DNA of 64,000 nt from Stenotrophomonas sp. MMGLT7 (GTDB lineage Bacteria; Pseudomonadota; Gammaproteobacteria; Xanthomonadales; Xanthomonadaceae), in assembly GCF_021168555.1 (NCBI RefSeq), contig NZ_JAJOZS010000003.1, positions 186,001 to 250,000 on the forward strand, in the 5' to 3' direction. A program made the position numbers and the translations under genes. How positions within the stretch are numbered: the stretch's first letter is position 1; each line of letters starts with the position of its first letter. The notes beneath the pieces were generated by a model. That model made no database searches. It was not told the DNA's origin and saw nothing but the letters and a program-made list of their open reading frames with translations. This document shows, one piece after another, positions 1 to 64,000 of this stretch.

Positions 1-1
1 C

Positions 2-124
2 CTGGCCGACTGGAGCCTGGTGCCGATCGCGATCCACGCGGTCTATCCCGACCGCGACTACCGGCCACGCAAGGTCGATGCCTTCCTCGCGTTCCTGCAC
101 GAACGCCTTGGCCAGGCCAGCTGA
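2..124 (+). CDS. LysR-type transcriptional regulator, C-terminal end (partial)
   Basis: Only the last 40 codons are present, running in from the left edge and ending in TGA. The translation contains VPIAIHAVYP followed by a segment ending in VDAFLAFLHERL. This is the usual finish of the LysR effector-binding domain: a loop reading like 'hAVYP', then a terminal amphipathic helix with a FLxFLxERL pattern. The DNA-binding part lies outside the window, so the target genes cannot be inferred. The assignment rests on this C-terminal signature alone. Confidence 0.6.
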   Translation: MADWSLVPIAIHAVYPDRDYRPRKVDAFLAFLHERLGQAS

Positions 125-276
125 AGGGCACTGCGGACCTTGCCTCCCCGATGTGCCAAGGCCGTGCCCGCCCGACTCGAACTCCGCCGTATCCCAGGCC
201 GCAATGCGCAGGGGCCGCGTTGTGGTGCCACCGAGAGGAAATGTCCCCACCCGGCCGAGATCCCGCCCCGGTTCTC

Positions 277-282
277 TATACT
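277..282 (+). promoter_or_regulatory. -10 box (TATACT) of cutA; possibly leaderless transcript
   Basis: TATACT lies 6 bp before the cutA ATG. If used, transcription would start at or within a few bases of the start codon, giving a leaderless or near-leaderless mRNA. No clear TTGACA-like -35 box is visible at the right spacing. This is inference from sequence only. Confidence 0.35.
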
Positions 283-288
283 GCGGCC

Positions 289-621
289 ATGACCCCCGCC
301 CCCGTGTTCGTAGTGCTGTGCACCTGCCCCGATGCCGGCAGCGCCGACGCCATCGCCCGGGCGCTGGTCGAGTCGCGCCTGGCCGCCTGCGTGACGCGCA
401 TCGCCGGCGCGGTCTCCAGCTACCGCTGGCAGGGCGAGGTGGAGCAGGCCGAGGAGGTCCAGCTGCTGGTCAAGACCGCGCACGCGCCGCTGCAGGCGGT
501 GATCGCGCGGCTGCAGGAGTTGCACCCGTACGAACTGCCGGAGATCGTCGCGGTCCAAGCCGACGCTGGCCTGCCCGCCTACCTGGACTGGGTACGCGCC
601 GAAACCTCCGAGGAAGTCTGA
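289..621 (+). CDS. cutA: CutA divalent-cation tolerance protein
   Basis: A 110-aa protein of the CutA1 family, small trimeric cytosolic proteins with a ferredoxin-like fold linked to copper and other divalent-cation tolerance. Visible family features are the N-terminal VVLCTCPD strand, RLAACVTRI, YRWQGEVEQAEEVQLLVKT and the closing HPYELPEIVAV motif with the conserved His-Pro-Tyr-Glu. Length matches the family. An upstream in-frame ATG at position 151 would add 46 residues that do not look conserved, so the start at MTPAP was chosen. The gene is followed 4 bp later by dsbD, an order common in Proteobacteria where cutA and dsbD (historically cutA2) form one operon. Confidence 0.93.
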   Translation: MTPAPVFVVLCTCPDAGSADAIARALVESRLAACVTRIAGAVSSYRWQGEVEQAEEVQLLVKTAHAPLQAVIARLQELHPYELPEIVAVQADAGLPAYLDWVRAETSEEV

Positions 622-625
622 CCAG

Positions 626-2938
626 ATGACGTTGTTCCGCCGCATCGCCGCGCTGCTGCTCCTGGCGCTGGCCGCCCCGCCCGTGCTGGCCATCAGCGAG
701 GCCGACCTGCTGCCGGTCGACCAGGCCTTCCAGCTGCAGGCCCATGCCGTCGGCCGCGACCGCATCGAGCTGAACTGGAAGATCGCGCCCGGCTACTACC
801 TGTACCGCCATCGCACCAGTGCCACCGCCTCCGCGGGTTTCCACGCCCAGGCCCTGGCGATGCCGGCGGGCGAGAAGAAGCACGACGCGTTCTTCGGCGA
901 CGTGGAGACCTACCACGGCCGCCTGCTGGCGGCCCTGCCCGGCGCGCCCGAGGCCGGCCTGGACACGGTGGCGCTGGAAGTGCGCTACCAGGGCTGCGCC
1001 GACGCCGGGGTGTGCTACCCGCCGCAGAAGCGCACGCTGCAGGTGCGGCTGCCGGCGGCCGGCGGCGGCGACCCCGGCAGCGATGCCGCCCCGCCCGCCA
1101 CCGGCTTCAACCCGCTGGCGGCGCCCCGGCGCCCCGGGTTCGCCCTGCCCGGCACCGACGCGGCGGCCACCGACGCGCTGCCGCTGCCGTCCGAGCAGGC
1201 CTTCGCCTTCGAGGCCATCGTCGGCGACGGCAACACCCTGCTGCTGCGCTTCACCCCGGCGCCGGGCTACTACCTGTACCGCGACCGCACCTCGTTCACG
1301 ATCGAGGGCAGCGCCGGCATCCGCCCGGGCCTGGCGCGGTGGCCGCAGGGCACCTCGCACCGCGACGAGCATTTCGGCAACGTGGTGGTGTACTTCGACC
1401 AGGCCGAGGTGACGCTGCCGCTGCAGCGCTCGCGCGCCGACGCGGTCCAGGCCACGCTGGTCACCACCTTCCAGGGCTGCCAGACCGACGGCATCTGCTA
1501 TCCGCCGATGACCCGCCGGGTGAAGCTGTCGATCCCGGCCGGCCATGTCACCCCGAGCGAGCAGGCGGCGGTGGTGCCGTTGCTGATCCCGCCGCTGGGC
1601 GACGCCGCGGCGGCGGCCGACGACACCGCCGCGGCCGACGTGCCGCCGCTGCCGCCCGCCGCGGCCGTGCCGGCACCGGACGCCTCGGCCGGCAATGCCG
1701 GCCGCAGCCAGCCACCGGCCAAGGTGCAGCCGTTGCTGGCGGCGCTGCTGCTGGCGCTGCTCGGCGGGCTGGTGCTGAACCTGATGCCGTGCGTGCTGCC
1801 GATCCTGTCGCTGAAGGTGCTGGGCCTGGCGCAGAGCGGCGAGAGCCGCGAGCGCGCGCGCAGCCACGCCATCTGGTACACGCTCGGCGTGCTGGTGGCG
1901 TTCGCCGCCATCGGCGCGCTGGTGATCGCGCTGCGCGCGGCCGGGCAGGCGGCGGGCTGGGGCTTCCAGCTGCAGCAGCCGTGGTTCGTCGCGGCGCTGG
2001 TGTACCTGATGTTCGCCGTCGGCCTGAGCCTGTCGGGCGTGTTCATGTTCACCCTGGGCAGCCGCCTGGGCGGGCTGGGGCAGATGCTGGCCTCGCGGCG
2101 CGGCCTGGCCGGCGACTTCCTCACCGGCGCGCTGGCCTGCGTGGTCGCCAGCCCGTGCATCGCCCCGTTCATGGGGCCGGCCCTGGCCTACGCCTTCACC
2201 GCGCCGCCGCTGCTGGCGATGCTGGTGTTCCTGGCCCTGGGGCTGGGACTGGCGCTGCCGTTCCTGCTGGTCGGCTTCGTGCCGGGCCTGGCCCGGCGCC
2301 TGCCCAGGCCCGGGGCGTGGATGGAGACGCTCAAGCAGGTGCTGGCGTTCCCGATGTACCTGACCGCGACGTGGCTGCTGTGGGTGCTGGGCAAGCAGCG
2401 CGGCGTGGACGCGCTGGGGCTGGTGCTGGTCGGGCTGCCGCTGTTCGCGCTGGGACTGTGGTGGTTCGAGCGCAGCCGCTGGCAGAGCCGGCGGCTGGGC
2501 ATGGCGCTGGGCGCGGCGCTGGCGCTGCTGGCGCTGGCGCCGGTGTGGGGCGTTACCCGCCTGCACCCGCCGGCGGCCGGCAACGAACGCAGCGAGGGCG
2601 CGGTGGCGTATTCGCCGCAGCTGCTCGACCGCCTGCGCGCCGACGACCGCGTGGTGTTCGTCAACATGACCGCCGACTGGTGCGTGACCTGCAAGGCCAA
2701 CGAGCGCAACGTGCTGGGCCGGGCCGCCTTCCGCGATGCGCTCAAGCAGGTGGACGCGGTGTACATGCAGGGCGACTGGACCAACGTCGACCCGCGGATC
2801 AGCGCCTTCCTGGAGGAGCACAAGGCAGTCGGCGTGCCGCTGTACGTGGTCTACGGGCCCGGTTCGCCGCCGCGGGTGCTGCCGACGGTGCTGACCCAGG
2901 CCATCGTCGAGGACGCCCTGCTTCGCGCCGGCGGCTGA
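626..2938 (+). CDS. dsbD: Thiol:disulfide interchange protein DsbD with two N-terminal alpha domains
   Basis: A 770-aa inner-membrane protein that carries electrons from cytosolic thioredoxin to periplasmic thiol partners such as DsbC and CcmG. A signal peptide (residues 1-22, ending VLA) is followed by two copies of the DsbD alpha domain. The first, residues about 30-145, has C124 and C130; the second, about 190-310, has C285 and C291. Both carry the APGYYLYR and G-C-x5-C-YPP signatures. An Ala/Pro linker leads to an eight-helix membrane domain (about 365-645) with NLMPCVLP and VVASPCIAPF, holding the redox cysteines. The C-terminal thioredoxin-like domain has WCVTCK with C686 and C689. The typical enzyme has one alpha domain and about 560-600 residues, so the duplication explains the extra length. 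It forms an operon with cutA. Confidence 0.95.
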   Translation: MTLFRRIAALLLLALAAPPVLAISEADLLPVDQAFQLQAHAVGRDRIELNWKIAPGYYLYRHRTSATASAGFHAQALAMPAGEKKHDAFFGDVETYHGRLLAALPGAPEAGLDTVALEVRYQGCADAGVCYPPQKRTLQVRLPAAGGGDPGSDAAPPATGFNPLAAPRRPGFALPGTDAAATDALPLPSEQAFAFEAIVGDGNTLLLRFTPAPGYYLYRDRTSFTIEGSAGIRPGLARWPQGTSHRDEHFGNVVVYFDQAEVTLPLQRSRADAVQATLVTTFQGCQTDGICYPPMTRRVKLSIPAGHVTPSEQAAVVPLLIPPLGDAAAAADDTAAADVPPLPPAAAVPAPDASAGNAGRSQPPAKVQPLLAALLLALLGGLVLNLMPCVLPILSLKVLGLAQSGESRERARSHAIWYTLGVLVAFAAIGALVIALRAAGQAAGWGFQLQQPWFVAALVYLMFAVGLSLSGVFMFTLGSRLGGLGQMLASRRGLAGDFLTGALACVVASPCIAPFMGPALAYAFTAPPLLAMLVFLALGLGLALPFLLVGFVPGLARRLPRPGAWMETLKQVLAFPMYLTATWLLWVLGKQRGVDALGLVLVGLPLFALGLWWFERSRWQSRRLGMALGAALALLALAPVWGVTRLHPPAAGNERSEGAVAYSPQLLDRLRADDRVVFVNMTADWCVTCKANERNVLGRAAFRDALKQVDAVYMQGDWTNVDPRISAFLEEHKAVGVPLYVVYGPGSPPRVLPTVLTQAIVEDALLRAGG

Positions 2939-3444
2939 GGGCGGAGGCGACGCAGGAACGCCGTGAAGGTCCCGCAGGAGCCCGTGGGAGCGCCTGCAGG
3001 AGCGTCCGTAGGAGCGACTTCAGTCGCGATGGGGCTTTACCGGTAACGCCCCATCGCGACTGAAGTCGCTCCTACCGTTCGTTGCCGCACGCGGCGCCAT
3101 GGCCGCAGCGCGCACGGAGCGCCATGACCCTAGCGTTGCGCGCGCAGAATCAAACGACCATTTAAAACAGCGCAAACTTCGCCTATCTGGACAGTATCGC
3201 GGCCATCGCGCAGACTGCCGCCCTTTCCGCACCGTTTCCACGCATGGCACAGCCGCTGGCACCGCGACGCCCCGAACGCATTCCGCACCCTCGCGGAACG
3301 CGCGCGGCGTGCCGCGCCCGCGCACCGTGGCCCGTCGCCGAGGACCGTGCCGATGCCGGATGCTGCCGGCACCGCTTCCCCATCTCCCCCTGACCGGCGG
3401 CCGTCGCCCGGCGACGGCGCCCAGACGCTACCCAAGAGGCCTTT
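2939..3444. other. Intergenic region dsbD-accB
   Basis: About 500 bp with no credible gene. It starts with degenerate GTAGGAGC-type units leading into a full palindromic repeat at 3008-3075. The A+T-richer stretch around 3155-3205 is the likeliest place for the accB promoter. Open frames here are on both strands, with Arg/Ala-rich, non-conserved translations. An aroQ gene, which often precedes accB in Proteobacteria, is absent. Confidence 0.5.
3008..3075. repeat. 68-bp palindromic repeat, copy 1 (REP-like)
   Basis: Near-perfect inverted repeat: one arm is GTAGGAGCGACTTCAGTCGC and the other ends CGACTGAAGTCGCTCCTAC, around a short centre with GGGGCTTTACCGG. It is one of seven related copies in this window, all intergenic. 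It could form a long hairpin in RNA and may protect or terminate the dsbD message. Confidence 0.9.
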
Positions 3445-3912
3445 ATGGATCTGCGCAAAATCAAGAAACTGATCGACCTGCTCGAAGAGTCGAACCTGGC
3501 AGAGATCGAGATCAAGGAGGGCGAGGAAAGCGTGCGCCTGGCGCGGGTGCCGCAAGGCGGCGTGGTCGCCGCCGCACCGGCGGTGGCGCAGGCCGCGCCG
3601 GCCCCGGCGATGGCGATGAGCTCGCCCACCGAGGCTTCCACCGGCGGCACCGCCAAGCCGGCCAGCGCCCTGCCCGAGGGCCACGTGCTGCGCGCACCGA
3701 TGGTCGGCACGTTCTATGCCTCGCCGGCGCCGGACAAGCCGCCGTTCGTCAACATCGGCCAGGCGGTCAAGGCCGGCGAGACGCTGGCGATCATCGAGGC
3801 GATGAAGATGTTCAACCCGATCGAGGCCGACGTGTCCGGCACCATCGTGGCGGTCCTGGGCGAGAGCGGCCAGCCGGTCGAGTTCGACCAGCCGCTGTTC
3901 GTTATCGGCTGA
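3445..3912 (+). CDS. accB: Biotin carboxyl carrier protein of acetyl-CoA carboxylase
   Basis: A 155-aa carrier that ferries carboxybiotin between biotin carboxylase (AccC) and the carboxyltransferase in the first step of fatty-acid synthesis. The N-terminus ([18 protein letters not shown]) is the family's conserved helix. An Ala/Pro-rich linker spans about residues 35-80. The C-terminal biotinyl domain holds the EAMKM motif with the biotin-accepting Lys121 and the 'thumb' region [12 protein letters not shown]. Length is normal. accC follows, but separated by 439 bp that contain an inserted four-helix-bundle gene, whereas accB and accC are normally adjacent. Confidence 0.97.
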
Positions 3913-3917
3913 AAGCC

Positions 3918-3946
3918 GGGAATCGGGAATGGAGAATCGGGAATCG
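3918..3946. repeat. GGGAATC heptad array, left arm at S23 gene
   Basis: Tandem units GGGAATC / GGGAATGGAGAATC begin 5 bp after the accB stop. The array contains the start codon of the S23 gene (position 3929). It is inverted relative to the array at 4321-4351. Confidence 0.85.
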
Positions 3947-4309
3947 TCCAAGCGCCCCCATGAACGTCTGGACGCTTGGCAGGACTCGATGGATCTGGTC
4001 GAGAGGGTGTATGCCCTTTCCGCGACGTTCCCCGACGCCGAACGGTTCGGCCTCACCTCACAGGTCAGGCGCTCGGCGGTGAGCATTCCATCCAACATCG
4101 CCGAAGGTGCGGCACGCCGCTCCACTCCCGACTACCTGCGGTTCCTGTCGATCGCACGCGGTTCCCTGGCCGAACTGGACACGCAGATGAAGATCGCCGA
4201 AAGGCTTGGCTACACCAGATCGAACGGAGCGCTTGCCGACCAGTTCGACCTGGTCTTCGCCAAGCTCACCGCATTGATGAACGCGCTGCAGAAACGAGGA
4301 TCGCAATAG
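3929..4309 (+). CDS. Four-helix-bundle protein of the 23S rRNA intervening-sequence (S23) family
   Basis: A 126-aa protein with the S23/IVP signature: LDAWQDSMDLVERVY, then FGLTSQVRRSAVSIPSNIAEGAAR, LRFLSIARGSLAELDTQM and a terminal helix. S23 proteins form pentameric basic four-helix bundles; relatives include the Avd accessory proteins of diversity-generating retroelements. The cellular role of free-standing members is unknown. The start codon and first five codons lie inside the GGGAATC heptad array, and the gene ends 12 bp before the opposite-facing array. It sits in the same direction inside the acc operon, so it is probably co-transcribed. Mobile or repeat-associated insertion is inferred from its position and flanks. 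Confidence 0.9.
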   Translation: MENRESSKRPHERLDAWQDSMDLVERVYALSATFPDAERFGLTSQVRRSAVSIPSNIAEGAARRSTPDYLRFLSIARGSLAELDTQMKIAERLGYTRSNGALADQFDLVFAKLTALMNALQKRGSQ

Positions 4310-4320
4310 TGCCCGCTTCT

Positions 4321-4351
4321 TCCCATTCTCCATTCTCGATTCCCTATTCCC
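4321..4351. repeat. GGGAATC heptad array (inverted), right arm at S23 gene
   Basis: Reads as ATTCTCCATTCTCGATTCCC on the plus strand, the inverted form of the array at 3918-3946. It ends directly at the accC start codon, so no Shine-Dalgarno sequence is visible for accC. Confidence 0.85.
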
Positions 4352-5719
<1,368 letters not shown>

Positions 5720-5737
5720 GCGGCGCCGCTTCGGCCA

Positions 5738-5771
5738 CGAAAAAAGGCGGGATGATCCCGCCTTTTTTCGT
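5738..5771. terminator. Bidirectional rho-independent terminator after accC
   Basis: Perfect stem AAAAAAGGCGGGA / TCCCGCCTTTTTT with a 2-bp loop (TG), flanked by A and T runs, so it works on both strands. It terminates accBC transcription from the left and the leftward hypothetical operon (5823-7129) from the right. Confidence 0.93.
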
Positions 5772-5822
5772 GGCTGCAGGGGCAAGCCGCCGCGCACCGC
5801 GCGGCGGCGCCGCCCCGCCGTG

Positions 5823-6185
5823 CTAGCGCTCGCTGGCCGGCTGCAGCTCGGCCACCGGCTCCACGCCCAGCGAGGAGGTCGGGTTGACGATGCGCAGGGT
5901 CTCGACCGAGCCGTCGGGCCAGACGATCTGGAAGGTCGAGCCCGGCGCCAGCGTCGAGAACGGCACCCCGCTCTGCGCGCGCAGCACCGCCGCGGCCTGG
6001 CTGGCGCCGGCACTGCGCACGTCGGCGCTGGCATGCACCGTGGCCTGCTTCACCTTGGACAGGTTGCGCAGCGGGTCCTGCGAGGTATCGATCAACAGCA
6101 CGTGCGCCGCGGTCGCCGTGTAGGCGACGAAAAGCAGCACCCAGAACCAGAATTTGGCCCCGTGCAACAAGCGCCGGTAGTTCAT
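5823..6185 (-). CDS. Hypothetical protein, single N-terminal membrane anchor
   Basis: A 120-aa protein that I do not recognise. Residues about 10-30 (FWFWVLLFVAYTATAAHVLL) form one membrane segment, followed by a periplasm-type soluble part with TFQIVWPDGSVETLRIV, suggestive of a small beta domain. The ATG overlaps the stop of the upstream gene (ATGA, 6182-6185), so the two are translationally coupled. Its downstream end faces accC and shares the bidirectional terminator. Confidence 0.75.
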   Translation of the reverse strand: MNYRRLLHGAKFWFWVLLFVAYTATAAHVLLIDTSQDPLRNLSKVKQATVHASADVRSAGASQAAAVLRAQSGVPFSTLAPGSTFQIVWPDGSVETLRIVNPTSSLGVEPVAELQPASER

Positions 6186-7129
6186 GAGCGTTCTCCGGTT
6201 TGTTCGATCAGCTGGCTCACCATGTTTTCCATTGTGCTGGCACCTTGCCGCGGCACCGCGGCGTCGAATACGAAAGCGTAGAAATCCTGGGTCGGGTCCT
6301 GCGAGCAGATGCCGCCGTTGGCGCAGTAGTTGGTCATCAGCACGCTGTCCGGCCCGCAGGCCAGCCCCAGCCGGCACGCGGCCAGTTGCCAGGCCAGCTC
6401 GGCCATCGCGGAACCGGCCACCAGGCCTTCGTAGGCGTCGTCGCCGCTGGCGGCCAGCCCCATCGCCGGCGACAGCGCCAGGAAGGCCTCCGGGTCGCGC
6501 GACACCAGCACGCGCTCGACCAGGCCGCGCCGGTACTGCGCCGAGGCCTGCAACGGCTGGCCCTGCGCCAGCAATGCCGCCTCGGCGGCTATGCTGCCGG
6601 CCTCGGCGGCCTGGCGCCGCTGCTCGGCGATCGCCGCCCGGGTCAGGCCGTCGCGCGGCAGGAAGCCGGCGCAGCGCGCCAGCACCCGCTGCCGCGCCGT
6701 GGACATCGCGGCCGCTCCCTGCAACTGCAGCTGCCCCAGCGCATCGCTGTCGGCGGCATAGGCGGCCGGGTCCATGGCATAGCCGGCGCAGTAGTCGTAG
6801 ACGCGGCTGACCATCCAGCGCGCGTCCTGGTCGCCCGCCGCGGCCGGCGCGGCCAGCGTCTGCAGATAGCGGTACAGGTCCGGTTCGCGCTCGAAGCCGC
6901 TGCGCGGGTCCAGCGGCAACCCGGACGCCACCGCGGTGGAGCGCAGCCGTTCGCGCTGGAGCTGCAGCGGCCAGCGCTCGGCCGGGGTGTGCGTCGCCGC
7001 CTCGGCGGACGCCTCGGCAACGGCCGGCCGCGAGGACGCCGAGGATTCGGCGTGCCGCCACCACGCCACGGCGACCGCCAGAACCGGCAGCAACAGCAAC
7101 CACAGCGTGCGGGGTTGGACCTGGGTCAT
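6182..7129 (-). CDS. Hypothetical protein, membrane-anchored
   Basis: A 315-aa protein of no family I can name. An N-terminal segment ([16 protein letters not shown], about residues 9-24) acts as signal anchor; the rest is Ala-rich and helical, with cysteine-containing stretches near residue 110 ([14 protein letters not shown]) and near 275 ([23 protein letters not shown]) that may form disulfides outside the cytoplasm. An upstream GTG at 7156 would add nine residues, but the ATG at MTQVQ was preferred. It is coupled by a 4-bp overlap to the small anchored protein downstream, and the pair likely acts together. Confidence 0.7.
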
Positions 7130-7209
7130 GGCGAGGGCGTCATGAGTCGCAAGCACGGCAGTTTACCCCAGCCCTTGCGGGGCCCTGTTCAGGCGGCGCG
7201 GTGCGCCGC

Positions 7210-7238
7210 GGGATTGGGGATTGGGGATTGGGGATTGG
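7210..7238. repeat. GGGGATT heptad array upstream of prmA (G-quadruplex-capable)
   Basis: Four consecutive GGGATTG-type units on the plus strand. The four G-runs separated by ATT could fold into a G-quadruplex. It lies 66 bp before the prmA start, between divergent genes. Confidence 0.8.
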
Positions 7239-7303
7239 CGGGTGGCGAGCGTGGTGCGGCCGCCTGGTCTACGATGCACGCCCCCGACGAACGCCGCGCA
7301 CCG

Positions 7304-8224
7304 ATGCCGTACCTCGAACTGTCCCTGCATTGCTCCGAATCCACCCAGCCCCGCTACGAGAACGCGCTGGAGGATGTCGGCGCGCTGTCGGTCACCCTGC
7401 TCGACGCCGATGCCGACACCAGCAACGAGCGCGCGATCCTGGAGCCGGGCGTGGGCGAGACGCCGCTGTGGAACACGCTGGTGCTGACCGCGCTGTTCCC
7501 GGGCGACGCCAATGCGCTGGCGCTGCTGGCGGCGCTGGAGGCGTTCGACCCGGAGCTGCAATGGAGCGGCGCGCAGTTCCGCCAGGTCGAGGACCAGGAC
7601 TGGGAGCGGGCGTGGATCGACCAGTTCGAGCCGATGCGCTTCGGCAGCCGCACCTTCATCGTGCCGTGGAACCAGGACATCCCCGAGGAGGCGCGCTTTG
7701 CCGGCGCCGCCATCGTGCGGCTGGACCCGGGGCTGGCGTTCGGCTCGGGCACCCATCCCACCACCTCGCTGTGCCTGCACTGGCTCGACGGCCTGGCCGA
7801 ACGCGGCCGGCTCGACGGCGCGCGCGTGCTCGACTTCGGCTGCGGCTCGGGGATCCTGGCGCTGGCCGCGCTCAAGCTCGGCGCCTCCGCGGCGGTGGGC
7901 GTGGACAACGACCCGCAGGCACTGCTGGCCAGCGCCGACAACGCCGGGCGCAACGGCGTCGGCGCGCAGCTGTCGGTCTACCTGCCGCCCGACGAGCCGG
8001 TGCAGACCTATCCGGTCGTGGTCGCCAACATCCTGGCCTCGGCGCTGGACGCGCTGGCCGACACCCTCGCCTCGCGGGTCGCGCCCGGCGGCAGCATCGC
8101 CCTGTCGGGCATCCTGCACGGCCAGGAGGACGAACTGCTGGCGCGCTATGCGCCGTGGTTCGAGCAGCTGGCCTGCGAGCGCGACGGCGACTGGATGCGC
8201 ATCGACGGCGTGCGCCGCGGCTGA
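7304..8224 (+). CDS. prmA: Ribosomal protein L11 methyltransferase
   Basis: A 306-aa cytosolic enzyme that trimethylates residues of ribosomal protein L11 with S-adenosylmethionine. The N-terminal substrate-recognition domain spans about residues 1-80. The AdoMet-binding Rossmann domain shows [36 protein letters not shown] (motif I), [11 protein letters not shown] and [10 protein letters not shown], the NxxY-equivalent catalytic segment. Start at MPYLEL matches family N-termini; an ATG ten codons upstream is less likely. In related genomes prmA precedes a zinc-ribbon/DUF3426 gene and fis; here XRE, HAD and TonB-receptor genes intervene. Confidence 0.95.
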
Positions 8225-8311
8225 TCGCCGCTCCCGCGACCGCGCCGGGGCGCGTGGTCGCGGACGAATCCAGGCCGGCCGGCCCCGTTGCGGCCAGGCC
8301 AGTATCGATGT

Positions 8312-8357
8312 CTTTCATCCTGATGAAAGCCATACGAACCCATCCCACACGCGTGTG
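8312..8357. promoter_or_regulatory. Two palindromes upstream of the XRE gene (candidate operators)
   Basis: CTTTCATC-CT-GATGAAAG (8312-8329) is a perfect 8+8 inverted repeat. CACACGCGTGTG (8346-8357) is a perfect 12-bp palindrome. Both lie in the 90 bp before the XRE start codon, where autoregulatory sites of small HTH repressors are usually found. Which protein binds them is inferred. Confidence 0.45.
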
Positions 8358-8397
8358 ACGCTATATCTCGCCCCCGTTTCTTCCTGCCGGGTGGCCA

Positions 8398-8769
8398 GTG
8401 AGCAAGCTGTACGAACGCATTCGCGAGGCGCGCCGCCTTACCGGCCTGACGCAGGAAGTACTGGCCGGGGAACTGGGCGTGACGCGCAGCGCGGTCGCGC
8501 AGTGGGAGATGGCCGACGGCACCGCGCCGTCGGTGGAGAACCTGATCGGCCTGGCCCAGCGCAGCGGCCTGCATTTCGAGTACCTGGCCACCGGCCGCGG
8601 CGAGCGCGTGCTCGGCCCGCCCGCCTCGACGATCGCCGAACCGCCGGCCGACTACCAGCCGTTGAGCGAGCAGCAGCGGCTGCTGCTCGACCGCTTCGAG
8701 GCGCTGGCGCCGCGCCAGCGCAGCGCCCTGCTGGAGCTGTTGAACGACAGCCGCCAGCGGCGCCGTTGA
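8398..8769 (+). CDS. XRE-family helix-turn-helix regulator
   Basis: A 123-aa protein with a GTG start. Residues about 5-60 form a Cro/C1-type HTH: RIREARRLTGLTQEVLAGELGVTRSAVAQWE then PSVENLIGLAQRSGLHFEYLATG. The C-terminal part is a short helical tail (SEQQRLLLDRFEALAPRQRSALLELL) that could mediate dimerisation. No partner toxin or phage gene is adjacent; the next gene encodes a HAD phosphatase. Two palindromes upstream are candidate binding sites, so it may repress itself. Confidence 0.85.
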   Translation: MSKLYERIREARRLTGLTQEVLAGELGVTRSAVAQWEMADGTAPSVENLIGLAQRSGLHFEYLATGRGERVLGPPASTIAEPPADYQPLSEQQRLLLDRFEALAPRQRSALLELLNDSRQRRR

Positions 8770-8984
8770 GGCATCGGCCCGACCTGCCTCGTCGGTCTGG
8801 ATCGGGCATTCCCCCCACGCTTGATCGAGCGCAGCGCGACGGCGCGAAGCGATGCCGGACAATGCGCGCCGTGGCGTGGCCGCTCGGCCACGGCCGCAGG
8901 CAGGACCGCCGGTGCCGCCGCAGGCTTTCGTGGCGCGGCCAGCCACCGGCATGGGACGAACGATCACCGACCGAGGAGCGGGGC

Positions 8985-9638
8985 ATGGAGTGCAGGGGTT
9001 TCCTGTTCGATCTGGATGGAACGCTGGTCGACTCGCTGGCGGTGGTCGAACGGGCGTGGGCGGACTGGGCGCGGCGGCGCGGCATCGATCCGGCCGAGGT
9101 GCTGGCGTTCGTCCATGGCAAGCAGGCGGTCACCTCGCTGCGGCACTTCATGCCGGGCGCGGGCGAGGAGGACATCCGCCGGGAATTCGAGGGGCTGGAG
9201 ACGGCCGAGGCGCGGGACACGCACGGCGTGGTGGCGATGCCCGGCGCGCTGGCCCTGCTGCAGCGGCTGGAGCGGCTGTCCATCCCATGGGCGATCGTGA
9301 CCTCGGGCACGGTGCCCATCGCCCATGCGCGCCATCGCGCCGCGCGGTTGCCGCGGCCTGCGGTGTTCATCACCGCCGAACAGGTGGCCAGGGGCAAGCC
9401 GGCGCCGGACGCCTATCTGCTCGGTGCCCGGCGCCTGGGCCTGCCGCCGGCGCAATGCGTGGTGGTGGAGGATGCCGCGGCGGGCATCCGTTCCGGCCTG
9501 GCGGCCGGCTGCCGGGTGATCGCGGTCAACACCCCGGCCGATACGCCGGAGCTGGCGCGGGTCGATGGAGTGCTGCACTCGCTGGCGCAGATCGATGTCG
9601 GCTCGAACGGGCGCGGCGCGATCGTCTCTGTCGCCTGA
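8985..9638 (+). CDS. HAD-IA family phosphatase (sugar-phosphatase-like)
   Basis: A 217-aa cytosolic hydrolase of the haloacid dehalogenase superfamily. Motif I is FDLDGTLVDS with nucleophile Asp and acid/base Asp. Motif II is IVTSGTVP, motif III is the Lys in ARGKPAPDAYLLGA, and motif IV is VVVEDAAAGIRSGLAAGC. This pattern matches YfbT/GS1-like sugar-phosphate phosphatases. Substrate cannot be told from sequence. It lies convergent to the TonB-dependent receptor gene, 57 bp away. Confidence 0.9.
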   Translation: MECRGFLFDLDGTLVDSLAVVERAWADWARRRGIDPAEVLAFVHGKQAVTSLRHFMPGAGEEDIRREFEGLETAEARDTHGVVAMPGALALLQRLERLSIPWAIVTSGTVPIAHARHRAARLPRPAVFITAEQVARGKPAPDAYLLGARRLGLPPAQCVVVEDAAAGIRSGLAAGCRVIAVNTPADTPELARVDGVLHSLAQIDVGSNGRGAIVSVA

Positions 9639-9695
9639 GCCCGAGCCGGCCGTCCCGGCAAGTACGGCGCCGTCCCTGGCGCCGGACCGGGCAGG

Positions 9696-12600
9696 TCAGA
9701 ACCGGTAGCTCGCCTTGAGCATGTAGCGGCGGCCCAGGGCGTCGTAGACGAACGGGAACGGGCCGATGTCGTCGGTCAGGTTGATCACCGAGAGGTTGAT
9801 CCTGGCCCTGTCGGAGATCCGGTAGCCGACGTTGGCGTCCCAGGTGGTGTAGCTGTCGGCGCGCGGGTACTGGCGCGCGTCGGCGATGGCGGTCAGGCTG
9901 ACCAGCGCCGAACTCTGGTAGTCGGCGTTGACGCCGACGTTCCACTTGCCCAGCTGGTAGCGCGCGCTCCAGCGGTACTGGCGCTTGGGCGCGCTGGTGG
10001 TGCCGACCTGCTCCACGATCGGCACGCCCGGCGCCGAGGCGCTGCCCAGCTCCTTGGGGAAGTAGCCGTAGAAGCCCAGGTCGAGGCGGCCGAAGCGCTG
10101 CAGGTCCCAGCGGTAGTTCACCTCGCCGGTCCAGCCGCGGAACGCCATGATCGGGCCGTTGCCGTACTCGGTGGCGATGCCGTTGGCCACGCCGGTCAGC
10201 GGATTGCGCGAGATCATGCTGCAGAAGCGATTGGCGTTGGCGATGTCGGCCGCGTTGAAGTCCTCGTTGTCGAAGCAGCCCGATACGATGTCGGTCGGGC
10301 TCAGCGCGGTGATGACATCGGTGATCTCGATGTCGTACCAGTCCGCCGCCACCCGCAGCCCGTCCAGCCACTGCGGCTGCAGCACGACGCCCGCGGTCCA
10401 CGACCGGGCCTGCTCGTTGGCCAGGCTGGTGCTGCCGTTGCGGGTCCCCAGCTGGGTCGAGGGACTGGCGGTGAAGGTCGCCGGGTCGACGCCGGGATAC
10501 GCGGCGAAGAAGGCCTCGCAGTTGCGCCGCCGCACCGCCGGCCGGGTGCCGCCGTCGATGTTGGTCGCGCTGCACAGCTCGGGAATGGCGAAGTAGGCCG
10601 GCTGCTCGCTGGTGTAGAGCTCGGAGATCGAGGGCGCGCGGAACGATTCGGTGCGGTTGCCGCGCAGCTGGATGCCGGCGAACGGCTCGTACTGCAGGCC
10701 ATAGGTGTAGGCGGTGAACCAGCCGTTGACGGTATTGTCCACGCGCCGCACCTTGCCGGTCAGGTCGAGCCGGTGCAGGCCGGGAATGCGCCTGTCCGGG
10801 TCGACCAGCGGCGCGATGAACTCGGCGAAGTACTCGTTGGTGGAGAAATCGCCGCTGGCCGCCTGGATCGGCACCGAGCGGCCGAGCCCGAGCCGCTGGT
10901 ACTCGCTCGGCTCGAACGCCCCCTCCTCCTTGCGGTACTCGAAGCCCACGTTGAAGGCGAACTCGCCCCCCGGCAGGTCGAACAGGCCGCCGGACAGGTT
11001 GGCGTTGAACACGGTCTGCCGCATCTCGGCCTTCGCATGCGTCGGCGTGTTGACGTAGGCCAGCGCCTCGGCGCTGGCCACGCCCTCGCCGAACAGGTTC
11101 AGCGGACGGCAGTCCGGATCGGCGGTGGTGCCGGCGGCCGTGGCGTCGCAGACGATCTCGCCGGCGGCGTTGCGGGTGACGTTGATCGCGTTGATGAAGT
11201 TCTGCTGGACGATGCCGGTGCCGTAGTAGTCGAAGTCGCCGCGGCCGTGGGTGAGGCTGGTTTCCCAGTTGAAGCCGCGCCCGGCCCACTCGAAGTAGCC
11301 GTCGAGCCCGGCCACCGCGCGGGTGATGATGCTGCGCGAGCTTGAGTTGTTCATGCTCAGGTCGCGCGAGGAGCGCGACAGGCGGAAATCGGTGATGCCC
11401 TGCGCCTGCAGCAGCGCGCGCGCCTGCTCGCTCAGGAACGGGTTGTCGACGTTGAACGGCAGGTTGCCGCTCTGCGCGCCGCTGCCGTCGGCGAACGCCG
11501 CGCCGAACGACGAGGCGTTGTAGACGTTCTGGTCGGCCAGTTCCTCTGCCTCGGAACGGAACCACGAGGCCTCGAAGAAGCCGCGGACCTGGTCGGTGAA
11601 GTCGAACCTGCCGTTGGCGTAGGCGGACTTGCGCTTGAGGTCCGAGATCAGCTGGGTGGTCTCGTTGAGGTCCATGCCGTCGCCGCCGGACGAGTTGGCG
11701 CCGGTGCCGAAGGTGGTGCCCGGATCGAACGGCAGCAGGTTGCCGCTGGCGTCGAAGTGGTACAGCACGTTGTCGGCGCCGAAGCCCAGCGGCTGGCCGC
11801 TGGCGTCGCGGTAGTAGTTGCGCGTCACCATCACGCCGGACGGCACCACCAGCCCGCCCCAGGTCATGTTGTTGATGCGGCGGTCGCGGATGTAGACGTT
11901 GTTGGGGATGCCGTCGTTGTTGCCGGTGTTGAACGGGATGCCGGGATCGATGCGGCCGTCGCTGGCGGCGTCGCGGCCGGGCTGGAAGCGGTCGATCGTG
12001 CTCTGCAGCGGGTTGGTCTGCAGCGAGTAGCCCTTACGGTAGAAATCGCGCTCCAGGCTGTACACGCCGTCGTTGTTGTCGTAGCTGAGCGCGATGGTGA
12101 CGTTGCCGCGGTCCTGGGCGAAGTTGCTGCCGAGGATCGCCGACCAGTTGTGCCTGTCGTTGTCGCCCTTGCTGGTGCGGCCGAAGCCCAGCTCCACCTC
12201 GGCGCCCTCGAAGTCGTTGCGCAGGATGACGTTGCTGACGCCGGAGATGGCGTCGGATCCGTAGGTCGGCGCACCGCCGATGCCGATGGACTCCACGCGC
12301 TCGACCATGATGCTGGGGATGGCGTTGAGGTCCACCTGGATGCCGCCGTTGGCCGGCCCGAAGATGGTGGGCGGATTGGAGGTGACGAAGCGGCGTCCGT
12401 TGACCAGCGTGAGCATGCGGTTGGAGCCCAGCCCGAAGCGGCTGAGGAAGTTGACGCCGGCGCCGAAGCTGGCCTGGGCGCCGAGGTAGCTGGCGCCGGC
12501 ACCGAAACTGGGCACGTCGAACAGGACGTCGGCCAGGTTGGTGTAGCCGTAGTCCTCGATGAACTCGCGCGACACCACCGCCGCCGGTTCCAGCGTGTCG

Positions 12601-13019
12601 AAGCCGGCGCGCGCGATGCGCGAGCCGGTGACCATGATCCTGTCCAGCTCGGCGATCCTCGCACCGGCGTCCGCCGGCGGCGGGGCAGCCGGTTCCTCGC
12701 CGGCGAACGACACCTCGGTGCCGCCGGCGGTGCCGACCGCCACCTCCTCGCGCACGCCCACTTCCACGCCATCGCGCCGCAGCGACACGCGATAGCGGCC
12801 GCTGGGCAGGTCGGCGGCGCGGTAGCTGCCGTTGCCATCGACCGGCAGCGTGCGGGTCGCGCCGGTATCGGGATTGCGGACGACGATCGTGGTCCCGGGC
12901 GCGGCCGTTACCCGGCCGAAGATGCTGCCGTTCGCCGATTGCGCCTGGGCCACCGAGGCCAGGCAACCTGCCAGTGCCACTGCAAGCGCCGCGCGGCGCC
13001 AGTTCCTGCGGTTGTACAT
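9696..13019 (-). CDS. TonB-dependent receptor with N-terminal carboxypeptidase-regulatory-like domain
   Basis: An 1107-aa outer-membrane transporter. A signal peptide (about residues 1-26, ending AQAQ) is followed by a CarboxypepD_reg-like beta-sandwich (about 30-105, SIFGRVTAAPGTTIVVRN ... GSYRAADLPSGRYRVSL), as in Oar-type receptors. The plug (about 125-260) contains DRIMVTGSRIAR and IPSIMVERVESIGIGGAPTYGSDAISGVSNVILRNDFEG. The long beta-barrel ends with aromatic Phe (RYMLKASYRF). Such receptors take up large ligands, in this family often peptides or glycans; the ligand is unknown. The start at MYNRRN was chosen for its clean signal peptide. The gene interrupts the usual prmA-to-fis order. 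Confidence 0.93.
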   Translation of the reverse strand: MYNRRNWRRAALAVALAGCLASVAQAQSANGSIFGRVTAAPGTTIVVRNPDTGATRTLPVDGNGSYRAADLPSGRYRVSLRRDGVEVGVREEVAVGTAGGTEVSFAGEEPAAPPPADAGARIAELDRIMVTGSRIARAGFDTLEPAAVVSREFIEDYGYTNLADVLFDVPSFGAGASYLGAQASFGAGVNFLSRFGLGSNRMLTLVNGRRFVTSNPPTIFGPANGGIQVDLNAIPSIMVERVESIGIGGAPTYGSDAISGVSNVILRNDFEGAEVELGFGRTSKGDNDRHNWSAILGSNFAQDRGNVTIALSYDNNDGVYSLERDFYRKGYSLQTNPLQSTIDRFQPGRDAASDGRIDPGIPFNTGNNDGIPNNVYIRDRRINNMTWGGLVVPSGVMVTRNYYRDASGQPLGFGADNVLYHFDASGNLLPFDPGTTFGTGANSSGGDGMDLNETTQLISDLKRKSAYANGRFDFTDQVRGFFEASWFRSEAEELADQNVYNASSFGAAFADGSGAQSGNLPFNVDNPFLSEQARALLQAQGITDFRLSRSSRDLSMNNSSSRSIITRAVAGLDGYFEWAGRGFNWETSLTHGRGDFDYYGTGIVQQNFINAINVTRNAAGEIVCDATAAGTTADPDCRPLNLFGEGVASAEALAYVNTPTHAKAEMRQTVFNANLSGGLFDLPGGEFAFNVGFEYRKEEGAFEPSEYQRLGLGRSVPIQAASGDFSTNEYFAEFIAPLVDPDRRIPGLHRLDLTGKVRRVDNTVNGWFTAYTYGLQYEPFAGIQLRGNRTESFRAPSISELYTSEQPAYFAIPELCSATNIDGGTRPAVRRRNCEAFFAAYPGVDPATFTASPSTQLGTRNGSTSLANEQARSWTAGVVLQPQWLDGLRVAADWYDIEITDVITALSPTDIVSGCFDNEDFNAADIANANRFCSMISRNPLTGVANGIATEYGNGPIMAFRGWTGEVNYRWDLQRFGRLDLGFYGYFPKELGSASAPGVPIVEQVGTTSAPKRQYRWSARYQLGKWNVGVNADYQSSALVSLTAIADARQYPRADSYTTWDANVGYRISDRARINLSVINLTDDIGPFPFVYDALGRRYMLKASYRF

Positions 13020-13247
13020 GGGAATCCCCTGAATCGAGAAAGTGGAGGAAACCGGCGGCGGGCTCGCCGCCGGCCAGGTTAGATTCACTAACCGTTAACA
13101 ATACTGACCATAATCGGCAAACATTTGCAACACCCGCCCACGGGCCGCCATCCATGTCGCAACCGGCCACACCCGTTGCCGGCCGGCACGCGCGCGGACG
13201 AAGTGGTTGAATAGGGCTGCGATCCGAGCCGTATCCCCCCTTTGCCG

Positions 13248-13967
13248 ATGCCCGATTCCCAAGCCCCCCGCGGCCGCTCCCTGGCCTCCCTGCTGCGCCC
13301 GGCGTCCGCGCCGGACGCGCAGACGCCGCCAGCCGATGCGCAGGCCGCCGCCGACACCGCGCGTGCCGGCGTCGATGCCGCCGCGTCGCCGCAGCCGCCA
13401 CTGGAACCTGCACCCGCACTTGCTTCGGCGGCGGCCGGTGCCGGCACTGCCGCGGCGGCGCCCTCGTTCCTGCAGCGCAGCCGTCCGGCGCCGCGCCCGC
13501 GTACTCCGGCCTGGCAATGGGCTCTGCTGGCCACCCTGGCGCTGCTGCTGGTGCTGCAGGTGCTGCTGGCCGACCGCGCGCGCCTTGCGGCCGATGCAGG
13601 ATGGCGACCGATCGTCGCAGCACTGTGCGACGCCTTGGGTTGCCGGCTGCCGCCGTGGCACGAGCCGCAGGCGTTCACCATGCTCGGGCGCGAGGTGCGC
13701 CCGGTCCCCGGTGTCACCGGCGTGCTGCAGGTACGCGCGAGCTTCCGCAACGACGCGCGCTGGGCGCAGGCGTGGCCGCAGCTGCAGCTGTCGCTGACCG
13801 ATGCCGACGGCCGCGTGATCGGCAGCCAGGCCTTCGCGCCGGCCCAGTACCTGGGCGCGGCACCGCCCGCCGACGCACTGCTTGCACCAGGACAGAGCGC
13901 CCAGGTGACCTTTCGGGTGCGTGAGCCCTCGGCCGGCACCGAAGCGTTCACGTTCGCCTTCCGCTGA
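13248..13967 (+). CDS. DUF3426 domain-containing protein (zinc ribbon not seen)
   Basis: A 239-aa protein with a Pro/Ala-rich N-terminus (about 1-85), one membrane helix (WALLATLALLLVLQVLLADR, about 90-110) and a C-terminal DUF3426 region (about 130-239) containing the cysteine-bearing ALCDALGCRLPPW, RASFRNDARWAQAWPQLQLSLTDADGRVIGSQ and APGQSAQVTFRV. Relatives upstream of fis usually begin with a CxxC...CxxC MJ0042 zinc ribbon; none is visible here. Either the family member lacks it or the 5' end was lost. The function of DUF3426 proteins is unknown. The gene precedes fis, as expected from conserved order. Confidence 0.8.
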   Translation: MPDSQAPRGRSLASLLRPASAPDAQTPPADAQAAADTARAGVDAAASPQPPLEPAPALASAAAGAGTAAAAPSFLQRSRPAPRPRTPAWQWALLATLALLLVLQVLLADRARLAADAGWRPIVAALCDALGCRLPPWHEPQAFTMLGREVRPVPGVTGVLQVRASFRNDARWAQAWPQLQLSLTDADGRVIGSQAFAPAQYLGAAPPADALLAPGQSAQVTFRVREPSAGTEAFTFAFR

Positions 13968-14007
13968 GCGCCGCCGGCGGGATGCAGGCCGCGGATGCAC
14001 GCGATAG

Positions 14008-14337
<330 letters not shown>

Positions 14338-14348
14338 GCCCCACGCCC

Positions 14349-14415
14349 GTAGCGCCGGGCTTGCTCGGCTGCACGGGTGTCCGAAGCCAATGCGGCCGAG
14401 CAGGCTCGGCGCTAC
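14349..14415. repeat. Inverted repeat downstream of fis (GTAGCGCCGGGCTTGCTCGGC family)
   Basis: Arms GTAGCGCCGGGCTTGCTCGG and CCGAGCAGGCTCGGCGCTAC pair with few mismatches around a 19-bp centre. The sequence differs from the GTAGGAGC palindromes and is a second REP-like family. It probably ends or stabilises the fis transcript; there is no T-run. Confidence 0.75.
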
Positions 14416-14517
14416 GGCAATCGCGCCGATCGCGCGTGTCCGCCTGCAGTACCGAGCGCACCCGGGCCGACGCGCTCCGGGCCGGTGCCTCGCAGCCGCC
14501 GGCGTGGGCCGGGTCGC

Positions 14518-14523
14518 TATAAT
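14518..14523 (+). promoter_or_regulatory. Consensus -10 box (TATAAT) for purH
   Basis: A perfect TATAAT 32 bp upstream of the purH ATG. A matching -35 box is not evident. It gives a short leader of roughly 25 nt. Confidence 0.55.
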
Positions 14524-14555
14524 CGCGGGCTCCTTCCGCTTCGCTCCCCTGCCCA

Positions 14556-16139
14556 ATGTCCTCCGACCTGCTGCCCGTGCGCCGGGCCCTGCTGTCCGTT
14601 TCCGACAAGACCGGACTGATCGACCTGGCCCGTGCGCTGGCCGCGCGCAACGTCGAACTGCTGTCCACCGGCGGCACCGCCCGCGCGATCCGCGAAGCCG
14701 GGCTGCCTGTCAGGGACGTGGCCGACGTCACCGGTTTCCCGGAGATGATGGACGGCCGGGTCAAGACCCTGCACCCGATGGTGCACGGCGGCCTGCTCGG
14801 GCGCGCCGGCACCGACGATGCGGTGATGGCCGAGCACGGCATCGCCGCGATCGACCTGCTGGTGCTGAACCTGTACCCGTTCGAGCAGGTCACCGCGCGC
14901 GCCGACTGCACGCTGGCCGAGGCGGTGGAGAACATCGACATCGGCGGCCCGGCGATGCTGCGCTCGGCGGCCAAGAACTTCGCGCGGGTGGCGGTGGCCA
15001 CCTCGCCGGCCCAGTACCCCGGGCTGCTGGCCGAACTGGACGCCAACGACGGGCAGCTGTCGGCGGCCAAGCGCTTCGCCCTGTCGGTGGCCGCGTTCGA
15101 CCGCGTGGCGCAGTACGACGCGGCGATCAGCAACTACCTGTCGGCAGTGGCCGACGCCTCGGCCGAGGTGCCGGTGCGCACGGAATACCCGGCGCAGATG
15201 AACTCCACCTTCGTCAAGGTGATGGACCTGCGCTACGGCGAGAACCCGCACCAGTCCGGCGCCTTCTACCGCGACCTGTACCCGGTGCCGGGCACGCTGG
15301 CCACCTTCGAGCAGCTGCAGGGCAAGGAACTGAGCTTCAACAACCTGGCCGACTCGGACGCGGCGTGGGAATGCGTGCGCCAGTTCGACGCCCCGGCCTG
15401 CGTCATCGTCAAGCACGCCAACCCGTGCGGCGTGGCGGTGGGCGTGGCCTGCGGCGACGCCTACGAGCTGGCCTACGCCACCGACCCGACCAGCGCCTTC
15501 GGCGGCATCATCGCCTTCAACCGCACGCTGGACGCGGCCACCACCCAGGCCATCCTCGACCGCCAGTTCGTCGAGGTGCTGATCGCACCGGACTACGAGG
15601 CCGGCGCGCTGGACTACGCGACGAAGAAGGCCAACGTGCGCGTGCTGAAGATCCCGCACGGCGCCGGGCTCAACAACTACGACAGCAAGCGGGTCGGCTC
15701 GGGCCTGCTGCTGCAGAGTTCGGACAACCGCGGCATGGCGGCCGGGGAGCTGAAGGTGGTGACCAGGCGCGCGCCCACCGAGGCACAGCTGCGCGACCTG
15801 CTGTTCGCCTGGCGCGTGGCCAAGTACGTCAAGTCCAACGCGATCGTCTATGCCAAGGACAACCGCACCATCGGCGTCGGCGCCGGGCAGATGAGCCGGG
15901 TGTACTCGGCGCGCATCGCCGGCATCAAGGCGCACGACGCCGGGCTGGTGGTGGAAGGCTCGGTAATGGCCTCCGATGCCTTCTTCCCGTTCCGCGACGG
16001 CATCGACGCGGCCGCCGAGGCCGGCATCGCCGCGGTGATCCAGCCCGGCGGCTCGATGCGCGACGGCGAGGTGATCGCCGCGGCCGACGAGCACGGCATC
16101 GCGATGGTGTTCACCGGCGTGCGTCACTTCCGGCACTGA
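14556..16139 (+). CDS. purH: Bifunctional AICAR formyltransferase / IMP cyclohydrolase
   Basis: A 527-aa enzyme for the last two steps of de novo IMP synthesis. The N-terminal cyclohydrolase domain (about 1-200) has [30 protein letters not shown] and [15 protein letters not shown]. The C-terminal transformylase has [13 protein letters not shown], the catalytic [11 protein letters not shown], and the terminal [30 protein letters not shown]. Length and ends match the family. It is followed by purD in the same direction, separated by a heptad-repeat pair. Confidence 0.97.
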
Positions 16140-16145
16140 GGTGCC

Positions 16146-16172
16146 GGGAATGGGGAGTGGGGATTGGGGATT
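16146..16172. repeat. GGGGATT heptad array, left arm between purH and purD
   Basis: GGGAATGGGGAGTGGGGATT-type units begin 6 bp after the purH stop. They are inverted with respect to 16255-16288, and the pair fills most of the intergenic gap. About 80 bp of non-coding DNA lie between the arms. Confidence 0.8.
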
Positions 16173-16254
16173 CGCAACAGCGCGGTTCCTGACCGCTCCC
16201 CACCGCCAGCCCCAGCAACGCGACGCCTCCGTTCTTGCTCTTGCTTTCCTGCTC

Positions 16255-16288
16255 TTCCCAATCCCAAATCCCCACTCCCCACTCCCGG
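16255..16288. repeat. GGGGATT heptad array (inverted), right arm at purD start
   Basis: AATCCCAAATCCCCACTCCC on the plus strand, ending 7 bp before the purD ATG. It occupies the place where a Shine-Dalgarno would be expected. Confidence 0.8.
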
Positions 16289-16295
16289 CTCCCCA

Positions 16296-17585
16296 ATGAA
16301 AATACTCGTCATCGGTTCCGGCGGCCGCGAGCACGCCCTGGCCTGGAAGCTGGCACAGTCGCCGCGCGTGTCCGAAGTGATCGTCGCGCCTGGCAACGCC
16401 GGCACCGCTACGGAAGACAAATGCCGCAACGTGCCGGTCAAGGTCACCGACATCGGCGGCCTGTTGAAGCTGGCGCAGGACGAGAGCGTGGGGCTGACCG
16501 TGGTCGGTCCGGAAGTGCCGCTGGTGGCCGGCGTGGTGGACCGCTTCCGCGCCGCCGGGCTGCGCATCTTCGGGCCCACCGCCGCCGCCGCGCAGCTGGA
16601 GGGCAGCAAGGCCTTCGCCAAGGACTTCCTCGCCCGCCACGGCATCCCCACCGCGTTCTACGGCGTGTTCACCGAGGTCGAGCCGGCGCTGGACTACCTG
16701 CGCGCGCACGGCGCGCCGATCGTCATCAAGGCCGACGGCCTGGCCGCCGGCAAGGGCGTGATCGTGGCGACGACGCCGGAAGAAGCCGAGGCCGCGGTGC
16801 GCGACATGCTCTCGGGCAACGCCTTCGGCGATGCCGGCGCGCGCGTGGTGATCGAGGAGTTCCTCGACGGCGAGGAGGCCAGCTTCATCTCGATGGTCGA
16901 TGGCGCCACCGCGCTGCCGATGGCCACCAGCCAGGACCACAAGCGCGTCGGCGACGGCGACACCGGCCCCAACACCGGCGGCATGGGCGCGTACTCGCCG
17001 GCGCCGGTGGTCACCCCCGAGGTGCATGCGCGGGTGATGCGCGAGGTGGTGGAGCCGACCGTGGCCGGGATGATCGCCGACGGCGTGCCGTTCACCGGCT
17101 TCCTCTACGCCGGGCTGATGATCGACAAGGCCGGCGCGCCGAAGGTGATCGAGTTCAACGTGCGCTTCGGCGACCCGGAGACGCAGCCGGTGATGCTGCG
17201 GCTGCAGTCGGACCTGGTCGAGCTGGTCGAGGCGGCGATCGACGGCCGCCTGCACGAGACCCAGGCGCAGTGGACGGAGCAGCCTTCGCTGGGCGTGGTG
17301 ATGGCGGCGCGGCCGTATCCCGAATCGCCGCTCACCGGCGACGTCATCGCCGGCCTGGACGCGGTGCCGGCCGGCGCCAAGGTGTTCCATGCCGGCACCG
17401 CGCTGGACGCGGACGGCAACGTGGTCAGCGCCGGCGGCCGCGTGCTGTGCGTGGCGGCGCTGGGCCGCAGCGTGTCGGAGGCGCAGCGCAACGCCTACGC
17501 CGGCGTGGCCGCGATCCACTGGGCCAACGAGTTCCACCGCGGCGACATCGGCTGGCGCGCGATCGCGCGCGAGCAGGCGCGGTGA
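16296..17585 (+). CDS. purD: Phosphoribosylamine--glycine ligase (GAR synthetase)
   Basis: A 429-aa ATP-grasp ligase joining glycine to phosphoribosylamine in purine synthesis. Visible features are the N-terminal KILVIGSGGREHALAWKL, KADGLAAGKGVIVA, QDHKRVGDGDTGPNTGGMGA, and EFNVRFGDPETQPVMLRL, which carries the Mg-binding residues. Length is standard. The ATG has no upstream AGGAG because a heptad array runs almost up to it. It lies in the purH-purD pair, with a palindromic repeat after the stop. Confidence 0.97.
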   Translation: MKILVIGSGGREHALAWKLAQSPRVSEVIVAPGNAGTATEDKCRNVPVKVTDIGGLLKLAQDESVGLTVVGPEVPLVAGVVDRFRAAGLRIFGPTAAAAQLEGSKAFAKDFLARHGIPTAFYGVFTEVEPALDYLRAHGAPIVIKADGLAAGKGVIVATTPEEAEAAVRDMLSGNAFGDAGARVVIEEFLDGEEASFISMVDGATALPMATSQDHKRVGDGDTGPNTGGMGAYSPAPVVTPEVHARVMREVVEPTVAGMIADGVPFTGFLYAGLMIDKAGAPKVIEFNVRFGDPETQPVMLRLQSDLVELVEAAIDGRLHETQAQWTEQPSLGVVMAARPYPESPLTGDVIAGLDAVPAGAKVFHAGTALDADGNVVSAGGRVLCVAALGRSVSEAQRNAYAGVAAIHWANEFHRGDIGWRAIAREQAR

Positions 17586-17633
17586 GGCGCTGCAGTTTCC
17601 CGGGAGCGCCGTAGGCGCGATGTCAGGGGCGAT

Positions 17634-17701
17634 GTAGGAGCGACTTCAGTCGCGATCGGGCTTTACCGGTAGAGCCCCATCGCGACTGAAGTCGCTCCTA
17701 C
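17634..17701. repeat. 68-bp palindromic repeat, copy 2
   Basis: Same arms as copy 1 with minor changes in the centre (ATCGGGCTTTACCGGTAGAG). It lies between the convergent purD and M20 genes, where the hairpin could end both messages. Degenerate CGCTCCTACR units continue to about 17748. Confidence 0.9.
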
Positions 17702-17758
17702 GTCGCTCCTACGTCGTCTCTACACCGCTCCTACATCGTCCCTACATCACCCCCACGA

Positions 17759-19048
17759 CTATCCCTGCCGGCCCTCCAGGTAGTCCAGCGCCACCTGCAG
17801 CAGCGCGCGGCTGCCCACTTCCAGCGCCGCCTCGTCCGGGGCGTACTTGGGCGAGTGGTTGATCGGCATCGTCGCCGGGTCCTGGTCCGCCGGGGTGGTG
17901 CCGACGAAGAAATAGGCGCCCGGCACCTCGTTGGCGAACTGCGAGAAGTCCTCGGCCACCGTCACCAGCGGCATCTCGACCACGTTGTCGGCGCCGACCG
18001 CGCGCTGCAGCGACGGCGTCACCCGCCGCGCCAGTTCCGGATCGTTGATCGTCGCCGGCGCGTTGCCGATCACCTGCAGCTCGGCGCTGCCGCCGCCGGC
18101 ATGGGCGTAGTCCTCGGCGGTGCGGCGGAAGCGGGCGATCACGTCCTCGCGCACCGCCGGGTCGAAGGTGCGCAGCGTGCCCACCAGCCGCGCCTCGTCG
18201 GGGATGATGTTGAAGCGCACGCCGGCGTTGAACTGGCCGGCGGTCAGCACCACCGGGGTGGAGGCGATGTTGACCTGGCGCGCGATCATGCTCTGCGTGC
18301 CCAGCAGGATCTGCGCGCCGATGGTGATCGGGTCCACGCCGTCCCACGGCCGCGAGCCGTGGGTCTGGCGCCCGCGCACGGTCAGCGCCCACTCGTCGGC
18401 GCTGGCCAGCGACGGCCCGCTGCGGAAGCCGATCTGCCCGGTGTGCAGGCCGGCCCACACGTGCAGGCCGAACACCGCGTCGGGCCTGAAGTCCTTCCAC
18501 ACGCCCTCGTCGAGCATCATCTTCGCGCCGAACGGCGCGCCCGGCTCGGCCGGGCCTTCCTCCGAGGGCTGGAACACGAACATCACCTCGCCCGGCAGGG
18601 TGTCGCGGCGCGCGGCCAGCGCCTGCGCCACGCCGAGCAGGATCGCCACGTGCATGTCGTGGCCGCAGGCGTGCATCACCCCGACCGGCTGGCCGCGGTA
18701 GGTGGTGGTGGCGGTGGAGGCGAACGGCAGGCCGGTCTCCTCCTTCACCGGAAGCGCGTCCATGTCGGCGCGCAGGGCGATGCGCGGGCCCGGGCGGCCG
18801 CCCTTGAGCACCGCGACCACGCCGGTGTGCGCCAGCCCGGTGCGCGGCTTCAGCCCGAGCTTGCGCAGCTCGGCGGCGACCAGCGCGGCGGTGCGCGTCT
18901 CCTGCCCGCCAAGCTCGGGATGCTGGTGCAGGTCGCGGCGCCAGGCGGTCATCTGCGACTGCAGCTGGCTCGTCTGCGCCTGCTGCGCCTGCGCGAACAG
19001 CGGCGCGGCCAGCAGCCAGGGCAACAGGCAGTAGGTGAGTGCGCGCAT
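17759..19048 (-). CDS. Exported M20-family amidohydrolase / aminoacylase
   Basis: A 429-aa protein with a signal peptide (about 1-22, ending AQAQQ). The M20D metallohydrolase signatures are present: ALRADMDALPV, MHACGHDMHVAILLG (metal-binding His and Asp), VFQPSEEGP (catalytic Glu), GLHVWAGL and the C-terminal HSPKYAPDE. A dimerisation lid domain lies at about 190-305. Members hydrolyse N-acyl amino acids or indole-acetyl conjugates; the substrate is unknown. Export suggests action in the periplasm. It is convergent with purD. Confidence 0.9.
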   Translation of the reverse strand: MRALTYCLLPWLLAAPLFAQAQQAQTSQLQSQMTAWRRDLHQHPELGGQETRTAALVAAELRKLGLKPRTGLAHTGVVAVLKGGRPGPRIALRADMDALPVKEETGLPFASTATTTYRGQPVGVMHACGHDMHVAILLGVAQALAARRDTLPGEVMFVFQPSEEGPAEPGAPFGAKMMLDEGVWKDFRPDAVFGLHVWAGLHTGQIGFRSGPSLASADEWALTVRGRQTHGSRPWDGVDPITIGAQILLGTQSMIARQVNIASTPVVLTAGQFNAGVRFNIIPDEARLVGTLRTFDPAVREDVIARFRRTAEDYAHAGGGSAELQVIGNAPATINDPELARRVTPSLQRAVGADNVVEMPLVTVAEDFSQFANEVPGAYFFVGTTPADQDPATMPINHSPKYAPDEAALEVGSRALLQVALDYLEGRQG

Positions 19049-19223
19049 CGTCGATGACCTCGTGCAATGGGGACCGGCATGTTAGCGGGATATGCCGCGT
19101 CCGCGACGCACTGCCCAGGGCACGCCAGGCCCGGTCGCCGGCGAAGCACCGGCGCCACCGACGCCGTCGCCGCGGCGGATGCCGGCGTCCGCCCCGCGCC
19201 GCCCGGTCCGGCGGCACCGGGGC

Positions 19224-20138
19224 TCAGCGCGCGGCGTCGTCCAGCAGCCCCTGCTTCAGCACGCCCTGCCGCACCAGCCGCGGCTGCACGATGTCGTCGT
19301 GGTTGACCAGCATCTGGATGCCCTGCGCCTGCAGCGCGTTGAGCCAGTCGAGCTGGAAGCCGATGGCCACCGGGTCCTCGCCGATGCGCTCGATCTGCGC
19401 CCGCGGCTTGAGCCGCTTCTCGTCGATGCCGAGGTAGCTCCAGCTGACGTCGCCGGTGATGATGTACTCGCGCCCGTTCTCCAGTTTCGCGTAGACCATG
19501 ACCTCGCCGGGCGTGTGGCCCGGCGCCTGCACCAGCGCCACGCCCGGCGCCACCGGCAGCACGTCATGGAAGTCGACCACGGTGAAGTCGTCGCGCTGGC
19601 GCGGCTGCATCCGCAGTTCCGGCATCTGCGGCGACTCGACCAGGGTGCGCAGCTGGCGCCCGGTCAGCAGCGTCTTCGGCGCCAGCTGCGCGTAGTGCGG
19701 CGAGCGCAGCACGCCGGCGACGTGGTCGCCGTGCTCGTGGGTGATCAGGATCGCGCGCGCGCCCAGCAGCGCCTGCTGGATGCGCGCGTTGGCCTGCGCG
19801 TCGTAGGGCTCGTCCTGACCGCGGCCGAAGAAGCGGTGCACCTGCTCGTCCATGCCGGCGTCGACCATGATCCAGCCGTCCGGATACACCAGCTGGTAGG
19901 CGGTGCGCGCCTGGATGTAGGGACGCCGGTCGCCGCCTTCCACGGTGGCGGCGAAGGTGCGCGGGCTCTCGGCGAACTTGAGGTAGCGCACCTCCCGCGG
20001 CAGCGCGCCGGGCACCGAGCCGGCGGCGACGCGCAGCTTGCGCAGCAGCGCGTCGTCGTACTTCAGCGCCGGCTCGTCGGCGCCGGCCGGCGTGGCGGCG
20101 AGCAGCAGCAGCGACAGCAGGATCGACAGGCGTGGCAC
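19224..20138 (-). CDS. Exported MBL-fold metallohydrolase
   Basis: A 304-aa protein with a lipoprotein-free signal peptide (MPRLSILLSLLLLAATPAGA) and a metallo-beta-lactamase fold. The zinc motif is THEHGDHVAG, followed by APGHTPGEVMVY, ITGDVSW and a C-terminal VNHDD. The GTG start was chosen because an AAGGAG Shine-Dalgarno lies just upstream; upstream ATG codons would add 35 non-conserved residues. Function could be hydrolysis of a lactone, ester or beta-lactam in the periplasm. It is encoded in the same direction as the M20 gene, 175 bp upstream of it. Confidence 0.88.
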   Translation of the reverse strand: MPRLSILLSLLLLAATPAGADEPALKYDDALLRKLRVAAGSVPGALPREVRYLKFAESPRTFAATVEGGDRRPYIQARTAYQLVYPDGWIMVDAGMDEQVHRFFGRGQDEPYDAQANARIQQALLGARAILITHEHGDHVAGVLRSPHYAQLAPKTLLTGRQLRTLVESPQMPELRMQPRQRDDFTVVDFHDVLPVAPGVALVQAPGHTPGEVMVYAKLENGREYIITGDVSWSYLGIDEKRLKPRAQIERIGEDPVAIGFQLDWLNALQAQGIQMLVNHDDIVQPRLVRQGVLKQGLLDDAAR

Positions 20139-20272
20139 GGGCTTCTCCTTGCTTCCTTGGACGGCCCCAACGCTACAGCAGCCGCGCGGCCGTGGCATGC
20201 CCCGGGCCCCTGCTTCATGTCGTCCCGCACCGGCAGCGGCCATAATGCAGGCCGTTTCCCGACCTGCCGCGC

Positions 20273-22501
20273 ATGATCCAGTTCGAGTCCCGCCTGAGCC
20301 GCCTGTGGGCCCACGAGAAGGCCAGCTACGGCCTGCGCGTGTTCATCGCCCTGGCGGCGGCGATGGCGGTGTGCTGGCAGCAGCAGCAGGTCACCGCGGT
20401 GCCCTCGGTGTTCCTGGGCATCATCGCCAGCGCCATCGGCGAGACCGACGACAACTGGCTGGGCCGCTGCAAGTCGGTGCTGCTGATGCTGGCGTGCTTC
20501 GCCGTCGCCGCCTTCGCGGTGCTGTACCTGTTCCCGTATCCGCTGCCGTTCGTGGCCGGGCTGGCGCTGACCACCTTCGGCCTCACCCTGCTCGGCGCGC
20601 TGGGCGAGCGCTATGCCTCCATCGCCCAGGCCACGGTGACGCTGGCGATCTACATGATGATCGGGCTGGACCAGCACGGCGCCAGCGGCAGCCATGCGCC
20701 GGCCTGGCACGGCGCGGTGCAGCTGCTGGCCGGCGCGACCTGGTACGGGCTGCTGTCGATCCTGTGGGCGGCGCTGTTCGCCAACCGCCCGGTGCGCGAG
20801 GCGCTGGCGCGGCTGTTCGTCGAGCTGGGGCTGTTCCTGCGGCTGAAGGCAGCGCTGTTCGAGCCGGTGCACCAGGCCGACCTGCAGGCCGAGCGGCTGG
20901 CGCTGGCCGAGCAGAACGCCCGGGTGGTGGCCGCGCTCAACACCGCCAAGACCGCGATCCTGAGCCGCTTCGGCCGTTCCGGCCGGCCCGGCGTGCAGTC
21001 GGGCCTGTACTTCCGCCTGTACTACATGGCGCAGGACTTCCACGAGCGCGCCAGTTCCTCGCACTACCCGTACGAGCAGCTCACCGAGGCGTTCTTCCAC
21101 AGCGACGTGCTGTACCGCTGCCAGCGCCTGCTCGCCCTGCAGGGCAAGGCCTGCGCCGCGCTGGGCGAGGCGCTGCGGCTGCGGCGCCCGTTCGTGTACG
21201 GCGAGACCACGCGCCAGGCGATGGCCGACCTGAGCCAGTCGCTGGAGTTCCTGCGCGCCCGCTCCGATCCGGCGCAGCTGCGCCTGCTCGGCTCGCTGGA
21301 CCTGCTCGGCAACAACCTGCAGAAGATCGAGCAGCAGCTGTCGGAGGCGGAAAGCTCGGACAGCACGCTGGACAGCATCGACACCCGCCTGCGCGATTCC
21401 AATCCGCACACGCTGCGCGAGATGGCGGTGCGCATCGGCCAGCAGTTCACCCCCAAGTCGCTGCTGTTCCGCCATGGCCTGCGCATGGCCATCGCGCTGT
21501 CGGTGGGCTACGGGCTGATGAAGCTGGTGCATGCCGACAACGGCTACTGGATCCTGCTGACCACCGCCTTCGTCTGCCGTCCCAACTACGGCGCCACGCG
21601 GCTGCGGCTGATCCAGCGCATCGCCGGCACGCTGGTCGGCCTGGGGCTGACCTGGGCGCTGATGCAGCTGTTCCCGACCCAGCAGGTGCAGTTGCTGCTG
21701 GCGCTGGCCGCGGCGCTGCTGTTCTTCGTCACCCGCGCCGACCGCTACGTCACCGCCACCGCGGCGATCACGGTGATGGCGCTGCTGTGCTTCAACCTGC
21801 TCGGCGACGGCTTCGTGCTGCTGCTGCCGCGGCTGGTCGATACCCTGATCGGCTGCGCCATCGCGGTGGCGGCCTCGTTCCTGATCCTGCCCGACTGGCA
21901 GGGCCGGCGGCTCAACCAGGTGGCGGCCAACGTGATCTCCGCCTGCGCCCGCTACCTGGCCGAGGTGCTCTCGCACTACCGCGGCGACCGCCGTGGCCCG
22001 CGCGACGACCTGGGCTACCGCGTCGCCCGCCGCGACATGCACAACGCCGACGCGGCGCTGTCGGTGGCGCTGTCGAACATGCTGCGCGAGCCAGGCTACT
22101 TCCGCCGCAAGCTCGACGCCGGCTTCCGCTTCCTGGCGCTGTCCAACACCCTGCTGGGCTACCTGTCGGCACTCGGCGCGCACCGCGCGCCGCTGGGCGA
22201 CCATCCCGACGACGCCCTGGTCGAGCAGGCCGGGCAGGCGCTGAAGCAGGCGCTGGACGACATCGCCGACGCGCTGTCCAGGCGCCGGCCGCTGCCGCAG
22301 CGCGACCGCGGGCAGGAGGACGCGCTGGCCGCCCGGCTGGAAGCGATGGCCGAGGACATCGACGAGAAGCACCGGCTGATCCGCACCCAGCTGTTGCTGG
22401 TGCTGCGCCTGCTGGCGCCGCTGCGCGCGGCCACCGACGAACTGGTCGGCCCGGACCCGGCGCCGCCGCGGCCGTCCCGCGCCAGTCCCGCGGCGGCCTG
22501 A
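20273..22501 (+). CDS. yccS: YccS/YhfK-type FUSC family inner-membrane protein
   Basis: A 742-aa protein with two bundles of membrane helices, at about residues 20-165 (with IIASAIGETDDNWLGRCKS) and 400-540 (with DNGYWILLTTAFVCRPNYGATRLRLIQRIAGT), the second being the FUSC domain. Cytosolic helical regions follow each bundle. The architecture and length match YccS/YhfK (TIGR01666-like). Relatives resemble aromatic-acid efflux proteins, but the transported substrate of YccS is not known. A -10-like CATAAT lies 27 bp before the ATG. Confidence 0.88.
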   Translation: MIQFESRLSRLWAHEKASYGLRVFIALAAAMAVCWQQQQVTAVPSVFLGIIASAIGETDDNWLGRCKSVLLMLACFAVAAFAVLYLFPYPLPFVAGLALTTFGLTLLGALGERYASIAQATVTLAIYMMIGLDQHGASGSHAPAWHGAVQLLAGATWYGLLSILWAALFANRPVREALARLFVELGLFLRLKAALFEPVHQADLQAERLALAEQNARVVAALNTAKTAILSRFGRSGRPGVQSGLYFRLYYMAQDFHERASSSHYPYEQLTEAFFHSDVLYRCQRLLALQGKACAALGEALRLRRPFVYGETTRQAMADLSQSLEFLRARSDPAQLRLLGSLDLLGNNLQKIEQQLSEAESSDSTLDSIDTRLRDSNPHTLREMAVRIGQQFTPKSLLFRHGLRMAIALSVGYGLMKLVHADNGYWILLTTAFVCRPNYGATRLRLIQRIAGTLVGLGLTWALMQLFPTQQVQLLLALAAALLFFVTRADRYVTATAAITVMALLCFNLLGDGFVLLLPRLVDTLIGCAIAVAASFLILPDWQGRRLNQVAANVISACARYLAEVLSHYRGDRRGPRDDLGYRVARRDMHNADAALSVALSNMLREPGYFRRKLDAGFRFLALSNTLLGYLSALGAHRAPLGDHPDDALVEQAGQALKQALDDIADALSRRRPLPQRDRGQEDALAARLEAMAEDIDEKHRLIRTQLLLVLRLLAPLRAATDELVGPDPAPPRPSRASPAAA

Positions 22502-22839
22502 GCGACTCCCAGGTCCACCGCCGCCGTCCAGGGCGCATGCATTCAATGTCGCCAGGAACCTGTTCACGATCTCCCTGCAGGGGCGACTTCGGTCGCGATG
22601 GGGCTTTGCCGGGAATGCCCCATCGCGACTGAAGTCGCTCCTACGCCGCTCCTACAGGTGACTCTCGAGCCACGGTGACCAACCGGCATCTGCTGCCTCC
22701 ATGCCGAGATCGTGAACTGGCTTCATCCGCACGCGGCGGGCCGGGGTCCGCCCCATGCCTGATTGCCTCGCCTCCCGCCTCGCGGAGCCAGCCGTACCGA
22801 CTGGCGCCCGAAAGACACGCGTCCAGGCGTTTTGCGCGG
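22502..22839. other. Intergenic region yccS / sensor kinase
   Basis: Convergent intergenic space of about 340 bp. It holds palindromic repeat copy 3 with a partial extra CGCTCCTAC unit. The remainder, 22660-22839, shows no gene with a conserved translation and no clear terminator. Confidence 0.5.
22577..22644. repeat. 68-bp palindromic repeat, copy 3
   Basis: Left arm is slightly diverged (GCAGGGGCGACTTCGGTCGC); right arm is the common CGACTGAAGTCGCTCCTAC. It lies between two convergent genes. Confidence 0.88.
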
Positions 22840-24237
22840 TCAGACCGAAGCGCCGGGCGGAGCCAGCGGCAGTTCCAGGATCGCCGACAGGCCGCCGCCG
22901 GGACGGTTGCGCAATTGCAGCGTGCCGCCGTCGCGCTGCGCGCACTCGCGCGCGATCGCCAGCCCGAGGCCGATGCCCCCGGTGCGGCGGCTGCGCGACT
23001 GCTCGCCGCGGTAGAACGGTTCGAACACCGCGTCCAGTTCCCGCTCGGGTATGCCGGGACCGTCGTCGGCGATTTCCAGCACGGCCTTGCCGTCGCGGCA
23101 GGCGATGCTCAGCGTCGCCCCGCCGCCGTACTTCACCGCGTTGTCGAGCAGGTTGCCGACCGTCCGCGCGCAGCGGACCGCGCCTGCCATGCAGCGCGGC
23201 GAGGGGCCGGCCTGCAGACGTATGCCGGCGTCGTGACCGCGCGTGCGGATGCACTCGGCCACGCACTGGCGCAGGTCCAGCGGCGCGGCGGCCTCGCCCT
23301 CGCGCGAGGCCGCCGAATACCCCATCAACTCATCGACCATGCGCTCGATGCGCCGCACGTCGGCGACCATGGCCTGGCGCTGTTCCGCTGCAGCGTCCAC
23401 CATCTCGATGCGCAGCCGCAGCCCGGTCAACGGCGTGCGCAGGTCGTGGGCGACCGCCAGCAGCATGCGCATGCGCTGTCCGACCTGGGCGAGCAGGCGC
23501 GCCTGCATGGCGTTGAGCGCCTCGGCCACCGCGACGATCTCGCGCGGGCCGCGGGCGGGGAAACCCACCTGTGCCACGCCGTCCTGGCCGACCTGGCCGG
23601 CGGCGTCTGCCAGCGCCCTGACCGGCCCGGTCAGGCGCCGCGCCACCCACCACACCAGCGGCACCAGCACCAGCAGGCCGCCGAGCAGGAAGGCCAGGCC
23701 GCCGGCCCGCCAGCGCAGCAGCCACGACCGGTCCGGCCCCACCACCAGCCAGCCGTCCGGCGTGCGCAGCGCCGCCTCGAACGCCGGCTGCGGCAGCTGC
23801 GCGCCGACGTAGACCGCGACCAGCGCGTCGAGCATCCGCGGCGAAAGCGTGGACTCGATGCGAGAGCCGCCGCCATCGCGCAGCGTCACCGCGGTCACCG
23901 CCGCGCGGGTGTCGCGCTCGCCGCGGGATGTCCATCGATAGGGGCGTACGCGCACGTCCGCCAGCGGCCGGCCGAGTTCGCGCGCCAGGATCGCCGCCAG
24001 TTCCCGGCTGCGCTCGTCCGCAGGGAACGGCGGTTGCGGGCTCAGCCGCCGGCGCAGCCCCAGGTCCTCGGCGCGGGCCTGGTCGCGCAGGCCGGCCAGC
24101 GCCTGCGGCACGGTCATCATCGGCAACGGCGGCGGCCACAGCAGCACCGCCGCCATCGCGATCGCCTGCGATGCCAGCACCGCCGCCAGTGCCAGCGCGC
24201 AGACCTGCACCAGGATCGGCAGCGGCAACCGCCTCAT
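22840..24237 (-). CDS. Sensor histidine kinase of an OmpR-type two-component system
   Basis: A 465-aa inner-membrane kinase. The first membrane segment is at about 8-35; a periplasmic sensor region spans about 36-195; the second segment is at about 200-220 (LAFLLGGLLVLVPLVWWVA). HAMP follows (RRLTGPVRALADAAGQV). The H-box reads LLAVAHDLRTPLTGLRLRIEM. The ATPase domain has NLLDNAVKYGG, IADDGPGIP and GGIGLGLAIARE. It overlaps the response-regulator gene by 4 bp (ATGA), so both are made together. The signal sensed is unknown; the divergent protease gene is a possible target. Confidence 0.93.
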   Translation of the reverse strand: MRRLPLPILVQVCALALAAVLASQAIAMAAVLLWPPPLPMMTVPQALAGLRDQARAEDLGLRRRLSPQPPFPADERSRELAAILARELGRPLADVRVRPYRWTSRGERDTRAAVTAVTLRDGGGSRIESTLSPRMLDALVAVYVGAQLPQPAFEAALRTPDGWLVVGPDRSWLLRWRAGGLAFLLGGLLVLVPLVWWVARRLTGPVRALADAAGQVGQDGVAQVGFPARGPREIVAVAEALNAMQARLLAQVGQRMRMLLAVAHDLRTPLTGLRLRIEMVDAAAEQRQAMVADVRRIERMVDELMGYSAASREGEAAAPLDLRQCVAECIRTRGHDAGIRLQAGPSPRCMAGAVRCARTVGNLLDNAVKYGGGATLSIACRDGKAVLEIADDGPGIPERELDAVFEPFYRGEQSRSRRTGGIGLGLAIARECAQRDGGTLQLRNRPGGGLSAILELPLAPPGASV

Positions 24238-24947
24238 CGGCCGCGCCCGCCATGGAAGCGGTAGCCGCGGCCGCGCACGGTCTCGATGAGGCCGTCCGCC
24301 CCGCGCCCGGCGAGCTTGCGCCGCAGGCGGCTGACGGCCAGGTCCACCGCCCGGTCGAAGCTCTCGGCCACCGGCCCGCGGGTCAGGTCGAGCAGGCGGT
24401 CGCGGCTCAGCAGCCGTCCCGGGTGGGCGGCGAAGGCCTCGAGCAGGGCGAACTCGCCCGCCGTCAGCGCCAGCGGCTCGCCGTCCGGGTCGAACAGCCG
24501 CTGTTCCTCCGGTTCCAGCCGCCAGCCGTCGAACACGATCGCCCGCCGCGGCGGCGACGGCCGCGTCCTGCCTTCGCGGCGCAGGATCGCGCGCAGGCGG
24601 GCAAGCAGCTCGCGCGGCTCGAACGGCTTGGCCAGGTAGTCGTCCGCGCCGGTTTCCAGGCCGACCACGCGGTCCATCGCCGACCCCAGCGCGCTGAGCA
24701 TCAGCACCGGCGTGCCCGACTGCAGCAGGCGGCGACAGATCGACAGGCCGTCCTCGCCGGGCAGCATCAGGTCCAGCACCACCAGGTCGACCGGCTGCAG
24801 CGCCATGAGCCGGTCCAATGCCTGCCCGTCGGCGGCCAGCTCCACCGCATAGCCGTTGCGCGACAGGTAGTCGCCGAGCGCGCAACGCACGCTGTCGTCG
24901 TCGTCGACCACCGCCACGCGCGCCGATACGGTCCCGGGCATCTTCAT
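24234..24947 (-). CDS. OmpR/PhoB-family response regulator
   Basis: A 237-aa regulator. The receiver domain has acidic VVDDDDSV, phosphoacceptor in VVLDLMLPGEDGL, and KPFEPRELLARL. The winged-helix DNA-binding domain shows LTAGEFALLEAFAAHPGRLLSRDRLLDLTRG and FDRAVDLAVSRLRRKLAG ... ETVRGRGYRF. The start at MKMPGTV gives a normal-length protein; the upstream extension is not conserved-looking. It is the first gene of the operon with the sensor kinase and is divergent from the metallopeptidase-retropepsin gene, 126 bp away. Confidence 0.94.
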   Translation of the reverse strand: MKMPGTVSARVAVVDDDDSVRCALGDYLSRNGYAVELAADGQALDRLMALQPVDLVVLDLMLPGEDGLSICRRLLQSGTPVLMLSALGSAMDRVVGLETGADDYLAKPFEPRELLARLRAILRREGRTRPSPPRRAIVFDGWRLEPEEQRLFDPDGEPLALTAGEFALLEAFAAHPGRLLSRDRLLDLTRGPVAESFDRAVDLAVSRLRRKLAGRGADGLIETVRGRGYRFHGGRGR

Positions 24948-25073
24948 ACGGCCAGCTTGTCCGTGTTGCGTATCCGGATTGTGTCGGCAATGCATCGGCG
25001 CGACAACGCGCGGACAGCACGCCGATAGCCGCGGCATCCAGGATCGATCCATCCCCACGCTTCCAGGATCGCC

Positions 25074-26615
25074 ATGAACCTACTGCGCCCCCTCGCCACC
25101 GCCGCGCTGCTCGCGCTGGCCCCTTTCGCCCATGCCGACGAATCGCTGTGCGATGCCGCGCGGAACGCACTTGCGCAGCCGGCCGCGCCGCACTGCGCGC
25201 AGACCGCGCACGGGATCGCCCTGTCCGGCGATGCCGGACAGGCACGGATGCTCGCCTGGCTCGGCGAAGACGGCGCCAAGCGGTTCGCCCGCCACTTCGA
25301 CCGCGAGCCGGCGCGCTACGCGATCCTGGAGATGGAGCGCGACGAGCTCGACACGCAGCGGGAGCAACGGCTGCGCCAGGCCGGCTTCGCGGTCGTGCTG
25401 CAATGGCGCTCCCACGCCCGGTTCGTCGCCGACTACCTGGACTCGATCGCCCGCTCCAGCAAAGCCGCCGCACGCGCCGCGGGCCTGGACGAGGCGCGGG
25501 CACGCGAGAAGAGCGAGCAGACCCGGCAATCGCAGCAGGCGAAGCTGACGCCTTACTCCTTGTCGCGCCTGGACGCGAGCATGGTGGCCCACGAACTGGG
25601 GCATCGCTGGTACGTGGAAGCCTTCTGGCCCGGGGTTCACAGCGAAGGCCACTACGGCGGCCCGGGACCGGACTGGATGGACGAGACCGCCGCCGTGCTG
25701 ATGGAGCCCGGCGACACCGCCGAGGAGCGCCGCGGGCAGTTCCGCGACCTCTACCGCGGGCGTGCCGCAGGCTTCTTCGGCAGCTACCGCTACCCGCAGT
25801 TGATCGACCTGCCCACCTTCCTCGCCAGCGACCATCCGAACCGGCGGCTGAAACTGCGCGGCGGCGTACATGCCATCGCCTCCCCGCAGGCCGCGCCCGA
25901 CATCGCCGCGGCCAGCGCCTACTACCTGCAGGCGCGGCTGTTCGCCGACTTCCTGCTCGACCGCAGCGACGGCAAGCCCGTGTTCGCCGCGATCGCCGGA
26001 GCGCTTGCGCGCGGGGACGGCTTCGAGCGCTGGCTGGCCGAGGCCGGCAGCGACCACGGCCTGCCTTCCGACGTTCCCGCGCTGACGCGCGACTGGCACG
26101 ACTGGCTGCATGCGCGCTTCGGTCCGCCCGCGGCATCGGCAGCGGCAGCGGCAGCGGCAATGACGCTGCCCTTCGTTCGCCATGGCACCGGCCACCTCAT
26201 CGTGCCGGTGCAGATAAACGGGATCGAGACCCGGATGGTCGTCGACACCGGGGCCGGCCGCAGCGTCGTCGATGCAGGCCAACGCGCCCGGCTGGCGCTG
26301 CGGGCGGATGCATCGGCGGGTTCCGGCGCCACCGCCACCGCCACCGGGGCCGGCGGCGGTGGCCTGGCCATCGCGACATCGGGCGGGAACGCCCTTTCCG
26401 TCGGCGCCGTCTGCGAGGACGGCGTCGCGTTCGGGATCATGGACCTGTCCCACGTGGTTTCCGCGCTGAAGCGGACCGGCGTCGAGGTCTCCGGGGTGCT
26501 GGGCAGCGATTTCCTCCACCGCCACGGCGCGGTGATCGACTACGCCCGAAGCGAGATCCGCTTCAGGCGCGCGCCTGCACGCGCTGCCGTCGCCGCTGCC
26601 GCTGCTTCGCCATGA
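25074..26615 (+). CDS. Secreted HExxH metallopeptidase-like / retropepsin-like fusion protein
   Basis: A 513-aa exported protein (signal peptide MNLLRPLATAALLALAPFAHA). The N-terminal part has a zinc-peptidase motif HELGH (H173, E174, H177), with a candidate third ligand Glu204 in DWMDETAA. A poly-Ala linker (about 361-373) leads to an aspartyl-protease-like domain: VPVQINGIETRMVVDTGAGRS with catalytic Asp391, then VLGSDFLHRHGAVIDYARSEIRFR. The metal-peptidase assignment is from motif only. The fusion is unusual; neither substrate nor activity is known. Its divergent neighbour is a two-component operon. The last 180 bp are duplicated at 32329-32526. The C-terminus is low-complexity Ala. Confidence 0.75.
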   Translation: MNLLRPLATAALLALAPFAHADESLCDAARNALAQPAAPHCAQTAHGIALSGDAGQARMLAWLGEDGAKRFARHFDREPARYAILEMERDELDTQREQRLRQAGFAVVLQWRSHARFVADYLDSIARSSKAAARAAGLDEARAREKSEQTRQSQQAKLTPYSLSRLDASMVAHELGHRWYVEAFWPGVHSEGHYGGPGPDWMDETAAVLMEPGDTAEERRGQFRDLYRGRAAGFFGSYRYPQLIDLPTFLASDHPNRRLKLRGGVHAIASPQAAPDIAAASAYYLQARLFADFLLDRSDGKPVFAAIAGALARGDGFERWLAEAGSDHGLPSDVPALTRDWHDWLHARFGPPAASAAAAAAAMTLPFVRHGTGHLIVPVQINGIETRMVVDTGAGRSVVDAGQRARLALRADASAGSGATATATGAGGGGLAIATSGGNALSVGAVCEDGVAFGIMDLSHVVSALKRTGVEVSGVLGSDFLHRHGAVIDYARSEIRFRRAPARAAVAAAAASP

Positions 26616-26634
26616 GACCGCAGCAGGCGAGCAG
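26435..26634 (+). repeat. Direct repeat, left copy (3' ends of protease and MFS genes)
   Basis: About 200 bp repeated in the same orientation at 32329-32526. The core 26502-26582 matches 32395-32475 with two differences in 81 bp. The left copy contains the intact protease 3' end; on the minus strand it also encodes a stub (LLACCGLMAKQRQRRRQRVQARA without a start) related to the C-terminus of the MFS protein at 32456. Confidence 0.85.
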
Positions 26635-26789
26635 ACCTTGCGCCCGCCCTGAACGAAGACGCGGAACGCTCATTCTCCCGTCCCTGCGCATCTGCGGATG
26701 AGAGGCCGCCTCGCTTCTTCGCCGGAATGCTCCCAACGGGAACGGGACAGTTCGCAAGGCCCGCCGGCATCCTCCCTGTCCCGCCGTGG

Positions 26790-26818
26790 CCGGCCCGCGT
26801 CAGGCGGCGGCGGGCCGG
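26790..26818. terminator. GC-rich hairpin after the first Gfo/Idh gene
   Basis: Stem CCGGCCCG / CGGGCCGG lies just beyond the stop of the leftward Gfo/Idh gene. No U-run follows, so it would be a weak or rho-assisted terminator. Confidence 0.4.
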
Positions 26819-26830
26819 GAAGGGCACTTC

Positions 26831-27841
26831 CTATTCATACGACACCTTCACCGGCAGGCCGGTATCGAGCGACCGCTGCGCGGCGATGCAGCAGCGCATC
26901 GCGTTCAGCGCCTCCTCGCCGGTGCAGACGATCGGCTTGTCGTTCACTACCGAGTCGATGAAGCTCGCCTTCTCGAAGATATATGCCTGCTTGAAGCGAT
27001 TGAGGTAGTAATCGAGGGGCTTCCTGAGGGAGATCGCCTCGTCGTTGTAAAGCTCGACGGTCGATTCCGTGACGTTCTCGGCCTTCAGCATTCCCTTCTC
27101 GCCAAAGACCTCCACCCGTTGATCGTAGCCATAGACGGCCTTCCTGCTTTCGTCGATCAGCCCGAAGCCATCCTTTTCCAGCTTGCACGACGCCGTCAGG
27201 GTGTCGATATCGTTCAATTCGGCCAGTCCGGGGTCGATGAGGGTGGTTCCCTGAAGATAGATCTCGGTGATCCGGGATCCTGCCTGGTAGCTGACCATGT
27301 CGAAGTCGTGCGCCGCAAAATCCTGGATCAGGCCGCCGGAGTTCCGGATGAAGTCGTAGGGCAGGACAAACGGATCGCGAGCGACCACCCGGACGATGTG
27401 CGGCCGTCCGATCTCGCCGGCCTTGACGCGCTCGTGGATATCGCGGAACTGGGGATCGAACCGCCGATTGAAGCCGATCTGCAGCTTGACGCCCTGTTGC
27501 CTGACGAAATCGAGCGTCGCCTCGCATTCCTCGATGCTCTCGTCCTTGCCCAGCGGTTTCTCGCAGAAAATATGCTTCTTCGCCGCGGCCGCCTTGCGTA
27601 TATGCTCGATATGCTGGCCCGATGGCGTGAATATGAAGATGGCCTCGAAGTCCCCGTATCCGAGCAGCGCATCGTAATCGGTGAACGTGTGCTCGACGCC
27701 CGACAGGTCGACATGATCGCTCAGTTCGTCCAGGCGGGGATCCGACACCGCGACGATGTCGACGCTGTCCATCTGCTTCAGCTGCGCATAATGCATGGCG
27801 CCATTCGTGCCCAAGCCGGCTACTGCACATTTCAGTTTCAT
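26831..27841 (-). CDS. Gfo/Idh/MocA-family oxidoreductase (inositol 2-dehydrogenase-like), copy 1
   Basis: A 336-aa NAD(P)-dependent sugar or cyclitol dehydrogenase. The Rossmann fold is near the N-terminus (KCAVAGLGTNGAMHYAQL). EKPLGKDESIEECEAT is the family EKP motif; GFNRRFDPQFRDIHERV and the catalytic-site AAHDFDMVSY follow. Length is normal. Codon use is less GC-biased than the surroundings (for example runs such as ATATGCTCGATATGC), a sign of transfer. It faces away from the transporter-dehydrogenase-porin genes and may act on the same polyol. Exact substrate unknown. Confidence 0.88.
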   Translation of the reverse strand: MKLKCAVAGLGTNGAMHYAQLKQMDSVDIVAVSDPRLDELSDHVDLSGVEHTFTDYDALLGYGDFEAIFIFTPSGQHIEHIRKAAAAKKHIFCEKPLGKDESIEECEATLDFVRQQGVKLQIGFNRRFDPQFRDIHERVKAGEIGRPHIVRVVARDPFVLPYDFIRNSGGLIQDFAAHDFDMVSYQAGSRITEIYLQGTTLIDPGLAELNDIDTLTASCKLEKDGFGLIDESRKAVYGYDQRVEVFGEKGMLKAENVTESTVELYNDEAISLRKPLDYYLNRFKQAYIFEKASFIDSVVNDKPIVCTGEEALNAMRCCIAAQRSLDTGLPVKVSYE

Positions 27842-28828
27842 CTCAGCCACCTGTCTTGCAGTCAAATGAACTTGCCTGGACACCGGGGCGGGATGTCCTC
27901 GAAAGGGGGAGCGTCATCGCGCCAGGCAAGCACCAGGCCGGTGCTGCGCGCCGATGACGGCATCGACTGGGGCGGGAAACGATGCGCCTGGCTGCATCGG
28001 GTCGCATCCGGCTGCCGGGCCCGGTTTCCCGGTTCGGGAAAACCCTGAAGCCGGGCTTGGAGGACGCTGGCATCTCGTGTCTCTTATTCCCGGACTGTCG
28101 ATACCTTTCAACCCATTGTATGCAGCGCCACGCCGGCCGCGTGGCGTTGCGCTTTAATGTCGCGTCGACCGTCGAACGCCCTGATTCCCATCAGGACGAC
28201 CATGCCTGTCCAGGCATCCCGGATAAACCTGGCGCACCCGGGGACATGACCCGCCCCGGGTGCGCCCCTCGGTCCTACTTCCTGCCAACCGAATCCGGCA
28301 CCGCCCCTCGACATTATGTGTCACGCGACACTGGGTCGCGTCTGCGCGAGCCATCCGGCAAGGGAATGAGCGCACCGATATCCAGTGCAGCCGTGATCGA
28401 ACGAGCCGGCAGCTACGCTCCGTCCCGACCACGTACGCGCCGCTCCGCACACGACGGTTCACGGGCGACGCCGGAGCACACCCGCGTAGTCCTCCGTACG
28501 CGGTAAAACCCCGAAGAATCGACCCCTGTACGCCGAACCATAATCCGGAAAATCGGTATTCACTCCCGTCATCGGTGCGTTCTGGATTGCGGCAAATGGG
28601 GCAGCGAAAACAACCTGGAAAACCAACCGTCCGGCTCAATTACCGGTACTTTCCTGTGCCAGACGGACGCAGGCGGCGCATATTTTAAAAACCCGAATTA
28701 TTTTCCCAAGAAACCATCACGTCAATGAATACCGTCAAGGACGTCCGCTGCGCATAGGCATCCAATGGCAGCGTAGGCCAGATATACCCGCGCCCCCGTT
28801 TTACTCGACTAGTAACGGAGCTTCGCCA
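27842..28828. other. Long intergenic region between divergent inositol-type genes
   Basis: Nearly 1 kb without a believable gene: small frames on both strands are Arg/Ser-rich and not conserved. It is less GC-rich than the genome. It contains a 13-bp GC-rich hairpin (28231-28266) and, at the right end, an element shared with 36429-36531. The promoters of both divergent transcripts must lie here. It could hide a small RNA or a decayed regulatory gene; nothing proves either. Confidence 0.5.
28231..28266. repeat. Perfect 13-bp hairpin GGCGCACCCGGGG / CCCCGGGTGCGCC
   Basis: A perfect 13+13 inverted repeat with a 10-bp loop in the long divergent intergenic region. No T-tract follows either arm. 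It could be a terminator with rho, a protein site or part of an RNA. Confidence 0.6.
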
Positions 28829-28830
28829 AT
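28719..28830 (+). repeat. Duplicated leader element, copy A (upstream of the GRP transporter)
   Basis: Begins GTCAATGAATACCGTCAAGG and runs to the ATG of the GRP transporter gene. About 110 bp match 36429-36531, including CCAATGGCAGCG and AACGGAGCTTCGCCAATG, with small gaps. The match stops at the start codon, which suggests a shared promoter or leader, or a dispersed repeat that carries a ribosome-binding site. Confidence 0.7.
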
Positions 28831-29737
28831 GGCCAGTATCCTCAACATACTGATCGGTCTCATTCCTGCGCTCGGCTGGGGTTCGCAGGGCATCGTGATG
28901 CAGAAGATCGGCGGGCGCACCGCCAACAAGACGATGGGCATGGTGCTGGCCACTCTCATCTTCGCGATAGCGGTCCTGCTCCTGCGTCCGGACGCCAGCG
29001 GCCCGCTCACCACCACCGTGCTCATGGCCGCGCTGGTCAACGGCATTCCCTGGTCGATCGGCCAGATCCTGCAGATAAAGTCGTTCGAACTGATCGGCGT
29101 CTCGCGCGCGATGCCGATCTCCACCGGCACCCAGTTGCTGGGCGCCACCGTGATCGGCGCGTTCTTCTTCCACGAGTGGACGCAGGGGTACCAGTACGGC
29201 CTCGGCATCGCCGCCCTGGTGCTGCTGGTCGTCGGCGTGTGGATGACCACCTACCGCGAGGACAAGTCCGATGTCGCCGCCGGCTCCAACATCAAGCTTG
29301 GGCTGATCATACTGCTGCTGTCCTCGGCGGCATTCGTCGCCTACGCCACGGCCGGGCGCTTCTTCCGCGTCAGCAGCTACGACCTGCTGCTGCCGCAGGC
29401 GGTGGTGATGACGCTGTCCACCCTGATCATCAGCGTGTTCATGTCCTCCCGGGAGGAGGTGTTCGACCGCGAGGTCGGCGTGCTGGGCCGCAAGACCTGG
29501 CAGAACCTGGCCACCGGCGCCTGCTTCGCGATCGCCAACTTCACCATACTGATCTCGATCGAGCGCAACGGCGTGGCGGTGGGCTGGACGCTGTCGCAGA
29601 TGAACGTCATCGTCGCCACGCTCGGCGGCATCCTGATCCTGAAAGAGCGCAAGACCCGCAAGGAGCTCGGCTACGTGCTGGGCGGCCTGGCGCTGGTCGC
29701 CATCGGCGGCATCCTGGTCGGTTTCACCAAGAGTTGA
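28829..29737 (+). CDS. GRP-family sugar (glucose/ribose-type) transporter
   Basis: A 302-aa inner-membrane carrier with ten predicted hydrophobic segments, of the GRP (glucose/ribose porter) branch of the drug/metabolite superfamily. Family features are the first helix GLIPALGWGSQGIVMQKIGG, QILQIKSFELIGVSRAMPISTGTQLLG and the C-terminal LSQMNVIVATLGGILILKERKT. It is followed 48 bp later by an inositol-dehydrogenase-like gene and an OprB porin, so a polyol or sugar substrate is likely. Translation starts at the end of the duplicated leader element. Confidence 0.88.
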   Translation: MASILNILIGLIPALGWGSQGIVMQKIGGRTANKTMGMVLATLIFAIAVLLLRPDASGPLTTTVLMAALVNGIPWSIGQILQIKSFELIGVSRAMPISTGTQLLGATVIGAFFFHEWTQGYQYGLGIAALVLLVVGVWMTTYREDKSDVAAGSNIKLGLIILLLSSAAFVAYATAGRFFRVSSYDLLLPQAVVMTLSTLIISVFMSSREEVFDREVGVLGRKTWQNLATGACFAIANFTILISIERNGVAVGWTLSQMNVIVATLGGILILKERKTRKELGYVLGGLALVAIGGILVGFTKS

Positions 29738-29785
29738 GCGGCCCCGCGCTTTTCCCATCATCGAAGAAATGAAGGAGAACAGATC

Positions 29786-30802
29786 ATGTTGAACCTCGGA
29801 GTCATCGGCTGCGGTTCCATCGGCCGCGACCACGTCGAGCGTCTCACCACCACCGTGGCCGGCGGCCGCGTCGCCGGCGTGTTCGACGTGGTGCCGGAAG
29901 CCTGCCGCAAGGCGGTCGCCGACTTCGGCCTGGACGCGGAGATATTTGCCAGCGCCGAAGCGATGATCGATTCGCCGAAGATCGATGCGCTGGTCGTGTG
30001 CTCGAAGAACGACGTCCACCTGGCGCCGCTGCTGCACGCGATCAAGATCGGCAAGAACGTGCTGACCGAGAAACCCCTCACCACCTCGGCGGCCGAAAGC
30101 CGGCAGGTGGTGGAGGCCGAACTGGCCGTCGGGCGCCGGTTCGTGCAGGTGGGCTTCAACCGCCGCTTCGACCGCGGCTACCTGCAGCTCAAGGCGATCG
30201 CCGATTCCGGCCAGATCGGCGCGCTGCTGCTGGCCAACTGCCGGCACTACAACGCGGCCCCGGCCACGTCCTACTACCGCACCGACGACGTCATACTCGA
30301 CACCTTCATCCACGAGATCGACGTGATGCACTGGCTGTTCGGCGAGAACTACGCCAGCATCGAGATGAAGCTCGGCAGGCGCAACTCGCTCAATCCCGCG
30401 CCCGACCTGGACGAGCCGCAGCTGGCCATCATCGAACTGGCGAGCGGCGCGCTGATCACCGTGGAGATCAACATCAACTGCCAGTACGGCTACGACATCC
30501 AGTGCCGCCTGGTCGGCGAGCGCGGGATCGCCAGCCTGCCCGACGTGGCCACCCCGGAGGTGCGCCTGGACGGCAGGATCTACCACGCCATCGACCCCAG
30601 CTGGACCTCTCGCTTCGTCGACGCCTACAACAGCGAGTTCCTCGCCTTCATCCACGCCACCGTGGACAAGACGCCGCTGGCCGGGCCGTCGGCCTGGGAC
30701 GGCTACGTCGCCTCGATCGCAGGCGAAGCCGCCGTGACCAGCCTGCACGAGCGGCGAAAGGTGGACATCGTCATTCCCGACAAGCCCGCGCTGTACGCCT
30801 GA
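29786..30802 (+). CDS. iolG: Inositol 2-dehydrogenase-like Gfo/Idh oxidoreductase, copy 2
   Basis: A 338-aa enzyme close to IolG, which oxidises myo-inositol to scyllo-inosose with NAD+. Features are NLGVIGCGSIGRDHVERL (nucleotide binding), VLTEKPLTTSAAESR, VGFNRRFDRGYLQLKA and TFIHEIDVMHWLFGE, which contains the catalytic His/Asp region. A good AAGGAGAA ribosome-binding site precedes the ATG. Other iol genes (iolE, iolB, iolD) are not in the window, so the substrate may instead be another cyclitol or sugar. It lies between the sugar transporter and the porin. Confidence 0.85.
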   Translation: MLNLGVIGCGSIGRDHVERLTTTVAGGRVAGVFDVVPEACRKAVADFGLDAEIFASAEAMIDSPKIDALVVCSKNDVHLAPLLHAIKIGKNVLTEKPLTTSAAESRQVVEAELAVGRRFVQVGFNRRFDRGYLQLKAIADSGQIGALLLANCRHYNAAPATSYYRTDDVILDTFIHEIDVMHWLFGENYASIEMKLGRRNSLNPAPDLDEPQLAIIELASGALITVEININCQYGYDIQCRLVGERGIASLPDVATPEVRLDGRIYHAIDPSWTSRFVDAYNSEFLAFIHATVDKTPLAGPSAWDGYVASIAGEAAVTSLHERRKVDIVIPDKPALYA

Positions 30803-30867
30803 GGCGCGCGACGCCCGCGCAACCCCGGCGCCGCCCTTCCCGGGACGGCGCCGGTCGGAGGATTCCC

Positions 30868-32178
30868 ATGAGCACCGGCACGACGCCCATCCTCGGCATC
30901 GCCCTGGCCCTGGCCATCGGCGGCCTGCCGATCCCCGTCCACGCCGCCGACGCGGACTCGCCCGTCCTGAGCGGGGACTGGGGCGGCACCCGCACGCGGC
31001 TGGAGCAGGACGGCATCGCCTTCCAGCTCGGCTGGACCAACGAGGCCGCGCACAACGCCAGTGGCGGCGAACGCCACCTGACCCGCTCGGCCGGGCAGTT
31101 CGTGCTCGGCACCACCCTGGACCTGGAAAGGCTGTGGAACTGGCGCGGCGCCAGCTTCCAGGCCACCGTCAGCAAGCGCTACGGCGAGAACCTCGGCGCC
31201 GACGCCGGCATCGGCGCCAGCCAGCTCCTGCAGGAGATCTACGGCCGCGGCCAGACCTGGTGGCTGACCCGGTTCTCGCTCGACCAGGAGCTGTGGGACG
31301 GCCGGCTGGCGCTGCGCATCGGCAAGTCGCCGGTAGGCGCGGATTTCGGCTACGACGGCTGCGCCTTCCAGAACCTCACCTTCTGCGGCGCGCCGCCGGG
31401 CAACATCGAGGGCCGCTACTGGCTGAACTGGCCGATCGCGCCCTGGGGCCTGCGCGCGCGGCTGGCGACCGGCGACCGGACCTATCTCCAGCTCGGCGTC
31501 TACCAGGTCAACTCGCGCTACACCGACGATCGCTGGGCGCGCCGCAACGGCTGGAAGCTCGACAATCCCGGTGGTACCGAGGGCGCCCTGGTCCCGGTCG
31601 AGTTCGGCTGGATGCCGCGGCCGCGCGGACTGCCCGGCACCTACAAGCTGGGCGCCTGGATCAACACCGGCGGCGGCCCGGACCTTTACCTGAACAGCGA
31701 GCGCCTGCCGCTGGCCGGCGCCGGCGGCGAGCCGCTGCAGCGCAACAACAGCTATGGCGGCTATCTGTCCATCGTCCAGCAGCTTGCCGGCGAGGCCGAC
31801 GGCAAGGGGCCGCAGCTGTTCTTCAACCTGACCAAGGCCGACCGCGCCACCGCCCGCTTCGACGGCCAGCTCGCCGTCGGCTTGATCTACCAGGGGATCT
31901 TCGATCGCCCGCGCGATTCGGCCGGCATCGCCTTCGGCGCCACCGAATCGAGCAGCCTCTACGCCCGCCACGCCCGTGCCTGGAATGCCGCCCACCCGGG
32001 CAGCGAACCGCTGGTGCCGGCCGGCGGCTACGAGAAGGTGGTCGAGGTGTTCTACGCCTGGTCGCCGCTGGCCTCGATCCGCGTGCAGCCGAGCCTGCAG
32101 TACGTCGCCGATCCCGGCGGTGCCGGCGAGCGGCATAACGCCCTGGTGCTCGGACTGAGAACCAGCGTGGCGTTCTGA
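30868..32178 (+). CDS. OprB-family carbohydrate-selective porin
   Basis: A 436-aa outer-membrane beta-barrel protein. A signal peptide (about 1-26, ending VHA) precedes the OprB signature LSGDWGGTRTRLEQDGIAFQLGWTNE. Later stretches such as LRIGKSPVGADFGYDGCAFQNLTFCG and the terminal aromatic Phe (LRTSVAF) fit the barrel. OprB porins admit glucose and related sugars. A GGAGG sequence lies 8 bp before the ATG. It closes the transporter-dehydrogenase-porin set. Confidence 0.9.
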   Translation: MSTGTTPILGIALALAIGGLPIPVHAADADSPVLSGDWGGTRTRLEQDGIAFQLGWTNEAAHNASGGERHLTRSAGQFVLGTTLDLERLWNWRGASFQATVSKRYGENLGADAGIGASQLLQEIYGRGQTWWLTRFSLDQELWDGRLALRIGKSPVGADFGYDGCAFQNLTFCGAPPGNIEGRYWLNWPIAPWGLRARLATGDRTYLQLGVYQVNSRYTDDRWARRNGWKLDNPGGTEGALVPVEFGWMPRPRGLPGTYKLGAWINTGGGPDLYLNSERLPLAGAGGEPLQRNNSYGGYLSIVQQLAGEADGKGPQLFFNLTKADRATARFDGQLAVGLIYQGIFDRPRDSAGIAFGATESSSLYARHARAWNAAHPGSEPLVPAGGYEKVVEVFYAWSPLASIRVQPSLQYVADPGGAGERHNALVLGLRTSVAF

Positions 32179-32328
32179 CCGGCGGCGGCGCCTGCCGCCG
32201 CGGATCGAGCAACGCCCGCCCTGGGCGAGGCCGGTCGCCGCCTGCCGCAGTTCGTCGATGCGCCGCCGTTGGCATGGCGGCGACGCCCGATGCGTCGGTG
32301 CCGCCGCTGGCGACGGCGTCACGCCCGC

Positions 32329-32526
32329 GATCATGGACCCGTCCACGCGGTTTCCGCGCTGAAGCGGACGACGCTGGAGTCTCTCCATGGTGCTGGCAGC
32401 GATTTCCTCGACCGCCACGGCGCGGTGATCGACTACGCCCGAAGCGAGATCCGCTTCAGGCCCGCGCCTGCACGCCTTCCCGTCGCCGCTGCCGCTGCTT
32501 CCCGGTGAGGCCGCAGCAGGCCAGCG
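32329..32526 (+). pseudogene. Decayed 3' fragment of the retropepsin-like gene (right copy of direct repeat)
   Basis: Encodes VSALKRTTLE, then GSDFLDRHGAVIDYARSEIRF, matching the C-terminus of the 25074-26615 protein, but without the catalytic DTGAG segment and with small indels upstream. Weaker similarity extends left to about 32246. On the opposite strand the same DNA encodes the C-terminus of the MFS protein. It is a remnant, not a functional gene. Confidence 0.85.
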
Positions 32527-33670
32527 TGGCCACCGCCAGCAGCGCGCCGGCGGCGGCCACGCCGTTCCAGCCGGCGATGGCGAAGGCCGCCCCGCCCAGC
32601 CACGAGCCCAGCGCACCGCCGATGAAGTAGCAGGTCATGTAGGCCGAGGTGATGCGGTTGCGGGCGGCGGCATCCAGGCGGTAGATCACTCCCTGGTTGG
32701 CGATGTGCACCGCCTGCACCGCCACGTCCAGCAGCAGCACGCCGACGATCAGCGCCGCCAGCGAGTGCGCCCCGGCCAGCAGCGCCAGCCACGACGCCAG
32801 CAGCATCGCCGCCCCGCCCCAGGTCACCCAGCCGCCGCGGCCACGGTCGACCAGCTTGCCCGACACGCTGGCGGCCAGCGCGCCGGCGGCGCCGATCAGG
32901 CCGAACAGGCCGATCTCGCGGGTGCCGTAGCCGTAGCCGGGGCCGGACAGCAGGAACGCCAGCGTGGTCCAGAACACGCTGAAGCCGGCGAAGGTCAGCC
33001 CGCCCAGGATCGCCCGCGAGCGCAACTGCGGCTGCTCGCGCAGCAGCGATGCCACCGAGACGATCAGCGCGCCGTAGCGCAGTGCCGGATTGCCGGGATG
33101 GCGCGGCAGCGCTCGCCACAGCAGGCCGGCCACCGCCAGCATCAGCGCCGCGGCCACCCAGTAGATCGTGTGCCAGCCGCCGATGCCGGCGAGCAGGCCG
33201 GCGGCGGTGCGCGCCAGCAGGATGCCCAGCAGCAGCCCGCTCATCACCGTGCCGATGACGCGGCCGCGCTGTTCCGGCGCGGCCAGGGTGGCGGCGAACG
33301 GCACCAGCAGCTGCGCCCCCACCGAGCACAGCCCGGCCAGCAGGGTGCCCGCCAGGAACAGCGCGAAGCCGCTGGACAGGGCACAGACCAGCAGGCCGGC
33401 GGCGCTGAGCACGTACAGCGCCACGATCAGCGTGCGCCGCTCCAGGCGGTCGCCCAGCGGCACCAGCAGCAGCAGGCCGGCGGCATAGGCGAGCTGCGCG
33501 GTGGTGACCACCGCGCCGGCCTGCCGCGCGCCCAGCCCGAACTCGTCGGCCAGGATCTGCAGCAGCGGCTGCGCATAGTAGTTGCCGGCCACGGCCAGGC
33601 CGCAGGCGGCCGCCATCAGCAGCACCAGGCCCTGGCCGAGTCGCGGCGAGGAACCGGAGGAAGAGTCCAT
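32456..33670 (-). CDS. MFS transporter, YnfM/drug-efflux type
   Basis: A 404-aa inner-membrane protein with twelve hydrophobic segments. It starts SPRLGQGLVLLMAAACGLAV followed by GNYYAQPLLQ, typical of this MFS branch, and has LVPLGDRLERRTLIV (motif A-like loop). Such proteins export small molecules or sugars. The last 20 residues (KQRQRRREGVQARA) are encoded within the duplicated tail region and are basic and atypical. It is divergent from a LysR regulator with a 99-bp shared promoter region, so that regulator probably controls it. Confidence 0.88.
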   Translation of the reverse strand: MDSSSGSSPRLGQGLVLLMAAACGLAVAGNYYAQPLLQILADEFGLGARQAGAVVTTAQLAYAAGLLLLVPLGDRLERRTLIVALYVLSAAGLLVCALSSGFALFLAGTLLAGLCSVGAQLLVPFAATLAAPEQRGRVIGTVMSGLLLGILLARTAAGLLAGIGGWHTIYWVAAALMLAVAGLLWRALPRHPGNPALRYGALIVSVASLLREQPQLRSRAILGGLTFAGFSVFWTTLAFLLSGPGYGYGTREIGLFGLIGAAGALAASVSGKLVDRGRGGWVTWGGAAMLLASWLALLAGAHSLAALIVGVLLLDVAVQAVHIANQGVIYRLDAAARNRITSAYMTCYFIGGALGSWLGGAAFAIAGWNGVAAAGALLAVATLACCGLTGKQRQRRREGVQARA

Positions 33671-33769
33671 GAAATCGAAAGTCCGTCGAAAAGTGCGGCA
33701 AGTCTGGGCGTGCCGTTTCGATCCGACAAATGTATTGTTTTCACCCCATCCATCTCGTATCGAGATCGC

Positions 33770-34657
33770 ATGATCAGCCTGCGCCAGCTCGAATTCGCCG
33801 TGGCCGTGGCCGAGGAAGGCGGCTTCACCGCGGCTGCCCAGCGCTGCAACACCGTGCAGTCGGCGCTGAGCCACCAGATCGCCCGGGTCGAGCAGGAACT
33901 GGGCGCGCGCCTGTTCGTGCGCGGCGCGCGGCGCGTGCGGCCGACCGCCGCCGGCGAGGTGTTCCTGCACAACGCCCGCCAGACCCTGGCCGCGGCGCAG
34001 CGGCTGCACGACGAGATGGCCCTGGCGCTGGGCAACGTGCGCGGACGCATCAACCTGGGCCAAATCTCCTCGCTCAACAAGGTCCACGTGCCGGCGCTGC
34101 TGGCGCGCTTCCACCAGGCCCACCCGCACGTGGACGTGCACCTGCGCACCGGCATGAGCGAGGTGATGCTGCAGGACGTGGCCGAGGGCCGCCTGCACGC
34201 CGCCCTGGTCGGGGTCGGGCCGCAGCAGGCCCTGCCCGAGCAGCGCCTGCTGCTGCACGAGGAGGGCCTGTCGCTGGTGGTGTCGGCGCGCCACCCGCTG
34301 GCCGCGCGCCGGCGGGTGGCGCTGGCCGAGCTGGACGATGCGCCGATGGCCAGCCTGAGCGCCGGCTCCGGGGTACGCGGCATCACCGATGCCGCCTTCG
34401 CCCGGGCCGGCCTGCGCCAGCGGCTGCAGTACGAGGTCACCCATGCCGAACTGCTACGCCAGCTGGTGGCCGAGAACCTGGGCGTGGCCATCGTCCCGGA
34501 CAGCATGGCCGCGGCGATGGCCGACGTGGCGGTGATCGCGCTGAAGCAGCGCTTCCGCTTCCTCACCTACGCGATATGGGGCCCCGACCCCACGCCCGCC
34601 GCGCGCGCCTTCATCGCGCTGCTGCGCGAGCATGCCGGCGCCAGCGCGCGCGGCTGA
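33770..34657 (+). CDS. LysR-type transcriptional regulator
   Basis: A 295-aa regulator. The winged HTH is at residues about 3-60 (LRQLEFAVAVAEEGGFTAAAQRCNTVQSALSHQIARVEQELGARLFVR). The effector domain follows, with INLGQISSLNKVHVPALLARF and ENLGVAIVPDSM. LysR proteins usually regulate a divergent neighbour, here the MFS gene. The co-inducer is unknown. Confidence 0.92.
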   Translation: MISLRQLEFAVAVAEEGGFTAAAQRCNTVQSALSHQIARVEQELGARLFVRGARRVRPTAAGEVFLHNARQTLAAAQRLHDEMALALGNVRGRINLGQISSLNKVHVPALLARFHQAHPHVDVHLRTGMSEVMLQDVAEGRLHAALVGVGPQQALPEQRLLLHEEGLSLVVSARHPLAARRRVALAELDDAPMASLSAGSGVRGITDAAFARAGLRQRLQYEVTHAELLRQLVAENLGVAIVPDSMAAAMADVAVIALKQRFRFLTYAIWGPDPTPAARAFIALLREHAGASARG

Positions 34658-35122
34658 GACAGGATCTCCTGGCCGCCCGTGCATGCCTGCACCTGATCCG
34701 CATCGAGTACCGGGCGGGCGACCCGCGGCGCAGCCGCTGGACGCGGCGCGGTCGCCGCATCGGTACCGCGCCGCGGTCGTCTCCGCGCGTGCTGCCGGCG
34801 GCGCTGGCGGGCGTACGGCCGTCCCCGGCCAGGGATTGCCGCCGGCGGCAGCCTGCACCCCGGCCGAGCGCCCGTGCCCGCCGCCTGCCCGCATCCGATG
34901 AATCCCGCGCGAGCGCTGGCGCCGGCAGCGGCCGCGCCACGCGCAGGGCGCGGCTATACTGCGCCCCGCGATCGGCCGCACGGATTCGGGCCTTCGCCGT
35001 AAGCGTTCACGTCAACCAACGCATCCCCGGCGGTCCCGATGACCGGCGGTGGTGCGTGCTCGGGTTCGACGATGCGCATCCGCCCCGGCTCCGGCATCGC
35101 TCATTTTGCGCGAGGAGCGACG
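34658..35122. other. Intergenic region LysR / YhhS-type MFS gene
   Basis: About 465 bp, very GC-rich, with no conserved ORF. A -10-like TATACT at 34955-34960 is the best promoter candidate for the next gene and would give a leader of about 155 nt. Confidence 0.45.
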
Positions 35123-36307
35123 ATGACGGCTTTATCCCAGGACATTCCCTCGCGCCGGCTGTCGTGGATGACGCTGGTGCTGTTTCTCGTCTACCTGACC
35201 GTGGCCATGGCGATGCCCGCGGTGGCGGTGCGGGTCTCGCACACGCTCGGCATGGGCAATACCGCCTCCGGGCTGGCGGTGGGCATCGCGTTCCTGGCCA
35301 CCATCCTCAGCCGCGGCTGGGCGGGGCGCCTGGCCGACGAGCGCGGCGGCCGCCCCTGCCTGTACCTCGGCCTGGCCTTCTACCTGGCCGCCTCGCTGTG
35401 CTGCCTGGCCTCGGCGGCCACCGTGCTGCCGCGCGAGGCGTCCTACCTGGTCCTGCTGGCCGGCCGCCTGCTGCTGGGGCTGGGCGAAAGCCTGACCCTG
35501 TTGGGCATGCTCGCCTGGGGCATGACGCTGATGGGGCCGGCGCGCTCGGGCAAGGTGATGGCGCTGGTGGGCATGGGCATGTACGGCGCCTTCGCGCTGG
35601 GCGGGCCGCTGGGCTTGTGGCTGCTCGAGCGGCTGGGCTTCGCCGGCCTGATGGCGGTGTGCGCGGCGTTGCCGGTGGCCGGCGCGGCGATGCTGGCGCG
35701 CACGCCCGGCGAGCCGCCGGCCCGGCAAGGGGCGCGGCCGTCGTTCCGGCAGGTGCTCGGACGCATCTGGGAACCCGGCGCGGTGGTGTTCCTGCAGGGC
35801 ATCGGCTTCGCCGCGCTGGGCGCGTTCTTCCCGCTGTACTTCATCGCGATGGGATGGCAGGGCGCCGGCTACGGGCTGAGCTGCTTCGGCCTGGGCTTCG
35901 TGCTGGTGCGGTTGCTGTTCGGCAGCCTGCCCGACCGGATCGGCGGGCTGCCGGTCGGCGCGATATCGCTGGCGGTCGAGGCGGTCGGCCAGGCGCTGCT
36001 GTGGCTGGCGCCGTCGCCGGCGCTGGCCTTCGCCGGCGCACTGCTCAGCGGCGCCGGCTGCTCGATGGTGTTTCCGGCGATGGGGCTGGTGGCGGTCAGG
36101 CGCGTGCCGCCGTACCTGCGCGGCACCGCGATGGGCGGGTTCGCCGCCTTCCAGGACCTGGCCTACGGCGCCACCGGCCCGCTGGCCGGGGTGATCGCCG
36201 ACCGCTTCGGCCACGCCTGGGTGTTCCTGGTCGGCAGCCTCGCCGCGCTGGCCGGCCTGGCGCTGGTCGCCGCGATGTGGCTGCGCCCGCGCGAACCGCA
36301 GCGCTGA
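35123..36307 (+). CDS. MFS transporter of the YhhS/YfcJ family
   Basis: A 394-aa inner-membrane carrier with twelve hydrophobic segments. It shares YhhS-type features: ATILSRGWAGRLADERGGRP (motif A), AGRLLLGLGESLTLLGMLAWGM, YGAFALGGPLGLWL, AGAGCSMVFPAMGLVAVRRVP (here read GAGCSMVFPAMG) and FQDLAYGATGPLAGVIADRFG. Family members are putative exporters, linked in some species to herbicide or sugar efflux. An upstream in-frame ATG was rejected in favour of the one behind CGAGGAGCG. No obvious operon partner. Confidence 0.88.
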   Translation: MTALSQDIPSRRLSWMTLVLFLVYLTVAMAMPAVAVRVSHTLGMGNTASGLAVGIAFLATILSRGWAGRLADERGGRPCLYLGLAFYLAASLCCLASAATVLPREASYLVLLAGRLLLGLGESLTLLGMLAWGMTLMGPARSGKVMALVGMGMYGAFALGGPLGLWLLERLGFAGLMAVCAALPVAGAAMLARTPGEPPARQGARPSFRQVLGRIWEPGAVVFLQGIGFAALGAFFPLYFIAMGWQGAGYGLSCFGLGFVLVRLLFGSLPDRIGGLPVGAISLAVEAVGQALLWLAPSPALAFAGALLSGAGCSMVFPAMGLVAVRRVPPYLRGTAMGGFAAFQDLAYGATGPLAGVIADRFGHAWVFLVGSLAALAGLALVAAMWLRPREPQR

Positions 36308-36727
36308 GACCGGAACCGTTCGTCGCGGGACGGGCAGCCCGCGTTCGCACCGCGGCGCGGCTGCCGCTTCCGGCCATTCGCCGAGACACGGCTCGTCCGG
36401 CGTTCGAGTGCGCACCGAAGCCTCCGCGCGTCAATGAACCCGGTCAATGACGCCGCTCGCGCACAGGCATTGAATGGCAGCGCAACCAGGATGCCCGCGC
36501 GCCCCACGTTCAAGCAACGGAGTTTCGGCAATGCCCGGTTACCGTCGACATCGCGCTGCGCGTGCCCGGCACCGCCGCCTCCTTCGCGCCGTCCTTCGGC
36601 GCGGACGCCACAGACGCGCTGCGCGCCCGGCGCCGGCCGCCGGCGACGAGCCCGCCGACCGACGTCGGGAATCGCCCCGTCACTTTCCCTGAAATTCAGA
36701 GCAGACAGACACAGGCAGGGTTTCGAC
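36308..36727. other. Intergenic region MFS / OYE gene
   Basis: About 420 bp. It contains the second copy of the duplicated leader element (36429-36531), followed by about 190 bp of GC-rich DNA. The short frame starting at the end of the element (36530) is Arg/Ala-rich, 53 codons long and not convincing. Confidence 0.5.
36429..36531 (+). repeat. Duplicated leader element, copy B
   Basis: Matches 28719-28830: GTCAATGAACCCGGTCAATG, ATGGCAGCG, then CAACGGAGTTTCGGCAATG. It includes a Shine-Dalgarno-like ACGGAG and an ATG, but no recognisable gene starts there. The OYE gene begins about 200 bp downstream. Confidence 0.7.
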
Positions 36728-37951
36728 ATGAACAAGCAACTGACCGACAGGATCACGTTCCGTCATGGCGCGACGTCCAACAACCGGATCGTGCAAGCGC
36801 CCATGCTCACCAACAGCGGGGAGGGCGACGGCTTCGTCACCCAGGACACCATCGACTACTACGCTGCGCGCTCCCGATCCGCAGGCATCGTCATCGTCGA
36901 GTACTGCTATGTCAGTTTCGCCGGTGGCCCCTCCCGCAGCTGGGCCGATGACCGCCAGCAGCTCGGCATCTATACCGACGGCCACATGGAAGGGCTGGCG
37001 AAGATCGCCCGGGCGCTGAAGAAGGACGGAAACAAGGCGCTGGTGCAGTTGGCGCACGCCGGCCGCGAGTCGAACTTCCGCGCCCGGCAGGGGCACACGG
37101 TCTACGCGCCCAGCGCGTTCGATTTCGGCTTCCTCGACTATGAGGTGGAAGCACTGGCCGACGAAGACATCGAACGGATCATCCAGGACTTCGGAACGGC
37201 CACCCGGCGCGCGATAGATTGCGGCTTCGACGGGGTCGAGATCCACGGCGCGAACCATTACCTGCTGCAGCAGTTCTTCTCCGCCTGGTCCAACCGCCGC
37301 GACGACCGCTGGGGCGGCTCGGCGGATCGCCGCATGCGCTTCATCGTCGAGGTCATGCGCAAGGTGTTCGACGTCATCGCCGAGCACGCCCCCGACGACT
37401 TCATCATCGGCTACCGGATCAGTCCGGAAGAGGTGCACGGGGACCATGTCGGGTACTCCTGCGACGACTCGCTGAAACTGATCCAGACCCTCACCGCGAC
37501 CTTCGACTTCGACTACATCCACGTGTCCCTGCCGCAGTACGACGCAAGGCCCAAGGGTTCGGACAGGAGCTTCGGCGAACTGTTCGGCGCCGTGCTTCCG
37601 GAGCAGACCAAGCTGATCGTCGTGGGCAACGTGATGAGCGAAGAAAGCGCCCGAGATGCGCTCGGCCATGCCGACCTGGTCGCCGTCGGGCGCGCCACGC
37701 TGATCGACCCCGAGTTCGGCAGCAAGCTATCCGAAGGTCGCGGCCAGGACATCGTCAGGGAAATCTCGCCGGAACAGGTGAAGAAGTCCAGGCTGCCCCC
37801 CGGGCTGGTCAACCTGTTCTCCGATCCGAACATGCATCCCTCGCTGCCGGGCCGCGAGTCGATCTACCACCTGCACGAAGGGGGATCCCTGGACAAATCC
37901 GTCCTGAAGGACGGGACCGGGTCGGAGTACAACCTGGACGACCTCAAGTAG
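36728..37951 (+). CDS. NADH:flavin oxidoreductase (Old Yellow Enzyme family)
   Basis: A 407-aa single-domain TIM-barrel flavoenzyme. FMN-binding and catalytic features are NRIVQAPMLTNSGEGDGFVT, ALVQLAHAGRES, FDGVEIHGANHYLLQQFFS followed by NRRDDRWGG, and the phosphate-binding GRATLIDPEFG near the C-terminus. The sequence resembles NADH-dependent flavin oxidoreductases of low-GC Gram-positives more than xenobiotic reductases of the YqjM/NemA type. This class reduces activated C=C bonds; the substrate is unknown. No iron-sulfur or second flavin domain is fused. Codons are somewhat less GC-biased than those of core genes. Confidence 0.9.
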   Translation: MNKQLTDRITFRHGATSNNRIVQAPMLTNSGEGDGFVTQDTIDYYAARSRSAGIVIVEYCYVSFAGGPSRSWADDRQQLGIYTDGHMEGLAKIARALKKDGNKALVQLAHAGRESNFRARQGHTVYAPSAFDFGFLDYEVEALADEDIERIIQDFGTATRRAIDCGFDGVEIHGANHYLLQQFFSAWSNRRDDRWGGSADRRMRFIVEVMRKVFDVIAEHAPDDFIIGYRISPEEVHGDHVGYSCDDSLKLIQTLTATFDFDYIHVSLPQYDARPKGSDRSFGELFGAVLPEQTKLIVVGNVMSEESARDALGHADLVAVGRATLIDPEFGSKLSEGRGQDIVREISPEQVKKSRLPPGLVNLFSDPNMHPSLPGRESIYHLHEGGSLDKSVLKDGTGSEYNLDDLK

Positions 37952-38132
37952 CCGCGGGACGGCGGCTGTCGCCATGGCAGCAGCCGCCGTTCGGGACGAC
38001 GGGCGCGGACGCATCCCGATGGGAACCGATGGCAGCGGGCGGCCGCTGCCCCCGTTCGCCCCGTCATCTGCATACGTCCGGGTCGAAGCAGGCGGCCAAG
38101 TAGCCAAGTATTCCTCGCCTGCATACGCTAGC

Positions 38133-38240
38133 GAAGCCGGATTCCAGTGCTGCGGGAGGCGCAGCTCCAGGCCGCGGACGGCACGAATGAACCGGCAACC
38201 GCCCTGCGGCATCGTCGCGGAAGCATTGAATCCGGCTTTC
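38133..38240. repeat. Inverted repeat with GAAGCCGGATTC arms
   Basis: GAAGCCGGATTCCAGTGCTG (left) and the complement of CAGCATTGAATCCGGCTTTC-like sequence (right) pair over about 23 bp, with a 60-bp centre. It lies between the convergent OYE and TetR genes and may act as a terminator or be a small non-autonomous repeat. Confidence 0.6.
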
Positions 38241-38246
38241 ATGCAT

Positions 38247-38900
38247 TCATCGCGACGAGGCCGGGGGCGAAGAGCCGGCGGGCAAGTCCGTGGCAGTAAC
38301 GTCGTGGAAGCATTGCATGATCGCCACGAACTGCTCGTAGGCGCTTTCCACGGTCGCCGCATCGCTGGCCAGCGCCTCCAGGCACAACCCGCGAACGAAG
38401 CATCCGATCACGTAACGCGTGGCGAGCGGCGCCGGGACATGATCGAGTTCGGAGTTCAGCATCACGTAACGTCCGGCGATGACCTGCCCTTGCCGCGCAC
38501 AGAACTCGGCGAACTCGGCCTGCAGCGTGGCATCGGTGCGCAGGGCGTTGAAGAATTCCTGCGACACCGAGAAATCAGCGCTCATGCGCGAGCGCGTGGC
38601 ATCGATCTCCTCGCGCACGCTGCGCTGCCGCGCGCCATGAACGGAGACAGCCTGCTGCAGCTCGTCCAGGCGCAGCCGTTGTCGGTGCATGAACGCATCG
38701 ACGATCAGCGCGTTCTTGCTGGGAAAGTGATGCAGCAGCGCCCCGCGCGACAGCCTCGAACGGGCGCAGATGCTGCTGACCGTGGTGCCGGCAAAGCCTA
38801 ACTCGCCCAGGCATTCCAGCGTCGCCAGCAACAACCGGTTGCGCGTCTTCTCGCTGCGCTCGGCCTGGGTCTGCCGCGGCACGGCATCTGATCGCTTCAT
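38247..38900 (-). CDS. TetR-family transcriptional regulator
   Basis: A 217-aa regulator. The N-terminal HTH (about 15-60) reads TRNRLLLATLECLGELGFAG then SSICARSRLSRGALLHHFPSK, with the diagnostic LHHFPSK. The ligand domain is helical. Its ATG overlaps the stop of the 70-aa ORF upstream, so it is the last gene of the receptor-symporter operon and probably represses that operon. A candidate operator lies before the first gene. Confidence 0.92.
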   Translation of the reverse strand: MKRSDAVPRQTQAERSEKTRNRLLLATLECLGELGFAGTTVSSICARSRLSRGALLHHFPSKNALIVDAFMHRQRLRLDELQQAVSVHGARQRSVREEIDATRSRMSADFSVSQEFFNALRTDATLQAEFAEFCARQGQVIAGRYVMLNSELDHVPAPLATRYVIGCFVRGLCLEALASDAATVESAYEQFVAIMQCFHDVTATDLPAGSSPPASSR

Positions 38901-39109
38901 GCGGGGGCTCCTGCAACTCGACTTGGAATGCCACGCCGGTGCGGCGTAGCGAGCACCGCGAACAGATACCACCGGTAGTTGGCCATCGGCGCCACCTGCC
39001 CTGCCGGTTCGCCGAGCGGGGAGACGAGGAAGCGCTCGAAGCGTACACCATCATCCTCCCACGCCAGCGCGGCTTCCGATCCATCCTCATGCCATGTCGG
39101 GCATGGCAT
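38897..39109 (-). CDS. Small ORF (70 aa) in the receptor-symporter operon
   Basis: Starts 2 bp after the symporter stop and ends with an ATGA overlap onto tetR. This packing argues that it is translated. The product (beginning MPCPTWHEDGSEAALAWEDD, with FERFLVSPLGEPA and NYRWYLFAVLA) matches no family I recognise. The last third looks like the beginning of a membrane segment that is cut off, so it could be a truncated remnant instead. Confidence 0.45.
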   Translation of the reverse strand: MPCPTWHEDGSEAALAWEDDGVRFERFLVSPLGEPAGQVAPMANYRWYLFAVLATPHRRGIPSRVAGAPA

Positions 39110-39111
39110 GC

Positions 39112-40530
39112 TCACGGGCAGGCGCCACCCGGTTCGCATTGCCGGAGGGCGGCAGCGTCCGCACCCGGCCGGTCGGCGCCCGCACCGTTCGATCGTCGCG
39201 ACAGTCGCGCCTGGATCAACCCGACCTGGTGGCGCCCCAGCGGGAACCTCCACGCCATCCAGGCCGAAAGCAGGTTCAGCGCACAGGGAATCCAGACGAT
39301 GGCGACGAAAAAGCCCTGCAATGCCGCCGTATCGTTGCTCTCCCGCTTCGGATCGAAGCCGAACCATCCGGCGATGACGAAGCCGGCACCGGCACCGACG
39401 GCAAGGCAGAACTTGTTGAGGAACGAGCGCACTGCGAAGTAGTTGCCAGCATGCTCACCATGGCTACGCAGGCGGCCGAAATCGACCACGTCCGCCAGCA
39501 TCGCCACCTGCGCGGAAGTCGCACCGGCCACGCCGATGGCGGCGACAGAGAACACCACCAACAAGGCGGCGAAGGCGTGCGGCCCAGGCGCGATCAGGTA
39601 CATCGAGACATTGGTCGCCGCCGTCAGCAGCGTGCAGATGGCCACGATCCTGTGCTTCTCCAGCCGCGTGCCCATCCGCAGCCACCACGATGCCCCCAGC
39701 AGCTGCAGCGCGTACACCGCCAGCATGACGTAGGAGTAGCGATCACCGATGTGCAGGTACTGGTTGAGATAGAAGAAGTACAGCCCCGATACCATGCCCT
39801 GCGACAGCCAGGTGGTGGCCGACAGCAGCGCGTACGACCGCAACGCGCGGTTGCCGGCCAGTGCGCGCCAGGCATCACGCACGATGCGGCCGCGGGTCGC
39901 ACGCGGACGAGCGGATACTGGCGAATCAGGCACCCAGCGCAGCAGCGGAGGCAGCGTCAGCAGAAGCAGCGCCACAACCATCCACGCAGCCATCCGCGTC
40001 ACCTCCGGCGTCATCTCGCTGGTAGCGAAGAACGGCAGCAGCGCGATCGCAGGGAACAGCGCAGTGCCCATCATCTCGGCGTTGTAACGCCAGGTGGCCA
40101 GGCGATGGCGCTCGCGCTCGTCGCGGGTGATCTCGTTGATCCATGCCGGATGCGGAATCTCGGCGAAGGTCCAGCCCAGAGTCATGAAGAAGTAGGCGAT
40201 GGCGAAGTACGCATAGCCGGTCTGCGGGCCGGGCTGGAACGCCGCCAGCGTCGCCAGCCCGCCGACTACCGCGCCGAGCAGGATCCAGGGCTTGCGGCGG
40301 CCCAGGCGCGAGCGGGTATTGTCCGACAACAGCCCGACCACGGGGTCGATGGCCGCATCTAGCACCCGCAGCACGGTCAGGGTCAGCCCCACCCCGACCA
40401 GGCTCAACCCGGCATGCTGCACGTACAGCGCCGGCAGCACCATGAACGCCGGCGCGTGCATGACCGCGAACGGGACGTAGGCGGCCGCGTAGGCCAGGTC
40501 GCGGCGCAGCGTGGCGCGAGCGATCGCCAT
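39112..40530 (-). CDS. GPH-family sugar:cation symporter (MFS)
   Basis: A 472-aa inner-membrane protein of the glycoside-pentoside-hexuronide symporter group. Features are VLDAAIDPVVGLLSDNTRSRLGRRKPWIL (motif A equivalent), FAEIPHPAWINEITRDERERHRLATWR and ATSAQVAMLADVVDFGRLRSHGEHAGNYFAVRSFLNK. Such symporters import sugars or glycosides with H+ or Na+. It starts 7 bp after the TonB receptor gene ends, pairing outer- and inner-membrane transport of one nutrient. The C-terminal 25 residues are variable. Confidence 0.9.
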   Translation of the reverse strand: MAIARATLRRDLAYAAAYVPFAVMHAPAFMVLPALYVQHAGLSLVGVGLTLTVLRVLDAAIDPVVGLLSDNTRSRLGRRKPWILLGAVVGGLATLAAFQPGPQTGYAYFAIAYFFMTLGWTFAEIPHPAWINEITRDERERHRLATWRYNAEMMGTALFPAIALLPFFATSEMTPEVTRMAAWMVVALLLLTLPPLLRWVPDSPVSARPRATRGRIVRDAWRALAGNRALRSYALLSATTWLSQGMVSGLYFFYLNQYLHIGDRYSYVMLAVYALQLLGASWWLRMGTRLEKHRIVAICTLLTAATNVSMYLIAPGPHAFAALLVVFSVAAIGVAGATSAQVAMLADVVDFGRLRSHGEHAGNYFAVRSFLNKFCLAVGAGAGFVIAGWFGFDPKRESNDTAALQGFFVAIVWIPCALNLLSAWMAWRFPLGRHQVGLIQARLSRRSNGAGADRPGADAAALRQCEPGGACP

Positions 40531-40537
40531 CGCGTGC

Positions 40538-42631
40538 TCAGAGGTCGAACTGCGCGTTGACCGCCAGTGTGCGCGGCGTGCCCGGGTAGAAGTACGCCGA
40601 CTGCACGTATTGCACGTAGCGGCGATCGGCAAGGTTCTCGATCGCCGCACGCAACGTCACCTGTGTGCGCCCCAGCTGCGTGCGCCATGCACCGCCCACG
40701 TTGAACACGGTGTAGTCCGGAAGTTCGTAGTTGTTGGCGGCATCGATCGCCACCTCGCCGCTGTAGCGCGCACTGGCATACCAGCGCAGGTCTGGCAACG
40801 CCGCAATGCGATAGCCCACCTGGACGGCAGCCTGCAACCGCGGCGCGCCCTCGGCGCGATTACCCGACAGTGACGCTGACGTACGTTCGTACGCCGCCCG
40901 CTGCAGCCAGGTCACGCTGCCCTCCAGGCTCCACCGGCCGGCGAGGTTCCACTGCGAGGACGCATCCACGCCGCGGTAGCGCACCGTTCCGTCCTGCACG
41001 TAGACGTTGCGGGCGTTGGCGTAGGCCGCGCCGCGCTCGATATCGAACAGCGCCACCGCCGCCTGCCAACCGCGTCCGTCCGTCTTCATTCCCAGTTCGT
41101 ACTGTCTGCTCTTGAGCGGTTCCAGCACCGCGTTGGCATTGGCGTAGGTGCTGGCCACCATCGCGCCCTGCTCGAGCGACTCGACATAACTAGCGTAGGC
41201 CGTGGTGTTGGGCAGCGGATGCCACATTACCGCCACGGTGGGGCTCAGCGGCGACTTCCTGTAGGTGGAGGTGGCCCTGCCGCTCCTGTCGAACGACTGT
41301 TGCCGGTAGTCGGTATGGCGTGCCCCGGCCAGCAGCGACCAATGCGGTGTGAAGGCTAGGGTGTCGCTCAGGAACAGTGCCCCCTGGGTGTACTCCGCGC
41401 CCCGGTACATGGCCGGCACCATGCTGCTGGCATAGCCCAGGTCGGTGGGCGTGTACAGGTTGCCGCTGCCGATCAGCGTCCAGACCTGGTTGGCGTTCAA
41501 ATCGCGGGCCTCGCGCTGCCAGGCGCCACCGGCGACGATCTCGTGGCGTACCGGACCGGTGGAGAACACGCCCTGGACCAGGGCCTGGGCATGGTCGAAC
41601 TTGCCGAAGCTCCTGCTGTCGTTCATCCACACGTCGTAGTTCCAATCGGCATCGGTCGGGTAGAACCAGTCGGCGACGAAGTTGCGGGTGTTCTCGCTAT
41701 GGCCGACGTCGAGGCTGGCCTTCCAGCCATCGCGCAGGTCCCAGCGCAGGCCGCTACCAAGCAGGCGGTAGCGGCTTTCCACTACGGCGCCATCGGAGGC
41801 CTGCAGGCGCCTGCCCGGATCGAACGGGGGCGGCAGCGCGGTGCCGGTGTAGTAGGCGGTGCTGAAGCCCTGCACCACGTCGCGCGTGGTGCGGTCCTGG
41901 TAGACCGCGTCCAGTGTCCAGGTCAGGGCCGGGCCCAAGCGGGCGTCCAGCGAGACCGAGGCGGCGTTGCGATTGATGCTGCCGCCGTTGTACAGCCCGC
42001 CTTCCTCGTGCGTGGCATTGAACCGGTAGCCCAGTCGTCCGCCCGCGCCGGCACGTCCCCCCAGGTCTACGTGTTCGCTCAGGATTCCGTCCGAGCGATA
42101 GCCGGTATCGATACTCAACAGGCGTTGCTCGGTCGGCTTCTTGGTCACGTAGTTGACGATTCCGCCAGGTGCACCGAATCCATAGAGGAAGCCGGACAGG
42201 CCCTTGAGAAGGTCCACCTGCTCGAACGCTTCCAGCGGCAGCTCGCTGCCGAAATTGTAGGTCGCCAGGCCGTTGACCTTGTAGCCGTTGGTCTCGTCCA
42301 GCGGCAGGCCGCGCACGGCGATGCGGGTACTGTGCAGCGTATAGGTATTGCCCAGCGGCTTGACCGCCGCGTCCAGCGCGAACACGGCACCGATGCTGTT
42401 GGCCTGGCGCTCTGCCAGGTCATCGGCATCGATGCTCTGCAGAGAGAACGGCGTGCGCTGGATCGAGTGGCTGCCCAGCGCACCGCCGGCCAGCGGCGGA
42501 TGCCGGGCCGCAGTGACGCTGACGCGGTCGAGATCGATCGCCGTGCGCGTATCTTCGGCGGCCAGGGACGGCATGGCGAGGCCGTTCGAGACGGCCAGGG
42601 CCAGCAGGTGGAGGCGGGCGGACACGGACAT
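40538..42631 (-). CDS. TonB-dependent (siderophore-type) outer-membrane receptor
   Basis: A 697-aa receptor with a signal peptide (about 1-25) and plug motifs IAVRGLPLDETNGYKVNGLATY and FEQVDLLKGLSGFLYGFGAPGGIVNYVTKKP, typical of TIGR01783-type siderophore receptors. The barrel ends in NAQFDL. The neighbouring sugar-type symporter argues for a nutrient ligand rather than, or besides, a ferric siderophore. It is the first gene of a four-gene operon ending in tetR. A palindrome 23 bp upstream is a candidate TetR site. Confidence 0.93.
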   Translation of the reverse strand: MSVSARLHLLALAVSNGLAMPSLAAEDTRTAIDLDRVSVTAARHPPLAGGALGSHSIQRTPFSLQSIDADDLAERQANSIGAVFALDAAVKPLGNTYTLHSTRIAVRGLPLDETNGYKVNGLATYNFGSELPLEAFEQVDLLKGLSGFLYGFGAPGGIVNYVTKKPTEQRLLSIDTGYRSDGILSEHVDLGGRAGAGGRLGYRFNATHEEGGLYNGGSINRNAASVSLDARLGPALTWTLDAVYQDRTTRDVVQGFSTAYYTGTALPPPFDPGRRLQASDGAVVESRYRLLGSGLRWDLRDGWKASLDVGHSENTRNFVADWFYPTDADWNYDVWMNDSRSFGKFDHAQALVQGVFSTGPVRHEIVAGGAWQREARDLNANQVWTLIGSGNLYTPTDLGYASSMVPAMYRGAEYTQGALFLSDTLAFTPHWSLLAGARHTDYRQQSFDRSGRATSTYRKSPLSPTVAVMWHPLPNTTAYASYVESLEQGAMVASTYANANAVLEPLKSRQYELGMKTDGRGWQAAVALFDIERGAAYANARNVYVQDGTVRYRGVDASSQWNLAGRWSLEGSVTWLQRAAYERTSASLSGNRAEGAPRLQAAVQVGYRIAALPDLRWYASARYSGEVAIDAANNYELPDYTVFNVGGAWRTQLGRTQVTLRAAIENLADRRYVQYVQSAYFYPGTPRTLAVNAQFDL

Positions 42632-42972
42632 GAGGGCTCTTGGCTCTATTTACATACCGAACGTACGGAATATTTATTGCCACTGCTCCCTGCCGGCGTC
42701 CAAGAACGTGGATGCATGTGCTTATGCCGTTTCTGAGCCCGGGCCGGGGAGCCCGGCATGCCCGGCCTCCGGAGGGCCTTCGGCCCTTCGACGATGCGGC
42801 GATCGCCATCGGCTCGTGTCGCGAGCCCACTATCCACGGCATCCCGGCCCGCCGCCGCACGCCCCGGGCTACGGGACTCTGCGTTCCCTGCAATGCCCAG
42901 CAGTTGCGCTCCCGGGTCACGGCAGGCAAAGGCACGCATTTGCTAGGCTGCGCGCTTCGCCAAGGAGCCTGC
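42632..42972. other. Divergent intergenic region TonB receptor / LplT-PlsC
   Basis: About 340 bp. The left end has the operator-like palindrome (42654-42671) in an A/T-rich stretch, suiting the receptor promoter. The rest has GC hairpins around 42733-42793 but no gene. Confidence 0.5.
42654..42671. promoter_or_regulatory. Palindrome ATACCGAACGTACGGAAT, candidate TetR operator
   Basis: The 12-bp core CCGAACGTACGG matches its own complement at 10 of 12 positions, in an A/T-rich setting just upstream of the TonB receptor start codon. TetR-family dimers bind such sites. Assignment to the TetR encoded in the same operon is inferred. Confidence 0.45.
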
Positions 42973-44862
42973 ATGTCCGGCCATTCCCAGTTCGCCCTGC
43001 TGCGCCAGCGCCGCTTCCTGCCGTTCTTCACCGTCCAGGCGCTGGGGGCGTTCAACGACAACGTCTACCGCCAGGCCATCATCGGCCTGCTGTTCTACCT
43101 GGGCGTGGACGATGCCGAGCGCACGCTCTACACCAACCTGGCGCCGGCGCTGTTCATCGCGCCCTACTTCCTGTTCTCGGCACTGGCCGGGCAGGTCGCC
43201 GAGAAGCTGGAGAAGCACCGGCTGATCGTGATCACCACCAGCATGGAGATCGCGATCATGTCGCTGGCGGCGGTGGGCTTCCTCACCCAGAACATGCCGG
43301 TGCTGCTGGTGGCGCTGTTCTGCACCGGGCTGCAGTCCACCCTGTTCGGCCCGGTGAAGTACTCGATCCTGCCCTCGGTGCTCAAGCCCGAGGAGCTGAC
43401 CGGCGGCAACGGCCTGGTCGAGATGGGTACCTCGATCTCGATCCTGTTCGGCATGATCTTCGGCGGGCTGATCTTCCAGCTGGCCGGCAGCCACGGCCCG
43501 GTCGTCGCCGCCACCGCGGTGATCGCGCTGGCGGTGGCCGGCAACGTCGTGGCGCGGCTGGTGCCGCGGGTGGATGCCGGCGCCCCGGAACTGAAGGTCA
43601 ACTGGAACCCGGTGCCGGAATCGCTGGCGATCATGCGCCTGACCCGGCGCACGCCGGCGGTGCGCAACGCCATCCTCGGGGTGTCGTGGTTCTGGTTCAT
43701 CGGCACCGTGCTCACCGCGCAGCTGCCGACCTACGCCGAGGTCAACCTGGGCGGGCGCCAGGCGCTGTACGTGTTCGCGCTGGCGCTGTTCTCCATCGGC
43801 ACCGGCGCCGGCTCGCTGCTGTGCGAGCGGCTGTCCGGGCGCACCGTGGAGATCGGGCTGGTGCCGCTGGGCGCGTTCGGCGTCAGCGCCTTCATGCTCG
43901 ACCTGTACTTCGCCCGCCCGGGGCAGGCGCTGCTGGCCGGGCTGTCGATCGGCCAGTTCGTCGGCCAGCCCGGCAGCTGGCGGATCATCGCCGACCTGGT
44001 CGGCATCGGCGTGTTCACCGGGTTCTTCGTGGTGCCGCTGTTCGCGCTGATCCAGAGTCGCACGCCCAAGGCCGAGCTGTCGCGGGTGATCGCCGGGCTC
44101 AACATCCAGAACTCGCTGTTCATCGTCGCCGCGGCGATGATCGGCATCGCCGTGCAGCGCCTGCTCGGCTGGAGCATCCCGCAGGTGTTCCTGGCGCTGG
44201 CCATCGCCAACGCGCTGGTGACGCTGTGGATCTTCACCCTGGTGCCCGAGTTCCTGATGCGCTTCCTCAGCTGGCTGCTGGTCAGCACGCTGTACCGGCT
44301 GCGCGTGCGCGGGATCGAACGGCACGTGCCCGACGAGGGCCCGGCGCTGCTGGTGTGCAACCACGTCAGCTACATGGACGCGCTGATCCTGGCCGGCAGC
44401 ATCCCGCGGCCGGTGCGCTTCGTCATGTACTACCGGATCTTCGACATCCCGGTGATGCGCTGGATCTTCCGCACCGCGCGGGCGATCCCGATCGCCGGTG
44501 CGCGCGAGGACCCGGCGCTGATGCAGCGCGCGTTCGACCAGGTCGACGCGGCGCTGGCCGCCGGCGAGCTGGTGTGCATCTTCCCCGAGGGCGCGCTGAC
44601 CCGCGACGGTCGGATCGCACCGTTCAAGTCCGGCGTGGAGAAGATCCTGGCGCGGCGGCCGGTACCGGTGGTGCCGATGGCGCTGCGCGGCATGTGGTCG
44701 AGCATGTGGAGCCGGCGCGACTCGCGGCTGCACCGCATGCGCGTGCCGCGGCGCTTCCGCGCCCGCGTCGAGGTGGTCGCCGGGGCGCCGCTGGACGGGG
44801 CCTGCGCCAGCGCCGCCGCGCTGGAGCAGCAGGTCGCCGCGCTGCGCGGCGACGATGCCTGA
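42973..44862 (+). CDS. MFS (LplT-like) transporter fused to a PlsC-type acyltransferase
   Basis: A 629-aa inner-membrane protein. Residues about 1-420 form a twelve-helix MFS domain beginning FLPFFTVQALGAFNDNVYRQAII, as in lysophospholipid transporter LplT. Residues about 430-625 are a glycerolipid acyltransferase with NHVSYMD (HxxxxD) and FPEGALTRDG (block III). Related LplT-Aas polypeptides add an AMP-ligase domain, which is absent here, so acyl groups must come from acyl-CoA or acyl-ACP. Likely role: flip and reacylate lysophospholipids. Not in an evident operon. Confidence 0.9.
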   Translation: MSGHSQFALLRQRRFLPFFTVQALGAFNDNVYRQAIIGLLFYLGVDDAERTLYTNLAPALFIAPYFLFSALAGQVAEKLEKHRLIVITTSMEIAIMSLAAVGFLTQNMPVLLVALFCTGLQSTLFGPVKYSILPSVLKPEELTGGNGLVEMGTSISILFGMIFGGLIFQLAGSHGPVVAATAVIALAVAGNVVARLVPRVDAGAPELKVNWNPVPESLAIMRLTRRTPAVRNAILGVSWFWFIGTVLTAQLPTYAEVNLGGRQALYVFALALFSIGTGAGSLLCERLSGRTVEIGLVPLGAFGVSAFMLDLYFARPGQALLAGLSIGQFVGQPGSWRIIADLVGIGVFTGFFVVPLFALIQSRTPKAELSRVIAGLNIQNSLFIVAAAMIGIAVQRLLGWSIPQVFLALAIANALVTLWIFTLVPEFLMRFLSWLLVSTLYRLRVRGIERHVPDEGPALLVCNHVSYMDALILAGSIPRPVRFVMYYRIFDIPVMRWIFRTARAIPIAGAREDPALMQRAFDQVDAALAAGELVCIFPEGALTRDGRIAPFKSGVEKILARRPVPVVPMALRGMWSSMWSRRDSRLHRMRVPRRFRARVEVVAGAPLDGACASAAALEQQVAALRGDDA

Positions 44863-44894
44863 TCGCGGCGACGGCCGCTGATACCAAGCGGGTT

Positions 44895-44923
44895 TTGCGC
44901 CGCCTCCCCGCCGCGGCTACGAT
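44895..44923 (+). promoter_or_regulatory. Candidate promoter for dispanin/DUF2752 pair
   Basis: TTGCGC and TACGAT separated by 17 bp, about 160 bp upstream of the dispanin gene. Xanthomonadaceae -10 boxes often read TACNAT. This is a sequence-only guess. Confidence 0.35.
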
Positions 44924-45085
44924 GGGCGCCGGATCTCCGCCATGGAGATCCGCCCCGGCGCCGGGGAACGCAAGGGACAGGGAAACCAGAGGCTGCGACG
45001 CCGGACGTCGCGCCGCAGCCATGTCCGCATGCGCTCGTCCTCGGCACGCCGATGGACCACCCACCCGTTCCTCCATGGAGATGTC

Positions 45086-45442
45086 ATGAGCGCAGTTCCT
45101 CCCGTCCCCCCGGTGAATCCGCCGCCGGTATCGCAGAACGTCCCGCAGCCGGTACCGAACTACCTGGCCTGGGCGATCATTTCCACCGTCCTCGGGTTCT
45201 GCCTGTGCTGCCCGGCCCTGATCACCGGCATCGTCGCCATCGTGTTCTCGACCAAGGTCAACACCCTGCTCAACCAGGGCGACCTGGAAGGCGCCCGCCG
45301 CGCCTCCAACACCACCAAGACCTGGTGCTGGGTCACTACCGCGCTGGCCATCGTCGGCCTGATCATCAACATCGTGATGCTGGCCACGGGCGGGATGCAG
45401 GCCTACCTGGAGTCCATCCAGCAGCTGCAGCAAGTCGGCTGA
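45086..45442 (+). CDS. CD225/dispanin-family membrane protein
   Basis: A 118-aa protein with a Pro-rich N-terminus (VPPVPPVNPPPVSQNVPQPVPNY), two membrane helices (LAWAIISTVLGFCLCCPALITGIVAIVFSTKV and WVTTALAIVGLIINIVML) and, between them, a short cytosolic loop with GDLEGARRASNTTKTW. This is the CD225 pattern seen in eukaryotic IFITMs and many bacterial proteins of unknown role. Paired with a DUF2752 gene 2 bp downstream, which is a recurrent bacterial arrangement. Confidence 0.88.
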   Translation: MSAVPPVPPVNPPPVSQNVPQPVPNYLAWAIISTVLGFCLCCPALITGIVAIVFSTKVNTLLNQGDLEGARRASNTTKTWCWVTTALAIVGLIINIVMLATGGMQAYLESIQQLQQVG

Positions 45443-45444
45443 AC

Positions 45445-45870
45445 ATGCGCGCCGGGACGCTGCGACCGCGGACGTACTGGCCCTGGATCGCACTGGCGGC
45501 CACGCCCGTGGCCGCCGTCGGGGCCGGGCTGCTGTACCGGTTCGATCCCAGCCAGCCCGGCTCGCCGTTCATGCCCTGCATGTTCCATGCCGCAACCGGC
45601 CTGTACTGTCCCGGTTGCGGCATGACCCGCGCGCTCCACGCCCTGCTCCATGGCGACCTCGCGCAGGCATTCGCGTTCAATCCCGCCGCCATGCTCGGCC
45701 TGGCGCTCGTTCCCGGCCTGCTGGCGTGGAAGGCCGGCTGGCGGGCACGCTGGTTCGCGCCGGTGGCCGCCGCGGTGGCCGAACCCAGGTTCTGGCTGTG
45801 GGCGTTGCCGGGCTACTGGGTGGCGCGCAACCTGCCGTGGTTTCCCTTCACCCTGCTCGCGCCGGGCTGA
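45445..45870 (+). CDS. DUF2752 membrane protein
   Basis: A 141-aa protein with three hydrophobic segments. The DUF2752 hallmark is present: PCMFHAATGLYCPGCGMTRALHALLHGDLAQAFAFNPAA, with the CPxCGxTR-type cysteine motif. Function unknown; the family is commonly next to CD225/DUF4190 proteins, as here. Confidence 0.88.
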   Translation: MRAGTLRPRTYWPWIALAATPVAAVGAGLLYRFDPSQPGSPFMPCMFHAATGLYCPGCGMTRALHALLHGDLAQAFAFNPAAMLGLALVPGLLAWKAGWRARWFAPVAAAVAEPRFWLWALPGYWVARNLPWFPFTLLAPG

Positions 45871-46129
45871 TCCCCACCGTCGCAACCAGGTCGTCCAGCA
45901 GCGGGATAAAACGTGGCCCGGCACGCCCGAAGGCCGCACCCGGGATGACGATCGCGGCAAGCCGTCCCTGTCGCGGGTGCGCTTCGCTTACCCGGGCTCT
46001 ACTGCCCGACATCCTTGCCGTCCGTCCGCACCGGTTTAGTTCTTCTCGGGAGGGGCACAGGCCCCCAGGCTCTCCAGCGCGGCCGCGTCGGGACTCGCGC
46101 CCCGGACCGGGCGCCGGCGATCCCTTGCG

Positions 46130-47023
46130 CTACCCGACCCAGCCGGCGATCACGAACAGCGCCAGCACCGCCAGCCACAGCAGCAGCATGCGCCAGGCCA
46201 GGCTCATCATGTCGCGCAGTTCGGGCAGGCTGCGGTACACCGGCACCAGGCCGGCGGCGGCCTCCTCGGCGGCCTCGTCGCCGAGCTCGGCATTGACGCT
46301 GGCCCGCGCCACCGCGCCGAGGAAGGCGTGGTCGGTGGTCCAGCGGTTGCCGCCCGCCTCGCGCCAGATCCGGAACACCGCGTCGAAATTGCCGGCCAGC
46401 GCCATCGACAGCGCCAGCAGCCGCGCCACCGGCCATTCCAGCGCCGCCAGCAGCCAGCGCACGCCGCTGCGATTGTCCAGCGGCAACAGCGCCGCGGCCT
46501 GGCCGCGCGCCAGCAGCACGACCAGCCGGTAGCCCAGCGCGCCGCACGGCCCCAGCAGCAGGAACCAGAACAGCACCGCGAACCAGCGCCGCAGCGCCCC
46601 CACCGCGACCGCTTCCACCAGCGAGGCGGCATCGCTTGCCGGCGGCACGTCGCCATGAGCCAGCCGCGAGACGGCCTGCGCGCGCGCGGCGGGATCCTCG
46701 GCATCGAGGACCGCCTCCACGTCCACGTCCAGGTCGCGCGGGCCCCAGCTGTAGAGCAGCAGCAGCACTGCGAACAGCAGCGCCGCGAACCCCAGCCACG
46801 GGCCCCGCAGCAGCCACTGCACCAGCGCCACCGCCAGCAACGGCGGCACCAGCACCAGTGCCGCACCGTAGCGCCCGCGCCAGAAGCCCGGCCCCTGGGC
46901 GCGCCCGTCCACCCAGCGCACCAGGTCCTCGAACCAACCGAAGCGGCGCAGCGACGCCACCGCGCCCGGGGCGACATGGCCGATCACCAGCACGGCGATC
47001 ACGGCAAGCAAGGTGGTGAACAT
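46130..47023 (-). CDS. ampE: AmpE-like inner-membrane protein
   Basis: A 297-aa membrane protein. LLLLYSWGPRDLDVDVEAVLDAED and FAVLFWFLLLGPCGALGYRLVVLL are characteristic of AmpE, a regulatory membrane protein described near ampD in beta-lactamase induction. No ampD is in the window. An 11-kDa soluble loop (about 85-140) separates two membrane bundles. Downstream of nudC on the same strand, with 113 bp between. Confidence 0.85.
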   Translation of the reverse strand: MFTTLLAVIAVLVIGHVAPGAVASLRRFGWFEDLVRWVDGRAQGPGFWRGRYGAALVLVPPLLAVALVQWLLRGPWLGFAALLFAVLLLLYSWGPRDLDVDVEAVLDAEDPAARAQAVSRLAHGDVPPASDAASLVEAVAVGALRRWFAVLFWFLLLGPCGALGYRLVVLLARGQAAALLPLDNRSGVRWLLAALEWPVARLLALSMALAGNFDAVFRIWREAGGNRWTTDHAFLGAVARASVNAELGDEAAEEAAAGLVPVYRSLPELRDMMSLAWRMLLLWLAVLALFVIAGWVG

Positions 47024-47136
47024 GGAAGCCTCCTGGGAAGGACCCGGGTGCCCGGATTTCGTCCGGCCCGACACCCGATTCTAGCCGAGCATGCACCGCC
47101 GGGACCGGCGCGGGCGGGCGTCGTCGCGCCGATCGC

Positions 47137-48033
47137 TCAGGCGGCGCCGTGCCGGTGCCAGTGCTCGATCAGCGAACGCGCGATCGACAACGGCGGCGGC
47201 AGGTGGAAACCGGCTTGCCCGTCCTCGCGCAGGGCGGCGGCCACGTCCTCGCGGCCGAACCAGCGCGCGTCCTCCAGCTCGCCGTCCACCTGCGGTGGAT
47301 CGGGGAGGGCCACGGCGCTGAAGCCCAGCATCAGCGCACCGGGGAACGGCCACGGCTGCGCCGCCAGGTAGCGGCATGCGGTCACGCGCACCCGCGTCTC
47401 CTCGAAGACCTCGCGCACCACGGTCTGCTCCAGCGCCTCGCCGGGTTCGACGAAGCCGGCGATCACCGAGTAGCGCCGCGGCGCCCAGCCCGGCTGCCGG
47501 CCCAGCAGCAGCCGCTCGCCGTCGCCGACGGCGGCGATGACCGCCGGATCGACCCGCGGATAGTGCTCGTTGCCGCAGCCGCCGCAATGGCCGACGAAGC
47601 CGGCGCGGCGGAACTCGATCGTGCCGCCGCAGATGCCGCAGTAGCGCGTGCGCGCATGCCAGTACGACATGCCGCGCGCATAGGCGAACAGGCTCGCCAG
47701 CGGCGCCGGCCATTCGCTGGCCGAGCGCCGCAGGTCCATCCGCTGCGGCGCCCGCACCGGCACCGAGGCGGCATCGACGCAGAACCAGGCGCGGCCCTCC
47801 TGCAGCCCGAGGAAGATGGCCGCGCCCGGGCCGCCGCCCAGCTGCGCGCCGGTCAGCGGCAGCAGGCCGCCGCCGGCATCGGCCAGGGCGTTGCCGTCGG
47901 CATCGAGCACCAGCACGCCGGCCCCGGGCCACAGCCGGGCCAGCGCATCGGCGTCGTCGCGCAGGGCATCGGCACGGTCCAGCGGGTTGGCGGCGAACGC
48001 GAACCCGGAAAGTTCGGAAACGGGGTGATTCAT
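47137..48033 (-). CDS. nudC: NAD+ diphosphatase / RNA de-NADding enzyme
   Basis: A 298-aa Nudix hydrolase. The zinc ribbon is YCGICGGTIEF ... HCGGCGNEHYPRVDPAVI. The Nudix box is GFVEPGEALEQTVVREVFEE, completed by T-R-V. The NudC-specific AAQPWPFPGALMLGF (SQPWPFPxS motif) is present. It hydrolyses NAD(H) and removes NAD caps from RNA. The start at MNHPVSEL was preferred over an upstream codon. It is normal length. Confidence 0.94.
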   Translation of the reverse strand: MNHPVSELSGFAFAANPLDRADALRDDADALARLWPGAGVLVLDADGNALADAGGGLLPLTGAQLGGGPGAAIFLGLQEGRAWFCVDAASVPVRAPQRMDLRRSASEWPAPLASLFAYARGMSYWHARTRYCGICGGTIEFRRAGFVGHCGGCGNEHYPRVDPAVIAAVGDGERLLLGRQPGWAPRRYSVIAGFVEPGEALEQTVVREVFEETRVRVTACRYLAAQPWPFPGALMLGFSAVALPDPPQVDGELEDARWFGREDVAAALREDGQAGFHLPPPLSIARSLIEHWHRHGAA

Positions 48034-48083
48034 CCCTCTAGCCTGAGCCCAACCCCGCCCGCGCCGCAAGCTCGCAACCTCCT

Positions 48084-48151
48084 GTAGGAACGACTTCAGT
48101 CGCGATGAGGCTTGCCCGGTAGACCCCCATCGCGACTGAAGTCGCTCCTAC
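48084..48151. repeat. 68-bp palindromic repeat, copy 4
   Basis: GTAGGAACGACTTCAGTCGC left arm and CGACTGAAGTCGCTCCTAC right arm. It lies between erpA and nudC, both on the minus strand. Confidence 0.88.
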
Positions 48152-48208
48152 GGGGTCGCTGTGCCGCGGCGATCGATTGGCAGGCCCTTCCGCACGCCGC
48201 GGCGCGCC

Positions 48209-48592
48209 CTACACGCTGAAACTGCTGCCGCAGCCGCAGGTGGTCTTGGCATTGGGATTGCGGATGACGAACTGCGCGCCGGTCAGGCCCTCGCTGTAGT
48301 CCACCTCGGCGCCCATCAGGTACTGCAGGCTCAGCGGATCCACCAGCAGGGTCACGCCGCCGGTATCCACCGCCAGGTCGTCCTCGGCCCGGTTCTCGTC
48401 GAACTCGAAGCCGTACTGGAAACCGGAACAGCCGCCGCCCTGGATGTACACGCGCAGGGCCAGCGCGGCGTTGCCCTCTTCCTGGATCAGCTCGCGCACC
48501 TTGGCGGCGGCGGCCTGGGTGAAGTTCAGCGGCCGCTCCAGCGACTGGTAGTCGGGCACGACGGCGGTGGGCAGGGAGACGAGCGTACTCAT
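48209..48592 (-). CDS. erpA: Iron-sulfur cluster insertion protein ErpA
   Basis: A 127-aa A-type Fe-S carrier. The three conserved cysteines are C70-region [14 protein letters not shown] and the C-terminal [11 protein letters not shown] (CxC). It delivers clusters to IspG/IspH and other apoproteins. The [18 protein letters not shown] opening and length fit ErpA. It lies 31 bp downstream of a bactofilin gene. Confidence 0.94.
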
Positions 48593-48623
48593 GTGCCCAG
48601 CATGGGGTCGCCGCGGCGCCGAA

Positions 48624-49058
48624 TCAAGCGCCGACGGCCGCCTCCTGCGTCGCCTCCACGTCCTCGGCAGTCCCGGGCGAGGGCAGCGCCGCACGCGTGC
48701 CCTGGTGGATCAGGCGTCCGGTGAGCTGGGCGCCGGCGCTCATCTCCACCACCTGGTAGTACACGTTGCCCTGCACCCGCGCATTGGGCGCCAGCTCGAC
48801 CCGCTCGCCGGCATGCACGTCGCCGTCCAGGCGGCCGTCGATCACCACCACCGGCACCCGCACCTCGCCCTCGATGCTGCCCTGCTCGGACAGCGTCAGC
48901 GTCGCCGCCGCGCCATCCTCGGCCACCACCTTGCCGACGATGCGCCCTTCCACGTACAGGCCGCCGCTGAACACCAGGTCGCCCTGGAGCACCACCTGCG
49001 CCCCGATCAGGGTGTCGACCACGGTCTGCCCGCCGCGGCCCGATTTGCTGCCGAACAT
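48624..49058 (-). CDS. Bactofilin (polymer-forming cytoskeletal protein)
   Basis: A 144-aa protein with a DUF583 right-handed beta-helix at about residues 15-115: [25 protein letters not shown], then repeats [42 protein letters not shown]. The tails are disordered, as usual. Bactofilins polymerise into membrane-associated filaments that position cell-wall or polar machinery. The DUF6776 protein 11 bp upstream may be its membrane partner. Confidence 0.93.
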
Positions 49059-49069
49059 AGCTGTTCCCC

Positions 49070-49804
49070 TTATTCCCCTCTGCTGCCGTTGCCGGCCAGT
49101 TTCCACTCGAACGTCTGATTCACCGGCGTCCCCCCGGCAAGAGAGACTCGCACACGTTGCGGGGTGAAATCCTTGGGCAGGATCACGCTGCCGTCCAATT
49201 GCTGGAAATAGCGGAACGAATAGGCCTGCCCCGGCACTCCCGTGCGCTGGTGCAGCTCGTCCCAGCTCACCGTCGTCAGCCGCCCGGCATGCACCCCTTC
49301 CACGGTGAAGCGCATCTGCCCCTCGCTGACCGCGCCGCGGTTGAGGTTCTGGGTCAGCACCACGGAGTAGTGCCAGGTGCCGCCGGCCTCGGGCGAGAAC
49401 TCGGCCGAATGCACGTTCAGGCCCTTGCGCTGGCCGGTGGCCCCCACCAGCCGCTCGTAGAAGGCCACGTCGGCGCGCAGGCTGGCGATCTCCTCCTCGC
49501 GCTCGGCCAGCGAGGCCTGCACCTCGCTGTTGGCGGCGCGGCTGATCCGGTCCGACAGCGCCAGGTTCACCTGCTGCTGCTTGAGTTCGGCCACCTGCTG
49601 CTGCAGCCCGGCCACCTGGCCCTGCGCCTGCGCCAGTTGCTGCTGGGTGGCGGCCAGGCGCGGCGCGGCCAGGCGGCTGGCGCCGATCCACGTCGCCAGC
49701 AGCGACAGCAGCCAGGCGCCGGCAAGGGCCCAGGGCAGCCAGCGGCCGCCGCGGCGCAGGTTCTGCGGCACGATCCGGTAGCGCGAAGGAGGCGGCGTGT
49801 TCAT
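49070..49804 (-). CDS. DUF6776-type membrane-anchored coiled-coil protein
   Basis: A 244-aa protein. One N-terminal membrane helix (about 22-42, LPWALAGAWLLSLLATWIGA) is followed by a Gln-rich coiled coil (about 50-110) and a C-terminal beta-domain with VTLTQNLNRG-like and FTVEGVHAGRLTTVSW segments. I place it in DUF6776 by its architecture and its gene order before bactofilin; function unknown. Likely a periplasmic partner of the bactofilin filament. Confidence 0.75.
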   Translation of the reverse strand: MNTPPPSRYRIVPQNLRRGGRWLPWALAGAWLLSLLATWIGASRLAAPRLAATQQQLAQAQGQVAGLQQQVAELKQQQVNLALSDRISRAANSEVQASLAEREEEIASLRADVAFYERLVGATGQRKGLNVHSAEFSPEAGGTWHYSVVLTQNLNRGAVSEGQMRFTVEGVHAGRLTTVSWDELHQRTGVPGQAYSFRYFQQLDGSVILPKDFTPQRVRVSLAGGTPVNQTFEWKLAGNGSRGE

Positions 49805-50178
49805 GGTCGGGTACTGGGGCAGTGCAAGGGGCTCTCCTGTCGAACCGGCACGAGGTCTGGACGCGGCTTTGCGCGATCCGGCCGGCGGCGAGCGTCAGCA
49901 GACCAGCCCCATCTCCCGCCGGGAAAGGGGGCTGGAGGGTACGGGCGAAGCCTCGTCGTCGATTCCACTACACGAGGCCTCGCCCGTACCCTCATCCGCC
50001 CCTGGGGGCACCGTCTCCCGAAGGGAGAAGGAAACTGACGCTCGCCGCCGATCGGGTCGCGCACTGCCCGGCCGCGGTCGCTCCGGGCAGCGCGATAGTA
50101 TGCCAAGCCACCGCTGGCGCCCGCCCGCGCCATCGCCGATAGTGATGCGGTTCACCCTGCGCATCGGAAGCTCGCCTC
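49805..50178. other. Divergent intergenic region DUF6776 / DUF4126
   Basis: About 370 bp, dominated by the 190-bp inverted repeat (49873-50063). No gene was recognised. The 100 bp to the right of the repeat should hold the DUF4126 promoter. Confidence 0.5.
49873..50063. repeat. Large palindromic element with GAGGGTACGGGCGA arms
   Basis: Two facing copies of one unit. Inner arms 49935-49956 and 49972-49993 (GAGGGTACGGGCGAAGCCTC / mirror) pair over 22 bp with one mismatch. Outer arms with CGGCGGCGAGCGTCAG (49873-49900 and 50036-50063) also pair. The unit has CTCCC/GGGA stems and resembles repeats widespread in related genomes. It contains no ORF, so it looks like a MITE-like or REP-pair element. 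Confidence 0.8.
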
Positions 50179-50799
50179 ATGAACGAAGCCCATCTTTTCG
50201 TGATCGGCATCCTGCTGGCCTGGCTGGCCGGGATCCGCGTGTACCTGACGGTGTTCGGGGTGGGCCTGGCCGGGCTGCTGGGTTGGGTGGACCTGCCGCC
50301 GGCGCTGCAGCCCACCGAGTCGTGGTGGGTGCTGGGCACCTCCGGCGCGCTGGCCGTGGCCGAGTTCTTCGCCGACAAGATCCCCGGCGTGGACTCGGCC
50401 TGGGACCTGCTGCAGACGCTGGCGCGGGTCCCGGCCGGCGCGTTCCTGGCCGCGGCCACGCTCTCGCCCGACGGCGATCTCGGCACCGGGGCACTGGCGG
50501 CCGGTGCCGGCGTGGCGCTGACCAGCCACGTGCTCAAGGCCGGCTCGCGCGCCCTGCTCAACACCTCGCCGGAGCCGGCCAGCAACTGGATCGCCTCCAC
50601 CGCCGAGGACACCGTGGTGATCTCCGCACTGGCGCTGGCACTGGCGCATCCGTGGCTGGCGCTGGCGGTGGTGATAGGCGCCAGCGTGATCGGCGCGGTG
50701 CTGGTGTGGTGGGTGTGGCGCGTGCTGTGGCGCGGCATGAAACGACTGCTGGCACCGGGCCCGCGCCACGAGCCGCCGGCGCCATCCGTGCCGCGCTGA
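50179..50799 (+). CDS. DUF4126 membrane protein
   Basis: A 206-aa protein with five to six hydrophobic segments. The DUF4126 pattern is present: LLAWLAGIRVYLTVFGVGLAGLLGWVDLP, FFADKIPGVDSAWDLLQTLARVPAGAFLAA, and ALTSHVLKAGSRALLNTSPEP. Function unknown. It lies just upstream of the FimX-like gene, 48 bp away; whether they are co-transcribed is unclear because a -10-like CATAAT lies in the gap. Confidence 0.88.
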   Translation: MNEAHLFVIGILLAWLAGIRVYLTVFGVGLAGLLGWVDLPPALQPTESWWVLGTSGALAVAEFFADKIPGVDSAWDLLQTLARVPAGAFLAAATLSPDGDLGTGALAAGAGVALTSHVLKAGSRALLNTSPEPASNWIASTAEDTVVISALALALAHPWLALAVVIGASVIGAVLVWWVWRVLWRGMKRLLAPGPRHEPPAPSVPR

Positions 50800-50818
50800 A
50801 GCGCGCCCTGCTTGCGCG

Positions 50819-50824
50819 CATAAT
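50819..50824 (+). promoter_or_regulatory. -10-like box (CATAAT) before the FimX-like gene
   Basis: CATAAT located 24 bp before the ATG of the FimX-like gene. It would allow transcription of the signalling operon separately from DUF4126. No clear -35 element. Confidence 0.3.
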
Positions 50825-50847
50825 GTCCCCGCTACTGGGGATCGACG

Positions 50848-52715
50848 ATGACCGCTGCCAACCTGGCCTCCGGCCCTGTGCGCGACGACGGCGCACCACG
50901 TATTCGCAACCCGCAGACGGAAACGCCGCCCCCGGGCTATTGGCGCCGCTGGAGCGGCACCGAAGCGCCCGCCACGGCCGGCCTTGCGGCGATGCCGAGC
51001 CAGCCAGCCGGCACGATCGCGGCCGGCGACGGCGACGCCACCGGAACGGGCCCCACCGCCGCGCCGGCACCGGCCGACGATTCCCCCTACCGCGTGCTGA
51101 TCGTCGAGGACGACCGCTCGCAGGCCCTGTTCGCGCAGAGCGTGCTGCACGGCGCCGGCATGCAGGCGATGGTGCTGACCCGGGCCGACGGCGTGCTGCC
51201 GGCCATCGCCGCATATCGCCCCGACCTGGTGCTGATGGACCTGCACCTGCCGGAGACCGACGGCATGCGCCTGACCGCGATGATCCGGCAGAACCGGCAG
51301 TGGCAGCGGCTGCCGATCGTGTTCCTCACGGGCGACCGGGACCCCGAGCGCCAGTACGAGGTGCTCGACAGCGGCGCCGACGACTTCCTGGTCAAGCCGA
51401 TCCGCCCGCGCCACCTGATCGCCGCGGTGGCCAACCGCATCCGCCGCAGCCGCCAGCAGGACCAGCCGCCGCCCGGCCCCGGGGCATTGCCGCGCGCCCC
51501 GGAGCCCCCCGGCCTGGCCAGCCGCGGCCACCTCGACCGCCAGCTCGACGCGGCGCTGGCCGCCGGGGCCGCCGGCGGGCTGTTCTTCATCGAGATCGCC
51601 GGCGCCCTCGGCCTGCGCGAGCGCTACGGCTACGCCGCCTTCGAGCGGCTGATGCTGCAGGCCGGCCTGCGCCTGTCCGAAGCGGCCGGCGACGACCTGC
51701 TGGCGCGACTGGGCGACAACAGCTTCCTGCTGCTGTCCCGCGGCGCGGAGGCCGACCTGGCCGCGCGCGCGCGCGAACTGGCCCGGCGACTCTCCGCGCA
51801 GCCGTGCCTGGCGCGCGACGACGAGCCGGTCCATCTGCGCAGCACGATCGGCCATGCGCCGCTGGACGCCGGCTTCGGCGATGCCGGCAGCGCCCTGGAG
51901 GCGGTCGAACGCGCCGCACTGCAGGCGCGGCTGCAGCGCGACGGCGTCCACGGCTTCAGCGCCGCCGAGGCCGAGGCCGACACCCTGGCGATGGTCGAAG
52001 GCCAGCTGGAGCCGGCCTACCAGCCGATCGTCGCCGTCGCCGGCAGCGACTGCGCGCAGTACCAGGTGCTGCTGCGCCTGCGCCGCGCCGACGGCACGCT
52101 GCTGTCGGCCGGCCAGGTGGTGCCGGCCGCCGAGGCCGCCGGGCGCATCGCCGACCTCGACCAGCAGGTGCTCGAGCACGCGCTGGAGCTGCTGGACCGC
52201 TACCGCCACGCCACCCCGCCGCTGCGCCTGTTCGTCTCGCAGTCGCCGCGCACGCTGGCGCGGCAGCCGTTCGCCGACTGGCTGCTGGCCAACCTGGAGC
52301 GCCGCCGCCTCGCCGGCGCGGCGCTGGTCATCGACCTGCGCCTGGACGATGCGCTGATCCACACCCTCGCTGTGCAGCGCTTCTGCGAGCAGCTGGCGCC
52401 GGCCGGCGTGCAGTTCTGCCTGAGCCGGTTCGAGCCCGGCCCCGAGGCCGAAGCCCTGCCCGGCCTGCTGCCGCTGCGCTACCTGCGCGTGGCCGGCCGC
52501 TTCGCCGCCAGCCATGGCGACGAGGCTCTGCGCGAGGAACTGCGCGCGCTGATCGACGGCGCCCACCGCGCCGGCCTGCAGGTGATCGGCCAGCAGATCG
52601 AGGACGCGCAGGCCGCCGCGGCGATGTGGGGGGGCGGCGTCGATTTCATCCAGGGCAACCTGGTGCAGTCGGTGAGCCGGGACCTCGATTTCGACTTCAA
52701 GAACGCGATCGTCTA

Positions 52716-52716
<1 letters not shown>
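50848..52716 (+). CDS. FimX-like c-di-GMP effector: receiver, degenerate GGDEF and EAL domains
   Basis: A 622-aa cytosolic protein. A disordered N-terminus (1-78) precedes a receiver domain (about 80-200) with LIVEDDRSQ, phosphoacceptor in LVLMDLHLPETDG and DFLVKPIRPRHL. A degenerate GGDEF domain follows (RLGDNSFLLL replaces GGDEF). The EAL domain (about 380-620) starts YQPIVAV, but its signature ExL is replaced by QYQVLLRLR; DFIQGNLVQ remains. It should be catalytically inactive and bind c-di-GMP, as FimX does in type IV pilus control. Its stop overlaps the start of the hybrid kinase gene (TAGTG). Confidence 0.85.
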
Positions 52717-55175
<2,459 letters not shown>

Positions 55176-55176
55176 A

Positions 55177-55647
55177 TCAGTCTTCCAGCTTCGTGAGCAG
55201 GTAGTTCGGCTCGCCGATGCGCTCGATCAGGTCCAGCTGGGTCTCCAGCCAGTCGATGTGTTCCTCTTCCGAATCGAGGATGGACACCAGCAGCTGGCGG
55301 CTGACGTAGTCGTTGACCGAGTCCGCGTAGGCCACCGCCTCGCGCAGCAGCGCCACGCCCTCGTGCTCCAGCGCCAGGTCGCAGCGCAGCATCTCGCGCG
55401 GGTTCTCGCCGATGCGCAGCTTGCCCAGCGCCTGGAAGTTAGGCAGCCCCTCGAGGAACAGGATACGGTCGGCCAGCCGGTCCGCATGCTTCATCTCCTC
55501 GATCGATTCCTTGTACTCGTGCTCGGCCAGCTCCTTCAGCCCCCAGTTCTTGAGCATCTTGGCGTGCAGGAAGTACTGGTTGATGGAGGTCAGCTCGTTG
55601 TAGAGCGCCCGGTTGAGGTATTCGATGACCTTGGTGTCGCCCTTCAT
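55177..55647 (-). CDS. bfr: Bacterioferritin
   Basis: A 156-aa iron-storage subunit. It opens [30 protein letters not shown], with ferroxidase Glu residues, and continues [28 protein letters not shown], including heme-ligand Met52. Twenty-four subunits form a shell that stores iron. The stop lies 1 bp from the convergent kinase stop. bfd is encoded upstream on the same strand. Confidence 0.96.
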
Positions 55648-55766
55648 CGCCGTGTTTCCGGTGGGGTGAAAGGCGCAAATCTAGCCGTTCCCGGCCCAGC
55701 GTGAAGGAACGCGAATCGTATGCATCGAAGTCCGCCGCGGGCGCGGCCGGCATCGCGGGCCCGGCG

Positions 55767-56018
55767 TCAGGCGGCGGTGGCCAGGCCCAGCACCGGCAGC
55801 GGCAGTTCGCGCGTGGCCCGCGCCCGCTCCAGCAACCCCGCCGCCATGTCCAGGCACGAGCCGCAGTTGGAGCCGCAGCCGGTGCGCATCGTCAGCTCGG
55901 CAACGCTCTGGCAGCCGTTCATGGCGGCATCTTCGATGTGCTGGTCGGTGACCCCGTTGCAGATGCAGACGTACAAGGCGATATGGCGGGTATCGGCCCG
56001 AATCGGGCCGGACGCCAT
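55767..56018 (-). CDS. bfd: Bacterioferritin-associated ferredoxin
   Basis: An 83-aa [2Fe-2S] protein that reduces bacterioferritin so iron can be released. The BFD domain is YVCICNGVTDQHIEDAA with ELTMRTGCGSNCGSC, giving the CxC-x31-34-CxxxxC pattern. The ATG start gives 14 extra residues before YVCIC; a TTG at 55976 would give the typical short start, so the start is uncertain. A Fur-box-like site sits 12 bp upstream of the ATG, as expected for bfd. It lies 120 bp before bfr. Confidence 0.92.
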   Translation of the reverse strand: MASGPIRADTRHIALYVCICNGVTDQHIEDAAMNGCQSVAELTMRTGCGSNCGSCLDMAAGLLERARATRELPLPVLGLATAA

Positions 56019-56029
56019 TCAATCTCAAC

Positions 56030-56044
56030 TGAGAATGGTTGTCA
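56030..56044 (-). promoter_or_regulatory. Fur-box-like site upstream of bfd
   Basis: TGAGAATGGTTGTCA matches the 7-1-7 Fur consensus (TGATAAT-N-ATTATCA) at 11 of 14 positions. Its position before bfd suits iron repression. No binding data. Confidence 0.5.
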
Positions 56045-56051
56045 AACTCAG

Positions 56052-56666
56052 TCAATCGCTGCCGTTGCGGAAGGAGCGACCGCCCGGGTGCCGCCGCGGG
56101 CGCTTGCGCGGTCGGTCGTGGCCGGCCCCGCCGTTGCCCGGCAGCCACGCCTGCTGCGCCGGCAGCGGCATCGCCTGGATCCCGGCCCCGGCGATGCTGC
56201 GCGCCAGCGGCGCCAGGTGGCGCAGGGCCCTGGCATAGACGCCGCGCTTGAACACCACCACGTGCTCCACCGGGTACCAGAAATCGACCCAGCGCCAGTG
56301 ATCGAACTCCGGCGTATCGGTCCGGTCCAGCTGGACATGCGACTCGTCGCCCACCAGCCGCAGCAGGAACCAGACCTGCTTCTGGCCGATGCAGACCTGG
56401 CGCTCGTTGCGGCGGATGGCGCGGCTCGGCAGGCGATAGCGCAGCCAGCCCGGCGTGGCGCCGAGCACTTCGACGTGCTCGGGCAGCAGCCCGGTCTCTT
56501 CCTGCAGCTCGCGGTACATGGCCTCGACCGGGGTTTCGTCGGTATTCATGCCGCCCTGCGGGAACTGCCAACCGTCCCGGCGCACACGGCGCGCCCAGAA
56601 CACTTGGCCGTCCGGTCGCATCAGCACGATGCCTACATTCGGTCGGTAGCCGTCCGGATCGATCAC
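56052..56666 (-). CDS. rppH: RNA pyrophosphohydrolase
   Basis: A 204-aa Nudix enzyme that removes pyrophosphate from 5' mRNA ends to start decay. It opens [16 protein letters not shown]; the Nudix box is [20 protein letters not shown] followed by TGL. The GTG start at 56666 was chosen because an AGGAG lies 8 nt upstream and it matches family N-termini; the ORF could extend 14 codons further. The C-terminal tail ([17 protein letters not shown]) is basic. Confidence 0.93.
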
Positions 56667-56743
56667 GATGCGGACTCCTGAAAATTCTACTGGCACCGAC
56701 TCTGCCATGGCCTGGCCTGGGTCACAAGCTCCGCAGAAAATCG

Positions 56744-56772
56744 TTGACAGGGCAAGCCGAGATCGTGAGAAT
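56744..56772 (+). promoter_or_regulatory. Promoter of the tRNA-Met gene (TTGACA-17-GAGAAT)
   Basis: A perfect TTGACA -35 box and GAGAAT -10 box separated by 17 bp, ending 13 bp before the tRNA 5' end. It probably drives both tRNA genes. Confidence 0.7.
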
Positions 56773-56785
56773 TGGCGGTTCCCTA

Positions 56786-56862
56786 GGCTATGTAGCTCAG
56801 CCGGTTAGAGCACAGCACTCATAATGCTGGGGTCGGTGGTTCGAGTCCACCCATAGCCACCA
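56786..56862 (+). tRNA. tRNA-Met (anticodon CAT)
   Basis: 77 nt with encoded CCA. Acceptor stem GGCTATG / CATAGCC; D-arm with AGCTCAG; anticodon loop CTCATAA; T-arm GGTTCGAGTCC. The acceptor stem is fully paired and the D-stem is like elongator Met tRNA rather than initiator. Confidence 0.95.
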
Positions 56863-56910
56863 TGGCGTTTCGCACGAACTCCATGCGATAATTGCAGTCC
56901 GCTACAGCAT

Positions 56911-56985
56911 TGCCCCGTCGCCAAGTGGTAAGGCACCTGACTCTGACTCAGGCATTCGGTGGTTCGAATCCATCCGGGGCAGCCA
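56911..56985 (+). tRNA. tRNA-Gln (anticodon CTG)
   Basis: 75 nt with encoded CCA. Acceptor TGCCCCG / CGGGGCA; anticodon loop CTCTGAC gives CTG (reads CAG); T-arm GGTTCGAATCC. It lies 48 bp after tRNA-Met and is followed by a strong terminator. Confidence 0.95.
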
Positions 56986-56987
56986 AA

Positions 56988-57031
56988 CACAAAGAAAAGG
57001 CCCGATCGAAAGATCGGGCCTTTTCTTTGTG
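56988..57031. terminator. Rho-independent terminator after the tRNA genes
   Basis: Perfect 20-bp stem CACAAAGAAAAGGCCCGATC with a GAAA loop, followed by the complement ending CCTTTTCTTTGTG. It ends the tRNA operon. Confidence 0.92.
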
Positions 57032-57072
57032 GCTTGTGTTCGTCGCTGTGGGCAATGCCGCTCTTTCTCCCT

Positions 57073-57138
57073 GTAGGAGCGACTTCAGTCGCGATGGGGC
57101 TCTACCGGCAAGGCCCTCGCGACTGAAGTCGCTCCTAC
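57073..57138. repeat. Palindromic repeat, copy 5
   Basis: GTAGGAGCGACTTCAGTCGC and CGACTGAAGTCGCTCCTAC arms, with a 2-bp shorter right half. It lies between the tRNA terminator and rpsI. Confidence 0.88.
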
Positions 57139-57176
57139 AGGAATACTCCAGAAGCCACATCGCGCGTCCGGAACGA

Positions 57177-57204
57177 CGAGAGCCCGGCCAAGGCCGGGCT
57201 CTCG
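57177..57204. terminator. Hairpin downstream of rpsI
   Basis: Perfect stem CGAGAGCCCGGCC / GGCCGGGCTCTCG with a 2-bp loop. It follows the leftward rpsI stop (57257) by about 50 bp. On the minus strand there is no T-run, so rho or processing may be involved. Confidence 0.6.
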
Positions 57205-57256
57205 TGTTTCCAGTCCATCCGGGCGATGCCTCGCCCGGGACCAGGACGCCGATGGA

Positions 57257-57649
57257 TCAGCGCTTGGAGAACTGGGTCGCGCGGCGGGCCTTGTGCAGGC
57301 CGACCTTCTTGCGCTCGACCTCGCGGGCGTCGCGGGTCATGAAGCCGGCCTTGCGCAGCTCGGTCTTCAGCGTCTCGTCGTACTCGACCAGGGCGCGGGC
57401 GATGCCCAGGCGGATCGCACCGGCCTGGCCGGTGGTGCCGCCGCCGGCGGCGGTGACCTTGATGTCGAAGCTCTCGGTGTTGTTGGTCAGCTCCAGCGGC
57501 TGGCGCACGATCATGCGCGCGGTCTCACGGCCGAAGAACTCGTCCAGCGGACGGTCGTTGACGGTGATGCTGCCGGTGCCCTTGCGCAGGAACACGCGGG
57601 CGGTGGAGGACTTGCGACGGCCGGTGCCGTAGTTTTGTGTGATGGCCAT
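57257..57649 (-). CDS. rpsI: 30S ribosomal protein S9
   Basis: A 130-aa protein. It opens [20 protein letters not shown] and ends with the invariant [11 protein letters not shown]. It lies 3 bp after rplM, the universal L13-S9 operon. Confidence 0.98.
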
Positions 57650-57652
57650 GAT

Positions 57653-58081
57653 TTAGATATCCAGGACTTGCGGCTGCTGGGCGGCGTGCGGGTGCTCGGC
57701 ACCCTTGTAGACCTTGAGCTTGCGGTACATGGCGCGGCCCAGCGGGCCCTTCGGCAGCATGCCCTTGACCGCGATCTCGATGACGCGCTCCGGGTGGCGC
57801 TCCAGCGCCTGGGCCAGGGACTCGGTCTTGAGGTTGCCGATGTAGCCGGTGAAGCGGTGGTACTTCTTGTCGGCCAGCTTGTTGCCGGTCACCGCGATCT
57901 TCTCGGCGTTGATGACCACCAGGTAATCACCGGTGTCGACGTGGGGGGTGTAGACCGGCTTGTGCTTGCCGCGCAGGCGGCGGGCCAGTTCGCTGGAGAG
58001 GCGGCCGAGCGTCTTGCCGGCGGCGTCGACGAGGTACCAGTCGCGCTGGACGGTCTCGGACTTGGCAGTAAAGGTAGTCAT
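57653..58081 (-). CDS. rplM: 50S ribosomal protein L13
   Basis: A 142-aa protein with [43 protein letters not shown] and [23 protein letters not shown], all standard. First gene of the L13-S9 operon. The promoter lies in the 200 bp divergent region shared with coq7. Confidence 0.98.
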
Positions 58082-58280
58082 CTTATGGCTCTGGATGGTC
58101 GGGCGGATTCCGCAGGACACCCTGGCGGAACTTTGCCACGCGTTGTGAAATGAAACAAAGAAGCGGGATTGTAACGGCCTGGCGCGGCGGTTGCAAACCG
58201 CCCCCTGACCAGGGGCGCCTGGCCCCGGCCCGCCCGGCTTGGCAGCGCGGCGGCGGCGCGACAGAATCCGGGCACCGACG

Positions 58281-58943
58281 ATGACTTGCGAACCCGCCAT
58301 GGCCCTGCCGCGACAGAACACCCCGCTCGACCAGCTGCTGGTCGAGGCCCAGCGCGCGCTGGACACGGTATTCGGCAACCCGCCGGCCGAGCGCGCCTAC
58401 CCGGCCGACGGCACGCCCGAGGTGGAACTGGAGGCGGGCGAGCGCCGCCACGCCGCCGGGCTGATGCGCATCAACCATGTCGGCGAGGTCTGCGCGCAAG
58501 GACTGTACTTCGGCCAGGCATCGGTGGCGCGCGACCCCGGCACCCGGCGGCACCTGCTGGAGGCGGCCCAGGAGGAAACCGACCACCTGGCCTGGTGCGC
58601 CGAGCGCCTGCGCGAGCTGGACAGCCGGCCCAGCCTGTTCAACCCGCTCTGGTATGCCGGCAGCTATGCGCTGGGCACCCTGGCCGGGCTGCGCGGCGAC
58701 GGCTGGAACCTGGGCTTCGTGGTGGAGACCGAGCGCCAGGTGGAAGCGCACCTGGACGAGCACCTGCAGACCCTGCCCGCCGCCGACCTGCGCAGCCGCC
58801 GGATCCTGACCGTCATGAAGGCCGACGAGGCGCGGCACGCGAACCACGCCGAGCAGGCCGGCGCACGCATCCTGCCGCCGCCGATCCCGTCGGCGATGGC
58901 ACTGGCCTCGAAGCTGATGAAGACGATCGCCTACCGGCTCTGA
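58281..58943 (+). CDS. coq7: 2-polyprenyl-3-methyl-6-methoxy-1,4-benzoquinone monooxygenase
   Basis: A 220-aa di-iron hydroxylase for a late ring hydroxylation of ubiquinone. Iron ligands lie in [53 protein letters not shown] and [17 protein letters not shown]. Two near ATGs exist: 58281 and 58299 (MALPRQ); either gives a family-like N-terminus. Divergent from rplM. Confidence 0.95.
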
Positions 58944-58960
58944 GCGATCCCCGGCACTTC

Positions 58961-59092
58961 GTAGGAGCGATTTCGTAGGAGCGACTTCGGTCGCGATGGG
59001 GCTTTGCAAGTAAGGCCCGTCGGGACCGAAGCACCTCCACAGGGCCGGCCGGTACATCGGGAAAGCCCCATCGCGACCGAAGCCGCCCCTAC
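58961..59092. repeat. Palindromic repeat, copy 6 (compound, diverged)
   Basis: Two left half-units (GTAGGAGCGATTTC then GTAGGAGCGACTTCGGTCGC) with two decayed right halves (CGGGACCGAAGCACCTCC and CATCGCGACCGAAGCCGCCC). It seems to be a nested or doubled copy between convergent coq7 and the SMR gene. Confidence 0.75.
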
Positions 59093-59108
59093 GGAAAGCA
59101 GCGGCGCG

Positions 59109-59426
59109 TCAGGCCGAGACCAGCTTCAGGCCGATCACGCCGGCGACGATCAGGCCGATGCACAGCAGCCGCGCCGGCGAGGCGCTGTCGCCGAACAGCA
59201 CGATGCCGGCCAGCGCCACGCCCAGCGCGCCGATGCCGGTCCAGATCGCGTAGCCGGTGCCCACCGGGATGGCCTTGAGCGCCTGCGTCAGCAGCCACAG
59301 GCTGACACCGGCCAGCGCCACCGTGAGCACGCTCGGCCACAGCCGGGTGAAGCCTTCGCTGTACTTGAGCCCCAGCGCGAAGCCGATCTCGAACAGGCCG
59401 GCGAGCAACAGAAATATCCAGTGCAT
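59109..59426 (-). CDS. sugE: SMR-family exporter of the SugE/Gdx (guanidinium) type
   Basis: A 105-aa, four-helix inner-membrane protein. It opens [25 protein letters not shown] with the essential Glu in helix 1, and has [26 protein letters not shown], the Gdx-subtype pattern ([11 protein letters not shown]). Gdx proteins export guanidinium with protons. Strong Shine-Dalgarno GAGGAGG upstream. A guanidine-II riboswitch with a terminator precedes it, which supports the guanidine role and suggests induction by guanidine. Confidence 0.93.
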
Positions 59427-59450
59427 GGCACTCCTCCTCATTGGCGGATG

Positions 59451-59484
59451 AAAAAAAGACGGCCCGGTGTCTGCACACCGGGCC
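59451..59484 (-). terminator. Intrinsic terminator of the guanidine-II riboswitch
   Basis: On the minus strand: stem GGCCCGGTGT / ACACCGGGCC with loop GCAG, followed by GTC and a run of seven T. It lies between the riboswitch and the sugE start. Its 5' arm overlaps the 3' arm of riboswitch hairpin P2 by three bases, so the two structures compete. Confidence 0.88.
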
Positions 59485-59533
59485 GCCGTCGGCTTTCGTC
59501 CACGGCTTGCGCCGCGTGGCGGGCCGTCCCGCC
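59482..59533 (-). ncRNA. Guanidine-II (mini-ykkC) riboswitch
   Basis: On the minus strand, two hairpins with the family ACGR tetraloop: P1 GGCGGG-ACGG-CCCGCC (59533-59518) and P2 GCCG-ACGG-CGGC (59493-59482), joined by a 24-nt linker. This is the complete guanidine-II architecture, in which two ACGG loops dimerise around guanidinium. It sits 56 nt upstream of sugE. P2 overlaps the terminator, so guanidine should favour read-through. Confidence 0.85.
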
Positions 59534-59545
59534 TCTGTCTGTCAT

Positions 59546-59563
59546 GCCGTCCGCGCGGACGGC
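59546..59563 (-). terminator. Hairpin after speD
   Basis: Perfect stem GCCGTCC / GGACGGC with a GCGC loop, 7 bp beyond the speD stop. No U-run follows on the minus strand. It could partly end speD transcription before the riboswitch. Confidence 0.45.
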
Positions 59564-59569
59564 CAGCCT

Positions 59570-60364
59570 CTACTCGGAGAGGTTGCGCCCGTGGAACAGC
59601 TCCTCGATCTCGCGCTTGAGCAGCGCCTCGATCTTCATGCGTTCCTTGAAGGACAGGTTCTTGGCCTTCTCCTCGAACAGGTACTGGTCCAGGTCGAAGT
59701 CCTTCAGGTGCATCTTCGTGTGGAAGATGTTCTCCTGGTAGACGTTGACGTCGAACATCTCGTAGCGCGACTTGATGTTCTTGGCCAGGAAGTTCTGGAT
59801 CGAGTTGATCTTGTGGTCGATGAAGTGCTTCTTGCCCTTCACGTCGCGGGTGAAGCCGCGCACGCGGTAGTCCATGATCACGATGTCCGACTCGAGACTC
59901 TCGATCAGGTAGTTCAGCGCCTTCAGCGGCGAGATCACGCCGCAGGTGGCCACGTCGATGTCCGCGCGGAAGGTGGCGATGCCCTCCTGCGGATGGGTCT
60001 CCGGATAGGTATGGACGGTGATGTGGCTCTTGTCCATGTGCGCGACCACGGCGTCGGAGATCAGCTCCTTGCCGGCCTGCTTCTTGTCGATCACCGGTTC
60101 CTCGGAGATCAGGATCGTCACCGACGCGCCCTGCGGGTCGTAGTCCTGGCGCGCGATGTTGAGGATGTTGGCGCCGATGATCTCGGCCACATCCGTCAGG
60201 ATCTGGGTCAACCGGTCCGCGTCGTACTGCTCATCGATATACTCGATGTAGCGTTGGCGCTCCTCTTCGGTGCGCGCGTAACAGACGTCGTAGATGTTGA
60301 AGCTCAGCGCCTTGGTGAGGTTGTTGAAACCCTGCAACCTCAGGCGAGGCAAAGGCTTGACCAC
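59570..60364 (-). CDS. speD: S-adenosylmethionine decarboxylase proenzyme
   Basis: A 264-aa enzyme of the E. coli class that makes decarboxylated AdoMet for spermidine. The self-cleavage site is [16 protein letters not shown], with pyruvoyl-forming Ser113 after Lys112. The GTG start gives exactly the family length; longer starts were rejected. Divergent from clp, as in related genomes. Confidence 0.95.
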
Positions 60365-60500
60365 GGCGGTCTGTCCTCTGGGGGAGATGGGAAATGAGCA
60401 ATTATGGGGCATGCCGGGCACTACGCATAGCTGCCACGGCGTCAATTTGCCGACACTGGACACTCTCGTTAAGCTTCGCCAATTCGGTCGTGAAATCGCC

Positions 60501-61190
60501 ATGATTCCAGCAACCAACAAAATCGTATCCATCGCGCGTGCGCCCGACGGCTCGCTGGCATTGGACGCAGCGACCATCGACCGTTTCCTTCTTCACAGCC
60601 ATCGCCGCCGCTATCCGGCACGCGCGGACGTATTCAGGCCGGGCGATGCGGCCGGAACCCTGTACTACGTGGTCAGCGGCTCGGTCAGCATCATCGCCGA
60701 GGAGGACGAGGATCGCGAGCTGGTGCTGGGCTACTACGGCAACGGCGAGTTCGTCGGCGAGATGGGGCTTTTCATCGAATCCAGCCACCGCGAGGTGATC
60801 CTGCGCACGCGCACGCCCTGCGAACTGGCCGAAATCAGCTACGAGCGGTTGCAGCAGCTGTTCCTGGGCCCGCTGTCGCCGGATGCGCCCAAGGTGCTGT
60901 ACGCGCTGGGCGTGCAGCTGTCCAAGCGCCTGCTGACCACCAGCCGCAAGGCCAGCCGGCTGGCCTTCCTCGACGTCACCGACCGCATCGTGCGCACGCT
61001 GCACGACCTGGCGCGCGAGCCCGAGGCGATGAGCCATCCGCAGGGCACCCAGCTGCGGGTGTCGCGCCAGGAACTGGCGCGGCTGGTCGGCTGCTCGCGC
61101 GAGATGGCCGGCCGCGTGCTGAAGAAGCTGCAGGCCGACGGCCTGCTGCATGCGCGCGGCAAGACCGTGGTGCTGTACGGGACTCGGTAG
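60501..61190 (+). CDS. clp: CRP-like global regulator Clp
   Basis: A 229-aa CRP/FNR-family regulator. The sensor domain has [34 protein letters not shown] and [40 protein letters not shown]. The HTH is [39 protein letters not shown]. It is nearly identical to Xanthomonas Clp, whose DNA binding is blocked by c-di-GMP and which controls virulence, enzymes and motility. Here it may link to the FimX-like c-di-GMP signalling. Confidence 0.95.
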
Positions 61191-61194
61191 AGCC

Positions 61195-61224
61195 GGGAAT
61201 CGGGAATCGGGAATGGAGAATCGG
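61195..61224. repeat. GGGAATC heptad array, left arm between clp and HAD gene
   Basis: GGGAATCGGGAATCGGGAAT then GGAGAATCGG, starting 5 bp after the clp stop. It is inverted relative to 61329-61357. Confidence 0.85.
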
Positions 61225-61326
61225 TAGAGCGTCCCCGACTCCGGCCGAGACCCATGAGCCCGGGTAAGCGCAGCACATCCATGGCGGTCCCTGCCGCTAT
61301 GGCCGATGTACCGGAACAGGCCTCGC

Positions 61327-62079
61327 CTATTCCCGATTCCCGATTCCCGATTCCCGGCCCGCCCCCACCGGCTCGCCGGCGCGGTCGCGGCAGCCCCAGT
61401 TGAGGATCTGCGTCCCTGGCGGCAGCACCCGCTGGAAGAATGGCACCCGCGACGGCTTGGGGTTGACCACCACCGGTACCCTGGCCGCCTTCAGCAGCGG
61501 CAGGTCGGCGCTGCTGTCCGAGTACGCCACCGCGATGTCGCCATAGCCGCGCTCGCGCAGCATGCGCATCTTCTCCTCGTTGTGGCAGTGGCGCCTGGCG
61601 ACCACCGCGCCCAGGCGCGAGCCGACCTGGCTGCCGATCACCGGCACGTCCTGCTCGGCGACGAAGGCCAGGATCGCGCGTGCCAGTTCCGGCGGCGCAC
61701 CGGTGGCCACGACCACCCGGTCGCCGGCGGCGCGGTGGCGCTTGAACACCTCCAGCGCCACCGGCAGCAGCCGGCCGCGGATCTGCTGTTCGTGCCGGAG
61801 CACGTAGCGATCGATCGAGCGGTTGAACTCGCGCGCACGATGCATGCCGAAGGTGGCGATCCAGACGTAGCCGGAAATGCCGCGGCGGCGGGTGGGCAGC
61901 ATCGCCACCAACGGCCCCAGCAGCGGCGTGGCCAGCAGCGCGGCCAGCAGGCGCAGCGGGTTGCGGCGGATCAGCCAGGCGAACAGGTGGCTGCCGGAGT
62001 CGCCGTCGTACAGGGTGTGGTCGAAATCGAACACCACCAGCGGCGCGTCGTCGCCGGGCTTGGGATAGCGGTCGCTCAT
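61327..62079 (-). CDS. HAD-IB family phosphatase
   Basis: A 250-aa hydrolase with [19 protein letters not shown] (motif I), [16 protein letters not shown] (motif II), [11 protein letters not shown] (motif III Lys) and [16 protein letters not shown] (motif IV), a phosphoserine-phosphatase-like pattern. A membrane-associated helix lies in the cap ([17 protein letters not shown]). Substrate unknown. It overlaps trpC by 4 bp (ATGA). The last eight residues (ESGIGNRE) are encoded by a GGGAATC heptad array that supplies the stop codon, so its native 3' end has been replaced. Confidence 0.88.
61329..61357. repeat. GGGAATC heptad array (inverted) inside the HAD gene 3' end
   Basis: ATTCCCG units (four) on the plus strand; on the minus strand they code ESGIGNRE-stop. 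Inverted partner of 61195-61224. Confidence 0.85.
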
Positions 62080-62870
62080 GCGGCGAAGAATAGCTGACGC
62101 AGCGCCTCGCCCGGCTCCTCGGCACGCATGAAGGTCTCCCCGACCAGGAAGGCGTTGACCCCGGCCGCGCGCATGCGCGCCACGTCCTCCGGCACCAGGA
62201 TGCCGCTCTCGGTGACCAGCAGCCGGTCGCGCGGCACCGCGTCCTTCATCGCCAGGGTGGTGTCCAGCGAGACCTCGAAGGTACGCAGGTTGCGGTTGTT
62301 GATGCCGACCAGCGGCACCGGCACCTGCAGCGCGCGCTCCAGCTCGTCGATGTCGTGCACTTCCACCAGCACGTCCAGCCCCAGCTGCATTGCCAGCCCG
62401 GACAGGTCGGCCAGATGCTGGTCGTCGAGCGCGGCGACGATCAGCAGGATGCAGTCGGCGCCGAGCGCGCGCGCCTCGTACACCTGGTACGGGTCGATCA
62501 CGAAGTCCTTGCGCAGCACCGGCAGCGTGCAGGCCTCGCGTGCCTGCTGCAGGTAGGCGTCGGCGCCCTGGAAGAAGTCCACGTCGGTCAGCACCGACAG
62601 GCAGGACGCGCCGCCGAACTCGTAGCTGACGGCGATGTCGGCCGGGTGGAAATCCGCGCGGATCACGCCCTTGGACGGGCTGGCCTTCTTGACCTCGGCG
62701 ATCACCGCCGGCTCGCCGGCGGCGATCGACGCCTTGAGCGCGTCGGCGAATCCGCGCACCGGCGCGGCGTCGCCGGCGCGCGCGACGAGCTCGTCCAGCG
62801 GCACGCGCGCGCAACGCTCGGCGATCTCTTCGGTCTTGCGGGCGAGGATGGTGTTGAGGATGTCGCTCAT
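62076..62870 (-). CDS. trpC: Indole-3-glycerol phosphate synthase
   Basis: A 264-aa TIM-barrel enzyme forming the indole ring in tryptophan synthesis. Catalytic motifs are [58 protein letters not shown] and [12 protein letters not shown] with [19 protein letters not shown]. Downstream of trpD on the same strand; a palindromic repeat lies in the gap. Confidence 0.97.
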
Positions 62871-62979
62871 CGGGTCGGATCCTGCGGGCCTGGCATTATC
62901 GGCCATGGGGCGCGGAATCGCGAAAAACGGCGTTTCTCCCTTTATCCCGCTGCATCCGTATCTGTCGATGCAGGACGAC

Positions 62980-63047
62980 GTAGGAGCGACTTCAGTCGCG
63001 ATGGGGCCTTACCGGTAGAGCTCCATCGCGACTGAAGTCGCTCCTAC
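62980..63047. repeat. 68-bp palindromic repeat, copy 7
   Basis: GTAGGAGCGACTTCAGTCGC left arm and CGACTGAAGTCGCTCCTAC right arm. It lies between trpD and trpC on the transcript, where it could modulate the relative amounts of the two messages. Confidence 0.9.
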
Positions 63048-63086
63048 GCCGCTCCTGCACGCCGCGCCCTGGGCGCGGCGGGGGAC

Positions 63087-64000
63087 TCAGAGCGAGCGCG
63101 TGAACGCCACGTACTCGTCGAGCTTGCGCCGCGCGCTGCCATCGCCGATCACCGCGCGGGCGCGCTCGATGCCCTCGGCGATGCCGGCGGCCACGCCGGC
63201 CGTGTACAGCGCCGCGCCGGCATTGAGGGCGACGATGTCCAGCGCCGGGCCGGGACGGTTGTCGAGCACGTCCAGCAGCATCGCCCTGGACTGCCCGGCG
63301 TCGGCGACCTTGAGGTTGCGGCTGGCCGACATGGCGATGCCGAAGTCCTCCGGGTGCACCTCGTACTCGCGCACCTGGCCGTCGCGCAGCTCGCCGACCA
63401 GCGTGGACGCGCCCAGCGACAGCTCGTCCATGCCGTCGCGTCCCCAAACCACCAGCGCGCGCTCGGCGCCGAGCTGCTGCAGCACGCGCGCCTGGATGCC
63501 GACCAGGTCGGGATGGAACACGCCCATCAGGATGCTGGGCGCGTCGGCCGGGTTGGTCAGCGGCCCGAGGATGTTGAACAGGGTGCGCACGCCCATCTCG
63601 CGGCGCACCGGCGCCACCGCCTTCATCGCCGGGTGGTGCACCGGCGCGAACATGAAGCCGATGCCGGTGCGCGCGATCGCCTGCGCCACCTGCCCGGGCT
63701 GCAGTTCGATCACCGCGCCCAATGCCTCCACCGCGTCGGCGCTGCCGGACTTGGAGGAGACGCTGCGGTTGCCGTGCTTGGCCACCTTGGCGCCCGCCGC
63801 GGCGGCGACGAACATCGCGCAGGTGGAGATGTTGAAGGTGTGCGAGCCGTCGCCGCCGGTGCCGACGATGTCGACCATGTGGCTGCGGTCGGCCACCTCG
63901 ACCTTGCGCGAGAACTCGCGCATCACCTCGGCCGCGCCGGCGATCTCGCCGATGGTCTCCTTCTTCACCCGCAGGCCGGTGAGGATCGCCGCGGTCATCA
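63087..64000 (-). CDS. trpD: Anthranilate phosphoribosyltransferase (partial, N-terminus outside window)
   Basis: The last 303 or so residues are present; the first 40-45 residues lie beyond the right edge. Visible are [17 protein letters not shown] (PRPP-binding GTGGD), [23 protein letters not shown] (KHGNR), [10 protein letters not shown] and [14 protein letters not shown]. It transfers phosphoribose to anthranilate. Part of a trpD-trpC run. Confidence 0.96.

Follow-up and report, generated by a model that had tools for sequence, protein, structure and literature searches.

An apparently acquired sugar-gene cassette bracketed by direct repeats of an overlapping gene junction in Stenotrophomonas sp. 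MMGLT7

A cassette of 5,643 bp (26633..32275) in Stenotrophomonas sp. MMGLT7 lies between a protease gene (P; 25074..26615, plus strand) and a gene for an MFS transporter (M; 32456..33691, minus strand; PF07690, E 9e-39; ~73% to relatives), with the copies of a direct repeat standing exactly at both of its ends. Positions refer to the window, the whole stretch of 64,000 nucleotides that was analyzed. The locus is a clear but ordinary case, a well-preserved scar of ordinary DNA acquisition at a tail-to-tail junction. The evidence supports an overlapping P-M junction as the target and points, tentatively, to a single insertion that duplicated it.

Results

Self-BLAST of the window paired 26382-26632 with 32276-32525 in direct orientation, with 85.0% identity over 253 columns (E 7.6e-72), and the same pair was recovered as families D1, D2, and D10 in the repeat listing. 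This confirms the direct repeat that a first-pass annotation of the sequence had placed around the cassette, with a start about 50 bp further left. The left copy (26382..26632, plus strand) contains the intact 3' end of P, with its stop at 26615, and a 70-bp stub of the C terminus of M on the opposite strand. The right copy (32276..32525, plus strand) contains a decayed fragment of P and the intact 3' end of M, whose minus-strand stop lies at 32456; the gene ends in each copy are as that annotation described them. A search of the 4.27-Mb assembly found these two full copies only, the other two matches to the repeat being of 41-47 bp (E 1e-4 to 1e-5). With 33 substitutions separating the copies over 248 aligned positions, along with several single-base gaps, and with both copies within one 470-kb contig, the repeat is not an assembly duplicate.

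The divergence between the copies is uneven. The first 50 aligned positions carry 15 differences and the next 75 carry 8, with several 1-bp gaps, and a single difference is found in the 50 positions of 26510-26559. Within an 81-bp core (26502-26582), the copies differ at 26517 and 26569 only, exactly the two differences previously noted. A permutation test returned a modest p of 0.019, several of the differences being clustered, and the pattern hints at exchange between the two copies.

The product of P is composed of an N-terminal half in which an HExxH motif was recognized by eye, a C-terminal retropepsin-like domain (residues 377-498, with the PF13650 match at 377-480, E 5.5e-8), and a tail of 15-17 amino acids encoded opposite M. 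Homologues of P elsewhere in the family and order samples cover one half only, and retropepsin-domain genes stand alone in relatives. No single ORF joining the two halves turned up among 298 further genomes of the family or 378 further genomes of the order (the samples overlap), and the fusion of a metallopeptidase-like HExxH half with a retropepsin domain was seen in this genome only. An independent paralogue would have counted against the history proposed in the first-pass annotation; a genome search detected no other homologue of P in this genome.

The right copy retains P residues 437 to 498, frameshifted. In its ungapped outer block, the 17 differences are distributed as 4, 8, and 5 over the three codon positions, and this lack of codon-position bias points to decay without visible selection. 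An apparent extension of the fragment upstream, towards the DTGAG motif of the P active site, was at noise level (53 of 200 shuffles were as good). These observations bear on a history in which the 3' end of P was first duplicated in tandem beside M, or a second protease gene formerly stood there, and the cassette came later to lie between the copies. The outer end of the right fragment does look older (30% divergent), as a separate decaying copy would, and lone retropepsin-domain genes exist in relatives. Such a history is nevertheless unlikely, since the cassette would have needed to insert precisely where the two copies met, the M tail of the left copy is unexpected in an independent paralogue, the absence of codon-position bias indicates at most brief selection on the right copy as a gene, and the upstream extension is indistinguishable from noise.

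The M stub in the left repeat (26563..26632, minus strand; 23 codons, 70 bp) reads LACCGLMAKQRQRRRQRVQARA* and overlaps the tail of P. The minus strand of the left copy reads LLACCGLMAKQRQRRRQRVQARA*, versus TLACCGLTGKQRQRRREGVQARA* at the end of M itself. Through this tail, the G+C fractions by codon position in the M frame are 0.83/0.57/0.91 in the left copy and 0.78/0.65/0.91 in the right copy, with 0.73/0.55/0.94 for the whole of M. The last 17 codons of P (26565-26615) have 0.82/0.94/0.53, versus 0.75/0.55/0.88 for the whole of P, and the third-position value of the stub is accordingly 0.91 in the M frame and 0.53 in the P frame. Because both copies carry an M tail with M-type codon usage, and the P tail is without usage of the P type, P and M appear once to have formed a single overlapping convergent junction, as first proposed, and the comparison supports the view that this junction, with an overlap of 53 bp, predates the cassette. 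Most likely, the 70 bp at the inner end of the left copy derive from M, and the P reading frame runs on into the strand opposite M and stops there. Homology to MFS proteins continuing past the left stub was at noise level (20 of 200 shuffles).

In the converse reading, M would have extended into P, so that its tail was made from DNA opposite P and the repeat is a mere copied end of P with no old junction behind it. The length of the C terminus does vary among the MFS proteins of relatives, as this reading would have it. It is highly improbable, however, given that the codon composition of the tail is that of M coding in both copies and is abnormal for P, and that the M residues LACCGL can be aligned, gap-free, with the final membrane helix (LLWMGL) of related MFS proteins.

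The ancestral neighborhood of M can be read from relatives: at 39 loci, from about 37 genomes of the family, M is convergent with a gene for a FUSC/YccS-like inner-membrane protein. With one exception among these loci, the two genes are spaced by −62 to +305 bp, and 15 loci have an overlap of 56-62 bp; the exact values for three loci (L097 to L099) are unreliable, as the alignment overran the stop of M. In the window, the FUSC/YccS-like gene (20273..22501, plus strand; PF12805, E 3e-94) and M are 9.95 kb apart. Between them stand a sensor-kinase-like ORF (roughly 22840-24260, by eye from the ORF list), the adjoining gene for a response regulator (24234..25058, minus strand; PF00072 and PF00486; no close match in the M loci of relatives), P, the cassette, and the repeats; relatives show none of these at the FUSC-M site. 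Since relatives have the FUSC-M pair without intervening genes, and the P fusion is absent from the sampled genomes, the P-M neighborhood is recent. The convergent, overlapping arrangement claimed for P and M therefore stands, but not as one of old neighbors, the inherited partner of M in about 37 relatives being the FUSC/YccS-like gene.

The P-M pair resembles the FUSC-MFS pair of relatives in being composed of convergent overlapping genes with the same overlap phase, the 53 bp here and the 56 bp of relatives both leaving a remainder of 2 on division by 3. It differs in that P is a newly arrived partner, whose tail is taken from the strand opposite M. The shared phase raises the idea that P took over the former reading frame of FUSC, which is only suggestive, as a match in phase is a one-in-three coincidence.

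Other features were observed around these genes. In Stenotrophomonas sp. HITSZ_GD (L005, 11186-13112), the FUSC-M site holds a different insert, of 1.9 kb, with a MurJ-like ORF (by eye). The window contains at least seven copies of near-perfect palindromic repeats of ~65-85 bp, REP-like and with the core GTAGGAGCGACTTCAGTCGCGATGGGGC (3008-3075, 17625-17710, 22579-22642, 48083-48152, 57073-57138, 58975-59043, and 62980-63048), and the copy at 22579-22642 follows shortly after the end of the FUSC gene. Relatives also lack a second stretch, 35003-42649, which is bounded by the LysR gene beside M and the gene at 42634; it holds another MFS gene, an NADH:flavin oxidoreductase gene, and minus-strand genes, which are not at that place in relatives.

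Four genes were recognized in the cassette. The first, IolG1 (26831..27883, minus strand), is inositol-2-dehydrogenase-like and is separated by a divergent intergenic stretch of 945 bp (27884..28828; 62% G+C) from a gene for a GRP/RhaT-type sugar transporter (28829..29737, plus strand; PF06800, E 2e-82). The latter is followed on the same strand by the inositol dehydrogenase-like IolG2 (29786..30802) and by a gene for an OprB carbohydrate porin (30886..32178; PF04966, E 1e-80). The G+C content climbs along these four genes, with successive values of 59% (IolG1), 65%, 67%, and 72% (OprB), and the flanking genes stand at 72-74%. The ORFs of the intergenic stretch have no Pfam match, the stretch itself has no Rfam match, and no convincing RNA element was found in the region. 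A terminator-like hairpin is present at 28121-28151, inside this unusually long and relatively G+C-poor stretch.

The GRP transporter is absent from 298 other genomes of the family, is weakly matched in 3 of 368 other genomes of the class, and has no match in E. coli genomes, and IolG1 has at most 34% identity to proteins of 149 relatives. These comparisons support the view that the cassette includes genes foreign to the family, and most of its genes look foreign. The only other copy of cassette sequence in the genome is a paralogue of OprB with 72% identity at the DNA level. Because OprB has this paralogue and is host-like in composition, the cassette is composite, and its assembly may have taken two or more steps. 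The closest transporter-dehydrogenase pair is found on Klebsiella plasmid NZ_CP092401.1, with 60% (transporter) and 57% (IolG2) protein identity. This plasmid carries a GRP transporter and a Gfo/Idh/MocA dehydrogenase in the same order as the cassette but, unlike the cassette, is without OprB, a divergent IolG1, and the junction repeat. Searched against plasmids and phages for a source, the cassette gave matches to single genes or to a gene pair only.

The first-pass description of the cassette as inositol-type holds for the family resemblance of its enzymes and does not extend to a full catabolic pathway. Both dehydrogenases score below the curated cutoffs that mark the IolG of a myo-inositol iol operon (IolG1, 340 of 355 bits for TIGR04380; IolG2, 353 of 540 bits for NF052679), and none of the four recognized genes is IolB, IolC, or IolD. 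Nor does the genome contain a match to IolE (TIGR04379) at an E value of 0.001 or better, in a search whose control was positive in 7 of 14 genomes, and without IolE the inositol pathway is incomplete. Judging by the families of its proteins, the probable role of the cassette is uptake of a sugar or cyclitol by way of OprB and the GRP transporter, followed by oxidation by the two dehydrogenases.

Discussion

The history that best accommodates these observations has four steps. In the ancestral state, shown by the synteny of relatives, M was convergent with the FUSC-like gene. A block with the regulator gene and P would then have been placed between FUSC and M, with the retropepsin domain joined at the stop codon of M; P would thereby have been left without an end of its own, terminating inside the opposite strand of the M tail. 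Next, a 5.64-kb stretch may have entered the P-M junction, leaving ~250 bp of junction on both sides, either by microhomology-mediated template switching or through capture of DNA in the repair of widely staggered breaks. The right-hand fragment of P then decayed, whereas the full-length P at the left and M at the right were preserved, and occasional exchange between the copies may have kept the core alike. No genome with an unbroken P-M junction was found in the comparison, in which the genus was represented by one genome, and the middle two steps are inferred from this one genome.

One insertion event with duplication of the 250-bp target is the preferred reading, held at a confidence that falls just short of an even chance. 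Integration of a circle would leave the same anatomy, but a single insertion accounts for the exact contact between repeats and insert and does so without a donor that bore the junction. The distribution of differences is at odds with it, since 30% divergence in the outer 50 bp versus 2% in the core fits poorly with uniform decay after a single duplication.

Several kinds of element were considered as the source. A site-specific integrative element was rejected, as no integrase was recognized: the recognized genes are IolG1, GRP, IolG2, and OprB, and Pfam gave no match for the long intergenic ORFs. Insertion of an IS or transposon was likewise rejected, with no transposase recognized and a duplication of 250 bp that is too long. 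IS target duplications are typically of a few base pairs.

The first-pass annotation had proposed integration of a circular molecule, bearing the cassette together with a copy of the P-M junction, through one homologous crossover that would leave two direct copies of the junction. The direct orientation of the repeats and the reciprocal completeness of P and M are what such a crossover predicts, and a near-identical core between diverged ends fits a crossover or conversion tract of diverged copies. In this respect, the locus resembles a Campbell-type integration, with target DNA as direct repeats at both ends. Campbell-type integration normally requires a circle with a homologous stretch. Unlike the products of such integration, the repeats here are 15% diverged, and the cassette with its junction is found in no record of the plasmid or phage collections, which are incomplete. 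Moreover, no replication, integrase, or mobilization gene was recognized in the cassette, and the donor would already have had to own ~250 bp of a lineage-specific junction, so that a circle accounts better for spread between strains than for the first origin. It is a possible but doubtful origin for this locus.

The preferred single insertion is closest to illegitimate recombination. Acquired DNA can be inserted by illegitimate or homology-facilitated illegitimate recombination (e.g., PMC3240628), and the locus is similar to such insertions in having nonmobile foreign genes, no integrase or transposase, and a chromosomal site with little or no homology. The literature search retrieved background on illegitimate recombination only. 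The locus differs from such insertions in that ~250 bp of target is duplicated, whereas loss of target DNA is the usual outcome in them. Insertion by illegitimate recombination is further exemplified in the literature on natural transformation of Acinetobacter.

That the two junction copies still recombine, with the core homogenized by gene conversion and the cassette excisable as a circle, leaving one P-M junction behind, is very unlikely. If it were so, sugar use would be a reversible, strain-variable trait without a recombinase gene.

The locus is an unusually readable case of metabolic genes entering a genome with no mobile element involved, and it also illustrates how a protease would have gained a new C terminus from the opposite strand of a new neighbor. 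With the insert in Stenotrophomonas sp. HITSZ_GD, the FUSC-MFS junction appears to have been opened at least twice, and its history can be traced across the family.

Follow-up and report, generated by a model that had tools for sequence, protein, structure and literature searches.

Architecture of the fusion gene

The window analysed here, a stretch of 64,000 nucleotides from Stenotrophomonas sp. MMGLT7, carries at positions 25,074–26,615 (+ strand) one open frame with an ATG start and a product of 513 aa, as the earlier note had it. The predicted protein opens with a signal-peptide-like segment recognized by eye, MNLLRPLATAALLALAPFAHA (25,074–25,136, +), continues with a zinc-peptidase-like domain of the gluzincin type (N half; residues 22–358, 25,137–26,147, +) and, past an Ala-rich linker that includes the junction (residues 352–364, 26,127–26,165, +), ends in a retropepsin-like domain (C half; Pfam match at residues 377–480, 26,202–26,513, +). 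Judging by its start, the product is probably exported. Divergent from the fusion gene, with 126 bp between, lie a gene for an OmpR-type response regulator (237 aa; 24,234–24,947, −) and one for a sensor histidine kinase (465 aa; 22,840–24,237, −).

The codon-position GC of the fusion frame is coding-like throughout (GC3 0.73–1.00) and on both sides of the junction, weakening near the junction itself and in a Gly/Ala-rich stretch. The end of the N half coincides approximately with that of its relatives, and the C half starts near the point at which the mature part of its retropepsin relatives does, with about 13 Ala-rich residues separating the two. A leader for a separate retropepsin was sought in the other frames at the junction, and none was found. 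The coding-like GC, the retention of the motifs in homologues of both halves and a PF13650 score above the cut-off indicate that the fusion is more than a chance frame. The 513-residue protein had no match among plasmid records and gave only weak matches in a PHROGs search.

The N half belongs to a zinc-peptidase-like family without a name

Two alignments of the N half, each including the fusion protein, were used to examine conservation: A1, which adds 21 N-half loci (leaving out the near copy L010, the broken L028 and repeats), and A3, which like A7 covers 26 of 30 named N-half loci from GTDB genomes (leaving out L075, L078, L080 and L081). His173, Glu174, His177, Pro199, Asp200, Trp201, Glu204, Glu211 and Tyr284 were invariant in all rows of both (22/22 in A1 and 27/27 in A3). 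The metal motif HELGH (residues 173–177; 25,590–25,604, +) and a downstream Glu, both pointed out in the earlier note, are thus kept in the relatives, the latter being Glu204 in PDWMDE (25,683–25,685, +), a candidate third zinc ligand. Tyr284 (25,923–25,925, +) is a candidate catalytic tyrosine.

The zinc-peptidase fold that had been expected around HELGH was found in the structure model. Modelled alone with 26 relatives, the N half reached a mean pLDDT of 90 and a pTM of 0.90, and residues 36–351 gave a confident gluzincin-like model. Foldseek alone returned no match at E up to 1e-3 for the models of the fusion protein (best E for the N-half model, 0.1), and the fold assignment came from a second look with VIA-align, in which all 50 neighbours listed were zinc metallopeptidases or mutants thereof. 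Lugdulysin (PDB 7bb9) was the best of these (Z 12.9, rmsd 5.1 over 246 residues), followed by clostridial collagenases (Z 10–12) and then by M1 aminopeptidases and leukotriene A4 hydrolases (mostly Z 8–10); an M61 enzyme and ACE were also among the neighbours. For these enzymes we take the family labels M1, M9, M30 and M61 to apply. Values of Z near 13 are borderline for mostly helical models such as this one and the Foldseek E-values are weak, so the case for this fold in the N half depends on fold and motif agreeing with each other. Lugdulysin, the collagenases and the M1 enzymes resemble the N-half model in their zinc-peptidase fold, but they are only about 10–16% identical to it in sequence, are not matched by its sequence profile and have no retropepsin domain.

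Sequence databases gave the family no name. At E up to 1, no metallopeptidase family model of Pfam (e.g. Peptidase_MA_2, M1, M9 or M30) matched the fusion protein of the window; Peptidase_MA_2 touched four of the 27 N-half members scanned, with a best E of 0.0013. No NCBIfam model names the family, a search of the PDB sequences with the N-half profile found nothing related, and we know of no member with an established activity. On the strength of alignments and model, we describe the N half as a domain of a putative zinc-peptidase family that has no Pfam or NCBIfam name and is newly pointed out here; it would be expected to cleave peptides.

Two N-half genes (L028 and L090/L114) look broken by a shifted or interrupted frame, and the gene therefore seems to be dispensable in some species. 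A relative from an uncultured Aquimarina (L078), which has the same HELGH and PDWLDE motifs, belongs to the Bacteroidota, so that the family crosses phyla.

The C half is a retropepsin-like domain

The C half matched PF13650 (Asp_protease_2, clan AA) end to end over residues 377–480 (E 5.5e-8), with 33.9 bits against a cut-off of 24.3. In a whole-genome search it scored 37.5 bits and was the sole match to this family in the genome. TIGR02281 (clan AA aspartic protease) stayed below its cut-off (24.2 vs 57.95 bits). In an alignment of the C half with 15 stand-alone relatives (A6, from which the distant L029 and L031 are excluded), the DTGAG motif (residues 391–395; 26,244–26,258, +) kept its D, T, G and A invariant in 16/16 rows. 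The loss of the catalytic Asp in close homologues, which the earlier note had considered a danger to its reading, was therefore not seen in any of these rows. The hydrophobic-GSDF segment recognized in the same note corresponds to GVLGSDF (residues 474–480), in which GSDF (residues 477–480; 26,502–26,513, +) follows the hydrophobic VL; its G and D are likewise invariant in A6. After DTGAG, the C half has a Gly/Ala/Thr-rich stretch that exceeds its counterpart in the relatives by a few residues.

Searched against the PDB, a profile of the C-half family matched solved Ddi1 and ApRick chains (E 2e-5 to 1e-3) and, weakly, some retroviral proteases. In the full-length model the C half had low confidence, because the alignment supplied held N-half relatives only. 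The C half is retropepsin-like, an identity that rests on the Pfam, motif and profile matches, and would be predicted to cut peptides.

Fused here, separate elsewhere

Both halves in one frame were found only in the genome of the window among 395 genomes of the family, a set in which the window's genus has one genome. As a rule three candidates were scored per genome, and the following counts are lower bounds. In the other 394 family genomes, an N-half match was found in at least 22, a C-half match classed as strong (E of 1e-15 or below) in at least 15 and both in at least 11; a weak match in G077 (residues 14–77) was not counted, nor were C-half matches with a higher E. In every genome seen to have both halves (at least 11), the two genes are carried on different contigs or separated by 0.47 Mb or more. 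As these genomes all come from one genus (mainly Luteimonas), they do not represent 11 independent cases.

A second fusion was not found in 233 genomes of the sister family, in 298 relatives (a set that overlaps the family and sister-family searches) or in the 30 named N-half loci. In the sister family, weak C-half matches lie inside long frames of 600–700 residues. The N-half profile matched three of 369 genomes in a class search and six of 398 in a phylum search, the window's genome included in both, and the N-half family is accordingly sparse. A scan of contigs with peptides of the fusion protein alone matched 39 stretches, none of which was a relative. The corresponding scan with A1 used a single pattern, P[AG]PDWLDE, which PGPDWMDE of the window does not fit and with which close relatives can be missed. 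The genome of the window has one copy of each half, a decayed fragment aside. In line with the rarity claimed in the earlier note for two protease types in one chain, no other genome searched had the fusion. A single genome is so far known to carry it, and the separate state of the halves elsewhere is a new point. No earlier report of such a zinc-protease/retropepsin fusion was found in the literature covered, to which subscription journals mostly do not belong.

The stand-alone genes of both kinds mostly have signal-peptide-like starts (by eye). Secreted retropepsins of Luteimonas and relatives (L019, L032–L041) are 36–43% identical to the C half over the alignment and share its active-site motif, but they differ from the fusion in being separate genes with their own leader and another gene neighbourhood. 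This neighbourhood is fixed in L032–L041, where it consists of an elongation-factor-P-like gene and a short-chain dehydrogenase (by eye). The stand-alone N-half genes of Luteimonas and relatives (L043, L047–L051, L065–L077) tend, also by eye, to lie near a threonine dehydrogenase-like gene and its partner ligase, a neighbourhood that differs from the two-component one described below.

A conserved two-component neighbourhood

The receiver and winged-helix domains of the regulator (Response_reg, E 1.4e-25; Trans_reg_C, E 2.9e-21) lie beside a HisKA/HATPase kinase, all with Pfam scores above cut-off, which assigns the pair to the OmpR type. The kinase has about 140 residues between two hydrophobic stretches (by eye), followed by HAMP (E 1.1e-7), HisKA (E 5.6e-9) and HATPase_c (E 7.3e-25) domains. 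The pair lies on the − strand, which bears out the divergent placement described in the earlier note, and the same arrangement recurs elsewhere. Clustering of neighbouring genes placed a kinase-regulator pair beside stand-alone N-half genes at five loci, in Sphingomonas sp. R647 (L052), in Brevundimonas (L053, L055 and L057) and in a MAG labelled Bordetella (L056). The regulators at all five are 59–62% identical to that of the window, and the kinases are 36–42% identical at the four readable loci (L052, L055, L056 and L057), the L053 kinase being masked in its record. Comparison with four relatives showed the kinase core to be conserved and the periplasmic segment much less so. The layout is alike in all six loci, divergent with about 120–150 bp between. 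The N-half genes of the five loci share the catalytic residues, the layout and a direct repeat with the window and differ from the fusion in having no retropepsin domain. At the other 25 of the 30 named N-half loci, no kinase-regulator pair was found within the stretch examined.

OmpR-type regulators bind direct repeats of an 11-bp kind. A repeat of this form, GTATC-N5-TGTGTC, is present between the divergent genes (24,970–24,985, +; pattern match) and is a candidate regulator site. The pattern RTRTC-N5-TKTGTC occurs once in the window (0.05 expected) and once at each of the five other loci, likewise in the intergenic region, a count that is not independent, since the pattern was derived from the same six sequences. 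Among 114 loci it was found in eight, namely the five two-component loci and three copies of the window's own locus. Genome-wide, two sites were found vs four for a reversed control pattern, and we therefore claim no regulon. When the Sphingomonas regulator was compared with the genome of the window, the window's regulator was the best match at 61%, by a small margin over the next paralogue (56%).

The recurrent divergent layout and the shared repeat give the sensor link comparative support. As far as gene order and sequence similarity can indicate, the kinase-regulator-peptidase module is conserved, which is a new point, and the regulator probably controls the divergent protease gene. The cue of the kinase may be stress or envelope damage, in line with the stress- or envelope-controlled expression suggested earlier.

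Origin of the module and rearranged surroundings

In a maximum-likelihood tree of 31 rows, which includes 25 of the 30 named loci, the N half of the window fell within a set of 11 mostly alphaproteobacterial sequences (Sphingomonas, Novosphingobium, Brevundimonas; support 95/91) and apart from the remaining Lysobacteraceae sequences. This grouping, together with the shared two-component neighbours, suggests a transfer of the kinase-regulator-peptidase module between classes and a gain of the retropepsin in this lineage.

At 32,276–32,525 (+) the window has a decayed duplicate of the fusion gene's 3′ end (26,382–26,632), with a shifted frame. It corresponds to the last ~250 bases of the gene (215/253 alignment columns identical), lies 5.9 kb away, constitutes the second own-genome match and possibly represents the border of a duplicated or inserted segment. 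It also overlaps the 3′ end of a convergent MFS gene. The DNA between gene and duplicate (26,633–32,275) has a GC content of 0.66, vs 0.73–0.75 for the neighbouring genes, and encodes two Gfo/Idh/MocA oxidoreductases, a PF06800 sugar transporter and an OprB porin; it looks like an inserted sugar-use cassette. Neither the cassette nor the window's FUSC-like and MFS genes were found in the relatives' loci examined. The region around the fusion gene has undergone rearrangement.

Proposed function and alternative explanations

We propose that the product of the fusion gene is a bifunctional protease, exported and most likely periplasmic, which is under two-component control and arose by in-frame addition of a retropepsin to an older kinase-regulator-peptidase module. 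We consider this reading to stand about an even chance of being correct. The N domain would act as a zinc endopeptidase of the gluzincin type, with zinc bound by His173, His177 and Glu204, water activated by Glu174 and Tyr284 assisting. Retropepsins need two chains per active site (PMC12239564), so that the fusion protein would be expected to dimerise: the C-terminal domain would pair with that of a second chain to build its active site, giving a whole with two zinc sites and one aspartic site. The kinase would sense a periplasmic or membrane cue, and the regulator would set expression by binding to the intergenic 11-bp direct repeat. The older module, also found in Alphaproteobacteria, would consist of the zinc protease with its two-component system; a secreted retropepsin, normally a separate gene, would have been joined to it in frame in this lineage, placing both enzymes under one control and in one compartment. 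Export, catalysis, dimerisation and regulator binding we infer from what is known of the respective families; for substrate and signal, too, the reading goes beyond the observations.

Known secreted retropepsins offer a partial parallel. RloA of Pseudomonas is, like the C half, a secreted clan-AA protease with a DTG active site, and RloA2 of P. aeruginosa is in a predicted operon with the CreBC two-component system, which may be compared to the two-component link in the window (PMC12239564). Unlike the fusion, RloA stands alone with no zinc protease attached; the likeness is one of description. No RloA chain appeared by name among the PDB profile matches of the C half.

Several other explanations were weighed against a bifunctional protease. 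One half alone might be catalytic and the other a dimeriser or substrate-binding module, so that the protein would not be truly bifunctional. Retropepsins being obligate homodimers (PMC12239564), the domain would be a ready dimeriser, and the slight lengthening of the Gly/Ala/Thr-rich stretch after DTGAG points the same way; the catalytic residues are, however, kept in both halves despite ~57–75% divergence from the relatives, and we regard this explanation as unlikely, though deserving serious weight. The intact state of both active sites argues against treating the fusion as a mistake in sequence or assembly, or as a transient event in a single strain, in which two genes were joined at a repeat with no lasting function. 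Such an event would fit the occurrence in one genome, the position of the junction within an Ala-coding GCAGCG-type repeat and the rearranged region with its decayed copy of the gene end 5.9 kb away. Yet the frame is coding-like on both sides of the junction, no other frame there supplies a leader for a separate retropepsin, and the genome contains no second retropepsin copy, all of which makes an error or accident very unlikely.

The protein could also serve purposes other than envelope upkeep. As an exported digestive enzyme it would feed on outside protein, with the two-component system as a nutrient sensor; the nearest folds among the matches listed are indeed those of secreted collagenases and lugdulysin, and a sugar-use cassette adjoins the gene. 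The cassette nevertheless looks unrelated to the fusion gene, given its lower GC and its absence from the relatives' loci examined, and secreted Pseudomonas retropepsins are needed for hypo-osmotic tolerance (PMC12239564), which leaves a digestive role rather improbable. A more elaborate version of the bifunctional reading, and a highly doubtful one, is that the retropepsin pairs the chains and trims the linker in the manner of a retroviral polyprotein, while the sensor kinase controls the protease and possibly receives feedback through its periplasmic segment, which would be open to cleavage. If true, this would amount to a cellular protease that combines two unlike catalytic chemistries and becomes active on dimerising.

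Proteins joined by gene fusion often work together. The fusion described here ties an exported zinc-peptidase family without a name, which extends from Proteobacteria to Bacteroidota, to the secreted bacterial retropepsins, about whose substrates little is known. The fused gene provides one construct in which both chemistries could be assayed and separately switched off, and the conserved kinase-regulator-peptidase layout would offer a direct route to the signal to which the protease responds.
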